Shown here: in pieces, positions 1-64,000 of the stretch | Layout: every line of letters starts with the position of its first letter | Numbering within the stretch: the stretch's first letter is position 1 | NCBI GenBank assembly: GCA_003215335.1 | Contig: QCKM01000001.1 | Coordinates: 186,001-250,000, forward strand | Direction of reading: 5' to 3' | Length of the DNA stretch: 64,000 bases | Origin: Prochlorococcus sp. AG-409-P01 | GTDB lineage: Bacteria; Cyanobacteriota; Cyanobacteriia; PCC-6307; Cyanobiaceae | Notes under the pieces: model-generated | What the model was told of the DNA's origin: nothing | The model's input: only the letters and a program-made list of their open reading frames with translations | Databases searched by the model: none | Position numbers and translations under genes: made by a program

Positions 1-2
1 TT

Positions 3-416
3 CAAAGGGTTCAAGAAGGGGCGCCAGTGCCTTTGCAGAATCAATACTTGAAGGTTGATCGTGATGGCTATCCATGGTCGGCATTGTTTATAGAAATGGG
101 TTTTGTTGCATGTCGTTTTGGTGGCTTTTTATGTTGTTTGATCGGTTTTTCAGTTGATGGAACGTTCTCTTTATTTGAGTGGTTAGCTGCTTTTGCATTT
201 GCTTGGACCGTGGGCTTGATTGTCCCGGCTGCTCCTGGAGGGGTAGGTGTGTTTGAGGCTACTATTTTGCTTCGCTTAGGATCATCTGCTTCTTCAGCCC
301 CTTTTTTGGGAGCGATACTTTGTTATCGCTTGGTTGTAACAATCGCTGATGGATTAGCAGTTTTGTGTGTTTTTGCTGCCCCAAGATTTTTAGGGACTTT
401 AAAAAAAGACTGGTAA
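3..416 (+). CDS. C-terminal part of a flippase-like integral membrane protein (UPF0104/LPG synthase TM family)
   Basis: The frame is already open at the left edge, so this is the 3' end of a larger gene; a GTG at position 27 is probably internal. The 137 visible residues are strongly hydrophobic and form about three membrane segments. The stretch PAAPGGVGVFEA is the signature of the UPF0104 / lysylphosphatidylglycerol-synthase transmembrane family, whose members sit in the inner membrane and move or modify lipid-linked substrates. The substrate cannot be read from this fragment. The protein ends normally at TAA, 66 bases before the end of a convergent permease gene. Confidence 0.7.
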   Translation, partial: QRVQEGAPVPLQNQYLKVDRDGYPWSALFIEMGFVACRFGGFLCCLIGFSVDGTFSLFEWLAAFAFAWTVGLIVPAAPGGVGVFEATILLRLGSSASSAPFLGAILCYRLVVTIADGLAVLCVFAAPRFLGTLKKDW

Positions 417-482
417 TAGATTTAGAATTCCTATTTGTGTATTGCTTTTGGTTTTGAAAGTTCTTTGTGAAAGAACTTGGGA

Positions 483-2075
483 TTAGTTGTTATGACTTTG
501 ATTTACAGATTTTTCTTCTTCCTCAAGTCCTGGCACTAGAGTCAAGGCAGCTGCTAAACCTAAGAATAAAATCATTAGTGCTGGTAATAAGCACTCAGCC
601 ATTCTCTCATCACTTGCATATTGAAATATTCGAACAGAAAGAGTATCAAAGTCAAATGGTCTGAGGACAAATGTAAGGGGAAGTTCTTTCAAAGTGTCTA
701 CAAAAACAAGAAGTGCTCCAATCGCAAGAGGTCCTTTTAGGAGTGGCAAGTGAACTTTCTTAAGGACTGCTAACCACCTCCACCCAAGTCCGGTGGCAGC
801 TTCATCCAAGCTTGGGGAGAGACGTTCTAAAGCTGCATCTAAACCTCCCTTTGCAACTGCAAGAAAGCGAATGCTGTAAGCCCATAGGAGTAAAACAACT
901 GGTGAGATTCTTAAGGGCGGAGCGCCAAATGATTGAATCGCTAGAGCAAGAACAACTCCTGGTATTGCATAGCCAACACCAGCCATAAAGGTAAGGCTGT
1001 ACATCCATTTCTTTGGGTTCCACCGTCTTGCAATGGAAAGCATTAGGGCTGCTATTACGACTAACCCAGAGGCTGCGATGCCAAGCCCAAGGCTACGCAG
1101 AGTTAGAAGAATTAGATCAAGGTCTGTCCCTTGGCGAAGTTGGTCAAGATTAAGAACGGCCCATATTAATGGGGTCCCAAGAGTGAAGACTGGAGGGGCT
1201 AATCCGAGTAATTGAGCTAAAAGTGCTCGGGGGCCCTTAAGGACCCATGCAGGCGCTTCACCGCCAGCAGCTCCTTCTGTCCATCGCCGACTGCGCCTTC
1301 TGAGAATTCGTTCATAAGCGACTAGTGTCATTACGATTACAAGAGCAATCAAAGCAAGGCCAATGGCTCCTGTTGGGTTGCCTTCTGCTTGCCAGCTTTC
1401 GACAATCCCAGCTGAAATGCTGGGAATGTTGAGCAACTGGACGGCCCCAAGCTCATTGACGACTTCCATGCCCATGAGTGCAATGCCGGCACCAATTGCT
1501 GGAACTGCCATTGGCAATGCAATACGCCGAAAACTAGACCATGGCCCAACTCCTAGGCTTCGACATGCTTCTAATTGTTTGCGCCCACACTTTCCAAAAC
1601 TTTCAGTGCTGAGAAGAAATACGTAAGGATAGGTTGTCAAAGCCATTATTAAAATGCCCCAGCCCATGCCGTAAATCCTTATTGCGTACCTGCTGCCTAA
1701 ATCGATAAGGGTTGCAGATAGTAAGTACGCAGGAGTGGCCAGTGGTAGTAGCTGGGCGATCCTTAGGGCTTGTCTACCTGGAAAACGGCAATTAGCCAAC
1801 AACCAACCATTGACGGTGCCAAGAATGCCTCCAGTTACACCAGTGCCGAATAATAAAAATAAAGTTCCTCTGACTTGCAGGAAACCATCAATTCCAAGAT
1901 TCGTCGAACCACTGCTAAACCCACGTAAGCCTTCTGTAATCAGACCTATGACTGGCCACAAAGCCAGTGTGGTTATAAGTATTGCTATGGAACTAAGTAT
2001 CAAACGACCTCTGAACCAAGGACGATTAAATCGTGATATATCCAAAAGATGTTTTTGAATTATTTTTTGAAGCAT
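483..2075 (-). CDS. futB: Iron(III) ABC transporter permease, two-domain (FutB/HitB type)
   Basis: A 530-residue inner-membrane protein with two fused permease halves, the layout of FutB/FbpB/SfuB ferric-iron permeases. Each half carries the cytoplasmic EAA loop that docks on the ATPase: about residues 169-190 (EACRSLGVGPWSSFRRIALP) and 425-446 (EAATGLGWRWLAVLKKVHLP). At least ten hydrophobic segments are visible. The periplasmic binding protein and the ATPase are not in this window, so the transporter is encoded at scattered loci, as is common in picocyanobacteria. Iron specificity is inferred from the family; thiamine/ThiP-type permeases have the same two-half architecture. No Fur box could be identified by eye. 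Confidence 0.82.
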   Translation of the reverse strand: MLQKIIQKHLLDISRFNRPWFRGRLILSSIAILITTLALWPVIGLITEGLRGFSSGSTNLGIDGFLQVRGTLFLLFGTGVTGGILGTVNGWLLANCRFPGRQALRIAQLLPLATPAYLLSATLIDLGSRYAIRIYGMGWGILIMALTTYPYVFLLSTESFGKCGRKQLEACRSLGVGPWSSFRRIALPMAVPAIGAGIALMGMEVVNELGAVQLLNIPSISAGIVESWQAEGNPTGAIGLALIALVIVMTLVAYERILRRRSRRWTEGAAGGEAPAWVLKGPRALLAQLLGLAPPVFTLGTPLIWAVLNLDQLRQGTDLDLILLTLRSLGLGIAASGLVVIAALMLSIARRWNPKKWMYSLTFMAGVGYAIPGVVLALAIQSFGAPPLRISPVVLLLWAYSIRFLAVAKGGLDAALERLSPSLDEAATGLGWRWLAVLKKVHLPLLKGPLAIGALLVFVDTLKELPLTFVLRPFDFDTLSVRIFQYASDERMAECLLPALMILFLGLAAALTLVPGLEEEEKSVNQSHNN

Positions 2076-2135
2076 AAATCTATGCCTAGGTTATTAGCTG
2101 AAGTATGGGAATATTTATCAGGCCAATACATTCAA

Positions 2136-3242
2136 TTAAAGGAATTCAGTTTTACCCTTGTCAGAAATACAAGCCTCTAATTGAGCTCTAATAGTCGCTT
2201 TATCAAGATCACGTCCAATTAACACTAGTTGATTTTTTTGTTCTCCTACCCAATCACTATCATCAATTGAGAAGCGTTTGCCTGCCAGATGAAAGATATG
2301 TCGCCGATCACTTTCATTAAACCAGAGGATCCCCTTGGCTCTAAAAACTTCTTGAGGGAGTTGGTTGTCTAGAAAATTTTGGAATTTTCTAAGAGCAAAT
2401 GGTCCATCACTCTTAAATGAAAAAGATGTGAAACCCTCAATTGAATGGTCATCTTCATTGTCTTTGCTTATTGAATGAAAATGTGACTCTTGTGGGTGAT
2501 CATGAGAGCAGTGGCCATGATCATGATCACAATTACTGTGATCATGATGCTCTAAGGATGCTTCTTGACTAAATCTATCGCTTTCAAAGAGGCCGACACT
2601 TAAAAGAAGTGGAAGAGCTACTTGACCCTTTATGCATCTCAGGATTCTTGCCTCATTCTTGACTTCTCTTAACTCTGATTCAATTTGAATTAGACGACCT
2701 TCAGGGACTAAATCACATTTATTTAGAAGAATAATGTCACCATATATAACTTGAGCCTTTGCTATCTGACTTTTTAGTAACTCGGGAGAAAAGTTTTCTG
2801 CATCAACTACAGTGATGATTGAATCCAAACGAGTGGTATCTCTCAGCTCACTGCCTAGAAAAGTCATTGCTACTGGTAATGGATCTGCAAGACCAGTAGT
2901 TTCAATAACTAGATAGTCCACCTTTTCTTTCTTTTCAAGGATTCGATCTACTGCTTCAAGTAGCTCCCCGTTGATTGAGCAACATATACATCCATTGCTA
3001 AGTTCAACCATGTCTTCGCTAGTTGAAATTATTAGATCGTTATCAATGCCAATCTCTCCAAATTCATTTACTAGGACTGCAGTCTTTATACTTTTTTGAT
3101 TGCTTAAAATGTGATTTAGAAGAGTTGTTTTCCCTGCCCCAAGAAAGCCTGAGAGAATAGTTACTGGGACTGACTTGCAAAGACCAGAATCTTTGCCTGA
3201 ATGACTGGTTGTTTTTTCATGCTTGCTATTGGGAGAGGGCAT
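2136..3242 (-). CDS. COG0523 (CobW/YjiA/ZNG1-type) GTPase, putative metal chaperone
   Basis: 368 residues. The P-loop lies at about residues 32-41 (GFLGAGKTT), the family metal-binding motif GCICC at 84-88, and the guanine-specificity motif NKCD at 174-177. A His/Asp-rich stretch at about 231-256 is followed by the C-terminal CobW domain ending with SDKGKTEFL. COG0523 proteins use GTP to deliver metal to client enzymes; the CxCC site and the His-rich stretch favour zinc (ZNG1-like), but nickel or cobalt cannot be excluded. The gene lies upstream of the iron permease on the same strand with a 60-base gap, and a pterin-dehydratase-like gene lies 84 bases further upstream. The true start could be a few residues downstream, since the first 25 residues are low-complexity. 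Confidence 0.85.
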   Translation of the reverse strand: MPSPNSKHEKTTSHSGKDSGLCKSVPVTILSGFLGAGKTTLLNHILSNQKSIKTAVLVNEFGEIGIDNDLIISTSEDMVELSNGCICCSINGELLEAVDRILEKKEKVDYLVIETTGLADPLPVAMTFLGSELRDTTRLDSIITVVDAENFSPELLKSQIAKAQVIYGDIILLNKCDLVPEGRLIQIESELREVKNEARILRCIKGQVALPLLLSVGLFESDRFSQEASLEHHDHSNCDHDHGHCSHDHPQESHFHSISKDNEDDHSIEGFTSFSFKSDGPFALRKFQNFLDNQLPQEVFRAKGILWFNESDRRHIFHLAGKRFSIDDSDWVGEQKNQLVLIGRDLDKATIRAQLEACISDKGKTEFL

Positions 3243-3326
3243 CTTTATAAGTCTTGTAGAACCTGGTGTGTTGGTAACTTTTAGATAGGGGAGTCTTTAT
3301 TTGAAATTTGATTTATTAGGATCTAT

Positions 3327-3617
3327 TTATTCTTGCTTTAAGGCATTGATTGAAACTGCCAATTTAACATCTTTTTCGCTGATACCCCCTAGATCGTGAG
3401 TTGTGAGCTCGATGTCTACTCTGTTATAGACATTCTTAAACTCTGGATGGTGATTCATTGACTCGGCTAAAAGGGCAATTTGACTAATGAAGCCGAAGGC
3501 TTCTACGAAATTGCTGAATCTCCATTGCCTGACAAGACATGTTTTGGAAACATTCCATTCGGGGAGAATCTGGGGTAAATCTTCAATTTCCTTGGCTGAG
3601 AGTAGTTTTGCTGTCAT
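3327..3617 (-). CDS. Pterin-4a-carbinolamine dehydratase-like protein
   Basis: A 96-residue protein with the family pattern [20 protein letters not shown], where the His-His-Pro and the later Thr-His-Asp form the dehydratase site. Full length for the family (about 95-105). In animals the enzyme recycles oxidised tetrahydrobiopterin; cyanobacteria lack phenylalanine hydroxylase, so here it may act in pterin or folate metabolism. It is transcribed towards the COG0523 GTPase with an 84-base gap, so the two may be co-expressed. Physical pairing of COG0523 GTPases with pterin/folate genes is known from comparative genomics, so the neighbour may be meaningful. Confidence 0.82.
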
Positions 3618-3857
3618 TAGTCTGAAGTGTATCTAGAAAGATTTTGGTTCATAGCCATTGATGATTGAAGGAATTTTTGTTTCTCAAAACTTTTCTCACA
3701 TGTCGCAATGTGACTCCTGAGGTATTTGCTCACTCACTTTGACGTAATCAAAGGTTGTTATGAACATGACTTGCAATTTTATGTAACTCAGCATTGGGGA
3801 TTATTTTGTTTTTGAACTGTGCGATTGTTTGATTAGTGGTTTGTTGGGTTTCTTCTT

Positions 3858-4313
3858 TTACTCCCCCATGGCATTTATAGCGACTTTTCTCAAAGAACCA
3901 GATTTGCGGTGTTCCCATAAATAGATTGATTGCCACATCCCAAGAAGGAGCTTGCTTTGGTCAATGATCATGCTCAGGGAATTAGAAGTAAGGGCTGTTC
4001 GGACGTGAGCTGGCATATCATCAGGTCCTTCGTTGGAATGGAAGTAGGGCCTTAGCTCTCCTCTACCGCTTATTGGTCGAACCCCTTCCTCAGGAACTAA
4101 AGCTTTCATGTAGGCAGCCAAATCTTCCAGTACATCTGGATCAGCATTTTCATTTATCGTCAGACTGCAACTTGTATGTAAGGCATACATAGTCAACACA
4201 CCTTGTTGAATATGAGTTTTTGAAAGCCAGGCGTTGATTGAAGGGGTGATATTTATGAAGCCCTCTCCTTGTGTCTCAACTTCAAGCTGAAAGTGAATTT
4301 GTTTAAAGGTCAT
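3858..4313 (-). CDS. YjbQ/UPF0047 family protein
   Basis: 151 residues, the whole length of the YjbQ (UPF0047) family. Conserved landmarks are visible: LHTSCSLTINENADPDV at about 45-61, the HNEGPDD-type loop (here HSNEGPDDMPAHV), and GMWQSIYLWEHR near the C-terminus. Members have weak thiamine-phosphate synthase activity when overproduced, but the physiological role is unknown. The start is an ATG with a clear open frame. It stands alone, head-to-head with the M32 peptidase gene across 234 bases in which I see no other gene. Confidence 0.85.
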   Translation of the reverse strand: MTFKQIHFQLEVETQGEGFINITPSINAWLSKTHIQQGVLTMYALHTSCSLTINENADPDVLEDLAAYMKALVPEEGVRPISGRGELRPYFHSNEGPDDMPAHVRTALTSNSLSMIIDQSKLLLGMWQSIYLWEHRKSGSLRKVAINAMGE

Positions 4314-4547
4314 TGATTATGAGTTGAGAGTTAAAGCTTAATTTTGAGTGTTATGGAAGGGTTTTGTTGATTTCAATGGAGGTCAATATCTATTGTGAGT
4401 ATCTCTGAGGTGTGAGTGAGATGCTTCCTTTGCTTTCTTTTCAAATTATTTAGTCAGATTTAGAAGACAACTATTAATCGTTATGCATGATTCTCTACGC
4501 ATGAGTTGTTTCTCTGGTTAATGTCTCATTAGACATTCAATCAGCCT

Positions 4548-6092
4548 TTGGCAGCGGCGGCTTGGCAGCGTTTAGGGGAGTATTTACGTGATACTCAGCT
4601 CTTGGGCTCAATTCAAAGCACCCTTTACTGGGATCAGAACACGACTATGCCTTCAAGAGGCTCATCTTGGAGAGGAGAACAGTTAAGCCTTTTGGCATGT
4701 CAGTTACATGCTCGACAAACCAACTCTTACTACGTTGACTTGCTTAAAGAAGCGAGGAATGAGTTTGAGAAGGATCGGTTATCTGGTGATTTTGATTCCA
4801 CTGAGGAGTTTGAGCTCTCAAGAAATCTTGATTTGTTAGAACAAGACCTAGGCCGTCAACAAAATTTAGATCCAGCTTTGATTAAGGCTCTGGCTAGTGC
4901 GAAATCAAAGGGTTATGAGCTTTGGCAGGAAGCCAAAGCAAAGGCGGACTTCTCTTTGTTTTCTAAGGCTCTGAGTGACTTAATTCAATTGCGCCAGGAG
5001 CAAGCTCGGCAACTTTCTGAACCTCGTGGTTGTTGGGAGACCTTGGCCCAACCATTTGAACCAGATTTGACATTAATCCGTCTTGAGGAGCTTTTTAAAC
5101 CTTTAAGAAATTGCCTCCCAGCATTAGTTGATCAAGTTCGTTCAAGGCATTGTTCAAGTTCCCAAAAGCCTATGAAGATTTGGGATCTTGATACTGCGAG
5201 TCAGAATTTACTTTGTAATCAGCTTTTGAAGGACTGGGGTCGTGATGAGTCGATCTCATGTGTTGCTCAATCTCCACATCCTTTTTCTATAACGGTTGGG
5301 CCTAGGGACTTTCGTCTCACTACAAGGTTGGTTCCTGGCCAGCCTTTCTCCTCTTTTCTTGCAACAGCTCATGAATGGGGTCACTCGCTATATGAACAGG
5401 GCCTTCCTGACCAAAGTCATCAGTGGTTCTCTTGGCCTTTAGGTAAGGCAACATCTATGGCTGTTCATGAAAGTCAGTCTTTGTTTTGGGAAAACAGGGT
5501 TGCTCGTAGTAAAGAATTCTCGGAACGCTGGTGGCGACGTTTCTCGGGTGCTGGCGCTCCTGTGAACTCTGCTTCAGAGCTATGGCATTTGATTAATCCA
5601 GTGACTCCTGGACTAAACCGCGTGGAGGCAGATGAACTTAGTTATGGACTTCATATTTTGATTAGAACTGACTTGGAAATAGCTCTTTTGGAGCAAGGGC
5701 TTGAGGTAGAAGCTTTGCCAAATGAATGGAATAGAAGATGTGGAGAATTGCTTGGGGTTACCCCATCCAATGATGGGGAGGGGTGTCTTCAAGATGTTCA
5801 TTGGAGTGAGGGGTTGTTTGGCTATTTCCCTTCGTATTTGTTAGGTCATTTGATTAGTGCTCAGTTAGCAGAGGCAATGGCACGAGATCTCAAGAGTCAA
5901 GGGCTTGAAGCATCTGATCCGATTGGAAGGCTGATCTCTAACGGCGATGAATTGAAGTTGCTTGATTGGCTCCGACAGAATGTTCATGTCCATGGACGTC
6001 AGGTGAACTCTGAACAATTAGTTGAAAAAGTTAGTGGGGAGAAGCTTTCAAGTGCACCCTTCCTTCGTTACCTGGAGGCAAAATTTCAGTAA
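4548..6092 (+). CDS. Metallocarboxypeptidase, M32 (Taq carboxypeptidase) family
   Basis: 514 residues, normal for M32 zinc carboxypeptidases, which remove C-terminal residues from peptides in the cytoplasm. The zinc-binding HEWGH is at about residue 275, followed some 28 residues later by HESQS and the downstream glutamate region. The N-terminal LGSIQSTLYWDQNTTMP is the family opening. The only upstream in-frame space is six codons after a TAG, and there is no ATG, so the TTG at 4548 is the best start. It is followed after 44 bases by a pyrophosphatase on the same strand. Confidence 0.88.
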   Translation: MAAAAWQRLGEYLRDTQLLGSIQSTLYWDQNTTMPSRGSSWRGEQLSLLACQLHARQTNSYYVDLLKEARNEFEKDRLSGDFDSTEEFELSRNLDLLEQDLGRQQNLDPALIKALASAKSKGYELWQEAKAKADFSLFSKALSDLIQLRQEQARQLSEPRGCWETLAQPFEPDLTLIRLEELFKPLRNCLPALVDQVRSRHCSSSQKPMKIWDLDTASQNLLCNQLLKDWGRDESISCVAQSPHPFSITVGPRDFRLTTRLVPGQPFSSFLATAHEWGHSLYEQGLPDQSHQWFSWPLGKATSMAVHESQSLFWENRVARSKEFSERWWRRFSGAGAPVNSASELWHLINPVTPGLNRVEADELSYGLHILIRTDLEIALLEQGLEVEALPNEWNRRCGELLGVTPSNDGEGCLQDVHWSEGLFGYFPSYLLGHLISAQLAEAMARDLKSQGLEASDPIGRLISNGDELKLLDWLRQNVHVHGRQVNSEQLVEKVSGEKLSSAPFLRYLEAKFQ

Positions 6093-6136
6093 ATGAGTCG
6101 CAGCTCTTAAGATGATTAACTGTTGTTTTGAACCAT

Positions 6137-6724
6137 ATGGCAAACCTTGATATGGCACCTAGTCGGACCATGCCAAATCTTTTGCATGTACTCCCTGCTT
6201 TTGCTGACCAATCCGAGCTGAGAGTTAATTCAATTGTTGAGCTGAATTCCAATACAATTAATAAATATGAGCTAATTACAGAAACAGGACATTTAAAACT
6301 TGATCGAGTTGGTTATTCGTCACTTGCATACCCTTTTGCTTATGGTTGTATTCCTAGGACTTGGGATGAAGACGGTGATCCATTGGATATCGAGATCGTA
6401 GGTGTTACTGAACCTCTTGTTCCGGGTTCCATTGTAGAGGCACGAATCATTGGAATAATGACTTTTGATGATGGTGGAGAAGTTGATGACAAAGTTATTG
6501 CAGTAATTGCTGATGACAAGAGGATGGATCACATAATGACCTTTGAGGATTTGGGAGATCATTGGGTGAAGGAAACTAAGTATTATTGGGAGCATTACAA
6601 AGACTTAAAGAAGCCAGGAACTTGTACGGTTAATGGCTTCTTTGGTATAGATAAGGCTATAGAGATTATCCAGTCTTGCGAGGCTCGTTATCTTTCAGAG
6701 ATTGATTCGAAACTAGTTAATTGA
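6137..6724 (+). CDS. ppa: Inorganic pyrophosphatase, family I (catalytically intact copy)
   Basis: A soluble pyrophosphatase that hydrolyses PPi from biosynthetic reactions. The ATG at 6137 is preferred over an upstream TTG at 6128; this gives 195 residues. All active-site landmarks of family I are present: NKYELI, LDRVGYSS, YPFAYG, DEDGDPLDIEIVG (three metal-binding Asp in DGDPLD), the later FDDGGEVDDKV, and EHYKDLKK with the catalytic Tyr-Lys. This is the first of two family I pyrophosphatases in the window; the other, at 22366, lacks the middle Asp. The N-terminus has an extra 25 or so residues compared with E. coli Ppa. Confidence 0.88.
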   Translation: MANLDMAPSRTMPNLLHVLPAFADQSELRVNSIVELNSNTINKYELITETGHLKLDRVGYSSLAYPFAYGCIPRTWDEDGDPLDIEIVGVTEPLVPGSIVEARIIGIMTFDDGGEVDDKVIAVIADDKRMDHIMTFEDLGDHWVKETKYYWEHYKDLKKPGTCTVNGFFGIDKAIEIIQSCEARYLSEIDSKLVN

Positions 6725-6726
6725 CC

Positions 6727-6751
6727 CTTTTCCTTTTAAGTGAAAAGTTTT
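6727..6751 (+). terminator. Possible weak intrinsic terminator after the first ppa
   Basis: CTTTTC at 6727-6732 can pair with GAAAAG at 6742-6747 and is followed by four T. The stem is short and AT-rich, so the call is weak. It lies just after the ppa stop codon and between convergent genes. Confidence 0.35.
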
Positions 6752-6781
6752 GATGGGGGTATTTTACCGATCAATTAATTA

Positions 6782-7735
6782 CTACGCTTCTGGTCTAACA
6801 CTTGCAAATATTTCGGCAAGTATTTCGCCAGCGCCTTGATCTTTGAGGATATTTGCTAGGTCTATGCCAATAGCCTCCCCACTAATTACTTGACCTCGCT
6901 TTTCATCTCTAATCAATTGTTTCCCATCTAGGCTTGCCACCATGCCGGTAAGGATGAGTTGGTCTCCTTCTATTCGAGTATTTACTCCTATGGGCACCTG
7001 GCAGCCACCTTCTAGTTCTCTTAAGAATGCACGTTCAGCGATACATCTCTGACTAGTTGGTTCGTGCTCTAGTACTTTGATTATGTCTATAACTTCTGGG
7101 CGGCCTTGAACACATTCAATACCTAGAGCACCTTGCCCTACAGCATGCAATGAAATATTGCTTGGAATTAATTGATGTATACGTTCCCCAAAGCCTAGAC
7201 GTGTTAAACCTGCAGCTGCAAGTATTAGGCAGTCATACTCCCCTGCGTCCAGCTTGTTTAAACGAGTAATTACATTCCCTCGTACATCCTTGAAAATTAG
7301 ATGAGGGAAGTGGTGGCGAAGTTGGGCCAGCCTACGAAGCGAGCTTGTACCAACTACAGACCCTTCTGGAAGAGTATCTAATTGATAGTCTAAATTTTTG
7401 GTATTTACTACGAGAGCATCTGCGGGATCTTCTCTTTCTGTGATGCAGCCAAGCATCAGGCCTTCAGGAAGATTGGTTGGCAGATCCTTTAGAGAATGGA
7501 CCGCTATTTCTGCATATCCCAAGAGCATCTGTGCTTCTAATTCTTTTGTAAAAAGTCCTTTGTCACCAATTTTTGCAAGTGCAACATCAAGAATCTTGTC
7601 GCCTTGAGTAGCCATAGCCTCAACTGAGATGGCCAAACTCGGATGAGCTTGTTCTAGTTCGGCCTTTACCCAGTTGGTCTGGACCATGGCCAGCTGGCTT
7701 CTGCGGGAAGCAATTCGCAGGTGGTCGAGGGCCAT
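6782..7735 (-). CDS. hemC: Porphobilinogen deaminase (hydroxymethylbilane synthase)
   Basis: 317 residues. Polymerises four porphobilinogens into hydroxymethylbilane for heme, chlorophyll and B12. The N-terminus [17 protein letters not shown], the loop SLKDLPT, GTSSLRR, and the cofactor-attachment loop [10 protein letters not shown], whose Cys carries the dipyrromethane, are all present. The length is that of the full enzyme. It ends convergently with the first ppa. The 343 bases upstream, towards rpoD, contain a large hairpin and no convincing gene. Confidence 0.95.
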
Positions 7736-8078
7736 TAAAAAGTCATAGCAGCTATCAGATTAAGCAGTCGCGCACACTTGGAATGTCAAGGCTGACAATC
7801 CGTTATCCCAAAAATGCTCAGGAGTGGGTGGTTGAAGCTTGATTTTTTGGCTAAATCAATTGCCATGAGTGGCTTTTGGAGATGCCTGCCCAGGCTTTCC
7901 TTTTGTTACGAGCTATTTGCAAGTATTTCTAAACAAAAGTATTCAAAGGTTGAGGGTGATGGGATTTTGATTTTCCAGACTTGGAATTGATTTGTTTTTT
8001 TAGGAATACTTTTATCTTCATTGGACAATGAATTCATGAGGACTCAGTTGTCCAATGAAGATAAAAATTGAAAAATCT
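7736..8078. other. Intergenic region between hemC and rpoD
   Basis: 343 bases. The right end holds a perfect 19-bp inverted repeat (8010-8066). A 41-codon plus-strand frame beginning at the ATG at 7865 has no ribosome-binding site and looks accidental. The left part should hold the hemC promoter, but I see no clear -10/-35 pair. Confidence 0.5.
8010..8066. terminator. 19-bp perfect inverted repeat downstream of rpoD
   Basis: The left arm is 8010-8028 (TTTTATCTTCATTGGACAA), the loop is 8029-8047, and the right arm is 8048-8066, the exact reverse complement. It begins 12 bases after the rpoD stop codon on the rpoD strand. It is AT-rich, begins with TTTT and ends with AAAA, and is not followed by a separate T-run. 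It is therefore either a transcript-end or RNA-stabilising hairpin, or a symmetric bidirectional terminator. Confidence 0.6.
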
Positions 8079-9380
8079 CTATTTAATGTATTCCTTTAAA
8101 ACACCATTGCGATTTGGATGCCGTAATTTTCTTAGTGCTTTAGCTTCGATTTGACGAATCCTTTCACGAGTGACATCAAAGATTTGACCAATTTCTTCAA
8201 GGGTTTTCATGCGGCCGTCGTCAAGCCCATATCGAAGACGTAACACATCTCTTTCTCTAGGACTAAGGGTGGCAAGAACACCTTCAAGGTCTTCACGTAA
8301 CAAATTCTTCGCGACATCTTGCTCTGGATTTTCTATGTCAGCCTCTATGAAGTCGCCAAGACGAGAATCTTCTTCTTTCCCTATAGGTGTTTCTAGGGAG
8401 ATAGGTAACTGAGCACTCTTTGCAATGAAGCGGAGTTTTTCAATTGTCATTTCCATGCTTTCAGCAATTTCTTCTTCGGTCGGTTTTCTTCCAAACTCTT
8501 GGCTAAGAACCTTTGTAGTTTTTTTGATTCTTGATATGGTCTCGTAGAGATGGACTGGTAATCGAATTGTTCTGCTTTGGTCGGCTATTGCTCTGGTGAT
8601 TGCTTGTCGAATCCACCATGTGGCATATGTAGAGAATTTATAGCCCTTTTCATGGTCAAATTTCTCGGCTGCACGAATAAGTCCAAGGCTGCCTTCTTGG
8701 ATTAGATCTTGGAAAGAAAGACCTCGATTCATATATTTTTTGGCAATCGATACGACTAGTCGAAGGTTTGATTGCACCATTTTTTCTTTAGCGCGTCTTC
8801 CAAGCATTAGACGGCGACGGAATCTGACCAAAGGCATTTGCACCAAGGCAGCCCATTCTTTGACGCTTGGGTAGTGCCCATTGTCAGTTTCAAATTGTGC
8901 GGCGAGTTCTTCTAATTGAAGTAAATCTGCAATTTTCCGGGCAAGCTCAATCTCTTCATCTGGTCGTAAAAGGCGTATCCGCCCTATTTCTTGGAGATAA
9001 ACCCTTATGGAGTCTTCTGTATAAACACCCTTTGGACCAATCTTGATGCTTGCTAAAGCTTTCGCTTTTGCATCCTCGCTATTAATTGGAAGCTCAATTT
9101 TTCCTTCTTTGGCTTGAGAAGTGATCTGTTGGGCAGAAGCTAGTAGTTGGTCAGCCGCAGCATCTAGTTTCTGATTAGTTATGCTGATCGATTTTGTTTT
9201 AGACCGGGTGGTTTTTGAGTTGGCGTTACTGGATTTTTTTGACGACTTGGTTTTTGCGGACGTGGTTTTACCCTTGGCCTTAGCCTGCTTCTGAGGGGCC
9301 GATTTTGGAGGCGTCGAGACTTTTGCAGGGGTTTTGGATTGGGCCTTTGAAGCTGCAGCTTTGGTGGCGGCAGGGCTCAT
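8079..9380 (-). CDS. rpoD: Principal RNA polymerase sigma factor (group 1, sigma-70)
   Basis: 433 residues from the ATG at 9380; a TTG seven codons upstream is less likely. Region 1.2 starts near [16 protein letters not shown], region 2 contains [26 protein letters not shown] and the -10-binding [14 protein letters not shown], and region 4 ends with the [20 protein letters not shown] helix-turn-helix. The first 70 or so residues are almost only Ala, Lys, Ser, Thr and Pro, replacing the acidic region 1.1 of E. coli. It lies head-to-head with the 6S-like RNA and priA. Confidence 0.93.
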
Positions 9381-9487
9381 GGCAGGCAAAGCGAAGGGCA
9401 AATGGAATTAACTGACTAAGTGTTAATTATGTTTTTGGAAATAATGTTGATCCAATGTTTGCACCAACCTGCAAAGCGACTCATCGT
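9381..9487. promoter_or_regulatory. Upstream region of rpoD
   Basis: About 107 bases between the rpoD start and the inverted repeat at 9488. AT-rich in part (TTAATTATGTTTTTGGAAATAA), so it probably carries the rpoD promoter on the minus strand. No exact promoter boxes can be assigned by eye. Confidence 0.35.
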
Positions 9488-9552
9488 GAATTGGATAATT
9501 GAAGTATCAACGAACCCTAATGATGATTGTTGATACTTCGACTATCCAATTC
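9488..9552. repeat. 24-bp near-perfect inverted repeat upstream of the 6S-like RNA
   Basis: The left arm 9488-9511 and right arm 9529-9552 match at 22 of 24 positions when one is reverse-complemented; the loop is 17 bases. The outer ten bases are GAATTGGATA/TATCCAATTC and the inner 12 are GAAGTATCAAC-like. It lies between rpoD and the putative 6S RNA, so it may be an rpoD 5' leader structure, an operator, or part of the ncRNA promoter region. Confidence 0.6.
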
Positions 9553-9559
9553 GACTCGT

Positions 9560-9750
9560 GCTGTGATGGTTTGGAGCAAAAAAAGAAGAAATGGCTTCTT
9601 TGGTTCATTGCAGAGCTGTCAGGGGCTTTCTCAGACCGGTCGACCGTTTATTGGTATACCAATTTGGTTCAAGCTTCGTGTCTTCCCCACGGACGGAACT
9701 CTGCTTTGTTCCGCCAACAGCCTTTGGGCTGTCCAGCATTTTTATTTTAA
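9560..9750 (+). ncRNA. ssaA: Probable 6S RNA (SsaA)
   Basis: No protein frame explains this stretch, but it folds into one long rod. GGCT 9593-9596 pairs with AGCC 9719-9722, GCAGAG 9610-9615 with CTCTGC 9699-9704, GGGG 9622-9625 with CCCC 9685-9688, and CTT 9626-9628 lies opposite AAG 9671-9673. GACC 9634-9637 pairs with GGTT 9666-9669, GGT 9638-9640 with ACC 9658-9660, and ACC 9643-9645 with GGT 9653-9655. An irregular rod of about 190 bases with a wide central bulge is the shape of 6S RNA, which binds the sigma-70 holoenzyme by mimicking an open promoter. The 3' end carries a terminator-like hairpin plus T-run. Identity as 6S is inferred from shape, size and position; the 5' end is approximate. 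Confidence 0.62.
9717..9748 (+). terminator. Intrinsic terminator of the 6S-like RNA
   Basis: ACAGCC at 9717-9722, loop TTTG, GGCTGT at 9727-9732, then after five bases a T-rich run to 9748. Part of the left arm also pairs with the 5' half of the rod, so terminator and mature fold exclude each other. It lies 12 bases before the priA start. Confidence 0.6.
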
Positions 9751-9759
9751 GAAAAAGTT

Positions 9760-12054
9760 TTGACGTCGGCAAGTCCTGGTTTCGTAAAGCTCGCGTCTAA
9801 GCCTCTTTTAGAAGTTGAGGTCTTACTAGAGGTTGGAAGAGATGGGCGGTCTTTTACCTATCTCGATAGCCATGGATGGGGGGTGTGTTTCGGAGACTTG
9901 GTGACAGTTCGTCTTCAAGACAGATTGATGAACGGCCTTGTTGTTGAGACAAGGGATTCTTCAAGATTTTATGAAGGGCAAGATTTAAAACAATTGCCTG
10001 CTAAATTACGTTTAAAAGCTATTGAGAATATTGTCCAACCATCGGCAGTAGATGCGCTTTGGTTTGATTGGGTTAAGGCAATATCGTTGAAGTGCCATGT
10101 CAGCACGTATCGCATGTTGAAAGCTGCCATGCCAGCAGGTTGGCTTGGTCGCCTTGGCTCTTCACAGAGACCACTAAAAAATAATTGGTGGATTGAGGTA
10201 GATAAATCTGATGATCATTCCAAATCCCTTCCTAAACGGCAAAGGGATTTGCATGTTTGGCTTTTGTCTGTTGGAGGAGGGGCTTGGCAGAAGGATCTTT
10301 TAGCGAAAGGGTTTAGCTTTTCTGTTCTTAAAGGCTTGCTCAAGATGGGCTTGGTCAGTCGTGAACAACGACGATCCCTTGAGATACATAAGACTTCTTT
10401 GACTAGAAATTTTCAAGAAGCCCTTGAGGACCCACAATCTTTGAATAAAGAGCAGGCAAGGGCCATTGAAGCATTTGAATCTTTGCCTAAAGGAAATGCT
10501 CTTTTGCTTTGGGGTGTTACTGGTTCAGGGAAAACAGAGGTTTATCTTCAGTTGGCAGCAAGAGAGCTTGCTAAAGGCAATCATTCTTTGATATTGGCTC
10601 CAGAGATTGGTTTGATCCCTCAGCTTGTCGACCGTTTTCGTAAACGATTTGGGCACAAAGTTTTCGAATACCACAGCGGATGTTCCCATTCGGAAAGATC
10701 TAGGACTTGGAAAACGTGTCTTGAGTCCAATAGCCCATTGGTAATTGTTGGAACTCGCTCAGCAGTGTTTTTGCCATTGAAGCCTTTAGGTTTAATTGTT
10801 CTTGACGAGGAACATGACAGCTCATATAAACAGGAGTCGCCAATGCCTTGTTATCACGCGCGGGACTTGGCTTTGGATCGGGCTAAACGCAATTCTTCAA
10901 AGGTACTGCTTGGGAGCGCCACCCCTTCCTTGTGGACTTGGAAGTACCTGACACCTGATGGGCCAATAGAACTTGCACGACTTACTCAACGTATCTCCGA
11001 GCAACCTTTGCCTCCAGTCTATGTAGTTGATATGCGTCAAGAATTAGCTGATGGTCACCGCCGCCTTGTGAGTCGTCCTTTGATGCAGCGCCTGGAGCGA
11101 TTGCCTCAGGCGAATGCTCAAGCTGTGGTGTTAGTTCCACGCCGAGGATATAGCAGTTTCCTTAGTTGCCGTAGTTGTGGCGAAGTTGTGCAATGTCCCC
11201 ATTGTGATGTGTCAATGACTGTTCATCAGGGGCGAGGAGGTGGGCATTGGCTTCGTTGCCATTGGTGTGATTATCGCTCTGAAGTGTTGTCAAGTTGTCA
11301 TAAATGTGGCTCTAAGGCTTTTAAGCCTTTCGGTGCTGGCACTCAGCGAGTCATGGAGTATTTAGAAAATGAGCTTGAGGGCTTGAGGGTGTTGCGTTTT
11401 GACAGGGATACCACTACAGGAAGGAATGGGCATAGGGAACTCTTGGCTAAATTTGCTTCGGGGGATGCAGATGTACTTGTAGGAACCCAAATGCTTGCCA
11501 AGGGAATGGACTTGCCGCGAGTCACCCTCGCAGCAGTGCTTGCTGCAGATGGTTTGTTGCATCGTCCTGACTTGCAGGCAAGTGAGGAGGCTTTGCAGAT
11601 TTTTATGCAGCTTGCTGGACGTGCAGGACGAGGAGAACGTCCTGGGGAGGTTCTGATTCAGACTTACTGTCCGGATCATCCAGTTATCTCTCATTTCGTT
11701 GATGGGAGATATGAGAAGTTCTTGGAAAAGGAGGCTTGCCTTCGTCGAGAGGCTCAGTTGGTTCCATATAGCAGGGCTTGTCTACTAAGACTTTCTGGAG
11801 ATTCCTCCGCAATGACTGCTACCGCTGCTTCAGCAATTGCAGAGCTGATAAGACCTTTGTGTGAGGCTCAAGGATGGTGCTTGGTAGGACCTGCGCCATC
11901 GATTGTGTCCAGAGTCGCTGGACGTAGTCGATGGCAGCTTTTGCTCCATGGTCCAGAGGACAGTTCTCTCCCTCTTCCAGCAGACTCATTGCTATGGAAG
12001 AATCTGCCTAAAGGAGTGTCTTTGGCGGTGGATCCAGATCCGATACATCTTTGA
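9760..12054 (+). CDS. priA: Primosomal protein N' (replication restart helicase PriA)
   Basis: 764 residues. Reloads the replicative helicase at stalled forks. Walker A is GVTGSGKTEVYL, Walker B/DEAH-like is VLDEEHDSSYK, and motif VI is QLAGRAGRGERPG. The zinc-binding insert has eight cysteines in pairs (CRSC, CPHC, CHWC, CHKC). The TTG at 9760 is the start used here; no ATG or GTG lies near enough upstream, and the first conserved strand (LLEVEVLLEVGRDGRSFTY) begins 15 codons later. The gene starts 12 bases after the ncRNA terminator. Confidence 0.94.
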   Translation: MTSASPGFVKLASKPLLEVEVLLEVGRDGRSFTYLDSHGWGVCFGDLVTVRLQDRLMNGLVVETRDSSRFYEGQDLKQLPAKLRLKAIENIVQPSAVDALWFDWVKAISLKCHVSTYRMLKAAMPAGWLGRLGSSQRPLKNNWWIEVDKSDDHSKSLPKRQRDLHVWLLSVGGGAWQKDLLAKGFSFSVLKGLLKMGLVSREQRRSLEIHKTSLTRNFQEALEDPQSLNKEQARAIEAFESLPKGNALLLWGVTGSGKTEVYLQLAARELAKGNHSLILAPEIGLIPQLVDRFRKRFGHKVFEYHSGCSHSERSRTWKTCLESNSPLVIVGTRSAVFLPLKPLGLIVLDEEHDSSYKQESPMPCYHARDLALDRAKRNSSKVLLGSATPSLWTWKYLTPDGPIELARLTQRISEQPLPPVYVVDMRQELADGHRRLVSRPLMQRLERLPQANAQAVVLVPRRGYSSFLSCRSCGEVVQCPHCDVSMTVHQGRGGGHWLRCHWCDYRSEVLSSCHKCGSKAFKPFGAGTQRVMEYLENELEGLRVLRFDRDTTTGRNGHRELLAKFASGDADVLVGTQMLAKGMDLPRVTLAAVLAADGLLHRPDLQASEEALQIFMQLAGRAGRGERPGEVLIQTYCPDHPVISHFVDGRYEKFLEKEACLRREAQLVPYSRACLLRLSGDSSAMTATAASAIAELIRPLCEAQGWCLVGPAPSIVSRVAGRSRWQLLLHGPEDSSLPLPADSLLWKNLPKGVSLAVDPDPIHL

Positions 12055-12077
12055 ACTTTTTTTGAGTTTTGGTTGGC

Positions 12078-13175
12078 TTAAGGCGGTAGTTCAGGGAAGC
12101 CGAATCCAAGCCTGACGCGGATCGTTTGCAATAGGAGAGTGATCATTAGCAATATGCATATACAAATTGCCCCTATTCCCAGAACACTCCAACGCCAATC
12201 GTGTAGTTCTAGAGTGTTTATTTTCCCGGGCTCTAATACCCAAAGAACTTCAGAGTCATTTTTGATAACAAAGTTTGGGTCCCCAATGAATTTTTGTAGG
12301 CGACTTCTAGGTGTAATTATTACAGACATTTTCAGGCCAGGTAATTCAGGTAACCTCATAAGGTCTACGAATAGCTTTAGGTCTTGCCTGACTCCGATGA
12401 CCCAGTTTTGTTCATCTAAAGTTAAACTGGGCTCATTTATAGAGAGTCCTCCTGCATCAGCACCACTTGAAAATATGCTCTTTAATAATAAATTTGCCTC
12501 TTCTGAATTTAATGTTGGTGATGTAATCTTTTGAGTACCTTCAGAGGTGTTTTTTATATTTACTAACTGCCCATTTTTACCTAAAGAATCTGCTAAATCT
12601 ATTTGCCATGGAAGAAGTTGGTTCGCTGAGCTTTCGACATCCCAGGCAAGTTGCAATCGGTCTGGTCCGCTTAGATTTATTCGCGTAGTAATACTCACGC
12701 AACCACTAAGAAGCATGGTCAGTCCAATTAGGACAACTATTACCAAGGAGATGAAACCTATTTGAAGGGCTTCGGTAGGTCCAGTAGGAGGCAGCTGCTT
12801 TGCTTTTGAGCTCTTAATTGATTGCCTCTTTTTGGACTGTATTGACTTACTTGATATGACACTTGCTTTTAGAATTGGCAATTGAACGGACCAGTTTTTC
12901 GGCCTTTCCAAGCTTGGCGCTTCAAGTACAGAGAGCATTTGTTTGGCAAGTTGGCGTAGCTCGGCGTCTTTGCAGTGGGTAATAAGCCTGCAGGTTTTCA
13001 TGGCTTTCTCTTCCTGCCCTTGTCCCATCCAGGCAGTAACCATAAGCATTCTTACCTCTGCTCCTTCTTTGCTAGGTAAGTGGTATTTCTTGGCTAATGC
13101 TTCAAGTAATTCCAAGCTTTTTCCATATTCCCCACTGCCTAAGGCTGCTTCAGCCGTTGTTAGATCAGGGGGCAT
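12078..13175 (-). CDS. Membrane-anchored protein with N-terminal TPR-like helices and a DUF3153 domain
   Basis: 365 residues. Residues 1-95 form helical hairpins like tetratricopeptide repeats. Residues 110-140 are a Lys/Ser-rich linker. Residues 143-162 form a membrane segment ending in LLSGCVS, which resembles a lipobox set inside the protein. The following beta-rich part matches the cyanobacterial DUF3153 type, and a second membrane segment (ICICILLMITLLLQTI) closes the chain. The middle domain is probably periplasmic or lumenal. Function unknown. It starts three bases from the argB stop on the same strand, so it is likely co-transcribed with argB. Confidence 0.72.
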   Translation of the reverse strand: MPPDLTTAEAALGSGEYGKSLELLEALAKKYHLPSKEGAEVRMLMVTAWMGQGQEEKAMKTCRLITHCKDAELRQLAKQMLSVLEAPSLERPKNWSVQLPILKASVISSKSIQSKKRQSIKSSKAKQLPPTGPTEALQIGFISLVIVVLIGLTMLLSGCVSITTRINLSGPDRLQLAWDVESSANQLLPWQIDLADSLGKNGQLVNIKNTSEGTQKITSPTLNSEEANLLLKSIFSSGADAGGLSINEPSLTLDEQNWVIGVRQDLKLFVDLMRLPELPGLKMSVIITPRSRLQKFIGDPNFVIKNDSEVLWVLEPGKINTLELHDWRWSVLGIGAICICILLMITLLLQTIRVRLGFGFPELPP

Positions 13176-13178
13176 TGC

Positions 13179-14051
13179 TCATCCCCGACCTGCAACCATT
13201 GTTCCTATCCCAGCATCTGTGAAAACTTCTAATAGAAGTGCATGAGGTACACGGCCATCGATGATATGTGCTGCTGATACACCTTGAGATAGGGCTCTAA
13301 TGCAACATTCGGTTTTTGGAGTCATCCCTCCGCTTACGACTCCATTGGAGATGAGTTTCCGCGCTTGGGACAATTTTAATTGCTTAATAAGAGAAGAAGG
13401 GTCATTTTCTTTTTGAAGAATTCCTGGTGTATCAGTTAAGAGTATTAGCTTCTCTGCACCAAGAGCAGCAGCGAGTTCTCCTGCAACAGTATCTGCATTG
13501 ATGTTATGTGATTGTCCCTCAAGCGTTGCAGCAACGCTTGAGATCACGGGGACATAACCTTTGGTTAAGAGTGGCTCTAGTACATCAGAGTCAACCTTTG
13601 CTACATCCCCGACAAGCCCATGACTACCATCTCCCCAAGGGCGTGCTTCTATTAACCCTCCGTCGCTTCCACTAAGACCTACGGCTGGAGCTCCAAGTCG
13701 ATTGAGGCCATTCACGATTTGCTTGTTAACTCTCCCAACCAAAACCATTTCAACTACGTCCATTGTTTTTGAATCGGTAACGCGTAATCCGTCTTTGAAT
13801 GCAGCTGGGATGTCTAATCTTTTGAGCCAATGATTTATTTCGGGCCCCCCTCCATGAACAACAACTGGTTGCACACCTACACTAGAAAGGAGTGCTAGGT
13901 CACGAAAAACTGCTTCTTTAAGAGCCACCTCAACCATTGCGGCTCCACCGTATTTGATGACAATGCGTCTACCTGCAAATCGTTGGATATAAGGCAATGC
14001 TTCGCTTAGGACAGATACCCGCAGCGCATCATCCTCGGAGTGTTTGTTCAA
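13179..14051 (-). CDS. argB: Acetylglutamate kinase
   Basis: 290 residues. Phosphorylates N-acetylglutamate in arginine synthesis; in cyanobacteria it is controlled by PII. Nucleotide- and substrate-binding landmarks are present: VIKYGGAAM near residue 32, [11 protein letters not shown] near 62, and [12 protein letters not shown] near 180. The TTG at 14051 is the most upstream start; a shorter start is possible because the first 15 residues are not conserved. Co-directional with the DUF3153 gene downstream and the DUF2854 gene upstream. Confidence 0.93.
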
Positions 14052-14090
14052 TTCTTTTCCTCCTTGGGGATATCCAATCTGTTCACAGAT

Positions 14091-14663
14091 TTAGTTGTCA
14101 TCATTTTGATGCCTGGATTGCTCGTCGTTTTGGCTTGGGAGAAGCGTCAGATCTAGTGCTTCGGACGATGCAGGCTTGAGCTCTGCTTGTAGACCTTTGG
14201 CAAAAAAACGACCAAGCCGCTCTTTACGCTCTTGCCACCTTTCTATTGATACTCCAGCAGTTTCGAATCTCAGACGTAATCCATACCCTTTGGGTGTAGT
14301 GAGTTCTTCGATTTCGACTAATTGAGGTGGATTGTCATCGTCCCAAAGATTAAGGACTTGAAGTGAACTGTCTAGATGAGCTTTTTGGCCATATCGCCAA
14401 CGTGTTACATCCCCAAGCAGCTTTATTAGTTCTGGAGGGGCTTGTTTTTTTGATTCGCTGTCATTTTTTATTTTATTGAGGTGCTTGGCAGGTGGTAGTT
14501 CTGAAGTTTTTAATGCAAGCCCTCCAATAAATATTGGAAAACCGTAAAAGAGTGTTGGAACACTGAGGTTGGCGGCTCCAGTGGCATAGGCAATGGCTCC
14601 TACAACGGTCAAGGCTGCGCCACTAACTGTGATGAGGTTGCCTGGAGAGAAAAGATCCTTCAT
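14091..14663 (-). CDS. DUF2854 membrane protein (cyanobacteria/plastid family)
   Basis: 190 residues with two N-terminal membrane segments (about 8-28 and 33-50, containing TLFYGFPIFIGGLALK), then a soluble domain. This matches the DUF2854 family shared by cyanobacteria and plant chloroplasts, of unknown function. The C-terminal 25 residues are polar and Asp/Asn-rich. It lies 39 bases upstream of argB on the same strand. Confidence 0.78.
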   Translation of the reverse strand: MKDLFSPGNLITVSGAALTVVGAIAYATGAANLSVPTLFYGFPIFIGGLALKTSELPPAKHLNKIKNDSESKKQAPPELIKLLGDVTRWRYGQKAHLDSSLQVLNLWDDDNPPQLVEIEELTTPKGYGLRLRFETAGVSIERWQERKERLGRFFAKGLQAELKPASSEALDLTLLPSQNDEQSRHQNDDN

Positions 14664-14716
14664 GAGGGATATTGTGGCGTTAGGGGTTTCAAGATGGGGT
14701 CGAAAGTTTTCTTGCT

Positions 14717-14917
14717 ATGGCATTAGACAAACGGCATGACAATCATCTTTCAGAGTTAATTGCTCAACTAGATGAAGATAGGGCTTGGCTGTTGGAACAA
14801 ATTGACAAGGGCCGGTGGTCTGAGTTCCGCCTTGATTTGGCAGCACTGGAGAGAGAATTGGGTCAATTGTTGACTCGAGCCGCAGAGAAGTTTGAGGAAG
14901 ATGGTGGTATCAAATGA
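14717..14917 (+). CDS. Small conserved hypothetical protein, helical
   Basis: 66 residues, charged and almost entirely helix-forming (LSELIAQLDEDRAWLLEQID, then LDLAALERELGQLL). No membrane segment. It reads like a real protein, with an even codon pattern and an ATG start, and sits between divergently and convergently placed genes. No function can be assigned; it could be a small coiled-coil adaptor. Confidence 0.65.
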   Translation: MALDKRHDNHLSELIAQLDEDRAWLLEQIDKGRWSEFRLDLAALERELGQLLTRAAEKFEEDGGIK

Positions 14918-14927
14918 TCAGATTTAA

Positions 14928-15404
14928 TCAAAATGGGATCTCGTCTGTATCAGGAATTAAAGGAGCAGTATTCCAGCTAACGGTCTCTGCCCCATTTTGA
15001 TTGGATTGTTGAGTTGTTTGTTTTTGAACTGGAGCTGGAGGAGCCTGGTTTGTATGTTTGCTGGAAGGAACATCATTGATTGCTTGGTGCGAAGTTCCTT
15101 TCATAGGAAAATCATGCAATCTCGAAAGTGTGAACTCGGCACGTTTCTCTTTCGTCCCATCTTGGCGAGGAACAGTGTTCATCCGCAAACGCCCCTCTAC
15201 CACTACTCTCTGACCTATTCCTATGCGGCTTTGAAGTTCTTGAGCAAGATTGCCCCACCCCACCACTTTCAGCGTCCCAGGGGGGTCTTCTGCTCGCAGA
15301 CCAGCAAAACGCACTTCTACTTCTGCAATTGGCGTTTGTTTGTCTTGGGTGTAACGAACCGTTGGGGTTCCTGTTACTTCCACTTCAAGCAAGCAGTGAT
15401 TCAT
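14928..15404 (-). CDS. ssb: Single-stranded DNA-binding protein
   Basis: 158 residues from the ATG at 15404 (an upstream start eight codons earlier is not conserved). The N-terminal 105 residues form the OB-fold (CLLEVEVTGTPTVRYT, VVGWGNLAQELQ, GQRVVVEGRL). A Gln/Pro/Thr-rich linker follows, and the acidic tail ends DTDEIPF, the partner-binding tip of bacterial SSBs. Divergent from cobK; the two starts are only about 27 bases apart. Confidence 0.92.
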   Translation of the reverse strand: MNHCLLEVEVTGTPTVRYTQDKQTPIAEVEVRFAGLRAEDPPGTLKVVGWGNLAQELQSRIGIGQRVVVEGRLRMNTVPRQDGTKEKRAEFTLSRLHDFPMKGTSHQAINDVPSSKHTNQAPPAPVQKQTTQQSNQNGAETVSWNTAPLIPDTDEIPF

Positions 15405-15430
15405 TTTCTTCCGTTGGAGTGTGCGCAATC

Positions 15431-16240
15431 TTGACCCAGAGTAGGAGGAATTGCCAGAGAAGCATTTGGCTGTTGTCAGGTACTGGGGAAGGCCCTCGTT
15501 TGGCGGCTCAACTGTCTAGGGCTGGTTGGAAAGTATTTGTAAGTGTGGTCTCTTTTCAGGCAGCATTGCCTTATTCGGATTTGCAATTAGAAGATGTTTG
15601 GGTAGGAGCCTTGGGTGGGGTTGAGGAAATATGTGGCTTAATAAAGCAATCTCGACAAAAATATGGTGGATTTGATTGGGTTGTTGATGCAACTCATCCT
15701 TTTGCAGTTGTAATAAGTGCCCACTTGCAGAAGGCTTGTGAGGATCTTGATCAAAGGCTTCTAAGGCTTGATCGCCCTATTGGCAGTTCTCCAGAGGCCA
15801 GCTTGATTAAGGATTCTGCAGAACTTGCTGGTCAGAAATTACAAGGGAGCAGACTTTTATTAGCCCTTGGCTCTAGACATTTGAATCAGGCTGTTATGTC
15901 TGCTCGTCACGCAGGGGCATTGGTCTTTGCTCGCATACTGCCTTCACCTATGAGTATTCGTAGTGCTCTAGCTAGTCAGATTGAGCCTGGTCATATTGCG
16001 ATGCTTCGTCCTTTGCAAGGTGACCAGCCTGGAGTATTGGAGTCGGCTCTTTGTAGACGGTGGTCTATTACTGCGGTGGTATGTAGGCAGTCGGGCGGGG
16101 ACTCTCAAAATCTATGGCAAGTCATTTGTAAAGAGAATGCACTGAGGCTTTGGTTGATTTCAAGGCCTAAGCAGCAGACTAGTGCTGTTGTCGTCTACTC
16201 AATAGATGAATTATTTAATGAAATATCTATTCAATTATAG
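15431..16240 (+). CDS. cobK: Precorrin-6A reductase (CobK/CbiJ)
   Basis: NADPH-dependent reductase of the cobalamin corrin ring. Family signatures are IWLLSGTGEGPRLAAQL near the N-terminus, WVVDATHPFAVVISAHLQKAC, and RLDRP. The open frame extends upstream into ssb on the other strand; the most plausible starts are the TTG at 15431 or the GTG at 15419, giving about 270 residues, near the family length of about 250. A good AGGAGG lies inside the first codons, so the start could be slightly further downstream. Confidence 0.85.
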   Translation: MTQSRRNCQRSIWLLSGTGEGPRLAAQLSRAGWKVFVSVVSFQAALPYSDLQLEDVWVGALGGVEEICGLIKQSRQKYGGFDWVVDATHPFAVVISAHLQKACEDLDQRLLRLDRPIGSSPEASLIKDSAELAGQKLQGSRLLLALGSRHLNQAVMSARHAGALVFARILPSPMSIRSALASQIEPGHIAMLRPLQGDQPGVLESALCRRWSITAVVCRQSGGDSQNLWQVICKENALRLWLISRPKQQTSAVVVYSIDELFNEISIQL

Positions 16241-16269
16241 GAAACAATTCTGACTGAGATGAATCCTTT

Positions 16270-16626
16270 ATGACTGAAGTAAACTTTGAATCCTCTTTGT
16301 TACTTGTCCTGACTACTGAGTCCGATATTGTTCGGGCAGAAAACTTGGCGAAAAGTCTTTTGGAAAAAAGGCTTGTGGCTTGCGCAAGCTTTCATGATGT
16401 TTGCTCTCTGTATTGGTGGAAAGGGAATTTGGAGAAAAGCAAAGAAGTTCAACTATTGCTTAAAACAACACCGAATCGACTTCAGGAATTGAGTGAGGCG
16501 GTTCATGAATTGCATAGTTATCAAACACCAGAATTGATTATCTTTCAGACATCAGCAAGCCAGAATTATTTGGAATGGGTAAAAGAATCTGTTGCCATTC
16601 ATGTAGATAATGACTCTATTGAGTAG
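16270..16626 (+). CDS. cutA: CutA1 divalent-cation tolerance protein
   Basis: 118 residues. Family signatures are LLVLTTESDIVRAENLAKSLLEKRLVACAS, SLYWWKGNLEKSKEVQLLLKT and the C-terminal YLEWVKESV. CutA1 is a very stable trimer linked to copper tolerance in E. coli; its job in cyanobacteria is unsettled. It follows cobK on the same strand after 29 bases. Confidence 0.92.
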   Translation: MTEVNFESSLLLVLTTESDIVRAENLAKSLLEKRLVACASFHDVCSLYWWKGNLEKSKEVQLLLKTTPNRLQELSEAVHELHSYQTPELIIFQTSASQNYLEWVKESVAIHVDNDSIE

Positions 16627-16629
16627 GTA

Positions 16630-17640
16630 TTAGCCCAAGTGCTTTTGTAAAATTTGAGGAAGAGAGACTTGGCAGCGAGGCCCTAGTTGGGTGACTACTT
16701 GACCAGCACAAATAGAGCCCATCTTTCCGCAATTTTGTAGAGATTCTCCACTCGTGTAGCCATATAGGAATCCTCCTGCGTAAAGATCTCCTGCTCCAGT
16801 GGTGTCAATTAGTTCTCCCAGCTTGTAGGAAGGGATTTCCCAGGTTTTTTCTCCTTCAATCACCACAGAGCCTTTTTCTCCACAAGTGATTGCCGCGACT
16901 TGACAAATATTTCTGACTTTGTTTATTGCGTTGTTGAGGTTGTCACTTTGATAGAGAGAGAGTATTTCAGCTTCGTTAGCAAAAAGAATATCTACATGGT
17001 GGTCCAATAGTTTTAAAAAGCTATCGCGATGTCTATCAACGCAAAAGGAATCAGAAAGTGATAGGGCAATTTGTCCTCCCGCATTTCGGGAGGTTTCTGC
17101 TGCTTTGATGAAGGCTCTTTGAGCGGGAGGACTATCCCATAAATATCCCTCTAGATATAGGATCTTGGCCTCTTTTACTCTCGAAAGATCTAAATCCTTA
17201 GGCTCTAGATCTACTGATGCCCCTAAATAAGTACACATTGTCCGTTGGGCATCTTGCGTAACCAGAATTAAGCATCTAGCTGTAGGGGGACCATCTTGGG
17301 AGGGTGGAGTGTCAAACAATGCGCCCACTGACCGGATGTCATGAGAAAAAATTCTTCCAAGCTGATCATTTTTGACCCGGCCTATAAAGCCAGCTTTTCT
17401 GCCTAGTTGGGCAACCCCATGCAGGGTGTTTGCTGCAGACCCTCCAGAGGTCTCTAGGCCTGGACCGCATTGCAAATAGAGTCTTTCAGCCTGCGATTCA
17501 TTCACCAAGGTCATACTTCCTTTTTTTAGGGAATGTGCATTTAGAAAAGTTTCATCGGTTTGAACCAAAATATCGACTATTGCATTGCCTATCCCGATTA
17601 CATCGAGAGGCTTATTACTAAATCTTTGTGTTCTCGACAT
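16630..17640 (-). CDS. PfkB-family sugar/nucleoside kinase (adenosine-kinase-like)
   Basis: 336 residues from the ATG at 17640, which is preferred over one 14 codons upstream because MSRTQRFSNKPLDVIGIGNAIVD starts the conserved part. Landmarks are SGGSAANTLHGVAQLG near residue 60 and the catalytic DTTGAGDLYAGGFLYG near 280, whose Asp is the base. These proteins phosphorylate a sugar or nucleoside with ATP. The substrate is not certain; adenosine kinase is the usual annotation of close relatives, and the neighbouring purA (AMP synthesis) fits a purine role. Confidence 0.82.
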   Translation of the reverse strand: MSRTQRFSNKPLDVIGIGNAIVDILVQTDETFLNAHSLKKGSMTLVNESQAERLYLQCGPGLETSGGSAANTLHGVAQLGRKAGFIGRVKNDQLGRIFSHDIRSVGALFDTPPSQDGPPTARCLILVTQDAQRTMCTYLGASVDLEPKDLDLSRVKEAKILYLEGYLWDSPPAQRAFIKAAETSRNAGGQIALSLSDSFCVDRHRDSFLKLLDHHVDILFANEAEILSLYQSDNLNNAINKVRNICQVAAITCGEKGSVVIEGEKTWEIPSYKLGELIDTTGAGDLYAGGFLYGYTSGESLQNCGKMGSICAGQVVTQLGPRCQVSLPQILQKHLG

Positions 17641-17706
17641 GACATGCTGAGGGTTAATAGTTTGAACGCTCAATCCATGCAACCCATGGTTGACAGAGAA
17701 AAGAGC

Positions 17707-19086
<1,380 letters not shown>

Positions 19087-19112
19087 TCAAAAAACTGAAT
19101 TGAAGGTTATCT

Positions 19113-19550
19113 TTAGCTACCTTTCTCTACCATTCGACCAGCCTCTTCAAACTCTTTGTTAAGGCGATTCTTGAGCTTCTCTGGAATTGGACGGTTTGCT
19201 GAGTTTTTGTAATGACCGGCCAGCGAATTCAGGGCAGTTTGCATTGTTGTGAAGGAAGGCAAGTTGCTCACATTTGTTCGATTCCTATAAACAGATATAT
19301 AGTCTGTAATTAAAGTGACTGCCTCACTTTCGGCAGAAGCATGACCTTCTGAATCTTGGGGTAAAGCAATGGTTTCCTTAAGGCTATTTACCACTTCCAA
19401 AGTGTCATTTACGTAGTCGCCTGACATTGGAGAGCGAAGGGCTGCTTCAGCACTATCGGTTGATGAGACAAGCAATAAAGTCAGGCTTAGGCAGAGAGCT
19501 ACAGCTGCTCCCATCAGCCTCTTAAATAGCCGATGCAAGACAGCGGTCAT
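19113..19550 (-). CDS. psb27: Photosystem II assembly/repair protein Psb27
   Basis: 145 residues. Binds the lumenal side of CP43 in assembling photosystem II. It has a hydrophobic export signal (about 8-36) and then the four-helix Psb27 domain, with YVNDTLEVVNSLKETI, AVTLITDYISVYRNR and GRMVEKGS. Unlike the lipoprotein form of freshwater cyanobacteria, no Cys sits at the cleavage point (SSTDSAEAALRS), so it is probably released into the lumen rather than lipid-anchored. Adjacent to proS with a 51-base gap, same strand. Confidence 0.9.
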   Translation of the reverse strand: MTAVLHRLFKRLMGAAVALCLSLTLLLVSSTDSAEAALRSPMSGDYVNDTLEVVNSLKETIALPQDSEGHASAESEAVTLITDYISVYRNRTNVSNLPSFTTMQTALNSLAGHYKNSANRPIPEKLKNRLNKEFEEAGRMVEKGS

Positions 19551-19601
19551 TTTAAAAAAAGCAATTACAGAGACTCTAGGGGTGCGGTTGGCCGAATTGC
19601 T

Positions 19602-21383
19602 TCAACTTGCAGATATTTCTCCTGCCAGTTCATTTCTGAGGTCCTCTATGAGAATCAACTTTGACTGACGCTTGGATCTGTCAAATAGCTCTACTTTGCC
19701 TTCTTGTGCATCTCTGCCAACAACGACTCGCCAAGGTATTCCTATTAGGTCAGCATCTTTGAACTTCACCCCTGCGCGTTCTTTTCTGTCGTCAATGAGG
19801 ACGTCAATTCCTGCTTCCTTTAGTTCTTGGTAAAGCTTTTCGCCAAGTTGATTTTGAATTTGATCCTGCATATTTGCAATTACAACAATTACCTCGTAAG
19901 GAGCAATTGAAACAGGCCAGCTAATTCCCGCCTCGTCGTGATGCTGCTCAATCGAAGCTTGAGCGAGTCGAGAGATGCCTATTCCATAACAGCCCATAAA
20001 AAAGGATTGTTCTTTCCCCTCTTCGCTAGTGAAACTTGCTCCTAATGATTGAGAGTATTTGGTTCCTAGTTGAAAGATGTGTCCAATTTCTATGCCACGA
20101 CATTCTATGAGTTTTTGGGTTTGGTCATGGACGCAAGAATCACCTTCTTGTGCCTTGCGAAGATCGGCGCTTAAGGGTATCCCTCCTAAATCGTTCCAGT
20201 TGCATATTCGATGTTTATTTTTTTCATTCGCACCACATACAAAGTTTTTGATTTCTGTTGCTGTTTTGTCGGCGATTCGAAAGAAGTCCTCCTTCCACTT
20301 CTTTGCTCCGCTAAGACACATGTCATTTAGATCAGGACCTATGGCGCCAAAAGGCCATTGTTGTAAGCCTTGAGCAGAAATCTTTTCGGGAGTGATAAGT
20401 GATAAATCAATTACTGCCTTGCCTAGATGGATGATTAAATTGTTGATTAGTTTTACTTCGTTAAGATCTTGGTCACCTCTTATGCTGACAATTACTGGTT
20501 GTATTTGGTTGTCTTCAAGTTCTGCAATTAACAAGATTACTTTTATTATTTGGGAGGAATCAATACTTAGGCTTGAGCATAGAGTTTCTATTCTTCCATC
20601 TTTTTCTGTTTCGAAAGAATCAGGTTTCTTCTCTAATAGTGGTATTGCTTTGGGGGGAATAGATATAGCCTTCTCTTGATTTGCAGCATACTTGCCATCA
20701 TTGCTTAGAAGAATTAAGTCTTCTCCATTCTCTGCTTTAACCATATATTCCTGGGATGCAGCACCACCTATTGCTCCACTGTCGGCATCTACTGCGACTG
20801 TATCTAGTCCACACCGAGAGAAAATACGTCTATAAGCAGCATCCATTTCTGTATAAGTTGATTTCAAGCTTGATTCATCTGCATGGAATGAATATGCATC
20901 TTTCATAATGAATTCTCTGCTTCTCATTAGCCCAAACCTTGGCCGTATTTCATCTCGGAATTTGCTTTGAATTTGATAGAGCGTTATTGGTAGTTGCCGA
21001 TAAGAGCAAATAAGGTCTCCTGCCAGGCTGGTGATTACTTCTTCATGGGTTGGCCCTAAACCCAGTTCCCTACCTTGTCTGTCTTTTAGGTGGAACATAA
21101 TGCCTTCGCCGGCTGTATAGCCTTGCCATCTGCCACTGCGTTCCCAAAGGTCTGATGGTTGAAGTTGGGGTAAAAGAGTTTGTAGAGCACCTGTACTATC
21201 GAGTTCTTGCTGAACGATGCGTGTAATTTTTTGCAGTACCTTCCACATCAGAGGAAGATAGGCATATATGCCTGCTGAAACTCTTCTGATATAGCCAGCT
21301 CTTAGAAGTAACTGATGAGAGGGTATCTCTGCGTCAGCGGGGATAGACCTCAGCGTCACCAGCATTAGGCGGGAGACGCGCAT
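19602..21383 (-). CDS. proS: Prolyl-tRNA synthetase (bacterial type)
   Basis: 593 residues. It has class II motif 1 around residues 45-75, motif 2 (FRDEIRPRFGLMRSREFIMKD) near 140-160, and motif 3 (GCYGIGISRL) near 445. The inserted editing domain, which clears Ala-tRNA-Pro, lies between motifs 2 and 3 (residues about 220-400), so this is the prokaryote-like form. The C-terminal anticodon-binding domain follows (VIVVIANMQDQIQ to DRKERAGVKFKDADLIGIPW). Confidence 0.96.
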   Translation of the reverse strand: MRVSRLMLVTLRSIPADAEIPSHQLLLRAGYIRRVSAGIYAYLPLMWKVLQKITRIVQQELDSTGALQTLLPQLQPSDLWERSGRWQGYTAGEGIMFHLKDRQGRELGLGPTHEEVITSLAGDLICSYRQLPITLYQIQSKFRDEIRPRFGLMRSREFIMKDAYSFHADESSLKSTYTEMDAAYRRIFSRCGLDTVAVDADSGAIGGAASQEYMVKAENGEDLILLSNDGKYAANQEKAISIPPKAIPLLEKKPDSFETEKDGRIETLCSSLSIDSSQIIKVILLIAELEDNQIQPVIVSIRGDQDLNEVKLINNLIIHLGKAVIDLSLITPEKISAQGLQQWPFGAIGPDLNDMCLSGAKKWKEDFFRIADKTATEIKNFVCGANEKNKHRICNWNDLGGIPLSADLRKAQEGDSCVHDQTQKLIECRGIEIGHIFQLGTKYSQSLGASFTSEEGKEQSFFMGCYGIGISRLAQASIEQHHDEAGISWPVSIAPYEVIVVIANMQDQIQNQLGEKLYQELKEAGIDVLIDDRKERAGVKFKDADLIGIPWRVVVGRDAQEGKVELFDRSKRQSKLILIEDLRNELAGEISAS

Positions 21384-21528
21384 AAATCAAATAAAGCGAT
21401 AAGTCCGGAAGATACCACTCCGTAAGAATATGTCGATTACAAAATTGGTCAAAGAAGCGTAAACGATCTCAGAGAAATGAGTCTCAACTGCTATGGTCTG
21501 TCAACTTTATCCGCCCTGAGGTGTAGCA

Positions 21529-21999
21529 ATGTTTTCCAGGTCGGCAAATTCTGGTTCTTCATCTGATTCGAGCTCATTTTCGGACTTGCCAAGAGAGGTG
21601 CAGTCCCTTATGGCCCAGTCTGATGCACTTGTTGGAATAGATGACGTTCAACGATCTCTTAATCGGTCGAGGGCATCTGTATATCGTTACACCAATACTG
21701 ACCCACGGAATCTGAACCCTCCTTTTAATCCTCGTAAATTAAATCCTGAATTTAGAAGTGATCAGAAAGATCCACTTCTTTTTCACCCAAATGAAGTGGC
21801 TCGCTTTGCAAAGGACATTTTGAGGATAAAGGAGGTGACTGTTGAAGTTTTAAATTCTCCTTCTACTGCAACTCAGCAGGTCCTTGGTTCAATACTCGAA
21901 GAGCTTCGCTTCATAAGAAAGAGACTTGAAGGGGTTAGCCCTAATGAGCCTTTGCAAGTCGATGTTTTTCGCGGAGGGGAGGATCGTCCCGCTGCATGA
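21529..21999 (+). CDS. Conserved picocyanobacterial protein with a helix-turn-helix-like segment
   Basis: 156 residues. A Ser-rich N-terminus is followed by VGIDDVQRSLNRSRASVYRYTNTD (about 36-59), which reads like a helix-turn-helix of the resolvase/MerR kind, with the recognition helix in SRASVYRY. A basic Pro/Asn-rich region (LNPPFNPRKLNPEF) and a helical C-terminus follow. It may be a DNA-binding regulator; there is no direct evidence. It lies 145 bases from proS, divergently. Confidence 0.66.
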   Translation: MFSRSANSGSSSDSSSFSDLPREVQSLMAQSDALVGIDDVQRSLNRSRASVYRYTNTDPRNLNPPFNPRKLNPEFRSDQKDPLLFHPNEVARFAKDILRIKEVTVEVLNSPSTATQQVLGSILEELRFIRKRLEGVSPNEPLQVDVFRGGEDRPAA

Positions 22000-22124
22000 T
22001 TTGTAGTGCGATGACAGAATGAACAAAGCTTTTGTTATGAGTCCAACCATCGGTTCATATAAAAGTTGCTCAAGATTGTCAGGAATTACTTTGTCAATCT
22101 CGGGTTGTCCCCATTACTCCTTGC

Positions 22125-22448
22125 ATGGACCCTGAACCCGCACCCTTCTCAAGCTCATTTTGCAGAGAAAAACAGAGTCTTATCTCTAATGATGAATTTG
22201 CCTTAGTTGATCGTGAGGAAGAATATTCTTTAAGTTTGAGTGGTCCTAGGATTGCGTTGATGGGTTTGACCATAGCCATCGCAACTATTGGAATTCCCCT
22301 TGCAGCAGTCTTGACTGACCGGCCATTGGGAGGGGCGACCATGGTCCCAACTTCATTGGACAGTTATGGATCTAACCCCTCTCACCCCCTCTCCTTCTCC
22401 AGGATTGGTCAATCTGATAGTAGAGATCCCCGCGGGGAGCAGGAATAA
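22125..22448 (+). CDS. Possible small membrane protein overlapping the second ppa
   Basis: 107 residues: a polar N-terminus, one clear membrane helix ([24 protein letters not shown], about 46-65), and a Ser/Pro-rich tail. Its last 83 bases overlap the start of the downstream pyrophosphatase in another frame. The TM region looks like a genuine protein, and the 350 bases before ppa would otherwise be empty. The overlap and the odd tail make the 3' end uncertain. Confidence 0.5.
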
Positions 22449-22896
22449 ATATGAATATTTCGCGGAGGCTGGAGTTATGGCTCTGGATAGAGTTCTTCAT
22501 TCTTCGGTGAGATATCCATTTGACTATGGGTTTGTCCCAAATACTTTGGCTGAAGATGGTGCCCCTTTAGATGCGATGGTAATTATGGAAGAACCTACAT
22601 TTGCTGGCTGCTTAATTAAGGCAAGACCAATTGGGCTTCTAGATATGCATGATTCAGGTGCATATGACGGAAAATTGTTGTGTGTGCCTTCGGCAGACCC
22701 TCGTCAAACTTCTATTAAAAGTATTCGGCAGATAGCACCAAATCAATTGGAAGATGTTGCTGAGTTTTTTCGCACCTATAAGAGCTTGGAAGGAAGAGTG
22801 ATTGAGATCGATGGTTGGAGAGATTTTGATGCGGTCGAACCATTGATTGAGAGCTGTAAAGCCGCTGCGATAGTGCAATCAAAAAAACTGATCTAG
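22366..22896 (+). CDS. ppa: Inorganic pyrophosphatase, family I, divergent copy with altered metal site
   Basis: 176 residues. The sequence is clearly cyanobacterial family I ([40 protein letters not shown]). However, the metal-binding DGDPxD motif reads EDGAPLD, so the middle Asp that binds catalytic magnesium in E. coli Ppa is Ala. The other Asp, the Lys and the Tyr residues are kept. It may be slow, structural, or regulatory, with the copy at 6137 doing the main work. It overlaps a small upstream frame. Confidence 0.85.
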
Positions 22897-22933
22897 CAGA
22901 TCTTTATTGTTGTATATTCAAATTTTTAAATTC

Positions 22934-23296
22934 ATGAACTGTCAGGTGCAAATTTATAGCTATTCACGTTGTTCAACTTGTAGGAAGGCTATTTCATGGC
23001 TTGAGTTAAATGAAATAAGCTTTGAAGCTTTTGACATCGTAAAGAGTCCTCCTACTAAAGACCTTTTAGAAAAGGCACTCAAAGAACTTCCTACTCGCAA
23101 CTCACTTTTTAATACAAGTGGACTCAGTTATCGGGCATTGGGAGCCTCAGTGGTTAAAGCAATGAATGATGATGAGGTGGTTGACGCGCTTTTTGCTGAT
23201 GGAAAGCTAATAAAGAGACCTTTTTTGATTACTGACAAAGGTGAGTTCTTGATAGGTTTTAAGCCAGAGGTTTGGTCTGATTTGTTGCTGAACTGA
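22934..23296 (+). CDS. ArsC/Spx/YffB-family thioredoxin-fold protein
   Basis: 120 residues from the ATG at 22934. The thioredoxin fold has a CSTC redox pair near residue 14 (SYSRCSTCRKAISWL), and KRPFLITDKGEFLIGFKPEVW closes it as in YffB/ArsC-like proteins. These either reduce arsenate with glutathione or, like Spx, act on RNA polymerase; the ArsC Arg triad is not obvious, so function is open. Its last 38 bases overlap the 3' end of the gene on the other strand. Confidence 0.8.
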   Translation: MNCQVQIYSYSRCSTCRKAISWLELNEISFEAFDIVKSPPTKDLLEKALKELPTRNSLFNTSGLSYRALGASVVKAMNDDEVVDALFADGKLIKRPFLITDKGEFLIGFKPEVWSDLLLN

Positions 23297-24755
23297 AGTT
23301 AAGACCATCTAATTCTGTTATTAATTCTTCTACACCACCTTGATCCTTAAGTTTACGGAAACTGGACCTTTTGAACTCTTCAAGGAAGGTCACTATTAGC
23401 TCTTGGCTACGTTCCAGTACTGGGGCGCTTTCCATAGCGCGAGCAAGCTCTTCCCAAAAACGGTCTAAAGTCTCTACACCTAATTTTTCTAGCATTAAGT
23501 CCTTGCGGCCTATTTTTTTACCTGCATTTTGAGAGATATCCAGAATGGCATCTATCATTCCTGCTGCAAGTTGATAACTTACAACTGATTCTGCTTTCTC
23601 GACAACAGAAAGACCCTTTAAAGGGCTTGGCACAATGGTTCCTTCCATACTCCTTTGTAAGGCATGGCCGAATAGAGCGACTAGTTGAGGCCGCATGCTT
23701 GGCCCTACTTGAGTAAGCAAAACTGGTAGCCAAAGACGAAGTAATTCGGTTATTTCACGCTCTTCTTTTGACTCGACTGATTGATGACTGCATAGGCTCC
23801 GAATACGTTGAGGGAGCCTTGGCGAGAGAATGACGCCCTGCATGGCATCTACAACACGGACTGTAAAAACTTCAAAAAGTTCCAATGCCAATAGTGCTAC
23901 TACGCCTCTACTGATCACAGCGCGAAGAGGTTCTAATTGAATTAGGGCTGCATTTGAAAGTCTTTCTGTAACTGGGACGAGCCTAAGTAATCTCCAGAAA
24001 GGGATGATGAGTGGTAGATCTATCCATCTCCTAAGGAGGGACTCTCGCCACGAAATGCCTGGAAATCGAACCTTAAGCCTTAGCGCCCTGATGAGAATGT
24101 CTAATAGAAAGAGGAGTTGAAATGGTGCGTCAACTTTCCAGGACAAATCAATGGGCTGGCCATTCAAATTTATTGTTCTTATATAATTTTTTTCTAGTAG
24201 AGGTAAAACTTGAGCTCTCCAAAAGATACGTTCCTCTTTCCAATTTAGACTGGCCAAATATTGTGCGTTAAAAAGATATGTAGAAGCTTCTTTTGCAGAT
24301 TTGGTTTGTGCTTTGGCTTTGAGAATGACTCTGAGCTTCTCAAGATTTGCAGGGTTCACAAAAAGATTTTTCTGGAATATTTGATTACCTAGAACAACCT
24401 GTTTTTTTATTAATTCTCGAGATGATTTGCTGTCAATGCCTTCCCTTGCTGCAGTGCGATCAAGCCGGTTGAAATGAGTGATAAATTCTTGAGTCTCTTT
24501 TTTGGGCTGGATACCTTTTATCTGATCATAGAAAGGAGTGATATCAGGAAGCCATGTCAAAGGAACTACTAGAGAAACTGATGGAATTGGAAAGAGAGTG
24601 CGATTTAACCAGAAATTCCGTAAATGGATATAGGTGATGTCAAAGATGACCCAGCTGACATTTGCAGCAGCCAAAATCGCAACAACTTGATCCCAGCGGT
24701 TCCATAGCTTTCTCTGTGGAGAAGGTCTTAAGTCTTGCCATCGAGGTCGAACCAT
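23259..24755 (-). CDS. Conserved cyanobacterial membrane protein, possibly ion-channel-related
   Basis: 498 residues, family not firmly recognised. There are hydrophobic segments at about 24-45 and 60-75, and two further ones at about 208-222 and 240-262 (FQLLFLLDILIRALRLK, then WIDLPLIIPFWRLLRLV). The latter pattern, a Asp-Ile segment followed by a Phe-Trp-Arg-Leu-Leu-Arg-rich one, recalls S3-S4 of voltage-gated channels, but the pore is missing. The last 200 residues are soluble and helical. Overlaps the ArsC-like gene tail-to-tail by 38 bases; divergent from lepB. Confidence 0.68.
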   Translation of the reverse strand: MVRPRWQDLRPSPQRKLWNRWDQVVAILAAANVSWVIFDITYIHLRNFWLNRTLFPIPSVSLVVPLTWLPDITPFYDQIKGIQPKKETQEFITHFNRLDRTAAREGIDSKSSRELIKKQVVLGNQIFQKNLFVNPANLEKLRVILKAKAQTKSAKEASTYLFNAQYLASLNWKEERIFWRAQVLPLLEKNYIRTINLNGQPIDLSWKVDAPFQLLFLLDILIRALRLKVRFPGISWRESLLRRWIDLPLIIPFWRLLRLVPVTERLSNAALIQLEPLRAVISRGVVALLALELFEVFTVRVVDAMQGVILSPRLPQRIRSLCSHQSVESKEEREITELLRLWLPVLLTQVGPSMRPQLVALFGHALQRSMEGTIVPSPLKGLSVVEKAESVVSYQLAAGMIDAILDISQNAGKKIGRKDLMLEKLGVETLDRFWEELARAMESAPVLERSQELIVTFLEEFKRSSFRKLKDQGGVEELITELDGLNFSSATNQTKPLA

Positions 24756-24836
24756 GGCCAGGAAGCTTTCATGTCACGCTAAACCTTTCATGATTCTCCG
24801 CCTATGGTTGACTATTGAATTAAAGTCAAATCTAAT

Positions 24837-25568
24837 TTGATCAAATCTCCCGAAGAAGATGCTCGTCAATCCGAAGGTCATCGGTTGAATCAGGGAGGAC
24901 CTAATTCAAAATCAAATCCCTTTTGGGACTTTTGGGGTCCAGTTTTTTTTACCCTGATCCTCTATTCAGCCATTAGGCATTACCTCGTTGAGGCAAGGTA
25001 TATCCCTTCGGGATCCATGCTCCCAGGACTTCAGATTCAAGACAGGCTGTTAATTGAAAAAATTACTTTTAGGAGTAGATCGCCTCGCCGAGGAGAAATT
25101 GTTGTTTTCAATTCTCCTTATGGATTTGATAAGGCTCTTGAAAACTATAAAAGGAGATCCAATATTCATTGTGCACTTTGGAATTTCCCTTTAGTTGCTT
25201 TGATCCCTGGATTAGGCGATTCATCCTGTGATGCCTATATAAAACGAGTGGTGGGGGTTGCGGGTGATCATGTCTTCGTCAACTCAAAGGGAGAGGTCAT
25301 ACTGAATGGTCAGAGTATTGATGAGGTTTACGTCAGTAACCCTTGTATTGTTAACAGAATGGTGCAGAACCAATGTTTGACGATGAATATGAAAGTCCCC
25401 AAAGGTCACGTGATTGTTCTTGGTGATAATCGCCGGAATAGCTGGGACAGTCGCTTTTGGCCTGGGGGGGGATTGCTGCCGGAACGAGAGATTATTGGAC
25501 GGGCTATATGGAGATTTTGGCCAATAAACCGAATTGGTTTGCTTACCCTTCCAGGCCACAGGAAATAA
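24837..25568 (+). CDS. lepB: Signal peptidase I
   Basis: 243 residues. Cleaves export signals at the outer face of the inner membrane. One N-terminal anchor (FWGPVFFTLILYSAIRHYL, about 33-51) is followed by the catalytic Ser in YIPSGSMLP, the catalytic Lys in IKRVVGVAGDHV, and GDNRRNSWDSRFWPGG (box E). The TTG at 24837 is the likely start. Its last 26 bases overlap the convergent dihydroorotase-like gene. Confidence 0.94.
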   Translation: MIKSPEEDARQSEGHRLNQGGPNSKSNPFWDFWGPVFFTLILYSAIRHYLVEARYIPSGSMLPGLQIQDRLLIEKITFRSRSPRRGEIVVFNSPYGFDKALENYKRRSNIHCALWNFPLVALIPGLGDSSCDAYIKRVVGVAGDHVFVNSKGEVILNGQSIDEVYVSNPCIVNRMVQNQCLTMNMKVPKGHVIVLGDNRRNSWDSRFWPGGGLLPEREIIGRAIWRFWPINRIGLLTLPGHRK

Positions 25569-26799
25569 CCTTTCCAAGAACTTCTTTCCCTAGAAGAGGT
25601 TGATTGGATGCTTTGGGAGCGCAAAGATCGTTCCTATTTGGTATCCAGCTCTTTTTAGGATCGAATAACAGCCATCTGTTGCTTCCTGTCTCGAGAGATT
25701 CCTCTTTTAAACAAAGCATTCTTGACGGGCCAAAACTCAGCACTTTCCACAGTGATTCGATTGACCATCCTTGATTGACTACTAGTTTTTGCCAAAGTGA
25801 TGGGAGAACGACGTTATGACCAGCCAATCCAGGCATCCGTTGGTCGGCTGGTAACTGACTTTCTTCTTCATCCATTGGGATTGCATTTACTGCAACTGCG
25901 GTGAGGTCTCCTTCTTGTAATCCTTTAATGAGGGCTGCCTGATCTTTTTTATTGCCAAGGGAGGGACAAACTGTCCAGCCAAGATCTGTCGGAGTAAGTG
26001 AGCCATTATCAGCAATAAGGTGCCACCAATCCACACTTGCCATTGGATCAATTGGAGAAGAACTAAGCATTTCAACTCCTTCAGCAGTAGACAGATTCAT
26101 TATTCTGATTCTTCTTTTTGGAAATTGTTGCTGTAGCTGCAGCAAGTCTCCTAGTGGGAGTGTTTCGGTGGCAATCGGATCTGGTGACCAGCCTGCTCTA
26201 AGAACCTCGACTCCTTCTCTCACAATTCCATTGCCTTGAATGCTTTTGTTTCTAGCTGCGAGGAGAATGGGATTCTTGCCCATTTCGCCAAGTAAAAGAC
26301 CTTTCTGAAGAATTGTCAGAGAGGGTGTCCAATTATCTTCTGATAGCCCTAATGCGCCATTCTCAAGGAGATCAGCGTGAGGCGACAACTCTCTTCCTTC
26401 TCCATTAAGACTGAAACTTCCCCATAGATGAATCTTTACGTCGCTATTAGCATTTGAGAAGCCTATGAGTCGATCTGGTTGATCACGCCAAGAAGGGCTT
26501 CTAGGCAGTAAAGCAATTTGACCGTAACCCGATAATGAAGCTGCATTCCTTAGACTTTGGAGTGTTTCACTTCTGCCTCCTATAGCTTCTTCTAGGACTG
26601 AATGTGGATCAACTAGGCAAGGTGCAAGGAGTTTTTCAGGACATGATTGCGCTATAAGTCCTAGCTTTTTGCCTACTTCTCTGGCCTCTTCGCCAAAGGC
26701 TTGTAATTTCCCTTTGTTTATGAGGACCGAATCATTCGAAACTTTTTTGTTGGATCCTTTAAGGACTCTGACGGGGTCCATTAAGAGTGACTCAGGCAT
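25543..26799 (-). CDS. Dihydroorotase-like protein, catalytic residues lost (PyrX/pseudo-DHOase)
   Basis: 418 residues, with the overall layout of the cyclic amidohydrolase PyrC. The catalytic set is missing: the metal-binding HxH is replaced (CLVDPHSVLEE), the second-sphere His in AHxSTAEGV has become Asn (IMNLSTAEGVE), and the catalytic Asp loop (usually AxDHAPH) reads AVNAIPMDEEE. Active dihydroorotase cannot be expected. Pseudo-DHOases serve as structural partners of aspartate transcarbamoylase in other bacteria, which is the best guess here. A real pyrC should lie elsewhere. The gene directly follows, on the same strand, a phosphatase gene. Confidence 0.83.
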   Translation of the reverse strand: MPESLLMDPVRVLKGSNKKVSNDSVLINKGKLQAFGEEAREVGKKLGLIAQSCPEKLLAPCLVDPHSVLEEAIGGRSETLQSLRNAASLSGYGQIALLPRSPSWRDQPDRLIGFSNANSDVKIHLWGSFSLNGEGRELSPHADLLENGALGLSEDNWTPSLTILQKGLLLGEMGKNPILLAARNKSIQGNGIVREGVEVLRAGWSPDPIATETLPLGDLLQLQQQFPKRRIRIMNLSTAEGVEMLSSSPIDPMASVDWWHLIADNGSLTPTDLGWTVCPSLGNKKDQAALIKGLQEGDLTAVAVNAIPMDEEESQLPADQRMPGLAGHNVVLPSLWQKLVVNQGWSIESLWKVLSFGPSRMLCLKEESLETGSNRWLLFDPKKSWIPNRNDLCAPKASNQPLLGKEVLGKVISCGLEG

Positions 26800-26804
26800 G
26801 AGAT

Positions 26805-28136
26805 TTAGAGCGCTCCTGCCGCAGTCCGATCAATCAAGCCTCCTAGATGAGATGTGAGGTTAAGACAAGTCACAACAGCAGGTTGGCCTGAATCGACTGA
26901 GATGTCGACGATGGTGATGCCACCATTTCCTTGCTTGATTGTCCAAATGTCGGCTGGGGACAGCCCCAGGAGATGGCAAAGAATAGTTTTATTCACAGCA
27001 TCATGGGCGACTACGAGTGCTGTTTCATGAGGGGCAAGCCTGGAGCAAAGCATGTTCCAGGTTTCAACTGAACGCTCCCAGACTTCATGGATTGTTTCTC
27101 CTTCAGGCATTTTTACGATTTCAGGAGAATATTTCCATTTTTCAAGAAGGTCGGGCCATTTTGTTTTGATTTCTGACTCAAGTTTTCCTTCCCAAAGTCC
27201 ATGGCCTATTTCTACTAGGCCTTCGGATTCTGATAAATGTATTCCTGGATGCGATTGCAAGATAGCCTCTGCAGTTTGCTTGGGCCTGCTCATGGAGCTG
27301 GTGAAGGCTTTGTCGATTTGTACAAGACGTAGGAGTTCTCCTGCCGCAAGAGCCTGTGCTTTCCCCTTCTCATTTAGCGGGATATCTATTTGACCTTGAA
27401 AACGACCTTGTTGATTCCAATCAGTTTCACCATGCCTAACTAAGATCAGTCGGGCAGTACCTCCTTTGCTGGGCAATGAAGGATTTAGATGCCCGATATT
27501 ATTTAGACATTCAATTTGAGCTTGATAAGGTTTTTGATTGTGCGAGTTTAAATTGCAAACAGACAGAGAGGCATTGTTTAGCTTAAGTCGCCTAAATCCA
27601 TTATTTGGCTCTCCTAATAGGACTAGTATTAAGCAGCGAAGAATTGCATTGTGAGCAACAATAAGGATCGTTTCATCTTTTTCAATAGGATGTTTTTCAA
27701 GGAGGCTGTTTAAGAATGTTTTTGCCTGACGAATGAGCTCTTCATATGGTTTATATGTACTTCCATTATTCCTTTCTAGAACAAGTCTTTCTGGGTGTGT
27801 TTGCCAGATTTTATAGGCCTCAGGGAATTTATTCTTTAATTGATCAATCGTCAGACCTGACCAAGGAGTTACATCTATCTCAAGTAGTCCTTCATCATAG
27901 ATAGGCATTAGTTTGTCTGAACGACTTTCTAGTAACTTTTCAGTAGTTGCGACAGCTCTTTGAAGAGGAGAGCTGTAGATGGCTGAAAGAGGCACCTCTG
28001 CAATGGCTTCTCCGGCTTGAAGAGCTTGTTCCTCACCCTCTTTTGTTAGGTAGGCAAGATCACTACGGCCTTGAATCCTTTTTTCGCAGTTGAAGCTGCT
28101 AAGGCCATGCCGAACTAGAAGTAGGCGCAAGGTCAC
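26805..28136 (-). CDS. Tandem histidine phosphatase (phosphoglycerate-mutase-like), two domains
   Basis: 443 residues in two homologous halves. Half 1 starts LLLVRHGLSSFN; half 2 starts LILVRHGETDWNQ near residue 231. Each has the phosphate-binding RHG, the later Glu (EGLLEID / EGLVEIGHG) and the second catalytic His (IVAHNAIL / VVAHDAVN), so both look active. It could be a 2,3-bisphosphoglycerate-independent-type phosphatase, a cobalamin-tail phosphatase (CobC-like) or a sugar phosphatase; the substrate is unknown. It ends five bases from the start of the dihydroorotase-like gene on the same strand, so the two are probably co-transcribed. Confidence 0.85.
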   Translation of the reverse strand: MTLRLLLVRHGLSSFNCEKRIQGRSDLAYLTKEGEEQALQAGEAIAEVPLSAIYSSPLQRAVATTEKLLESRSDKLMPIYDEGLLEIDVTPWSGLTIDQLKNKFPEAYKIWQTHPERLVLERNNGSTYKPYEELIRQAKTFLNSLLEKHPIEKDETILIVAHNAILRCLILVLLGEPNNGFRRLKLNNASLSVCNLNSHNQKPYQAQIECLNNIGHLNPSLPSKGGTARLILVRHGETDWNQQGRFQGQIDIPLNEKGKAQALAAGELLRLVQIDKAFTSSMSRPKQTAEAILQSHPGIHLSESEGLVEIGHGLWEGKLESEIKTKWPDLLEKWKYSPEIVKMPEGETIHEVWERSVETWNMLCSRLAPHETALVVAHDAVNKTILCHLLGLSPADIWTIKQGNGGITIVDISVDSGQPAVVTCLNLTSHLGGLIDRTAAGAL

Positions 28137-28245
28137 GGAAGGAAATGTTGCGGAGTAGTCATCGTATGGGCTATCAGTCTCTGTAAGGTTACGAAACTAA
28201 GGAGTATCAGTTTTTGTTGACTTCTGGTAATTGAGAAAGTTTTCT

Positions 28246-29601
28246 ATGCAACGGGCCACCCCAATCTGGAAAATCTTCCTGGCACTTCTTTCCTTGCTGC
28301 TTGTAGCGGCGGTGTGGACTAAAGGCTTGCAGGATAGTTTTAATAGACCGTCAGTGACACCAGCTCTTTCATTGAAGCAGCAGGAGATGGCTTTGGTGGC
28401 AGAGCCTGCTGTCCCAATTCAATTAAAGGCTGTTTTGGTTGGTGCCAACCCAGCAGACACACTTAGGAAGTCTCTTTTAGATATCCCTTTTGAAGAGATG
28501 AGAGATCGTGAGCGCCTCCTTTTGGCTGCTTTGGACCCTTCTTGGATTGATCGTCAGAAGGCTTTGTCAGAAACTCTTGCGGAAACTTCTCTTCTTCCTT
28601 TTCAAAAGTCACTTTCTCAGTCTCAAAAAGGACAGGTAATTAGCGTTGATCCTTTTTATGAAAAAGATACTTTTATCGATGAGCCTTTACTTAAGAGGTT
28701 TGGATGTCTTGCACTGGGAGGTGATGAGGATAAATGCATTGATTCCAAATTGGCTGGGACGATGGCTTTTAAGTTGGCATTTAGTCAGGCATTACCAGCA
28801 TGTGGGCTGCTCGTTGGCACCGTGTTGTTGCTGCGACAAATTTGGTTGATTTTTAGGAAGGCTACGCTCCCTTGGCCAGAGTTGATTTCTTCACCACTTT
28901 CCATTACTGACATGGTTCTTTTGGTGGGTGGAGGGTTTGTTGTTTTGGGCGAAGTTATTGTTCCAACTTTTGCAGTCCCTTTAGGGACGTCATTGCTAAG
29001 TGACTTGAAAAGTCCATTAAGCCAGGCGGTGACGGTTCTAATTGGCTACTGCTCAATGACTGTGCCACCTCTAATCATTCTTAGACAGCAGCTTCAAGGA
29101 CTCGATGGTGTACCTCGTGATGGATGGTTGCAATGGCGATTGCACCCTTTGTCTTCTGCTATTTCAAAAGCCTTTCAAGGGTGGTTGATGGTTTTGCCTG
29201 CGGTTCTTTTAATTAGCTGGCTTATGACATTGCTATTTGGTGACCAAGGAGGTAGTAATCCTTTGCTTGAATTAGTGCTGAGTAGTAGAGATTCTTTTGC
29301 ACTCATGCTGTTGCTTTTGACAACAGTTGTATTGGCACCAGTGTTTGAGGAAGTTGTCTTCCGGGGAGTCCTTCTACCTGTATTAGCTAAATCGCTTGGT
29401 CAGTTTTGGGGCGTTATTACAAGTGCCTTGGTTTTTGGTTTGGCTCATTTGAGCGTAGGTGAATTGACTCCACTTTTTGTATTAGGAATTGGACTTGCAC
29501 TTTTGAGGCTAAGTACTGGGCGCCTCCTCCCATGTGTTTTGATGCATGCTTTTTGGAACGGCATTACTTTCACCAACCTTTTGCTGTTGGGTGGTAGTTG
29601 A
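28246..29601 (+). CDS. CPBP-family intramembrane metalloprotease (CAAX/Abi type)
   Basis: 451 residues from the ATG at 28246. Multi-pass: an N-terminal anchor (about 6-24), a long polar segment to about 180, then six or so helices. The motifs are VFEEVVFRGVLLP (EExxxR), FGLAHLSVGEL (His) and HAFWNGITF (His/Asn), the metal site of CPBP/Rce1-type proteases. Cyanobacterial members are implicated in protein processing, but substrates are unknown. Divergent from the phosphatase gene by 109 bases. Confidence 0.87.
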   Translation: MQRATPIWKIFLALLSLLLVAAVWTKGLQDSFNRPSVTPALSLKQQEMALVAEPAVPIQLKAVLVGANPADTLRKSLLDIPFEEMRDRERLLLAALDPSWIDRQKALSETLAETSLLPFQKSLSQSQKGQVISVDPFYEKDTFIDEPLLKRFGCLALGGDEDKCIDSKLAGTMAFKLAFSQALPACGLLVGTVLLLRQIWLIFRKATLPWPELISSPLSITDMVLLVGGGFVVLGEVIVPTFAVPLGTSLLSDLKSPLSQAVTVLIGYCSMTVPPLIILRQQLQGLDGVPRDGWLQWRLHPLSSAISKAFQGWLMVLPAVLLISWLMTLLFGDQGGSNPLLELVLSSRDSFALMLLLLTTVVLAPVFEEVVFRGVLLPVLAKSLGQFWGVITSALVFGLAHLSVGELTPLFVLGIGLALLRLSTGRLLPCVLMHAFWNGITFTNLLLLGGS

Positions 29602-29686
29602 ACTTTCTTTTCGAGTAATTTTTGGCCATGGTCTTGCAGGTCACTATTAGAGATGTTTCACTGAATTTATATAAATTGTTAGTTAG

Positions 29687-30145
29687 GTGGCTGCCGTACA
29701 CAAGCCGCACAAGAGATGGATTAAATATGCCTCTTCAATGCATCGCTTTGCAGGCTCGCTTGAGATTGTGCAAGGCTCCATGCCTTCAAGGAGACTTGCT
29801 CGCCAGTTCCCTGTAATCGCAGGTTTGCATAAGGCAGGAGATGGCGCACTTGTTGGCCTGCTGATGGCTGTAACTTTGATGTCGGCGCTTACATTTCATT
29901 ATCAACAACGTTGGACAAATGCATTTACAAAATTAGAGACCACACGCACCCTTTCACATCGTTTGATGGATTCCACCGCAGTACTGGAACGACATCTGTT
30001 AGACCATGCTCAAGTTCCCAATCTAATGGTTCCTACTAAGGTTGCCGATCTTGTATATCTTGACCGACCAAAAGTTATTCCTGAGCCTAAGAAGTTGTCT
30101 TTGATGGGATGGTTCTTCAACCATTCCATAAGTCATGGCTATTGA
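29687..30145 (+). CDS. Probable FtsL-like division protein (single TM, upstream of ftsI)
   Basis: 152 residues. A basic N-terminus is followed by one membrane helix (ALVGLLMAVTLMSALTF, about 62-80) and a helical, coiled-coil-prone segment (RWTNAFTKLETTRTLSHRLMDSTAVLERHLL). This is FtsL topology, and the gene lies 11 bases before ftsI, where FtsL is coded in many bacteria. There is no direct sequence hallmark, as FtsL is poorly conserved. The GTG at 29687 is used; an ATG at 29738 is also possible. Confidence 0.6.
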   Translation: MAAVHKPHKRWIKYASSMHRFAGSLEIVQGSMPSRRLARQFPVIAGLHKAGDGALVGLLMAVTLMSALTFHYQQRWTNAFTKLETTRTLSHRLMDSTAVLERHLLDHAQVPNLMVPTKVADLVYLDRPKVIPEPKKLSLMGWFFNHSISHGY

Positions 30146-30156
30146 GGTGAGCTTTT

Positions 30157-31950
30157 ATGCCTCGAAGTAATAACAACTTTGGAAGGGTGAGAAAGCGCCA
30201 AATGTCTATTGAGTCAGTTCCTGCTGATCGAATGAGATTGGTCTTTTCTATTCTTTTAGCTGGTTTGACTGGCTTAGTTTGCAGAATGGCTTGGTTACAA
30301 GTACTTCAAGCTCCTGAGTTGGAAGCCAGAGCCCGCGCAGTTCAAACTCATCAGACCAAACCATTGGGAAGTAGACGTTCAATTGTTGATCGCATGGGTC
30401 GCTTGGTAGCTATTGACGAGGAATATTTTCGAATATGGGCACATCCTCGATATTTTCAATTTCCTGGAGATGTTAATGGCAAGCTAAGAACGCCTGAGGA
30501 GGTAGCTCTTAAGCTTTCTGAATTTCTTGATATACCTTCAGGTGAATTGGTTCGACGTCTTGTAGGGAGAGGCTCAGGAATTAAGTTGGCTGAAGGAGTT
30601 CAACCAGAAATTGCTGCACGAATTAGGAATCTTCGAATTAGTGGATTAGATCTTGAGGCTTACCCTCAGCGGGTTTATCCACAGGGGGATCTTTTTGCAA
30701 ATGTTGTTGGTTTTTTAAATCATGACAGAATCCCCCAGGCTGGCTTGGAGCAGAGTCGCAATAGAGAACTTTTACGTAATGAGAAATCACATGCTTTGAG
30801 GAGAGGCGCAGACGGGACACCTCTTCCTGATGACTTGGCTCCTGGCATTTTTTTTGGAGATGACATTCGACTTCAGTTGACTCTAGATGCAAGATTGCAA
30901 GAGCTGGCTGCTAAGGCGATAGACGCACAGGTACGTAAATGGAATGCGAAGAAAGGAGTTGTGATTGTTATGGACGTCAACAATGGCGAGCTTTTGGCGA
31001 TGACCTCAACACCTACCTATGACCCTAATAATTATTGGCAATATTCTCCAGCACTATTTAAAGAGTGGTCGGTTCAGGATTTGTTTGAACCAGGCTCGAC
31101 ATTTAAGCCCATAAACCTTGCGATTGCTCTCCAGGAAGGGGTGATTATTTCAGGGGAAAAAATCAATGATACTGGGATTGTTCAAGTGGGTGGTTGGCCG
31201 ATAACTAACCATGACCAGAAGACTCATGGTTGGATTAACTTCCCAACACTGCTTCAAGTCTCTAGCAATGTTGGAATGGTAAAAACCATGAGAAAGTTGA
31301 AGCCTTCGATTTATTGGGATTGGTTGCACCGGCTGGGGGTCGATACTCGCCCAGACACAGATTTGCCTGGCGCTGTAGCAGGTCAGCTAAAGGCCAAAGA
31401 TAAGTTTGTAAGACAGCCTATTGAGCCTGCCACAGCCTCTTTTGGTCAGGGATTTTCTTTGACCCCTTTGAAGTTGGTTCAGCTGCATGCATTAATTGCT
31501 AATGGGGGCAACCTTGTAAGCCCTCACATCACTAGGGGCTTGCGGGTTGGAGAGGCCCTCACATCTAGTGCTGATGGGAAGGTGGACAAATTAATGCGCT
31601 CTGAAGTGACGAAAAATGTCTTGGATTGGATGGAATCAGTCGTAGAGAAGGGAAGTGGTAAAGGAGTTAAGACACCTGGTTATCGAATAGGGGGTAAAAC
31701 TGGAACTGCTCAAAAGGCTGCCCATGGAACTTATCTCCCGGGAGCAAAAATTTGCAGCTTTGTAGCGAACTTGCCACTGGACAACCCTAGATATGTGGTT
31801 TTGGTGGTCGTTGATGAACCACAAGGCCCAAATGCCTTTGGTTCCACAGTTGCAGTTCCTGTAGCAAAGAAAATCATCGATGGATTGCTGGTGTTGGAAA
31901 AAATCCCACCCAGCAGAAGTCAGGGACAGGCTCAACGAAGTCAAGGCTGA
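30157..31950 (+). CDS. ftsI: Penicillin-binding protein, septal transpeptidase FtsI
   Basis: 597 residues. Cross-links septal peptidoglycan on the periplasmic side. An N-terminal anchor (LVFSILLAGLTGLVCRMAWL, about 28-48) precedes a dimerisation domain and the transpeptidase domain with SxxK (GSTFKP, about 319-324), SxN (SSNVGM) and KTGT (GGKTGTAQK). It is closely preceded by the FtsL-like gene; the two form a small division operon. Confidence 0.95.
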   Translation: MPRSNNNFGRVRKRQMSIESVPADRMRLVFSILLAGLTGLVCRMAWLQVLQAPELEARARAVQTHQTKPLGSRRSIVDRMGRLVAIDEEYFRIWAHPRYFQFPGDVNGKLRTPEEVALKLSEFLDIPSGELVRRLVGRGSGIKLAEGVQPEIAARIRNLRISGLDLEAYPQRVYPQGDLFANVVGFLNHDRIPQAGLEQSRNRELLRNEKSHALRRGADGTPLPDDLAPGIFFGDDIRLQLTLDARLQELAAKAIDAQVRKWNAKKGVVIVMDVNNGELLAMTSTPTYDPNNYWQYSPALFKEWSVQDLFEPGSTFKPINLAIALQEGVIISGEKINDTGIVQVGGWPITNHDQKTHGWINFPTLLQVSSNVGMVKTMRKLKPSIYWDWLHRLGVDTRPDTDLPGAVAGQLKAKDKFVRQPIEPATASFGQGFSLTPLKLVQLHALIANGGNLVSPHITRGLRVGEALTSSADGKVDKLMRSEVTKNVLDWMESVVEKGSGKGVKTPGYRIGGKTGTAQKAAHGTYLPGAKICSFVANLPLDNPRYVVLVVVDEPQGPNAFGSTVAVPVAKKIIDGLLVLEKIPPSRSQGQAQRSQG

Positions 31951-32044
31951 AAAGTTTCACAGACTTTTGTTATGAGCTCCTAGTGAGGGATGTTATCTAA
32001 CAAAAGATGGCTAACTTACGTGCTCAGGCGAGACGTTCTTCTTC

Positions 32045-33217
32045 ATGGCCACCCTTCTCGATCAACTGTCCTCAATGACCGTCGTGGTTGCGGACACAGG
32101 TGAGCTAGAAGCTATTCGAACTTTTAAACCTATAGACACCACAACCAATCCTTCGTTGATATTGGCGGCGGCCCAGATTCCTGCTTATCAGGATCTTATT
32201 GATGAAGCTTTGAAATTATCAAGAGAAAGAATTGGGAGTTGTGCTGCTGTTGAAGAAGTGGTTCATGAGGCTCTAGATGAAATATGTGTAATTTTTGGAG
32301 CGGAAATTCTAAAGATTGTTCCTGGTCGAGTTTCTACAGAAGTTGATGCGCGATTGAGCTTTGATACTGATGCGACCATTGCCAAAGCGAAAAAGATAAT
32401 AAGTTTATACAACGATTTGGGCATCCCAAGTGATCGAGTTTTGATCAAAATAGCCTCAACTTGGGAGGGCATTCAGGCAGCAAAATCTTTAGAGAAAGAA
32501 GGTATTCACTGTAATCTCACCTTGTTATTTGGTTTTTGTCAGGCTGTGGCTTGTGCGGAAGCCGAGGTGACACTCATCTCTCCATTTGTAGGACGTATAC
32601 TTGATTGGCACAAAGCAAATACTGGGAGGGACTTTTATAAAGGTTATGAGGATCCAGGAGTGATTTCCGTTACTAATATCTTTAATTATTACAAAACATA
32701 TGGTTATAAGACTGAAATTATGGGAGCTAGTTTTCGGAACATTGATGAAATTGTTGAATTAGCAGGTTGTGATCTTTTGACGATTTCGCCGAAGCTTTTA
32801 GATCAATTAAGGAGTACTGAAGCTCCTCTTTTGCGTAAGTTAGATGCGGACAACCCTTCTTCTACTCAAGAGCAGATATCTATAGATAAAACAAGTTTTG
32901 CTGAGATGCTGGATCGAGACAGAATGGCAACTGAAAAGCTAGAAGAGGGTATTCGAGGCTTTAGTAAGGCGATAGAAACCTTGGAAGCTCAGCTTGCTCA
33001 CCGCTTAGCTGTTTTGGAAGGTGGGGCTGCTTTTAGGCATATTGTTCAAGAGATATTTATGCTTAATGATCTTGATGGAGATGGTTGCATTACTCGAGAG
33101 GAGTGGCTTGGAAGTGATGCTGTATTTGATGCACTAGATCATGATCATGATGGCCGTCTTGTCCAAGAAGATGTTAGGTCTGGACTGGGTGCAGCACTTG
33201 CTTTGGACTCCGTGTGA
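32045..33217 (+). CDS. tal: Transaldolase with a C-terminal EF-hand calcium-binding domain
   Basis: 390 residues. Residues 1-330 form the TIM-barrel transaldolase of the pentose phosphate pathway, with the Schiff-base Lys in [12 protein letters not shown] near 136 and the opening TTTNPSLI. The remaining 60 residues carry two EF-hand loops, [13 protein letters not shown] and [12 protein letters not shown], with Asp at 1, 3 and 5 and an acidic residue at 12. Calcium would thus bind to, and perhaps control, this enzyme. Separated from ftsI by 94 bases. Confidence 0.93.
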
Positions 33218-33353
33218 AATGGAAAATCCTTTTGGAATTAATTGTCAACCAACTAAAAAATAGATATATAGATGTCACTTTATTTTTGAAAACTCTTCAG
33301 AAGATTTTTGAACTTCTGCTAGTTATAGGAACTTGTTATAAAAGTGTTTGATC

Positions 33354-33581
33354 TTATATGTATTTCCAGATTAAATCTTTTGGTATCTCAGGGGCTAACC
33401 TTTTGTTGGATGGCTCGGAGAAGCTGACTCTCCATGCTGGCAAACGACACTTTACGTAGTCGGAACGCTCTATGAGAAATACACCTTCTTCAGCTTGACT
33501 TGCTAAAAAACCACTTTCCCAAAAGCCACCTTTTAGCCCTCCTTTGAACCACACCCATGCTTTTTCTTGTTTCGTTTTCAA
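33354..33581 (-). CDS. Small conserved hypothetical protein
   Basis: 75 residues, no membrane segment. The text reads like a compact beta-rich domain (KAWVWFKGGLKGGFWESGFL, then YVKCRLPAWRVSFSEP and ending IPKDLIWKYI). The residue pattern is protein-like and the codon choice is normal for the region. The flanking gaps (136 bases and 92 bases) leave it isolated. Function unknown. Confidence 0.58.
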   Translation of the reverse strand: MKTKQEKAWVWFKGGLKGGFWESGFLASQAEEGVFLIERSDYVKCRLPAWRVSFSEPSNKRLAPEIPKDLIWKYI

Positions 33582-33673
33582 CTGGTTTGAGCAAGTAAAT
33601 TAATTTTAGATTGAATGTCCAGAGTCCTTCTAAAAGAATTTGGGTTGGATTGAGGCATTAAAAAAACTTGGAG

Positions 33674-34804
33674 CTAAGAGCGTTGTAATAGCAATCTTTT
33701 TATGACTCTTTGGGCGATATCTCCATATCCCATATGCCCTGACAAAATTTGTGCGATTCGTTGAGGTGCCGTAGGCCTTTTGATTCCCAGTTGATAGCCC
33801 ACCTTTGGGAATCGATAAAATACCTGGGCAATTCTCCTTCCCCAGGCCATTGATTCCCCCCATTGTTTACGCATTGTTTGGGTGTATTTATCAAGGCTGT
33901 TAGTTTCACCGTCCAACCATTTATTCAAGTTGTGAGCTGCTGCGCAGCCACTCATTAGAGCAGGACGAAGTCCTTCAGCTAGAAATGGATCAGAGAGCGA
34001 GGCTGCATCGCCTACAACGAGTAAGCCTGGACCATTTAGCTTGCTGTGGCCATTCCAAACTCGTAATTGAGCATGTTGCCTTTCCCCTGCATTGGACTCA
34101 AACCCGAGGCTTGGTAGCAACTTCTTAAGTATTAGATCGCTATCAGTTGAGTTTCGGCCAATGAAGGTTCCGACGCCAATGTTTATGCCTCCTTGAATAG
34201 GAAAGGCCCAAGCAAATCCATGGTGTACTAGGCCGAACTCGAATCTTGCTGTGCCACTCTCAAGATTTCCTCTTCCCTCAAGTCGAACAGAAAGGGTTGA
34301 AGCATGATGAAGAACTCTTGGGCCTAACCCAAAAGTTGTTGGCCAAGGGGAGCTTGAGCCATCAGCGATAACTACTGCTCTAGCCTCTAATTGTTTCCCT
34401 GATTCTGAGGTCACTTGCCAGTGTTCACCTTCTCTATGAATGTTTGAGACGTAGAAATCATTTAGGCGTTCTGCACCTTGATAAGTGGCCTGCTCAGCAA
34501 TATACGAATCTAGTTTTTCTCTCCTTACAATCCAAAATGGTGCCGATCCAGGAAGTTCGGCTACTACCTTGTCGCCAAGACACCAGCTGAAATCAACGCG
34601 TTCAATTACTTCGTCTACTACAGGCTGTAATTCAAAGGGAAACCACTCTTGTACCGCAGCAGCCATCCCTCCTCCGCAAGGTTTAGTTGCGGGACTCTTC
34701 TCTTTTTCTAAAAGCGTGACCCGCCTACCTGAATTGGCAAGGTGAAATGCCGCTGAAGACCCAGCTGCACCAGCGCCAATGATAAGTACATCTCTGATAC
34801 TCAC
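33674..34804 (-). CDS. FAD-dependent oxidoreductase, geranylgeranyl-reductase family
   Basis: 376 residues. The dinucleotide-binding [13 protein letters not shown] is at about 10-22, the second FAD motif [20 protein letters not shown] is near 265-284, and PCGGGM near 45 marks the geranylgeranyl reductase family. This family reduces isoprenoid double bonds in chlorophyll and quinone tails; ChlP itself is longer, so this is a paralogue with an unknown isoprenoid or carotenoid substrate. It shares four bases with frr upstream, so translation is coupled. Confidence 0.82.
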
Positions 34805-35349
34805 ACTTTTAGTATGTCTGCTTCTTTCTCGCTTAGCAGCTTGTCTATTTCATTGATGAATTTATCGGTGAGTTTTTGTATGTCATCTTGCTCATCCCGA
34901 CTTTGATCCTCAGAGAGCTCTCCATCTTTTGCAAGCTTTTTGACTTTTTCAATGGCTTCTCTGCGAATATTTCTGAGAGCGACTTTGCCTTCCTCAGCAT
35001 ATTTAGAAGCTAATTTACAAAATTCTTTGCGACGTTCTTCTGTTAAAGGTGGCACATTGATTCGAATAATCTTTCCATCATTATTTGGCGTAAACCCTAG
35101 ATCGCTTGTTGAGATAGCTTTTTCTATAAGAGCAAGAGACCCTAAGTCAAATGGTTGGATTGAAATGGTCTGTGAATCGGGGGTTGAAATTGTCGCCAGC
35201 GATTTTAGAGGAGTTTCTGTGCCGTAATACTCAACTGATAGCCGATCTAGAAGAGAAGGGTTTGCACGTCCTGTGCGGATACTGTTAAAAGTTCGTTGTG
35301 TGGATTCGACCGTCTTGTTCATATTCGCTTCGAGGTCCAGATTCGACAT
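34801..35349 (-). CDS. frr: Ribosome recycling factor
   Basis: 182 residues. Splits post-termination ribosomes together with EF-G. The long-helix protein shows family landmarks ([61 protein letters not shown]). Stands between pyrH and a flavoprotein in one minus-strand operon; the next start overlaps its stop by four bases. Confidence 0.96.
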
Positions 35350-35401
35350 GGGCTTAAGAGAAGGCGGGACAAGGGGGGGGGGATTGCAAATTTATGCAAT
35401 T

Positions 35402-36115
35402 TCAATGGGCATTGCTGATTCGAGACCCTATGGGTTCTCCAGCTACGGCTTTGCCAATATTGCCAGGCTCAAAAAGATCAAAAACAACTATGGGGATTTT
35501 GTTGTCTTTGCATAGGGCAATGGCAGTGCTGTCCATTACTCCAAGTTCACTGCTAAGGACTTCTTGAAAAGTAAGACTTTCAAGGCGAACAGCATCTTTA
35601 AATTGTTGTGGATCACGGTCATAAACCCCATCAACTTTTGTGGCCTTAAAAACTACATTCGCATTGATTTCAGCAGCCCTGAGAGCTGCTGTGGTGTCAG
35701 TAGTAAAGAAAGGGTTGCCGCAGCCGGCACCAAATACAACGACTCTTCCTTTCTCTAAATGTCGGATGGCGCGTCTGCGTATATAAGGTTCTGCAACCTC
35801 TTGCATTTCGATAGCCGTTTGGACACGTGTGGGAACACCTGTGCGTTCGAGCCCATCTTGCAATGCAATTGCATTCATGACTGTGGCCAGCATCCCGACA
35901 TAGTCTGCAGTGGCTCGGTCCATTCCTTCTGCAGAGCCTTTAAGCCCACGGAAGATATTGCCTCCACCCACAACTATTGCCACTTGGGTTCCATTTGCCA
36001 CAACCCCTGCGACATCCTCAGAGATTGATTGCACTATGGCTGGATCAATCCCGTAAGCTTTGTCGCCCATAAGAGCTTCGCCACTTAGCTTTAAAAGGAT
36101 TCTCTCGTAAGTCAT
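35402..36115 (-). CDS. pyrH: UMP kinase
   Basis: 237 residues. Converts UMP to UDP. Family landmarks are [61 protein letters not shown] and [11 protein letters not shown]. The adjacent pair pyrH-frr is common in bacteria. Upstream lie 311 bases with no confident gene. Confidence 0.96.
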
Positions 36116-36426
36116 TCATTGATCACATCCTGATGACAGTAGCAAGCCTTGCTCGGACACCTGTTTATCCGGATTGGCTGGCTGGATATATCACCATTGC
36201 CCAGCTTTGATCAATAAAGGCTTTTGAGCAAATGAAAGAGAATATGGGTTCTCATAGTGAGGTCATGGCACGCCTTACTCTCTCTGCATTGGATAGGGTC
36301 AGTAGAGACCCTTCTTGTTGGCGCGAACCAATTGTTCATAAAGCATTATTGGTAAGTGGTCTTTCTGTCTTGATTTCTGCGACAAGATTGTTGGCTAGTG
36401 ACCTGGAAGCGGGTTTATAGGCACTT
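36116..36426. other. Intergenic stretch between pyrH and cobO
   Basis: 311 bases. It holds one weak candidate, a 62-codon plus-strand frame from the ATG at 36232 to 36420. Its last third (HKALLVSGLSVLISATRL) would make one membrane helix; no ribosome-binding site stands out. Besides the presumed pyrH promoter I see nothing else. Confidence 0.4.
36232..36420 (+). CDS. Doubtful small ORF with one hydrophobic segment
   Basis: 62 residues from an ATG; a second ATG 11 codons later could also start it. It is charged at first (ALDRVSRDPSCWREP), then has a short hydrophobic run. It is the only frame in its gap, but conservation cannot be tested here; it ends six bases before the cobO stop on the opposite strand. 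Confidence 0.28.
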   Translation: MKENMGSHSEVMARLTLSALDRVSRDPSCWREPIVHKALLVSGLSVLISATRLLASDLEAGL

Positions 36427-37107
36427 TTAGAACTCAACCCCTGCTTGAGCTTTAACGCCTTGTTCTTTAAAAGGGTGATGAATCAATGTCATCTCTGTCA
36501 CAAGGTCTGCATGCTTAATAAGTCTCTCTGGGGCTCCTCTTCCAGTTAGTACAGCATGAGTCAAAGGGGGTCTTTTACTTAAGCCTTTAATTACATCCTC
36601 AATATTGAGGTATCCAAGCTTTATTGCCACGTTTATCTCGTCCAGTATCACGAGCTTTTGTTCGGAGTCACGAAGATAGTCAAGAGATATTTCCCATGCT
36701 TTAGAGACCAATTGTTTATCTCTTTGCCTGTCTTGGGTCTTCCATGTAAAGCCTTCTCCAGCAGCATGCCATTTCAATGCATCTCCAAAAACTTTTAAAG
36801 CCTTTGCTTCACCAGGTTCCCAACCTCCTTTGATGAATTGGACTATGGCCACATTTTTGTTATGCCCAAGTGTTCTTAGTGCCATCCCTAAAGCAGCTGT
36901 TGTTTTTCCTTTGCCTTGGCCTGTGAATACAACTATCAAACCTTTCTTTTGATCACGTTGGTTTACTCGTAGCTGCTGCACTTGCTGACGCTGTTGCATT
37001 CTTTTTTTATAACTTTCTTCATCAGGCTCTTTGGCAATAGTGCCCCCTATACCTAACTCATTGGCGGATTGGTCTAAATCATTTAGATCAATTGAATTGC
37101 TAGACAT
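36427..37107 (-). CDS. cobO: Cob(I)yrinic acid a,c-diamide adenosyltransferase
   Basis: 226 residues from the ATG at 37107 (a longer start would overlap the integrase). Adds the adenosyl group to cobalt in cobalamin synthesis. VVFTGQGKGKTTAALGMALR holds the P-loop at about residue 59; KLVILDEINVAIKLGYL is the Walker B region; LTGRGAPERLI follows. Residues 1-50 are a polar extension typical of cyanobacterial forms. It follows the integrase on the same strand after 19 bases. Confidence 0.93.
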   Translation of the reverse strand: MSSNSIDLNDLDQSANELGIGGTIAKEPDEESYKKRMQQRQQVQQLRVNQRDQKKGLIVVFTGQGKGKTTAALGMALRTLGHNKNVAIVQFIKGGWEPGEAKALKVFGDALKWHAAGEGFTWKTQDRQRDKQLVSKAWEISLDYLRDSEQKLVILDEINVAIKLGYLNIEDVIKGLSKRPPLTHAVLTGRGAPERLIKHADLVTEMTLIHHPFKEQGVKAQAGVEF

Positions 37108-37126
37108 TTCTTTTTGGGAATTGTGA

Positions 37127-38287
37127 TTAAGTGAGTTGCTTAGCAAGAGCAGTGTCGACAGCTTGTTGCTGGTCTCTTCTAGTGATCCAGTGGTGATAAG
37201 TGCGAGTATGAATAGCCACTGAATGCCCCATCATTCTTGCTGCAACAGTGTCGGGAAGGCCAATATGTATTGTTCTCACAGCCCACGCATGGCGAAGGTC
37301 GTATGGCGTTATTGGGAGTTTATATCTACGAAATTGTTCGGACACTCTTCTCCCTACTTGTTGAAGTGTGGTTTGAGTAAGGTCGCGATTTATTTTTGGG
37401 AGATGGTTTTCGTCGTACCCAAGCTCCTCTAGACCGAAATGATCAACCCAATTTGGATGGAATGGCCATGATTGATGTTCACCTGTTTTTGTGTTTGGCA
37501 GTATGCGAATGATTCGATCGCACCCTTTGGATAGGGATGAAAGGTCAGAGAAGAAAACCTCATGATTTCTTAGGCCATAAGTTGCCATAAGCCCGTATAC
37601 AAGACGCCATGCTGGGTTGGGGATCTTTAACCAGGTTTTCAAGATCAATTGATCACTTGGTAATTGTCTGAAACGGGCTTTATGTATTCCATATCCACTA
37701 CTCTCAGCTCTCCAGTTTTTTGGAAGTGGAATTAGTAGATGCTTTGCAAGGGCTCCAAGGGCTGTGGCGCATTGGGATCGACTACGACTATTCTCTGAAT
37801 AGCTGGCAAGTGTTTTATAGAGGAGATTGGTCCCTATTTTTTGATTGTTTTTTTCAGCAATTATCAATAGTCGTCGAAGATAGGGCAGATAGGCGGCACT
37901 CCAAGTGGTTCTTGTCCCTGCAGGTGATTGTCGACGAATTGGATCAGCAAAAAATGCCTTCTCGAAGTTTTTTAAAGCATCTTTTATATCGAGGATTGGT
38001 TTTTTTGTGATTTTGATTTGAGGACTATTTGACCAGTCAGACCAGTTAAATTTCCCTTGATCAAGTTCTAATAGAACAAGCTCAAGGTTTTTTTCTGCTT
38101 CTTTAAGTCCCTTTAAGTCAGCGTTCAGGGATAAACTTATCCTTTGGTTCTGTGTTGTCCCTTCTTGCTTTCGAGATGGGAGTGGGCCTCGTATATTCAG
38201 GCGATGTCCACGCTGCTCAATCCGAAGGCAGATATCTCTAGTCGCAAGATTCTGGTTGATTTTAATTAGATCTTTGCTGAGATCCAT
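37127..38287 (-). CDS. Tyrosine recombinase/phage-integrase family protein in core context
   Basis: 386 residues from the ATG at 38287. The catalytic C-terminal domain has GLRNHEVF (Arg I), a candidate Lys in NTKTGEHQ, YDLRHAWAVR (the second Arg, with the usual preceding His changed to Tyr), GHSVAIHTRTYHHW (His/Trp position and Tyr nucleophile). The N-terminal 150 residues form a SAM-like DNA-binding part. No attachment sites, excisionase or phage genes are near, and it sits between biosynthetic genes, so it is a resident recombinase rather than a recent prophage. Confidence 0.83.
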   Translation of the reverse strand: MDLSKDLIKINQNLATRDICLRIEQRGHRLNIRGPLPSRKQEGTTQNQRISLSLNADLKGLKEAEKNLELVLLELDQGKFNWSDWSNSPQIKITKKPILDIKDALKNFEKAFFADPIRRQSPAGTRTTWSAAYLPYLRRLLIIAEKNNQKIGTNLLYKTLASYSENSRSRSQCATALGALAKHLLIPLPKNWRAESSGYGIHKARFRQLPSDQLILKTWLKIPNPAWRLVYGLMATYGLRNHEVFFSDLSSLSKGCDRIIRILPNTKTGEHQSWPFHPNWVDHFGLEELGYDENHLPKINRDLTQTTLQQVGRRVSEQFRRYKLPITPYDLRHAWAVRTIHIGLPDTVAARMMGHSVAIHTRTYHHWITRRDQQQAVDTALAKQLT

Positions 38288-38358
38288 GTAACTTTGCAGG
38301 TACAACCACCATGACGTTCACTAGGCTTACGCTCAAGTCCTCCTAAAGATTTTTTTTA

Positions 38359-39534
38359 ATGGTTCGAGTCGGTGTCCTCTTGATGAATCTTGGAGGACCT
38401 GAGCGAATTCAGGACGTAGGCCCTTTTCTTTACAACCTTTTCTCAGACCCAGAGATTATTCGCTTGCCGAATTCTTCTCTCCAGAAACCATTGGCATGGT
38501 TTATTAGCACAATTCGCAGTGGAAAGTCTCAGGAGGCATATAGATCAATTGGTGGAGGTTCTCCACTGAGGCGGATAACTGAGCAACAAGCAAGAGAACT
38601 CCAGAGCGAGCTACGGCAAAGAGGCATCAATGCCACAAGTTATGTGGCAATGCGTTATTGGCATCCATTTACTGAATCTGCTGTGGCCGATCTAAAAGCA
38701 GATGGCATAGACCAGGTTGTAGTTCTTCCTCTTTATCCACACTTTTCACTTAGTACTAGTGGTTCGAGTTTTCGAGAGTTGAAAAGGCTTTGGGAAGCGG
38801 ATTCTGAATTCAAAAAAGTTTCTATTAGATGTATTCGAAGTTGGTATGACAACCCTGGCTATGTTCGCGCGATGGCTGAACTAATTGCGGAACAGATTCA
38901 AATGTCATCTATACCTAAAGAGGCACATCTGTTTTTTAGTGCACATGGAATTCCTAGGAGTTATGTAGAAGAAGCAGGTGATCCATATCAGAGGGAGATT
39001 GAAAGTTGTACACGTTTGATAGCAGATGAACTTGAGGCAAACCTTGGATTTAGAAATCCATTTACTCTTGCCTATCAAAGCCGTGTTGGCCCAGAGGAAT
39101 GGCTTAAGCCATACACTGATGAAGTTTTAGAAGATCTTGGCAAATCAGAAACACAAGACTTGATCGTAGTGCCAATCAGTTTTGTAAGTGAACATATTGA
39201 AACTCTTCAGGAAATGGATATTGAATATCGAAAGCTTGCTTCTGAAAATGGCATTGTTAATTTCAGAAGAGTGCCAGCATTAGATACCTATCCTGTATTC
39301 ATTCAGGCACTAGCAGACCTTGTCGTATCGAGCCTTGAAGGGCCAGAGGTTAATCTTGATGAGGCGGCAAAATTACCTACTAAAGTGAAATTCTACCCTC
39401 AGGAAAAATGGCAATGGGGCTGGAATAATAGTTCAGAAGTTTGGAACGGAAGAGTTGCCATGATTGTCTTTCTGGCTTTTTTGTTAGAATTAAGTACAGG
39501 GCACGGGCCTTTGCATTCAATAGGATTGCTTTAA
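38359..39534 (+). CDS. hemH: Ferrochelatase with a C-terminal chlorophyll-binding (HLIP-like) helix
   Basis: 391 residues. Inserts iron into protoporphyrin IX. Residues 1-330 form the enzyme, with LLMNLGGPE, the FSAHGIP region (His ligand), [11 protein letters not shown] and [18 protein letters not shown]. After a linker, residues 350-391 carry [20 protein letters not shown], the ExxNGRxAM chlorophyll-a/b-binding motif. The tail is known to let the cyanobacterial enzyme dimerise and bind pigment. Divergent from the integrase by 71 bases. Confidence 0.96.
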
Positions 39535-39808
39535 GTTCTAAATCTAATTTACCTCGTGAATGTGTTTAATATTGGCCCAATTGAATTAGGGCCTTTGAAT
39601 CTATGCGGATTCACGCTTTGAATCGAAATCTTATTATTTCATAAGCATCTTTTTGTATTTACTCTTTATGCAAAAGACATCAAGCTTTTATCTTTTATTT
39701 TTGGATTTTTAACTGCTGCTCTTTCCTCCTAAAGGGAGGGTTGCCCCTTCGAATTGATTTTTATGTTGAAGTGATAATGGGCAGATTGTTCTTTGGCCTT
39801 TAACCTTG
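39535..39808. promoter_or_regulatory. ilvB upstream region with two small hairpins
   Basis: 274 bases. It contains GGCCC...GGGCC (about 39573-39593) and CCTCC-TAAAG-GGAGG (39725-39739), the latter about 70 bases before the ilvB start. The second can bury a purine-rich ribosome-binding-like GGGAGG and may influence translation or mark a small RNA; neither is followed by a clear T-run. Confidence 0.35.
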
Positions 39809-41608
39809 ATGGTCAGGACGCGCTTGGACGCTGCTTTGACCCTCATCTCTTCATCCAAGACCCTCAGGGATTCGTCACGTAAGGAGCACCGCAGGATTAC
39901 TGGGGCGGATGCACTTATGGATTCCCTTCGCCTTCATGGTGTTGACACCATTTTTGGTTATCCAGGAGGTGCGATATTGCCGATTTACGATGCAGTTCAT
40001 AAAGCTGAGAAGGAAGGTTGGCTTAAACATATTCTTGTAAGGCATGAGCAGGGCGGAACCCACGCTGCAGATGGATTCGCAAGGGCTACTGGCAGGGTAG
40101 GAGTTTGCTTTGGAACATCTGGGCCAGGGGCCACAAATCTTGTAACGGGAATTGCTACCGCCCAGATGGATTCAGTGCCTATGGTCGTAGTGACTGGCCA
40201 GGTGCCACGATCGGCGATTGGTACAGATGCATTTCAAGAGACTGATATTTTTGGAATTACATTGCCAATTGTTAAGCATTCCTGGGTTGTCAGGGACCCT
40301 GCAGAGTTGGCTTCAATCGTTTCGCAGGCGTTCCTTATTGCTGCATCTGGCCGACCTGGACCAGTCCTAATAGATATTCCTAAGGATGTTGGTCAAGAGG
40401 TCTTTGATTATGTGCCAGTTCCTCCTGGGACGATATTGCCTCCCGGGTTTCGAATCCCTCCTGCTTCCGAGACTTCCTCTTTAGAGAAGGCTTTAGATCT
40501 CATTGAGCAAGCTCAAAGACCTCTTCTGTATGTAGGAGGAGGTGTGATTTCGGCTGGTGCTCATCAATGCTTGTCTGCAATTGCAGAGAGATATCAGCTA
40601 CCTGTAACAACAACTCTTATGGGCAAGGGTGGTTTTGATGAAAAGAACCCACTTTCTGTGGGAATGCTTGGTATGCATGGCACTGCATATGCAAACTTTG
40701 CGGTAACAGAATGTGATCTATTGATTGCAGTTGGAGCAAGATTTGATGACAGAGTTACTGGAAAACTGGATACTTTTGCACCTAGAGCAAAAGTTATTCA
40801 CTTTGAGATAGATCCAGCAGAAGTTTGTAAAAATAGGCGGGCAGATCTAGCAGTTGTAGGTGATTTAGGTCCATCACTTAAGAAGCTTTACGAGTTAAGT
40901 AAGCGAAGGAAAGTTGATATAAGGACTAAGGCCTGGCTGGCTCAAATTAATGAGTGGAAGGAGCGTTATCCATTGTTAAAGCCACCTGCTGAGGGTTCAA
41001 TTTATCCTCAAGAAGTGCTAATTGCAATAAGGGAAATCGCTCCAAATGCATTTGTTACGACAGATGTAGGCCAGCATCAGATGTGGGCTGCTCAGTATTT
41101 AAGAAATGGTCCAAGGCAGTGGATTAGTAGTGGGGGACTGGGAACAATGGGCTATGGTTTGCCAGCTTCTTTGGGTGTTCAGCTTGCTTTGCCTGACCAG
41201 CAGGTTATTTGCATTGCTGGAGATGCAAGCATACTTATGAACATTCAAGAATTAGGCACTATTGCTGAATATAATGTTCCTGTAAAAGTGGTAATAATTA
41301 ACAATCAATGGCAGGGCATGGTGAGACAATGGCAAGAAAGTTTTTATGATGAGAGGTACTCTGCTTCAGACATGAAGCCTGGAATGCCAGACTTTGTTTC
41401 TCTTGCAAAGGCATTTGGTGTTGGAGGAGTTTTAATTGATAAACGTTATAACTTTCAAGATGAATTGACTTCTGCAATTAACTCTCCAGGGCCTATGGTT
41501 ATCGATGTTCATGTTAGGAGGTCTGAAAATTGTTATCCTATGGTTCCTCCAGGTAAAAGTAATGCTCAGATGGTTGGACTCCCTGCAAAGCCACCTGAAT
41601 TTCCTTAA
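39809..41608 (+). CDS. ilvB: Acetolactate synthase, large subunit
   Basis: 599 residues from the ATG at 39809. Condenses two pyruvates, or pyruvate and 2-oxobutyrate, for Val, Leu and Ile. The thiamine-diphosphate motif begins GDASILMN and ends NNQWQGMV; the active-site Glu is in [21 protein letters not shown], and the FAD region is [14 protein letters not shown]. The regulatory small subunit (ilvN) is not in the window. The 3' end overlaps the next, SNase-like, gene. Confidence 0.96.
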
Positions 41609-41981
41609 AACAATTAATGCAGGATTGGCCTTTAAGGCTCTCTTGATTGGCCTAGTAATACTTTTATGCTTTGAATCGGAAGAGATATTTGCGGCAGAAA
41701 TCCTTCAAATTCGCAGTTCTTCAGTAATACAAATTGGTGACAATAATCGAGTCTATACTATTAAACTTGCTTGCTTAGATACTGAGTCTTCGGATGAGAA
41801 AGAAGTTCGCGATTGGCTTAGAAGAGAGTTGCCTCGTAAGATGAAAGTTAATATTCGGCCAAGGGGTTCTATGGATGGCTTGTTATTGGCAAGCCTAACT
41901 CCTATTGGTGAAGATCATGAACTAAGCGAGTCTATTGCAGATGCTGGGCTTGCGAAATATGGTTGCCCAAATTCTAACTAA
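41562..41981 (+). CDS. Exported SNase/thermonuclease-like domain protein
   Basis: 139 residues from the ATG at 41562 (47-base overlap with ilvB); later TTG starts are possible. A hydrophobic export signal ([14 protein letters not shown]) ends near AAE. The following 85 residues have the OB-fold beta pattern of thermonucleases ([12 protein letters not shown]..., [10 protein letters not shown]), but the catalytic Arg/Glu set is not evident, so it may bind without cutting nucleic acid. Located outside the cytoplasm by inference. Confidence 0.58.
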
Positions 41982-42055
41982 TAATATTTACTTTTGGATA
42001 GTTGAAATGGTAAATTATTTTCAATTGATTGATCGAGCGTGTTGACCAATAAGAA

Positions 42056-42904
42056 TTAGTCTTCCTGAATATTTGAAGATACAATCCCGCTCCATTGTCT
42101 GCTTTTATCTTTGTCTCTTCGCCATGAATTGAATAATTTTTTTTCATCCATTGTGCAGGCCGGACAAATACTTATTTGCTTGACCTTTAAGCCGAATTGT
42201 TTTAGTTGTTTGGCTGCTATTTGGCGAATATCTATGCGAATTTTATTGGGAACTTTATCTGCAAAAAATACTCTTTGATTTATTAATTTATCCAGTGTCT
42301 CGTTCCAATTTTCATGACCTAAATGATCATCTTCTCTTAGCAAGTTTGCAATTGACTTTGCAAGTTCAATATCGACTTGATAGTTTTGCCCACTTATGGC
42401 AGGACCCATGGCAACATAAAGCTGCTCTTTTTTGGCACCTGAGGTTTCAAGCTTTTTAAGAGTTTTTAGAAGAACTTTTGCCTTTAATCCTTTCCATCCA
42501 ACATGGCAAGTTGCGACATGCCCAGTCATTCTGTCAGCTATCAGAACTGGGTTGCAGTCTGCAGTGGCAACCCATAGGCATTGACTAAACCTATTGCTTA
42601 CAAGGGCGTCTGCAAATGGCCAGGGTGCTGAATTGGCTCGAGATGCTTCTATTACTTTGTTCCCATGGACCTGAGTAGTGAGGTGGGCTGTTGCGCCTAC
42701 GCAAAGATGGTTGGTAAGTTCTTCGGGGATTGCATGCTTTGGAGATCTAGAGAAGAAGCCATGCTTAAAACCAGCTTTTTTTAGGAGATCGGATTCAAGG
42801 TAGTAGTTATCAAAACAGGTTTTCCAAGTCCATCCTTCGAATGGTTTTAAAGGGGTTTTAGAATCACTTATTGGGTTTTGTTCAAAAGTTTTCGAATTCT
42901 CCAT
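42056..42904 (-). CDS. pgeF: PgeF/YfiH laccase-domain protein (peptidoglycan editing factor)
   Basis: 282 residues. Family signatures are TTQVHGNKVIEA, WVATADCNPVLIAD, HVGWKGLKAKVL (with His and Cys zinc ligands) and SICPACTMDEKKLFNSWRRD. E. coli PgeF removes misplaced L-Ala-L-Ser from the cell-wall precursor pool; relatives have purine nucleoside phosphorylase activity. It is on the minus strand, ending close to the Tab2-like gene. Confidence 0.88.
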   Translation of the reverse strand: MENSKTFEQNPISDSKTPLKPFEGWTWKTCFDNYYLESDLLKKAGFKHGFFSRSPKHAIPEELTNHLCVGATAHLTTQVHGNKVIEASRANSAPWPFADALVSNRFSQCLWVATADCNPVLIADRMTGHVATCHVGWKGLKAKVLLKTLKKLETSGAKKEQLYVAMGPAISGQNYQVDIELAKSIANLLREDDHLGHENWNETLDKLINQRVFFADKVPNKIRIDIRQIAAKQLKQFGLKVKQISICPACTMDEKKLFNSWRRDKDKSRQWSGIVSSNIQED

Positions 42905-42926
42905 TGGCTTTTTTTTGGGACATTTG

Positions 42927-43817
42927 TTATGAAAGATCCCTCAACATCCAGAACCCTTTAAAGCTTTGTTCTTCAGGAGTTGTTTGAACAGCTATAAACT
43001 GAAGCCCACCAACCTGTTCTTTTGCATTTATTAGGCTCTGATGGGCCTCTTTTGCAGTTGCTTTACTTAGGTCTGTTACTAACCAGCGGTCATCTTGACC
43101 TGCCTCCAGGATTAGTTGATTCCCTTCTATGGTTAGTCGAACTGGTTCGAGTCCTCCAATCCAGCCAGCAAGTGCAAGAGCCCGTTGTTTACTGAATAGT
43201 CGTAGGCCAGGTACTGGGAGTGAGTCGTCACTATATGTTTTGACTTGAAGTAGCCCGCTGAACTCCATTGGCCAGTCTTTAGCTTCTCTAAGAAGACCAA
43301 TCGGGAGTGAGGCTAAGCTCCATGCATCACCTCTGGCAACCTCTGGAAGCGGTAGTGGTTGATTGAGTATGGGAGTAGGAGGAGGTGCCAATGGTCCTTG
43401 CATATAGCCTTCTTCAAGTGGGTAAAGGTCGCGTTCACGTTCTGCCAGCCATTCGACTAGAGCATATGTCCGTCGACTTGAGATCACCTCAAGTCCAATT
43501 TCTTCAGCAGCTCTTTTCACCATGGTTCGCATTGATGAGCGCCAGCAACGGAGCTTGATTGGAATATCCCAACCTTGATTTTGAGCTTCTTTAAGGGCTT
43601 CTTTAAGAGCTGACGAAAGCCAAACTGAATTAACTTCTTCAGCTGGGCAACGTTTTTCCCAACGAAAGAACTTAGATCTGGAGGGATCTTCAGAGGTGGT
43701 TATTAGAAGTTCCCAGCGCTTTTTGCCGTCTGATTCAAGAATGGGCCGTGAGTAGAAATCAAGCTCCCAGTCAGCCTTGAGAGGGGGAGGTATGTCCTCA
43801 TTGACAGAAGCAGGCAT
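42927..43817 (-). CDS. Tab2/Atab2-family RNA-binding protein (DUF1092)
   Basis: 296 residues. WELDFYSRPILESDGKKRWELL opens the family, and residues around FRWEKRCPAEEVNSVWL and RCWRSSMRTMVKRAAEEIGL continue it. In green algae and plants Tab2 binds psaB mRNA and is needed to build photosystem I; the cyanobacterial form is likely to act in photosystem mRNA translation. Its start overlaps the rps1-like stop by one base, so translation is coupled to it. Confidence 0.85.
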   Translation of the reverse strand: MPASVNEDIPPPLKADWELDFYSRPILESDGKKRWELLITTSEDPSRSKFFRWEKRCPAEEVNSVWLSSALKEALKEAQNQGWDIPIKLRCWRSSMRTMVKRAAEEIGLEVISSRRTYALVEWLAERERDLYPLEEGYMQGPLAPPPTPILNQPLPLPEVARGDAWSLASLPIGLLREAKDWPMEFSGLLQVKTYSDDSLPVPGLRLFSKQRALALAGWIGGLEPVRLTIEGNQLILEAGQDDRWLVTDLSKATAKEAHQSLINAKEQVGGLQFIAVQTTPEEQSFKGFWMLRDLS

Positions 43818-45112
43818 TATTCAGTTGCCTCTTGTTTTTTAAAAAGACTTTGTCGAACTTTTTCAGCTCTTGTGGCTGCTTCAGCCATAACCTTTTCTTT
43901 CTCAACAAGTAGTTCACCTGGTTGACTTTCTAAAAGAGCAGTATTTAGCCCTATTCGACAGCGATCAGGATCCAGCTCAGTAATAAGAGCCTTCACCTTA
44001 TCGCCTTGGTCAAAAGCTTCTCTTAGTGATCGAAGATTTGCTCCAGTGATCATTGAATGGTGTAAAAGACCACTAACACCTCCAAGGTCGATGAAAAATC
44101 CATAAGGCTTGACTGCCACTACCTCCCCTTCAATAAGCTCTCCAACTTTTAGTTGAGAAAAACGTAAGGCAGTTGTTGCGCGTTTTTCAGAAAGAACTAG
44201 TTTTCGAGTTTCTGGATTGACTTCTAAGAAAGCTACTTGAATAGTTTTGCCCACAAGATTTTCGTGATCCTTGCCTTGTTCAAGCTGTGATCGAGGGATG
44301 AACCCTCGCAGCCCTTCAAGATCGCAAGTTACGCCACCACGATTAAATCCATTGATTTGGACTTTTGGAACTATTCCTTCCTTTTTCATTTCGGATACTT
44401 TTTCCCAGCTTTTTCTAAGGGCAAGAGCTCTACAGCTAATTGTCACCATCCCATCAGCATTTTGTTCTCTTGTTACAAGAACTTCTACTGACAAGCCTTT
44501 TGGAAAGCGCTCTTTGAAGTTGGTAATTACTCCAAGCCCTGACTCGTTCTTGGGCATGAATCCTGGAGCTTTGCCGCCAATATCTACATAAACCCCATCA
44601 CTGTCGATCCCAATCACGCTTCCAGTAATGACTTCTCCAGTAGTCCCTACAGGTTCGTTTTCATCAAGAGCGGCTAAGAAAGCTTCTTCATCGAAATCGA
44701 AGTCGTCGACACTGCGTGGCTTTGTTTCTTGACTCTTGAATGATGCAGTTCTATCTGTGAAAAGGTGTGATTTATTTTTGCTCAAATTATCTGATGGGCC
44801 CATCAAATCGGCCATTGTGACCCCTTCAAGGTCATCTAGATCCAAATTGTGTAGAGCAGAGTTCTTTGACGTGGTGGTTTTAGAAGAAGCTGCCCTTTCT
44901 GAAGTAACAGATTTAGAGGGGGGCTTAGGGTTGGCGAGCTCTTCTGAAGCAGCATTAACTGCATTGGTTGATTTATTGCTTTCGCTTTGCGGATCCTCTT
45001 GCCCCTCCTCCCGGCGGCTTATATGCATCACCTGCAATGGTTTGCGTGGAGATTCAGATGCACGCTTGGGTGGGTTTGGTCTCTTGGGCTGCGGACTGCC
45101 AGATCCGGCCAT
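43817..45112 (-). CDS. rps1: Ribosomal protein S1-like protein with S1 RNA-binding domains
   Basis: 431 residues. The first 130 are polar, low-complexity, Ser/Pro/Lys-rich. S1 domains start near residues 160 (VITGSVIGIDSDGVYVDIGGK), 245 (VQINGFNRGGVTCDLEGLRGF) and 330 (LIEGEVVAVKPYGFFIDLGG). Three S1 domains, against six in E. coli S1, is typical of cyanobacteria. A second S1 protein is expected elsewhere in such genomes. The long N-terminal extension points to the shorter paralogue sometimes called Rps1b/Nbp1. Confidence 0.85.
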   Translation of the reverse strand: MAGSGSPQPKRPNPPKRASESPRKPLQVMHISRREEGQEDPQSESNKSTNAVNAASEELANPKPPSKSVTSERAASSKTTTSKNSALHNLDLDDLEGVTMADLMGPSDNLSKNKSHLFTDRTASFKSQETKPRSVDDFDFDEEAFLAALDENEPVGTTGEVITGSVIGIDSDGVYVDIGGKAPGFMPKNESGLGVITNFKERFPKGLSVEVLVTREQNADGMVTISCRALALRKSWEKVSEMKKEGIVPKVQINGFNRGGVTCDLEGLRGFIPRSQLEQGKDHENLVGKTIQVAFLEVNPETRKLVLSEKRATTALRFSQLKVGELIEGEVVAVKPYGFFIDLGGVSGLLHHSMITGANLRSLREAFDQGDKVKALITELDPDRCRIGLNTALLESQPGELLVEKEKVMAEAATRAEKVRQSLFKKQEATE

Positions 45113-45180
45113 AGGGCCTTGGGGGTCGTCGATAGGTCATTCTGACAGGGAGTCGAGGTTCTTTTTCAAGATCGTCGGTG

Positions 45181-46005
45181 ATGCCTAATCTTTCAAGACG
45201 TTTTGATTGCCTCTCTTGGCCGGTTGCCTCTAAGGCTTTGGCAAAAGATGGATCAACATTTGTTTGGCCATTTGGGGCTTGCGAACAACATGGACCACAC
45301 CTTCCCTTAGCGACTGACAACCTTTTCGCAGAAAGGATTCTTTCTACTGTCCTTGATCGCTTGCCAGAAGAATTTCCTGTATGGATGTTGCCTGCACAGC
45401 CTTTGGGATTTTCTCCAGAACACGCTTCTTTCCCAGGAACGATTTCTCTCTCCGCACCACTTTTGTTGCAGTTGGTTATGGAGGTTGGTCAGGAGTTGGC
45501 TTTAGAAGGCGCTAAAAGATTGGTTCTTTTTAATGCTCATGGAGGTCAAATTGGTTTATTGCAATCAGCTGCAAGGCAGTTAAGAGCGTCTTGTCCATCC
45601 ATGGCTGTGCTTCCTTGTTTCTTATGGAGTGGGGTTGAATCATTAAAGGAACTAATGCCTCCAGTTGAGCTCGAGGCTGGACTTCATGCAGCTATGGCTG
45701 AGACAAGTTTGATGTTGTCATTGGCGCCCGAGCTGGTTGGAGAAGAAAGGCTTGTCGATGGTGAGCATTCTTCTCCTTCTCAACTGGCGACCCCTCCCAA
45801 AGGCTGGAGCCTGGAGGGTTCTGCCCCTTGTGCTTGGCTTACAGAAGACCTAAGCGCGAGTGGCGTGATTGGGGACAGTAGAGGTGCAAATCTTTCTCTA
45901 GGGAAGTCCTTAGAGGATGCGTTAGTAGCTCATTGGGTCAATTTGTTTACAAATTTGATGACCAGTAAATGGCCTCCAGTAGGGGGGGAAAAAGTCGATA
46001 TCTGA
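45181..46005 (+). CDS. Creatininase-family amidohydrolase
   Basis: 274 residues from the ATG at 45181. The family signature LPLGSxEQHGPHLPLxTD reads VWPFGACEQHGPHLPLATD here; later metal ligands appear in FNAHGGQIGLL and in ELEAGLHAAMAETSLML. Members hydrolyse cyclic amides such as creatinine or act in riboflavin/F420-type pathways; the substrate in picocyanobacteria is unknown. Divergent from rps1, with a 68-base gap between the two starts. Confidence 0.86.
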   Translation: MPNLSRRFDCLSWPVASKALAKDGSTFVWPFGACEQHGPHLPLATDNLFAERILSTVLDRLPEEFPVWMLPAQPLGFSPEHASFPGTISLSAPLLLQLVMEVGQELALEGAKRLVLFNAHGGQIGLLQSAARQLRASCPSMAVLPCFLWSGVESLKELMPPVELEAGLHAAMAETSLMLSLAPELVGEERLVDGEHSSPSQLATPPKGWSLEGSAPCAWLTEDLSASGVIGDSRGANLSLGKSLEDALVAHWVNLFTNLMTSKWPPVGGEKVDI

Positions 46006-46083
46006 CTAATTGGTATGAACAAACTGCCCATTTTCGGGATAGGTGGTTACAGTCATCCGGATTGCATACTTTTAGAGAGATTT

Positions 46084-46812
46084 ATGCCAACACTGGAATC
46101 GCCTTCAGTTGCTGTTCTTGATGGCAGTGTTGAATGCTTGGGTGAATCGATTGATTTCACTGCTGAGTCCTATAAGGATGCTTACAGCAGAATCAATGCA
46201 ATTGTTATTGAGGGAGAGAAAGAGGCCCATGACAATTATGTATCTATCGGCACACTGATCCCTGATCAGGCTGAAGAGCTTCTCAAGTTGGCTCGAATGG
46301 AGCAGAGGCATATGAAAGGCTTCATGGCTTGTGGTAAGAACCTTGGTGTTACTGCAGACATGGCTTTTGCGAAGGAGTTCTTCTCTCCTCTACATGGAAA
46401 TTTCCAGGAAGCTTTAAAGGAAGGGAAGGTGACTACTTGTTTCCTGATTCAGGCGATCTTGATTGAAGCTTTCGCAATTTCTGCCTATCACGTTTACATA
46501 CGGGTTGCAGACCCATTTGCAAAGAAGATCACTGAAGGTGTAGTCAAGGATGAGTACCTGCATCTCAACTACGGCCAGGAGTGGTTGAAGGCCAATCTAA
46601 AGACATGTAAAGAAGAGCTTATGCAAGCTAATAAGGAGAATCTCCCTCTGATCCGGTCAATGCTTGATCAGGTCGCAACTGATGCATCTGAACTTCATAT
46701 GGACAAAGAGGAGTTGATGGAGGAATTCATGATTGCTTACCAAGATGCGCTTACTGACATAGGGCTTGACAATCGTGAGATAGCCAGAATGGCTCTTGCT
46801 GCAGTCGTTTGA
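46084..46812 (+). CDS. Aldehyde-deformylating oxygenase (ADO)
   Basis: 242 residues from the ATG at 46084 (an upstream start in frame is not conserved). Turns fatty aldehydes into alkanes plus formate with oxygen. The four-helix ferritin-like fold carries the di-iron ligands in EGEKEAHDNY, ARMEQRHMKG, IEAFAISAY and VKDEYLHLNYG. Together with the acyl-ACP reductase next to it, it makes pentadecane/heptadecane, which is thought to tune thylakoid membranes. Separated from that gene by 147 bases. Confidence 0.96.
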   Translation: MPTLESPSVAVLDGSVECLGESIDFTAESYKDAYSRINAIVIEGEKEAHDNYVSIGTLIPDQAEELLKLARMEQRHMKGFMACGKNLGVTADMAFAKEFFSPLHGNFQEALKEGKVTTCFLIQAILIEAFAISAYHVYIRVADPFAKKITEGVVKDEYLHLNYGQEWLKANLKTCKEELMQANKENLPLIRSMLDQVATDASELHMDKEELMEEFMIAYQDALTDIGLDNREIARMALAAVV

Positions 46813-46959
46813 GGGGTTGAAATTTCAGGAGGGGGTTGATTTGACAATCTCCTCACAACATGAATTGTTTTAGCTGAGAATTCTTAAAGGTCCATAGTGT
46901 TATAACCTCACTGACCATGGCTAAGTCTTTAGCTTGAATTTCATAAACCTCATTAGTAA

Positions 46960-48000
46960 ATGTTTGGTCTGATAGGACACTCAATAAGCTTTGAGGACGC
47001 CAGGCGAAAGGCATGTGAGCTTGGCTATGACCATATAGCTGAAGGTGATCTTGATGTTTGGTGTAGTGCGCCACCGCAGCTTGTAGAGCATGTGGAGATA
47101 GAAAGCCCCACCGGCAAAGTTATCGAAGGTGCCTACATCGACTCTTGTTTTGTGCCAGAAATGCTTGGTCGGTTCAAGACAGCTCGTCGGAAAGTGCTGA
47201 ACGCAATGGAGCTGGCACAAAAAAAAGGAATAAACATCACTGCACTAGGAGGATTTACTTCGATTATTTTCGAAAACTTCAACCTTCTTCAGCATCAACA
47301 CGTTCGCAATACAACCCTTGAGTGGGATCGATTCACTACTGGTAATACCCATACTGCTTGGGTGATTGCCCGTCAGGTTGAAATCAATGCTCCATTAGTG
47401 GGTATTGATTTGAAAAAAGCTCGTGTAGCAGTGGTTGGGGCAACTGGAGATATTGGAAGCGCAGTTTGTCGTTGGCTTGCAAATCGGACAGGTGTGGGGG
47501 AATTGCTTCTGGTTGCACGGCAGCAACAACCTCTTGTGGACCTTCGGAAAGAGCTTCAAGGTGGAAGAATCCTTGCATTGGAAGAGGCGGTGTCTGAAGC
47601 TGATGTTGTTGTTTGGGTTGCGAGTATGCCTAAAACATTAGAGATTGAGCCAAGCAATTTACGTAATCCGTGTTTGATGGTTGATGGTGGATATCCAAAA
47701 AATCTTGATTCAAAATTCACTGGATCTGGAGTTCATGTCCTTAAAGGAGGAATTGTGGAATTCTTCAAGGACATTGGTTGGAGCATGATGGAACTTGCCG
47801 AGATGGAGAAACCTCGGCGGGAAATGTTTGCTTGTTTCGCAGAAGCAATGCTTTTGGAGTTTGAGAATTGTCATACAAATTTCAGCTGGGGTCGCAATAA
47901 CATCACCCTTGAAAAGATGGATTTCATTGGGAATGCTTCTGTTAAGCATGGATTTACTACGTTTAACCTTAAGAACCAGATTCAGGCTGCTTTTGCCTGA
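46960..48000 (+). CDS. Long-chain acyl-[ACP] reductase (AAR)
   Basis: 346 residues. Reduces fatty acyl-ACP to the fatty aldehyde used by ADO. Family start [20 protein letters not shown]; the Rossmann motif is [17 protein letters not shown] near residue 160. The catalytic Cys is near 289 in [16 protein letters not shown]. Order ADO-AAR-accA on one strand links alkane production to malonyl-CoA supply. Confidence 0.96.
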
Positions 48001-48026
48001 TCTGAACTAGTTGTTTTTTTCTTCTC

Positions 48027-49016
48027 ATGGCTCGTCGTTATTTACTTGACTTTGAGAAGCCTCTTGTAGAGCTTGAGAAACAGATTGAGCAGATTCGGGA
48101 ACTTGCTCGGGATTCTGAGGTTGATGTCAGCCAACAGCTTTTGCAGCTTGAGACTCTTGCAACTCGAAGAAGAGAAGAAATCTTTAGGGCTTTAACCCCA
48201 GCGCAGAAAATTCAGGTAGCGCGTCATCCTCACCGTCCAAGTACTTTGGATTTCATCCAGATGTTTTGTGAGGATTGGATTGAATTGCACGGTGACCGTA
48301 GAGGTAGTGATGACCAGGCTTTAATAGGAGGAGTTGGAAGAATTGGGCAACGTGCGGTGATGCTTATTGGGCATCAGAAAGGAAGGGATACGAAAGAAAA
48401 TGTTGCAAGGAATTTTGGGATGGCAACTCCGGGGGGGTACCGGAAGGCCCTTCGTTTCATGGAGCATGCGGATCGCTTCAACTTGCCAATAATCACTTTT
48501 GTCGATACCCCTGGGGCTTATGCGGGTCTTTTGGCTGAGGAGCAGGGGCAAGGGGAAGCTATTGCAGTGAATCTTCGAGAGATGTTTCGTTTGCGTGTTC
48601 CTGTTATAGCAACTGTTATTGGTGAAGGCGGTTCTGGTGGTGCCCTTGGTATAGGAGTGGCTGATCGATTACTAATGTTTGAACATAGTGTTTATACCGT
48701 TGCCAGCCCAGAAGCTTGTGCCTCAATCTTGTGGAGAGATGCTGGGAAGGCGCCAGAGGCAGCAGCAGCATTGAAAATTACTGGCCAGGACCTTCTTTCC
48801 TTAGGTGTTGTCGATGAAGTGCTTCCTGAGCCTGCAGGCGGTAATAATTGGGCGCCCCTTCAAGCTGGAGAGGTGCTTCAAGAGGCAATTGAAAGGAATT
48901 TGGATGATTTGTCCTCTTTGTCTTTTGACCGTCTCAGAGAGGCTCGTTACAAAAAATTCAGGGCTATGGGCCGAGTTCTTGAGTCCAATACTTCAGACAG
49001 AGGACTTACTGCCTAG
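48027..49016 (+). CDS. accA: Acetyl-CoA carboxylase carboxyltransferase, alpha subunit
   Basis: 329 residues. Part of the enzyme that makes malonyl-CoA for fatty acids. Landmarks are [61 protein letters not shown] and [19 protein letters not shown]. The beta subunit (accD) is not in the window. It follows AAR by 26 bases. Confidence 0.97.
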
Positions 49017-49040
49017 AGTCATTCCTCTTGCACTTTTCCC

Positions 49041-49748
49041 GTGCGAACTGTCCTTATTACTGGAGCCTCTAGAGGTATTGGCAGAGCATCTGCAAAGTTA
49101 TTTGCATATGCTGGCTGGAATCTCCTTTTGCTATCACGAAGTGAAGATTCGCTGAAGAAGCTTTCATTAGAACTTGCGCCTACTGGCAGAAGTATTTTTT
49201 TTAATTCGATTGATCTTTCCCAACCCGAGACGATTTCTTCCGGGTTAAAGCAATTGATGTCTCATGGTCTTTGCCCATCGGTACTTATAAATAATGCAGG
49301 GGTGGCTTGGACCGGAGAGTTGCTTTCTATGCCAGTGGCTGATTGGCAGTGGGTTATTCAGATGAATCTAACCAGTGTCTTTCAGGTGTGTTCTGATGTT
49401 GTGCCCGTTATGAGAGATAAAGGCGGTCTGGTTATTAATGTGAGTAGTCATGCTTCACGCAATGCTTTCTCTGAATGGGGTGCTTATTGTGTAAGCAAAG
49501 CGGCTCTTGCAAGCTTTACTCGCTGCTTAGCTGAAGAGGAACGGAGTAATGGTATTCGGGCATGTACTCTTACTCTTGGTTCTGTGAACACAAGTTTGTG
49601 GGATACCGATACAGTCAAAAGCAACTTTGATAGAGATTCCATGCTGTCTGTTGATGAGGTAGCAAGAGCTCTTCTTCACCTTGCAGAGCAACCTCAATCA
49701 CAGACAATTGAAGATCTGACTCTGATGCCTTCTACTGGTGCTTTTTGA
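49041..49748 (+). CDS. Short-chain dehydrogenase/reductase
   Basis: 235 residues, GTG start. NAD(P)-binding ITGASRGIGRASAKLFAY is at about 6-23, NNAGVAW near 82, and the catalytic Ser...Tyr-x-x-x-Lys is present (NVSSHASRNAFSEWGAYCVSKAALASF). The substrate is unknown; it might be a ketoacyl-type reductase because it follows accA after 24 bases. The codon usage matches the upstream core genes. Confidence 0.88.
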   Translation: MRTVLITGASRGIGRASAKLFAYAGWNLLLLSRSEDSLKKLSLELAPTGRSIFFNSIDLSQPETISSGLKQLMSHGLCPSVLINNAGVAWTGELLSMPVADWQWVIQMNLTSVFQVCSDVVPVMRDKGGLVINVSSHASRNAFSEWGAYCVSKAALASFTRCLAEEERSNGIRACTLTLGSVNTSLWDTDTVKSNFDRDSMLSVDEVARALLHLAEQPQSQTIEDLTLMPSTGAF

Positions 49749-50070
49749 ACAAGTGTCCTTGAATAATGGCACTATTTTCAGTGAAACATTGAGCTTCCAA
49801 AATCTTTTGTTCACATCAACAATGGGAGTATTTCTTTAGGAGAGAGAAAAGCAATTGAAAAAAGCTCTGTAAGAATAAAAAGGCAAAATATTGCCATAAA
49901 GATTACTCCCTCCCTTTTGTGGTTATCCAAATAGAAGTTGAAGCGGTTTTCATGACAACTCAATTGTTTGGTTTGGCTCTTTCATGACTTGTCAAGATCA
50001 CCCTCTTCATTATCCGTAGAAGAATTATTAAAGAGGAGCTAGAAAGTAGTCAAATGAAATCACTTCTGAA
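49749..50070. other. Intergenic stretch at the start of the accessory half
   Basis: 322 bases, AT-rich. Apart from the tiny minus-strand frame described separately, it has no gene-like signal; it marks the change from core to patchy genes. No tRNA or direct repeat typical of island borders was seen. Confidence 0.45.
49811..49897 (-). CDS. Possible 28-residue hydrophobic microprotein
   Basis: MAIFCLFILTELFSIAF then a short polar-to-hydrophobic end. An excellent purine-rich GGGAGGGAG lies about 9 bases before the ATG on the minus strand, unusual for a chance frame. One membrane helix. Unrecognised; needs conservation evidence. Confidence 0.3.
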   Translation of the reverse strand: MAIFCLFILTELFSIAFLSPKEILPLLM

Positions 50071-51840
50071 TTGCAAAGGTATAGACCATTCAAGCTAGTT
50101 CTTTTCCTTTTGACATTTCATCTACCTCTCATTGCGCAAGTCAACTGGAAAGCTCCGGAGACGATTGATACCAAAAAATCCGCAGTCTCGGCGGCAAGCG
50201 GGCGAGCTGTCGTTGTAACTGCTAATCCATTGGCAAGTGATGCAGCTCTGAGGACCTTGGCTGAAGGTGGGACTGCTATGGATGCGGTGGTTACAGCGCA
50301 GACAGTGCTTGCTGTTGTTGAACCACAAAGTTCAGGCTTAGGAGGTGGTGCTTTTCTTTTGTATTGGGACCAGTCGAAACAATCTTTACACGCGTTTGAT
50401 GGTCGAGAAACTGCACCAGCTCAAGCAGATAGGGATATGTGGATGACATCTAATGGCGAAGCAGTTCCTTGGCTGCATGCAACCAGAAGTCTCTCGTCAA
50501 TAGGCGTTCCAGGTACAACAGCTTTACTTTGGGAAGGACACCAACAATTTGGACGTCTGTCTTGGGGAGAAAATTTTAAGAAGAGTATTCACCTTGCCAC
50601 AGAGGGATTCTTTCCAAGCCCTCGCTTCCTTAGGTCAATCTCTTTAGCAAAGAAAATAGGAATTAAACATAGTAGGACTTTTAAATCCACCTATCTCCCA
50701 AATGGTTCTCTTCCAACGCAAAAGATACCGTTTCGAAACCAGAAATTAGCATCAACCTTAAGTCGTCTGGCTCAGGGAGGTGTCGATGAGTTTTATCGTG
50801 GTCAAGTAGCCAATGATCTTATCGCCGATATCCAATTACAGCAGAACAGCAATGAGCGGGTGCAAACAATTACGAAAGAAGATTTGGCAAGTTATAAAAT
50901 CCAAAAACGCAACCCTATTTGTCGTAAATACAGGTCTTGGCGAATTTGTTCTTTCCCTCCTCCAAGTGGAGGAGGCATTGCGGTATTACAAGCTCTTGGA
51001 ACATATGAGATTCTTTTAAAGAAATTTGGGTCAGAATCAACGGTAAATCGTTGGCATCTTTTAGCAGAATCTTTAAGGTTGGCAGATGCCGATCGTTCTC
51101 ACTGGATTGGAGATCCCATTGACTGGCCAGTTCCGCTTAAGGGATTATTGGAAGATGACTATATAGAGAAAAGAACAAACGCTATCACGATTGACAATTC
51201 AATATTTCGTCCTTTGCCAGGGAATCCAAAAGGTAGTGAAATGTTGGATTTTGCCAGTCAGCCACGTACCGCTGGTGGAGGAACGACTCACCTAGTAGTA
51301 GTTGATGTTTATGGGAACGTCGCAAGTTATACGAGTTCAGTTGAAACTGTCTTCGGGAGCAGGAATCTTTCTGGTGGCATGGTCTTAAATAACCAACTAA
51401 CTGACTTCTCATTTTTATCAAATGTCTCAGGAAAACCTATTGCAAATCGAGTTAAGCCAAATAAACGGCCTTTGAGCTCTATGGCTCCAGTCATAGTTTT
51501 TCGTGATCATCGCCCAGTTTTGGCACTTGGATCACCAGGTGGCTGGCTTATTCCTCATTACATAACAAATGCATTAATTGGGATACTGGATTTAAACCTT
51601 TCACCTAAGGAAGTAGTTAGTCAGAAGTTGTTGTCGGTTCAACCTGATTACACGCTGCTTGAAAAAAGTGGTAATTGGTCCAGTTCCCATCTCAATATTT
51701 ATAGTGGGCTCAAAAGTCTTGGCCATCAAATTAAATATAGCTCTTTTGGCAGTGGATTGGCTGTAATTAAATGGGATAAGGGACGATGGTACGGTGCCGC
51801 TGACCCAAGAAGAGAGGGCAAAGCAGTTGGCTTTCAGTAA
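50071..51840 (+). CDS. ggt: Gamma-glutamyltranspeptidase
   Basis: 589 residues. Cleaves gamma-glutamyl bonds such as in glutathione, in the periplasm. A signal peptide spans about residues 1-23 (FKLVLFLLTFHLPLIAQ). The N-terminal pattern SGLGGGAFLLYWD and the self-cleavage site TAGGGTTHLVVVD, where the first Thr becomes the nucleophile of the small subunit, are intact. The TTG at 50071 is the best start. It opens the accessory block. Confidence 0.9.
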   Translation: MQRYRPFKLVLFLLTFHLPLIAQVNWKAPETIDTKKSAVSAASGRAVVVTANPLASDAALRTLAEGGTAMDAVVTAQTVLAVVEPQSSGLGGGAFLLYWDQSKQSLHAFDGRETAPAQADRDMWMTSNGEAVPWLHATRSLSSIGVPGTTALLWEGHQQFGRLSWGENFKKSIHLATEGFFPSPRFLRSISLAKKIGIKHSRTFKSTYLPNGSLPTQKIPFRNQKLASTLSRLAQGGVDEFYRGQVANDLIADIQLQQNSNERVQTITKEDLASYKIQKRNPICRKYRSWRICSFPPPSGGGIAVLQALGTYEILLKKFGSESTVNRWHLLAESLRLADADRSHWIGDPIDWPVPLKGLLEDDYIEKRTNAITIDNSIFRPLPGNPKGSEMLDFASQPRTAGGGTTHLVVVDVYGNVASYTSSVETVFGSRNLSGGMVLNNQLTDFSFLSNVSGKPIANRVKPNKRPLSSMAPVIVFRDHRPVLALGSPGGWLIPHYITNALIGILDLNLSPKEVVSQKLLSVQPDYTLLEKSGNWSSSHLNIYSGLKSLGHQIKYSSFGSGLAVIKWDKGRWYGAADPRREGKAVGFQ

Positions 51841-51991
51841 GTGCAGTTAGGAATGCTTCTCATTGCTGAGACTTGATGAAGTGATTGCAAAAGTGGATCA
51901 GATAATTAAAAGCGAAGAAACAACCAAGCTCTTTCAATCTGGAAACTTGATTCAATCACTTTTGATCCTTCGAACAACCAACATAAAAGCT

Positions 51992-52174
51992 TTAGGAAGG
52001 ATCGTTGTTTTTCTTTTCCCCGCCGAGCCAACCTTCTTCTTTTATTCCTCGCCGGAGAGCAGTGATCAATGCTCCGAAGAAAAATGCTCCGATGCCAGCA
52101 AATAAACCAAGCGTTAGCAATGGCTTCCAACCAAAAGCTGCCATATTCTGAAGCGCAGGATCAGATGGGTCCAT
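51992..52174 (-). CDS. Small single-TM protein
   Basis: 60 residues: MDPSDPALQNMAAFGWKP, then one membrane helix (LLTLGLFAGIGAFFFGALITALR, about 19-41), then a charged tail. The pattern is that of small thylakoid or inner-membrane proteins of picocyanobacteria; the family is not recognised. Convergent with ggt. Confidence 0.55.
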   Translation of the reverse strand: MDPSDPALQNMAAFGWKPLLTLGLFAGIGAFFFGALITALRRGIKEEGWLGGEKKNNDPS

Positions 52175-52392
52175 TCTTCTATTGATAAAGGGCCGAATTC
52201 ATTAATATTCACCTGCTAATCACTCAAACCTAGGGAAGTAGAAGTTTCTTCTTAAAGTTCATGTTTGATTAATTGCTGAAAAATGGACCTTGTATCTAGG
52301 GTTGTTTCTATTTAGTCTCTAATCAATAAGAGGCCGATAATTACACCAGCTTCATGTCTATTCAAACTCATCCTAAATCATAGAAGGAAGTG

Positions 52393-54108
52393 ATGGTCGA
52401 CCCTATGTCAACCCCTTGCAGCGCATTTGAATCATCGCTAATAAAAACTTTCGATGAGTTTTCACAACGAGTCGACTACTCGCTGATGGATTCACTCCAT
52501 GCGGACCCACAGGCGAGAGGCGATGGTCAAGATCGCCATCCTCGTCAAGTGTTCTCTGGTCATTACGTACCGGTCATTCCCACGCCCATTCCATTACCGG
52601 AATACATAGCGCATAGCAAAACCTTATTTGACGAATTGGGTCTTAGCAATGAACTTGTCCTTGACAAACAATTTCGCAGTCTGTTTTCAGGAGACACCAC
52701 CGTAGCAAGGGAGCCAATGCGTCCGGTGGGCTGGGCTACTGGTTATGCTTTGTCTATCTATGGCACTGAATACATACAGCAGTGCCCGTTTGGAACCGGT
52801 AATGGCTACGGCGATGGTCGTGCAATTTCTGTGTTCGAAGGCCTCTTGAAGGGTAGGCGCTGGGAGATGCAGTTGAAGGGCGGAGGTGCGACTCCGTATT
52901 GCCGTGGTGCTGATGGACGTGCAGTGCTTCGTTCCAGCGTACGTGAGTTTCTGGCACAGGAATACATGCAGGCCCTTGGAGTTCCGACCTCACGCTCTTT
53001 GACTCTGTATGTATCCCGATCCGAAATGGTTCGTAGGCCGTGGTATGACGAGAATTCCACGTCTATTGATCCAGACATCCTGGTAGACAATCCTGTGGCT
53101 ATCACAACACGTGTTGCGCCATCCTTTCTTCGTGTCGGTCAGCTTGAGCTGTTTGCTCGTCGAGCACGCAGCAATGCTTATCAGGGTGCGCTGAACGAGC
53201 TACAGATGCTTGTGAAGCATCTTGTTGAACGTAATTACCTGGAGGTAATTGATCCGAGTCTTACCTTCACTGATCAAGTGGTTGAGCTGGCCGAGTTATT
53301 TCGTGGGCGGCTCACATCATTAGTAGCCAACTGGATGCGCGTTGGTTACTGCCAGGGCAATTTCAATAGTGACAATTGTGCAGCTGGTGGCTTTACCCTT
53401 GACTATGGCCCTTTCGGATTCTGCGAACTGTTTGACCCCAGATTTCAGCCCTGGACAGGAGGAGGCGACCATTTCTCATTCTTCAACCAACCAGTTGCTG
53501 CCGAAGCTAATTATCAGATGTTCTGGTCAGCTCTCAGACCTCTGCTCACAGATGACACGGAGGCACTGGCAAGGCTAGATCAAATTAGAGAGGGCTTTTC
53601 TGAAGCTATGAGCCAGGAGATCGAGGCAATGTGGGCAAAGAAGCTCGGTTTGAATAGCTATGACGCAACTCTGGTGAACGAATTGCTCCATCTCATGATT
53701 CTTTCCAAAGTGGACTACACGATCTTTTTCCGTAAGCTTTCTCATATTCCAGACCAACTCACAACTTTGAAAGAGAGCTTCTACCTGCCCAGCTCAGAGC
53801 AGGTAGAAGCTCAGTGGGCTGACTGGCTGCAACGGTGGCGGGCTCGCATAACGAGTTGTGGTGACCTAAGAGTGATATCTACAGCCATGAAACGCATTAA
53901 TCCCAAATACAGCTGGCGCGAGTGGTTGATTACACCCGCTTATAAGAAGGCTGAGCAAGGTGATTACCACCTAGTCAAGGAGTTGCAGGATGTGTTCAGT
54001 AATCCCTACGATGAACAATCATTTGAGGTGGAGAAGAAGTATGACCGATTAAAACCTAAGAAATTCTTCAATGCAGGGGGTATATCCCACTACAGTTGTT
54101 CGTCTTAA
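52393..54108 (+). CDS. selO: SelO/YdiU-family pseudokinase, protein AMPylase
   Basis: 571 residues from the ATG at 52393, preceded by GAAGGA. SelO transfers AMP from ATP to Ser/Thr/Tyr of proteins involved in redox balance. Typical motifs are [20 protein letters not shown] (normally KGAGPTPYSR), [29 protein letters not shown] and [10 protein letters not shown] (metal and catalytic Asp). The chain ends ISHYSCSS, the Cys-Ser-Ser tail that is selenocysteine-bearing in human SELO. GC content looks clearly higher than the neighbours, a sign of transfer. Confidence 0.92.
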
Positions 54109-55788
<1,680 letters not shown>

Positions 55789-55868
55789 TTTTGATTGTTT
55801 AATTCTTACTCTTATGAAGTTATTGGATTCTCAAAGTCGAATCTTTTCGACTCTCTCTCGAACTCTAT

Positions 55869-56207
55869 TTGAATAAAAAATATGAATCAGAATGGGGAGG
55901 TAAGTTGTTTTTATTTAATGACCCAAATAGACAGACATTAGCAAACATGACTTGTATAGAGCCTCTTTTCAATAGACTGGTCATATTTAACACTTATGAT
56001 ACGACTTTTCATGGCCACCCCTTGGCATTGGACTTTCCTGATGAATATCCTAGGACTTCATTGGCTTTTTATTATTATACTTCAAAGGACAGACCTTCAA
56101 GTGAAAGAAGAAGACTTAATCTACATCTACAAGATATATTCCAACAAGAAATGAAAAGTTTGCAACTACTAGTGTTTGATTTAAAACTAGAGTTGGACAT
56201 GTCTTAA
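55869..56207 (+). pseudogene. C-terminal remnant of a 2-oxoglutarate/Fe(II) oxygenase (P4H-like)
   Basis: 112 residues matching only the second half of the family: LNKKYESEWGGKLFLF, FNRLVIFNTYDTTFHGHP (the second iron-binding His) and RTSLAFYYYTSKDRP (the Arg that binds 2-oxoglutarate). The first iron-binding HxD is absent. About 40 bases upstream the frame still reads with similarity (KVESFRLSLELYLNK) and is then closed by a stop, so the 5' half has been lost. Confidence 0.62.
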
Positions 56208-56432
56208 GACGATGGATTTCATTCCCATGAAACATCATTAACTAGCTGCTAATTTCCTTTGATTAATATCCTGACTAACTATTTACAACATAACGTCTTG
56301 CCTCCAATTCCAGAAGGCCTTCACTTGCATGAAGATGATTTGAATTGGACCAATGATTCAACTGTCTAGTATGGCTAGCAGTTTTGGACTTTAAATAGAT
56401 AAATTCAATGAATTAAGGGGAGCGCAAAATTA

Positions 56433-59400
56433 GTGCGTCGGCATTCGAAAGTAATCACAACTAGTGAATGCGCAAGAGAAATTATATATCAATCAAATAA
56501 CAAAGTGATATTGCTCTCATTAAGTAAGCAATTGCTTAGAAGTTTTTTCTTTCTTGCTCTACTTTCGCCAAGCAAAGTCCTGGCTAGTCCATGCGATTCT
56601 GAAGTTACAAGTCTTTCAAATGCAGTAGTAGGAAGCTCTGGAGATTGCAATGGGAAATTAATTGTCAATAGACAAATACTTGTTGATGTCATAGCAGCTG
56701 GTGCAAATAGAGCTACTGACTATACGATTACAAAAGATGGTGTTAGTTATACCTTTGGTGACTCATCAAAAAATATTTACACAGGAAATATAACTAACTT
56801 TTCAGGATTATTTCAAGGAAAAAAATGGTTTAATGCTGATATTAGTTATTGGAATACTAGAAGTGCTACGGATATGAACTCTATGTTTCGAGCAGCCCAT
56901 AGATTCAATCAAGATATAGGTGATTGGAATGTTGAAAATGTCACTAACATGAAAAGAATGTTTGAACGAGCTGTCAGATTTAACCAAGATATAAACGACT
57001 GGAATATAAGCAATGTTACTGATACGTCAAGAATGTTTATGAGGGCCAACAAGTTTAATCAAAATCTAAATGGTTGGGATGTTGGAAGTGTCACCAATAT
57101 GAATGCCATGTTTAAAGGAGCCAAAGCATTTAATGGAAATATATCTAACTGGTCTACATCAAATGTCCGTAGTTTTCACCAAACTTTTAGAGGAGCTAAA
57201 GCTTTTAATCAAGATATTACTAATTGGAATACAGGTTCAGCAACAGGATTTAAAAGAACTTTCCAAAATGCTACGGCATTTGACCAAGACTTAACAGGCT
57301 GGAATGTACAGAAAAGGAAGCAGCCACCTCGGCTATTTGCACCAGGCTTAGCTTTAGATAAGCATCCCTGTTGGGGAAGTGATGGATGCTCTTCAGGCCC
57401 TCTTCTGACATCCTCAACACCTTCAGACGGACAATATGGCGTTCTTGAAACAGCGACATTGACCTTGAGTTTTGATAGAGATGTTAAAGCCAATAGAGGT
57501 TACATTGCTTTGAGGGAAGCAAATAGCTGGTCAGATATTAAAAGATACAAAATAAACTCTAATAAAGTTACCTTTAGTGATGATAAAAGATCAATTATTG
57601 TTGATATCAGCAATGACCTGCAGGCTAATAAGGACTACTGGATATATATCAAAAATAATGTTATCACTTCCACTTCTAACAACAGTTATAAAGGCCTTAC
57701 TGACCAGACCATGTTGAATTTCTCCACTCGAGCTTCAGATACTACTTCGCCAGAAGTAGAAGCTTATTCGCCAGCAAATGGATCTGTGAAACTAGAGATT
57801 GCCAACCCAAAGTTAGTGTTGCTATTTACAGAAGAAATAGCATTTGGTACAGGAGAAATTAAATTGAAGAAATATGCAGACGATAGCCTAATTCAGGCCT
57901 TTGATGTTTCCAGTAATACAGATATTTCTGTCTCATATGACGAGCTTACAATCAATCTAGTAAATAGTGATGGGGAGAGTATAGTTGAATCAGAAACAAA
58001 GTATTACCTGCAAATAGATTCTGGAGCTATTGTTGATACGGCCAGCTCTCCTAATTCATTTGCTGGGATTAGCTCTAAAAATACATATTCTTTTACTACA
58101 GTAGCCGAATCAACTTGTGGAAGTATATCTGGAATTACGAGAGTAAATCGTGGAGGCTTAGGCATTTCAAGTACAGAAGTAAAAATATATTTAGGAAATA
58201 CCTATCTGACAACGGTGGAAACAGATGGAACTGGAAGATATCAATATTTTCCTACAGAAACTGGCACTTATAAAGTCGAGTTTGTTAGGCCTAATAGTGA
58301 TTCTCGAATTGCAAAGGGCGTCATGACAAAGAGTAGTGGTGCTTATCAGACAGGTCGCTGGATACGGAATATTGTCATCACTACTAGCTGTGAAGACCAT
58401 CAAGAAGTGGATGGATTACTAATTGACCCAGCTGGTGTTATTTATAATTCAAATACTCGTCAACCTGTATCAGGAGCAACTGTTAAGCTGTTATATAATG
58501 GTGAACTTGTGAGCAACGACTGGCTTGATAGCAGTGGTGGTGAAAATACACAAGTAACCGGAGCAAATGGTTCTTATAGCTTTATTTTTAAAGCTGACTC
58601 AGCTTCTGATGGAACTTATACAATTGAGGTTGAGCCGCCAGCTGCTTATACATTTGAAAGCACTGAAATTGCCTCAGAAGGGACAACATATACCTCCCAA
58701 TTGGGAGGAGGTGTAGAAGAAATTCAAGATCAAGATGATGCTCCAGCCTCAGGGGAACTTACCACCTATTACTTGTCCTTCTCTTTTACATTTACTAGTG
58801 AGTCATCCACTACTTCAAATGGCGTAATTAACAATCATATTCCTATTGACCCTCATTCTGACCCAACTTTAAAAGCAGATGTTGTAGGCCTTGCAGAATC
58901 TTGGAGCAATGCAGCAATTCGTTTTAGCAAGTCAAGCATTAATGCAGTCAATAGACGCTTTGACTGGCTTAGAAGGAATACGACTTCTAACAAGAAGTCG
59001 TATCAGGGAATTAAGGTTTCATTTGCAAATCCATTCTTTGAAAGAGCTATTAATGGGAATTCAGGTGGTTTGAACAGTCTCCGCGTTGATGACCTGACAA
59101 GCTGGGCAAAGACAAATTGGTCAAATGAAAGGCTCATTGATCAATCTGATGAGGTTATCTATGAATTAAAAGAGCGCTCTATAGATATTGCGATGGCAGA
59201 AGTTCGTAATAATGCTGGAGAAATAAATCTCAATCCAAAAGCGGGTAATTTAATAGATGACTGGGCATTCTGGACTGATGGGAATCTCATTATTGGAAAT
59301 TCTGCAGGAACATCAGTTGCGTCTAGTCAGGATACAGAAACCACAGCGTTCACTTTAGGTATAGATAAACCATACGAAGAGAATGGTTTGTTTGGAATTG

Positions 59401-60077
59401 CTTTTACTTTTGGTCATGATGCTGTTGATGTGGGGGGTGTAGGAAGTCGACTTGAGTCAGACAACTACAGCCTTTCAATTTATTCATCTAAACGGTTTAA
59501 ACACTTCCTTCCAATAGAAGCTCAGCTTGGTGTGGGAAAGATGCAAATGCATACAAAAAGGATAGATAACTCAATTACACATAAAGGCGATCGAGATGTA
59601 AATATGGTTTTCGGTTCTGCTGCCTTATTTGGGGAACCTATCTCTGAAGGAGACTTTCAAATCACGCCTTTTGGAAGATTAGAGTTGGCTCATATTCAAT
59701 TCGAAGAATTTTCTGAATCTGGAAGCAACCTTGCATTGAGATTCAAAGAGCAAACACTCGATAGAAAGATGATTTCGTTGGGTTTTGATCTTGGTTATGA
59801 GATTCCTCTTGAAAGGTGGAGGTTAAGGCCTTTCGGAAAAGTTGAATATGCTCATGAGTTCGCTGATGACTCAAATATTGATATGAACTATATTGGCGAT
59901 TCTCAAAACTATCGATTAATTTTTAAGAAAGTAGCCAGCGATTATTTGAACACAGCACTTGGAGTTGAATTTTATAAAGACAATCGATTCTCGGCCAATT
60001 TGACTTATGCACACGAGCATACAGGCACTTCTTTTTATACGAATTCATATCAATTCCAAATCGATTGGCATTTCTAG
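56433..60077 (+). CDS. Autotransporter-like surface protein with BspA/PARCEL repeats
   Basis: 1214 residues, GTG start. Residues about 23-52 form an export signal. Residues 130-295 hold seven 25-residue repeats (Trp at 140, 165, 190, 215, 240, 265, 290; core FNxDIxxWN..xVTxMxxMF), the DUF285/BspA-like unit found in Mycoplasma and other surface proteins. Two Ig-like Big_5 segments (about 315-560) and two SdrD/carboxypeptidase-regulatory beta-sandwiches (about 565-760) follow. The C-terminal 280 residues look like an autotransporter beta-barrel ending in Phe (IDWHF). Likely exported by the type V route to the cell surface, with the repeats as ligand-binding part. No protease motif was seen. Confidence 0.82.
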   Translation: MRRHSKVITTSECAREIIYQSNNKVILLSLSKQLLRSFFFLALLSPSKVLASPCDSEVTSLSNAVVGSSGDCNGKLIVNRQILVDVIAAGANRATDYTITKDGVSYTFGDSSKNIYTGNITNFSGLFQGKKWFNADISYWNTRSATDMNSMFRAAHRFNQDIGDWNVENVTNMKRMFERAVRFNQDINDWNISNVTDTSRMFMRANKFNQNLNGWDVGSVTNMNAMFKGAKAFNGNISNWSTSNVRSFHQTFRGAKAFNQDITNWNTGSATGFKRTFQNATAFDQDLTGWNVQKRKQPPRLFAPGLALDKHPCWGSDGCSSGPLLTSSTPSDGQYGVLETATLTLSFDRDVKANRGYIALREANSWSDIKRYKINSNKVTFSDDKRSIIVDISNDLQANKDYWIYIKNNVITSTSNNSYKGLTDQTMLNFSTRASDTTSPEVEAYSPANGSVKLEIANPKLVLLFTEEIAFGTGEIKLKKYADDSLIQAFDVSSNTDISVSYDELTINLVNSDGESIVESETKYYLQIDSGAIVDTASSPNSFAGISSKNTYSFTTVAESTCGSISGITRVNRGGLGISSTEVKIYLGNTYLTTVETDGTGRYQYFPTETGTYKVEFVRPNSDSRIAKGVMTKSSGAYQTGRWIRNIVITTSCEDHQEVDGLLIDPAGVIYNSNTRQPVSGATVKLLYNGELVSNDWLDSSGGENTQVTGANGSYSFIFKADSASDGTYTIEVEPPAAYTFESTEIASEGTTYTSQLGGGVEEIQDQDDAPASGELTTYYLSFSFTFTSESSTTSNGVINNHIPIDPHSDPTLKADVVGLAESWSNAAIRFSKSSINAVNRRFDWLRRNTTSNKKSYQGIKVSFANPFFERAINGNSGGLNSLRVDDLTSWAKTNWSNERLIDQSDEVIYELKERSIDIAMAEVRNNAGEINLNPKAGNLIDDWAFWTDGNLIIGNSAGTSVASSQDTETTAFTLGIDKPYEENGLFGIAFTFGHDAVDVGGVGSRLESDNYSLSIYSSKRFKHFLPIEAQLGVGKMQMHTKRIDNSITHKGDRDVNMVFGSAALFGEPISEGDFQITPFGRLELAHIQFEEFSESGSNLALRFKEQTLDRKMISLGFDLGYEIPLERWRLRPFGKVEYAHEFADDSNIDMNYIGDSQNYRLIFKKVASDYLNTALGVEFYKDNRFSANLTYAHEHTGTSFYTNSYQFQIDWHF

Positions 60078-60350
60078 CTGCCAAGTTAATGAAATTGAAG
60101 GGTTTGTACTTGATCCCATTAGCTAATAATCATGGCAATCTATTTACCTTCATGTAAGGCCTGGGTGTTCTTTTTTGTTTAGATCTTGGTTCGGCGACAA
60201 TAAGAGTAAGTGAAAGCCTAGAAGGCGATTTCCTGAAACTTTCTTGCCGCAGGCACTGAAGTCAATACTCAAGTAAAGGGATTTGCTAGATAACCTTCTT
60301 ATGTCTGTAGAGATTGATAGTCTAAGTATTGATCCTTGTTGAGAAGCTCT
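60078..60350. other. Gap between the surface protein and the small-protein run
   Basis: 273 bases without a supported gene; it should carry the promoter for the following unit. No strong -10/-35 pair or terminator was recognised; the nearest frames are under 20 codons. Confidence 0.35.
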
Positions 60351-60539
60351 ATGAATGGAGAAGAAAAACAGAAAGAAAGCTTTCTCAAAAAAGGTGGTAA
60401 ATGGGGAGCCATCATTGGTGCGGCCTGGATAGGATTGAATATTGTTGTACCTTTAGCCTTATTGCGGATTCCCGCAGTTCAAAAATATCTTGTGGCATTA
60501 GAAGGCAAGCTTCCTTTTGATATCCCGGGTGTTGGTTAA
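60351..60539 (+). CDS. Microprotein 1 of the P450 run, single TM
   Basis: 62 residues from the ATG at 60351: a charged start (EEKQKESFLKKGGKWG), then one membrane helix (AIIGAAWIGLNIVVPLALL), then a short tail. Its TAA is immediately followed by the ATG of the next frame. Family not recognised. Confidence 0.6.
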   Translation: MNGEEKQKESFLKKGGKWGAIIGAAWIGLNIVVPLALLRIPAVQKYLVALEGKLPFDIPGVG

Positions 60540-60719
60540 ATGGCAGAAGAACTCATTTGTTTTTTCTTGCTTGGCATAGCGGCATTCCTTTTAAATAATG
60601 GATTTCCTGCCGAAGCTCGTCCACTATTTTGGTTTGTTCTTCCATTGCTTATCAAAATCAGCATCGACAGTAGCCGAAAAAGAGTTTTAGAAAATGGCCC
60701 TAAAGAGAAGCATCTCTAA
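60540..60719 (+). CDS. Microprotein 2 of the P450 run, membrane
   Basis: 59 residues. Two hydrophobic stretches (ICFFLLGIAAFLLN and LFWFVLPLLIKI) separated by a short polar turn, then a basic tail (SSRKRVLENGPKEKHL). It starts on the base after the preceding stop codon and its stop shares one base with the next start. Family not recognised. Confidence 0.55.
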   Translation: MAEELICFFLLGIAAFLLNNGFPAEARPLFWFVLPLLIKISIDSSRKRVLENGPKEKHL

Positions 60720-60895
60720 TGAAGAAAATTATTGATTGGCACAAATCACTTGTAGAAAGCACTCAACAGCAACTTGGGTTGTCTAACTACGCTTTGTATT
60801 TGTTTGGGGTCATTGAAGGTGCTTTATATATGTGGATATTTCTTAAAGCCATACCTTGGATTTTTGGTAGCAAAGCAGAGTTTCCTGACTTTTAA
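60719..60895 (+). CDS. Microprotein 3 of the P450 run, single TM
   Basis: 58 residues. A polar helix (DWHKSLVESTQQQLGLSNYAL) is followed by a membrane segment (YLFGVIEGALYMWIFLKAIPWIF) and a short acidic end. It overlaps the preceding stop (TAATG), a strong sign of coupled translation. Family not recognised. Confidence 0.55.
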   Translation: MKKIIDWHKSLVESTQQQLGLSNYALYLFGVIEGALYMWIFLKAIPWIFGSKAEFPDF

Positions 60896-61001
60896 TTATG
60901 CATCGCTTATTAGTTGCATTTCTCAAAAACATCAAAACGACCTCTTGTAGGGGAATTCTATGAGAACCGATAGGTTCTGATTTTATTTATCCAGATTGGC
61001 A

Positions 61002-61286
61002 ATGCATTTGGCTAATAATTATGCTCGATTATTTGTTGTTGTGACTGTCTTAGGTCTGGAAGTAGTGCAGGCTTATATCGCTAAGGCTGAAATAGTTGGA
61101 GGCATGATCCCAAATCTAATTGCCTTTGGTTTGTTTCTTGGAGCTATTGGCTATTTTTGTTTACTGGGCCCTTATTTGGAAAAGGTAAAAAGGATGGATG
61201 AATGGCCTACTGTTGAAGCAGCCAATTTAGTAGTGGGAGCATTTGGCTTGCTTTTGTTCGTTGGAGCTACCGCTTACTTTGCTTAG
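61002..61286 (+). CDS. Small membrane protein 4 of the P450 run, three TM
   Basis: 94 residues from the ATG at 61002. Three membrane helices: about 10-27 (VVVTVLGLEVVQAYI), 36-58 (NLIAFGLFLGAIGYFCLLGPYL) and 76-93 (LVVGAFGLLLFVGATAYFA), with a polar loop KVKRMDEWPTVE. It could be a subunit or scaffold in the membrane. Family not recognised. Confidence 0.62.
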   Translation: MHLANNYARLFVVVTVLGLEVVQAYIAKAEIVGGMIPNLIAFGLFLGAIGYFCLLGPYLEKVKRMDEWPTVEAANLVVGAFGLLLFVGATAYFA

Positions 61287-61320
61287 CAGTTTAAAAGGTT
61301 TTTTCAAAAGTTAAAAATTC

Positions 61321-61485
61321 GTGACGCTTACTTCTTATAGAAAACATAAGATTTACTTGGCCGCAACTATGGGATATGGCCTTGGTTCTGATAACCCTGA
61401 AGAGATTGACTACTACAAACTAATCAAAGCAGAAACAAATAAGGACAAGAAAGATAGGAATATGGGAATAGTCAGGGAGGACTAA
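61321..61485 (+). CDS. Small soluble protein 5 of the P450 run
   Basis: 54 residues from a GTG, or 38 from the ATG at 61369. A basic/tyrosine-rich start and a charged helical end (EEIDYYKLIKAETNKDKKDR). There is no membrane segment, unlike the neighbours. Its TAA overlaps the next ATG by one base. Start uncertain as no good ribosome-binding site precedes the GTG. Confidence 0.45.
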   Translation: MTLTSYRKHKIYLAATMGYGLGSDNPEEIDYYKLIKAETNKDKKDRNMGIVRED

Positions 61486-61679
61486 TGCTCAAAATAAATT
61501 GGTTCAAAGGTTTGTGGTTACATGTTTATGCTCCAGGTATATGTTTTGCAGTGATGCCTTTGGCCCTGACTGAGGTGCCAGTCGCGATTAAAACTTCAGC
61601 TGAGATTTATTACATGGAGATGTTGGGAAAATCGCAAGGCCCTGCAGTGGGAGCAATGGCCAAATTTACTGGAGGGTAA
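61485..61679 (+). CDS. Microprotein 6 of the P450 run, single TM
   Basis: 64 residues: a Trp-rich start (KINWFKGLWLHVYAPG), one membrane segment (ICFAVMPLALTEVPVAI), then a helical tail ending KFTGG. It lies seven bases before the P450 start, and a GGAGGG near its end serves as ribosome-binding site for that gene. Family not recognised. Confidence 0.62.
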   Translation: MLKINWFKGLWLHVYAPGICFAVMPLALTEVPVAIKTSAEIYYMEMLGKSQGPAVGAMAKFTGG

Positions 61680-61686
61680 AAGTTTG

Positions 61687-62979
61687 ATGGATGACTCTTT
61701 ATTGCGCCCTCTGCCAACTACAGGTGCTGTAACTGGAATAGTTGAGGCCATGGCATTTTTTCGTGACCCTAGCTTCGCCAAAAGGCGCTTTGAACGTCTT
61801 GGGAATGTTTTCGAGACATCAATGCTTGGACAGCCAATGGTGTTCATCCAGGGGAGCAAGGCGATCACTGATCTTCTCTCTAAACCAGAAGCTATTGAAG
61901 GTTGGTGGCCAGAGAGTGTGCAACAACTTTTGGGTAGCTATTCACTGGCAAACCGCAATGGAGAAGCACATAAAGCACGGAGGAGAGTAGTAGCTCAACT
62001 GTTCTCTTCTTCAGCGTTGCAACGCTACAGCCCTGGCATCATCAATTTGGTTGAAGAACTTCGCGAAGAACTTAAAACCTCAAGAAAACCTCTTCCCTTA
62101 GTTCAAAAAATGCGTCGCTTCGCTTTTTCCGTTATCGCTACAACGGTTCTTGGCTTAGAGGGTGATGATCGTGACAAGTTATTTTCTGATTTCGAGATTT
62201 GGACAAAGGCTCTGTTCTCAATTCCGATAGCTCTCCCAGGCAGTCCATTTGCCAAAGCGTTTAAGGCAAGAACACGTTTACTTAAAAAACTTCAACAAGT
62301 ACTTGCCAAGCCAATTAAAGGTAAAGGTGGTTTGGATTTACTGGCCGGGGGCCTCGACGAGGTGGGGATTCCACTTGGGGATGCAGATCTGGGAGAACAA
62401 CTACTTTTACTTTTATTTGCTGGTTACGAAACTACAGCGTCTGCTCTGAGTTGCTTAATGCGGGAATTACTGATCAATCCACAAGTTGAAAAATGGCTTC
62501 GTGAAGAGATCGATGAGTTGCGATGGCCTCCATTACTTGAGCAAGCAACTAACGGCTTCGACGTTGGCAATGCTCCAAGACTCGATGCCATGGTTAATGA
62601 GGTAATGAGACTAACTCCACCAGTAGGTGGCTTTTTTCGGCGTACCAAAAAGCCCTTAGAAATAGAAGGCATTTATGTACCGGAGGGTCGTGTAGTACAA
62701 GTTGCACTAGCTAGTTCTAATCGTTATGGCATTGGTGACTTGGAGATTTTTCGCCCACAACGTCACCTAGAGGATAAATGTTCTTTAAACCTGATGCCTT
62801 TCGGTGGAGGCGAACGTGTATGCCTTGGAAAGTCGTTGGCTGAACTTGAGATACGATTAATGGTGGTTGGATTATTTCGTGAATTGCAACTTGAGGCTAT
62901 TCCCGATCAAGACTTCAACTTGCGACAACTTCCCAGCCCCTCTCCACGTGATGGCTTATTGGTAAAGGTAAAATCCTAA
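61687..62979 (+). CDS. Cytochrome P450
   Basis: 430 residues from the ATG at 61687, preceded by GGAGGG. Heme-thiolate monooxygenase: the I-helix is LLLLFAGYETTASALS, the ExxR motif is EVMRL, the heme-binding loop is FGGGERVCLGKSLAELEIRL with the Cys ligand. No membrane anchor, so soluble. Similar cyanobacterial P450s act on fatty acids, terpenoids or retinoids; the substrate here is unknown. No dedicated ferredoxin or reductase is nearby. Confidence 0.93.
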   Translation: MDDSLLRPLPTTGAVTGIVEAMAFFRDPSFAKRRFERLGNVFETSMLGQPMVFIQGSKAITDLLSKPEAIEGWWPESVQQLLGSYSLANRNGEAHKARRRVVAQLFSSSALQRYSPGIINLVEELREELKTSRKPLPLVQKMRRFAFSVIATTVLGLEGDDRDKLFSDFEIWTKALFSIPIALPGSPFAKAFKARTRLLKKLQQVLAKPIKGKGGLDLLAGGLDEVGIPLGDADLGEQLLLLLFAGYETTASALSCLMRELLINPQVEKWLREEIDELRWPPLLEQATNGFDVGNAPRLDAMVNEVMRLTPPVGGFFRRTKKPLEIEGIYVPEGRVVQVALASSNRYGIGDLEIFRPQRHLEDKCSLNLMPFGGGERVCLGKSLAELEIRLMVVGLFRELQLEAIPDQDFNLRQLPSPSPRDGLLVKVKS

Positions 62980-63026
62980 TGCTATGACTGGTATTTTTGC
63001 TGGCTGATAAACACTTAAAACATAAA

Positions 63027-63050
63027 GATTCTATTTGATTACATAGAATC
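63027..63050. repeat. Short inverted repeat after the P450 gene
   Basis: GATTCTAT at 63027-63034 pairs with ATAGAATC at 63043-63050 across an eight-base loop, 47 bases after the P450 stop. Without a T-run directly after it, it is only a possible transcript-end hairpin. Confidence 0.3.
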
Positions 63051-63077
63051 ATTCAATCTATTTTGAACTTTTGCTAG

Positions 63078-63170
63078 CTAATTCATCAGATGAGTAGCCA
63101 GGATAAGTGTAATACATAGACCGAGACCTATGTTCCAGATCAAAGCTTGATTTAGTAGAAGCCAGTGCAT
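63078..63170 (-). CDS. Possible 30-residue membrane microprotein
   Basis: Thirty codons (MHWLLLNQALIWNIGLGLCI... ending THLMN), nearly all one membrane helix. It begins with ATG, but the upstream minus-strand sequence has no strong ribosome-binding site. Similar in style to tiny cyanobacterial thylakoid proteins; unrecognised. Confidence 0.3.
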   Translation of the reverse strand: MHWLLLNQALIWNIGLGLCITLILATHLMN

Positions 63171-63483
63171 GGGAATTTAAAGATTAAAAATGAGACAAAA
63201 ACAATCTATGAGTTCTCCAGAGAAGGGCTAATTGGATTGCTTAACTAATTATCAATTACGTCGAGATGCCTGATAATTCATCAATCTGAAATGGGGCTGA
63301 ATTTGCACTAAAGCATTTGTATCTAATGTAATTAATCGAAGTTCATTCGCAGAAAAGTTTCTAAAAGGAATTAGTTTGATAACAAGCAAGCCTAAAATCT
63401 TGATTTCATCTATAAAACAAGCTTTGCTCTCAGGAGCATTGTTCTAGATTTCAATCTGAGAATTGTTAATGGTGAATTTTGTT
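63171..63483. other. AT-rich stretch without a recognisable gene
   Basis: 313 bases. Both strands are cut by frequent stops; the longest readable frames are under 25 codons and none has a credible start. Nothing supported. Confidence 0.4.
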
Positions 63484-63624
63484 TCATTGATAACCACCTT
63501 TACATGCGACAACAAATTCATGCCAGAACTCTTGGATGCCTATAAAAGCCAAGTATGAAATAGTAATGCCCACAGCTTTTGGAAGAATAGCTTCAAAAAG
63601 AGTTAGCCCTTCTTGATAGTTCAT
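63484..63624 (-). CDS. Small hypothetical protein, 46 residues
   Basis: MNYQEGLTLFEAILPKAV, then a hydrophobic segment (GITISYLAFIGIQEFW) and a polar end (HEFVVACKGGYQ). On the minus strand AAGGA lies about eight bases before the ATG, a normal ribosome-binding site. Plausible real gene of unknown role. Confidence 0.45.
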   Translation of the reverse strand: MNYQEGLTLFEAILPKAVGITISYLAFIGIQEFWHEFVVACKGGYQ

Positions 63625-63836
63625 TTTCGGATTCCTTAAGAAGATTTGCTAGAAGCTTTCGACTAGAGCCTCTATGAAAACAATCAGAGGTTTTATTTTG
63701 GTTGAATCTGATTACCTCCCATTGTTTTTATAATTGATAATGAAAACAATATCTATGGTGCTATTACTAATAGTATAAATTCTCAATATGATCTTTTAAG
63801 ATAAACAGTCTTTCCATTTAAAGGTTTCTAATCTAT

Positions 63837-64000
63837 TCATGGAATCCGAGAGCTTATAGGAACTCCTACATGATATGGATTTTCTAGATTATCAGGAGAG
63901 GAACCCTTTAAATTGCAAGCTAGATCGCATTCGGTAAGTTGAGCATTTGCAAGGCGATCTAGAATTCTCGCCATATCAATTGCTGAGAGTTCTCCATCAC
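63837..64000 (-). CDS. 3' end of an unidentified gene entering from the right edge
   Basis: The minus-strand frame is open from the window edge to a TGA at 63837-63839, 54 codons long. The residues look like a real protein (DGELSAIDMARILDRLANAQ, then LTECDLACNLKG, ending PISSRIP). The start lies outside the window and the family is not recognised. Confidence 0.5.
   Translation of the reverse strand, partial: DGELSAIDMARILDRLANAQLTECDLACNLKGSSPDNLENPYHVGVPISSRIP

What the first reader, a model, noticed from the sequence alone, without database searches (positions are those of the whole stretch)
56433..60077. Surface protein joining Mycoplasma-type 25-residue repeats to an autotransporter-like barrel
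Seen: seven repeats at an exact 25-residue spacing (Trp every 25 from 140 to 290), then Ig-like and SdrD-like beta-sandwiches, then a barrel-like C-terminus ending in Phe. The repeats resemble DUF285/PARCEL units, which are known to move between distant microbes. Finding them as the passenger of a Gram-negative type V-like protein in a free-living picocyanobacterium suggests a role in cell contact, phage or grazer avoidance.
Basis: partly seen in the sequence, partly recalled or inferred. Interest (0 to 1): 0.7.

Follow-up and report, generated by a model that had tools for sequence, protein, structure and literature searches.

The report
Mobile surface autotransporter with DUF285 repeats
This gene encodes a Prochlorococcus surface protein in which a repeat best known from Mycoplasma is carried through the outer membrane by a classical autotransporter barrel; relatives show that the whole gene jumps between strains, sometimes landing next to tRNA genes, so it looks like an exchangeable 'face' of the ocean's most abundant photosynthetic cell.

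Summary
The ORF at 56433-60077 (+, 1214 aa) carries seven Trp-anchored 25-residue repeats (DUF285, E 3e-63), two Big_5 domains, SdrD_B/transthyretin-like sandwiches, a predicted helix, and an autotransporter barrel (PF03797, E 7e-41) ending in Phe. The barrel model matches solved barrels of EstA, AaaA, NalP, EspP and BrkA. It is not a one-off: 13 full-length orthologues (window included; others 47-79% identical to it) in six genus-level groups all have both domains and 7 or 8 repeats. Two lie in genomes whose exact sizes are those of Prochlorococcus MIT9301 and MIT9215, the strains in which a 2010 survey saw these repeats but called the proteins 'bitopic'. The gene tree conflicts strongly with a ProRS tree (93% vs 61% identity in one pair, 46% vs 94% in another). 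Homology between genomes mostly stops near the gene's edges, and in four genomes the gene abuts tRNA-Pro or tRNA-Thr fragments. Best reading: a type Va autotransporter displaying a DUF285 ligand-binding head, spread as single-gene cargo of tRNA-site islands. Ligand and phage/grazer role are untested. The window's own copy shows no mobility marks.

The parts
56433..60077 (+). DUF285-autotransporter ORF, 1214 aa, from the GTG at 56433
   Evidence: 13 full-length orthologues
56505..56588 (+). probable signal peptide (residues 25-52, KQLLRSFFFLALLSPSKVLA|S) from the alternative GTG start at 56505; not a lipobox (Pro before Cys54)
   Evidence: sequence; alignment of orthologue N-termini; no signal-peptide predictor available
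56589..56807 (+). N-terminal cap of the repeat domain (residues 53-125)
   Evidence: alignment and model
56808..57332 (+). seven 25-residue DUF285/TIGR02167 repeats (residues 126-300)
   Evidence: DNA copies 62-74% alike
57396..57728 (+). Big_5 Ig-like domain 1 (residues 322-432)
   Evidence: Pfam PF13205
57735..58103 (+). Big_5 Ig-like domain 2 (about residues 435-557)
   Evidence: second Big_5 stretch; model strands; boundaries approximate
58104..58397 (+). SdrD_B-like beta-sandwich (residues 558-655, Pfam match 573-623) with conserved Cys562 and Cys653
   Evidence: SdrD structures among Foldseek hits of the whole model
58434..58673 (+). CarboxypepD_reg/transthyretin-like domain just before the translocator (match residues 668-747); most conserved passenger domain
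   Evidence: below the curated cut-off here; 12 of 13 members match; conservation
58875..58976 (+). predicted linker helix (residues 815-848), probably threading the barrel pore
   Evidence: model; mean identity of the segment 74%
59262..60074 (+). autotransporter beta-barrel (residues 944-1214; Pfam match 950-1192) ending in Phe1214

Best explanation
It is a type Va (classical) autotransporter. After Sec export the C-terminal barrel is folded into the outer membrane by Omp85/BamA, the 815-848 helix is left in the pore, and the passenger is drawn out: a transthyretin/SdrD-like module next to the membrane, then two Ig-like domains as a stalk, then a DUF285 solenoid as the outermost head. The head binds a fixed ligand (a glycan or protein on another cell, particle, grazer or phage), so the protein works as an adhesin or receptor-like surface module. 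The gene is accessory and moves as a one-gene unit between Prochlorococcus lineages, in several cases through tRNA-anchored integrase islands of the tycheposon kind. Shown: domain make-up, barrel fold (predicted), orthologues, gene transfer, tRNA association in four genomes. Inferred: export, orientation, ligand binding and the mechanism of movement. The window's own copy shows no element bracket.
For: Pfam and NCBIfam matches; all 13 orthologues carry DUF285, Autotransporter, Big_5 and SdrD_B. The barrel model's best PDB hits are EstA, AaaA, NalP, EspP, AIDA-I, BrkA and Hbp (TM normalised by target 0.79 for NalP and BrkA). The own genome has an Omp85. Purifying selection (dN/dS 0.16-0.27 in close pairs), lowest or near-lowest dN in the repeats. 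Transfer: identity contrasts, AU tests p from 1.6e-9 to 2.5e-64 on the gene tree and 0.004 to 2e-6 on the ProRS tree, homology confined mostly to the gene. tRNA association: partial tRNA-Pro 155 bp after the stop in G117 and about 170 bp before the start in G405; tRNA-Thr next to the gene in G387 and G212, where direct repeats holding a tRNA-Thr half bracket it, with an integrase remnant (phrog_1, E 2.8e-6). In G387 a second tRNA-Thr unit is uninterrupted where the gene-sized unit sits in the first, with CCACTTTT at both junctions. A DUF285 protein of a Synechococcus phage lies beside tail collar fibre genes, which supports a recognition role.
Against: No expression, localisation or binding data. 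The head and stalk model is of low overall confidence (pLDDT 57, pTM 0.33), so the domain order in space is inferred. Classical passengers are mostly beta-helical, while this one is a string of sandwiches with conserved Cys pairs, so export could differ in detail. The tRNA association is seen in four of 13 loci; the window's copy has no tRNA, flanking repeat or integrase beside it, only somewhat low GC3 (0.278 vs mean 0.361, z about -2), and the neighbouring metC-like gene is nearly as low.
Confidence: 0.7

Rival explanations
1. A secreted rather than anchored protein: the passenger is cut off near the conserved Asn-Asn (800-801) before the helix and released.
For: N800 and N801 are invariant in all 13 orthologues in an otherwise low-confidence stretch; some autotransporters self-cleave at an Asn-Asn (established for SPATEs).
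Against: In SPATEs the Asn pair lies inside the pore helix; here it is about 14 residues before the helix. Stalk-like sandwiches fit an anchored protein better.
Confidence: 0.12
2. A phage- or grazer-related surface factor under arms-race selection (receptor, decoy or mask). This is a narrower form of the best explanation.
For: Punctate distribution, whole-gene exchange and island location; Synechococcus phages carry DUF285 proteins, in one case in the tail-fibre region.
Against: The repeats themselves are conserved, not hypervariable; phage copies are only about 35% identical and no phage record carries the barrel; no phenotype data.
Confidence: 0.3
3. An old vertically inherited gene lost many times, with gene-tree conflict caused by paralogy.
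For: Punctate presence could be loss; the two deep clades (7 and 8 repeats) could be ancient paralogues.
Against: None of the carriers collected has both forms; 93% identity between genera whose ProRS is 61% identical cannot come from old paralogy; genomic positions differ between close strains.
Confidence: 0.07
4. Chance fusion or assembly artefact joining a Mycoplasma-type fragment to an autotransporter.
For: The combination is not described in the papers searched.
Against: Thirteen full-length orthologues with the same architecture, including in single-contig genomes.
Confidence: 0.01

Closest known systems
Type Va autotransporters (PF03797; NalP, EspP, EstA, AaaA, BrkA)
   Same: Same barrel by profile and by predicted fold, helix in front of the barrel, C-terminal Phe.
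   Different: The passenger is a DUF285 repeat domain on Ig/SdrD-like sandwiches, not the usual beta-helix or enzyme; conserved Cys pairs; the host is a streamlined picocyanobacterium.
DUF285 / PARCEL proteins (PF03382, TIGR02167; Roske et al. 2010, PMC2996958)
   Different: The survey classed those proteins as bitopic membrane proteins and does not mention autotransporters; the DNA dyad symmetry it reports was not seen here.
DUF285 proteins with RTX repeats in other picocyanobacteria (L090, L091, L095)
   Same: Same repeat, also Big-type Ig domains in L091 and L095.
   Different: They carry RTX nonapeptides, so probably type I secretion, instead of a barrel.
Tycheposons (integrase islands at tRNA genes in Prochlorococcus; summarised in PMC10872708)
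   Same: tRNA halves, duplicated tRNA-Thr and integrase remnants beside the gene in some genomes.
   Different: No intact recombinase found next to the gene, and nothing of the kind beside the window's copy.

Membership tests
Type Va autotransporter | C-terminal barrel matching PF03797 | tested here: met
   E 6.8e-41, residues 950-1192; 13 of 13 orthologues
Type Va autotransporter | 12-strand barrel fold with N-terminal pore helix | tested here: met
   Model with helix 815-848 and 12-13 long strands; best PDB hits are 12-strand autotransporter barrels; exact strand count not settled
Type Va autotransporter | C-terminal aromatic signal for the BAM complex | tested here: met
   All 13 end in Phe; Omp85 present in the genome
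Type Va autotransporter | Sec signal peptide | tested here: inconclusive
   Basic, then hydrophobic N-terminus ending VLA|S by eye; no predictor available, start codon uncertain
Type Va autotransporter | Passenger exposed at or released from the cell surface | not testable with these tools
   needs surface labelling or proteomics
DUF285 protein repeat (PF03382/TIGR02167) | Tandem 25-residue units matching the profile | tested here: met
PARCEL as a palindromic coding element | Dyad symmetry in the DNA of the repeats | tested here: not met
   One inverted pair only, far apart; single-strand fold no better than shuffles, z +0.82; a cruder test than the published one
Tycheposon cargo (orthologues) | Location at a tRNA gene with partial or duplicated tRNA | tested here: met
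   G212, G387, G117, G405; not seen in the other loci
Tycheposon cargo (orthologues) | Tyrosine recombinase of the element | tested here: inconclusive
   Only degraded remnants (phrog_1 E 2.8e-6; no Pfam match)
Tycheposon cargo (window copy) | tRNA or direct repeat beside the gene | tested here: not met
   No tRNA in the window and no flanking repeats

The most novel reading that the evidence does not exclude
Prochlorococcus exchanges complete cell-surface adhesins as single-gene cassettes: the DUF285 autotransporter is excised and inserted at recombinase sites (CCACTTTT-type junctions beside tRNA genes) by tycheposon recombinases acting in trans, giving strains a swappable recognition head that may face the DUF285 proteins found in the tail-fibre region of cyanophages.
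Probability: 0.25. Interest if true: 0.8.

Novelty: new variant of a known kind. Interest (0 to 1): 0.55.

Why it matters
How Prochlorococcus varies its surface, and what recognises that surface, is a central open question for phage and grazer mortality in the ocean. This gives a defined, testable surface protein family, present in cultured strains, that corrects an earlier topology assignment and ties a long-puzzling repeat (DUF285, function unknown) to a secretion route with well-understood mechanics. It also offers a case of single-gene transfer between lineages whose ProRS proteins are only about 60-65% identical.

Tried and rejected
Two papers matching 'DUF285' plus 'autotransporter' were false matches (DUF2853, DUF2852). 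A viral-contig scan for the whole protein found nothing, and the barrel has no phage match. A palindromic DNA signature in the repeats was sought and not found. An empty site between the metC-like gene and the P450 gene was looked for, but the two are not close neighbours in the relatives where both could be placed on one contig, so it gave no clean comparison. Lipoprotein anchoring was rejected (no lipobox). Recent expansion of the repeats by duplication was rejected: the DNA copies are only 62-74% alike. A cyanobacterial barrel relative with another passenger was sought among other autotransporters of the family; none matched better than about 23% identity. The full-length structure model was too weak to place domains in space.

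Full report
What is there. The frame 56433-60077 (+) is open over 1214 codons. hmmscan gives DUF285 (E 3.2e-63), Autotransporter PF03797 (6.8e-41, residues 950-1192), Big_5 in two stretches (2.3e-17) and SdrD_B (4.1e-7), with a weak CarboxypepD_reg match; NCBIfam gives the 'PARCEL repeat' model TIGR02167 (1.2e-17). The Trp series 140 to 290 at exactly 25 is far outside chance. The N-terminus has a basic, then hydrophobic stretch ending VLA|S, most simply read from the GTG at 56505; the GTG at 56433 is the other candidate. No signal-peptide predictor was available.

The barrel. AlphaFold2 on residues 795-1214 with 13 orthologues gave pLDDT 69 and pTM 0.72, a long helix (815-848) and 12-13 long strands. 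Foldseek against the PDB puts autotransporter barrels in all of the first 16 places (EstA, AaaA, NalP, EspP, AIDA-I, BrkA, Hbp), with TM by target 0.79 for NalP and BrkA. The model of the whole mature protein is weak (pLDDT 57, pTM 0.33), though its repeat region and Ig-like domains mostly score 70-90, and SdrD structures appear among its matches. The genome has one Omp85, the machine such barrels need (established knowledge).

A family, not a one-off. DUF285 occurs in 23 of 400 genomes of the window's family. From these and the first relatives search I collected 13 full-length orthologues, the window's included, of about 1200-1250 aa; the others are 47-79% identical to the window's protein and all end in Phe. 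All 13 match DUF285, PF03797, Big_5 and SdrD_B. Repeats number 7 in one deep clade and 8 in the other, an exact 25-residue step. Named relatives are uncultured Prochlorococcus genomes. Two carriers, G117 and G387, have contig lengths 1,641,879 and 1,738,790, exactly the genome sizes listed for MIT9301 and MIT9215 (PMC6102989). These are the two strains, of twelve, in which Roske et al. 2010 found these repeats; they called the proteins bitopic membrane proteins, noted that the two genes lie in completely different genomic places, and never mention autotransporters (PMC2996958). A strain match by size is an inference, but the sizes agree to the base. A 2015 survey assigned autotransporter-type barrels to Synechococcus strains only (PMC4365693).

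The gene moves. Compared with prolyl-tRNA synthetase, the gene's relationships are scrambled: G144 and G151 (two genera) share 93% of the autotransporter but 61% of ProRS; G001 and G030 88% against 65%; G405 and G396 (one genus) 46% against 94%. The trees conflict: AU tests reject each of three genus groupings on the gene tree (p 1.6e-9 to 2.5e-64) and three gene-tree groupings on ProRS (p 0.004 to 2e-6). ProRS is one marker only. Aligned DNA between carriers mostly stops at the gene edges, and neighbours differ. One locus of the 93% pair is on an 8-kb contig of an incomplete uncultured genome, so contamination cannot be wholly ruled out there; the other contrasts do not depend on it.

How it may move. 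In G117 the stop codon is 155 bp from a partial tRNA-Pro(TGG); in G405 the gene begins about 170 bp after the last of 13 copies of the same sequence; an intact tRNA-Pro lies at the first place of each series. In G387 the gene abuts one of two tRNA-Thr copies. In G212 it is bracketed by direct repeats (78% over 386 bp) that begin inside tRNA-Thr and continue into integrase-like remnants, one matching phrog_1 'integrase' at 2.8e-6. In G387 the second tRNA-Thr unit is uninterrupted where the first is split by a 3.75-kb gene-sized unit, with CCACTTTT at both joints. This pattern is that of tycheposons as described for Prochlorococcus (summarised in PMC10872708). The window's own copy shows none of it, only low GC3.

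Selection and function. Close pairs give dN/dS 0.16-0.27; the repeats have the lowest or near-lowest dN, while the segment just before the barrel and the barrel vary more. So the head seems to bind something fixed; whole-gene exchange, not repeat variation, makes strains differ (inference). Elsewhere in the family the same repeats are joined to RTX nonapeptides, and in other phyla in some cases to type IX secretion tails. Among 37 such proteins from other organisms the autotransporter family is not among the 25 commonest matches, so at most one could carry it. The repeat is thus a head joined to whichever secretion route the host has (inference). Phages use it too: 111 phage records match, 43 of them Synechococcus phages, and in one of these the gene stands beside tail collar fibre genes and a glycosyltransferase. 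That points to recognition, but phage and host copies are only about 35% identical.

Verdict. The structural claim is confirmed, the architecture appears undescribed in the papers I could search, and the transfer pattern is new detail on a known kind of protein. The ligand and ecological role remain open.

Noticed in passing
L080 (G405) 1902-3104, - strand: A YadA-like trimeric autotransporter (YadA_head and YadA_anchor) lies in the same tRNA-Pro repeat region, about 3.7 kb from the DUF285 autotransporter.
   Followed up: partly
L091 (G089) 2978-9343 and 9817-15615; L095 (G422) 1-12972: Very long DUF285 proteins, with RTX repeats where scanned; two stand in tandem in G089, and the G422 frame runs over 4324 codons.
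   Followed up: partly
L197 5446-6573 (Synechococcus phage ACG-2014f_Syn7803C7): A DUF285-type protein of the phage sits between tail collar genes and a glycosyltransferase; 43 Synechococcus phage records match the repeats.
   Followed up: partly
L085 (G144) and L082 (G151): A family of interspersed repeats of roughly 70-450 bp, present many times in 18 kb of L085, flanks the gene on both sides in L082 (3199-3391 and 7503-7694).
   Followed up: no
window 61684-62979 and 50071-54108: The cytochrome P450 downstream, and the SelO-like and ggt-like genes upstream, also lie near the gene in G030 or G001 but in other orders, as if the gene and these neighbours share a rearranging zone.
   Followed up: partly
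window 58830-58835 (residues 800-801): An Asn-Asn pair invariant in 13 orthologues lies just before the predicted pore helix; possible cleavage site.
   Followed up: no
window 55869-56207: A 112-codon frame upstream of the gene resembles a truncated 2OG-Fe(II) oxygenase (PF13640 E 1.2e-5, just below the curated cut-off).
   Followed up: no
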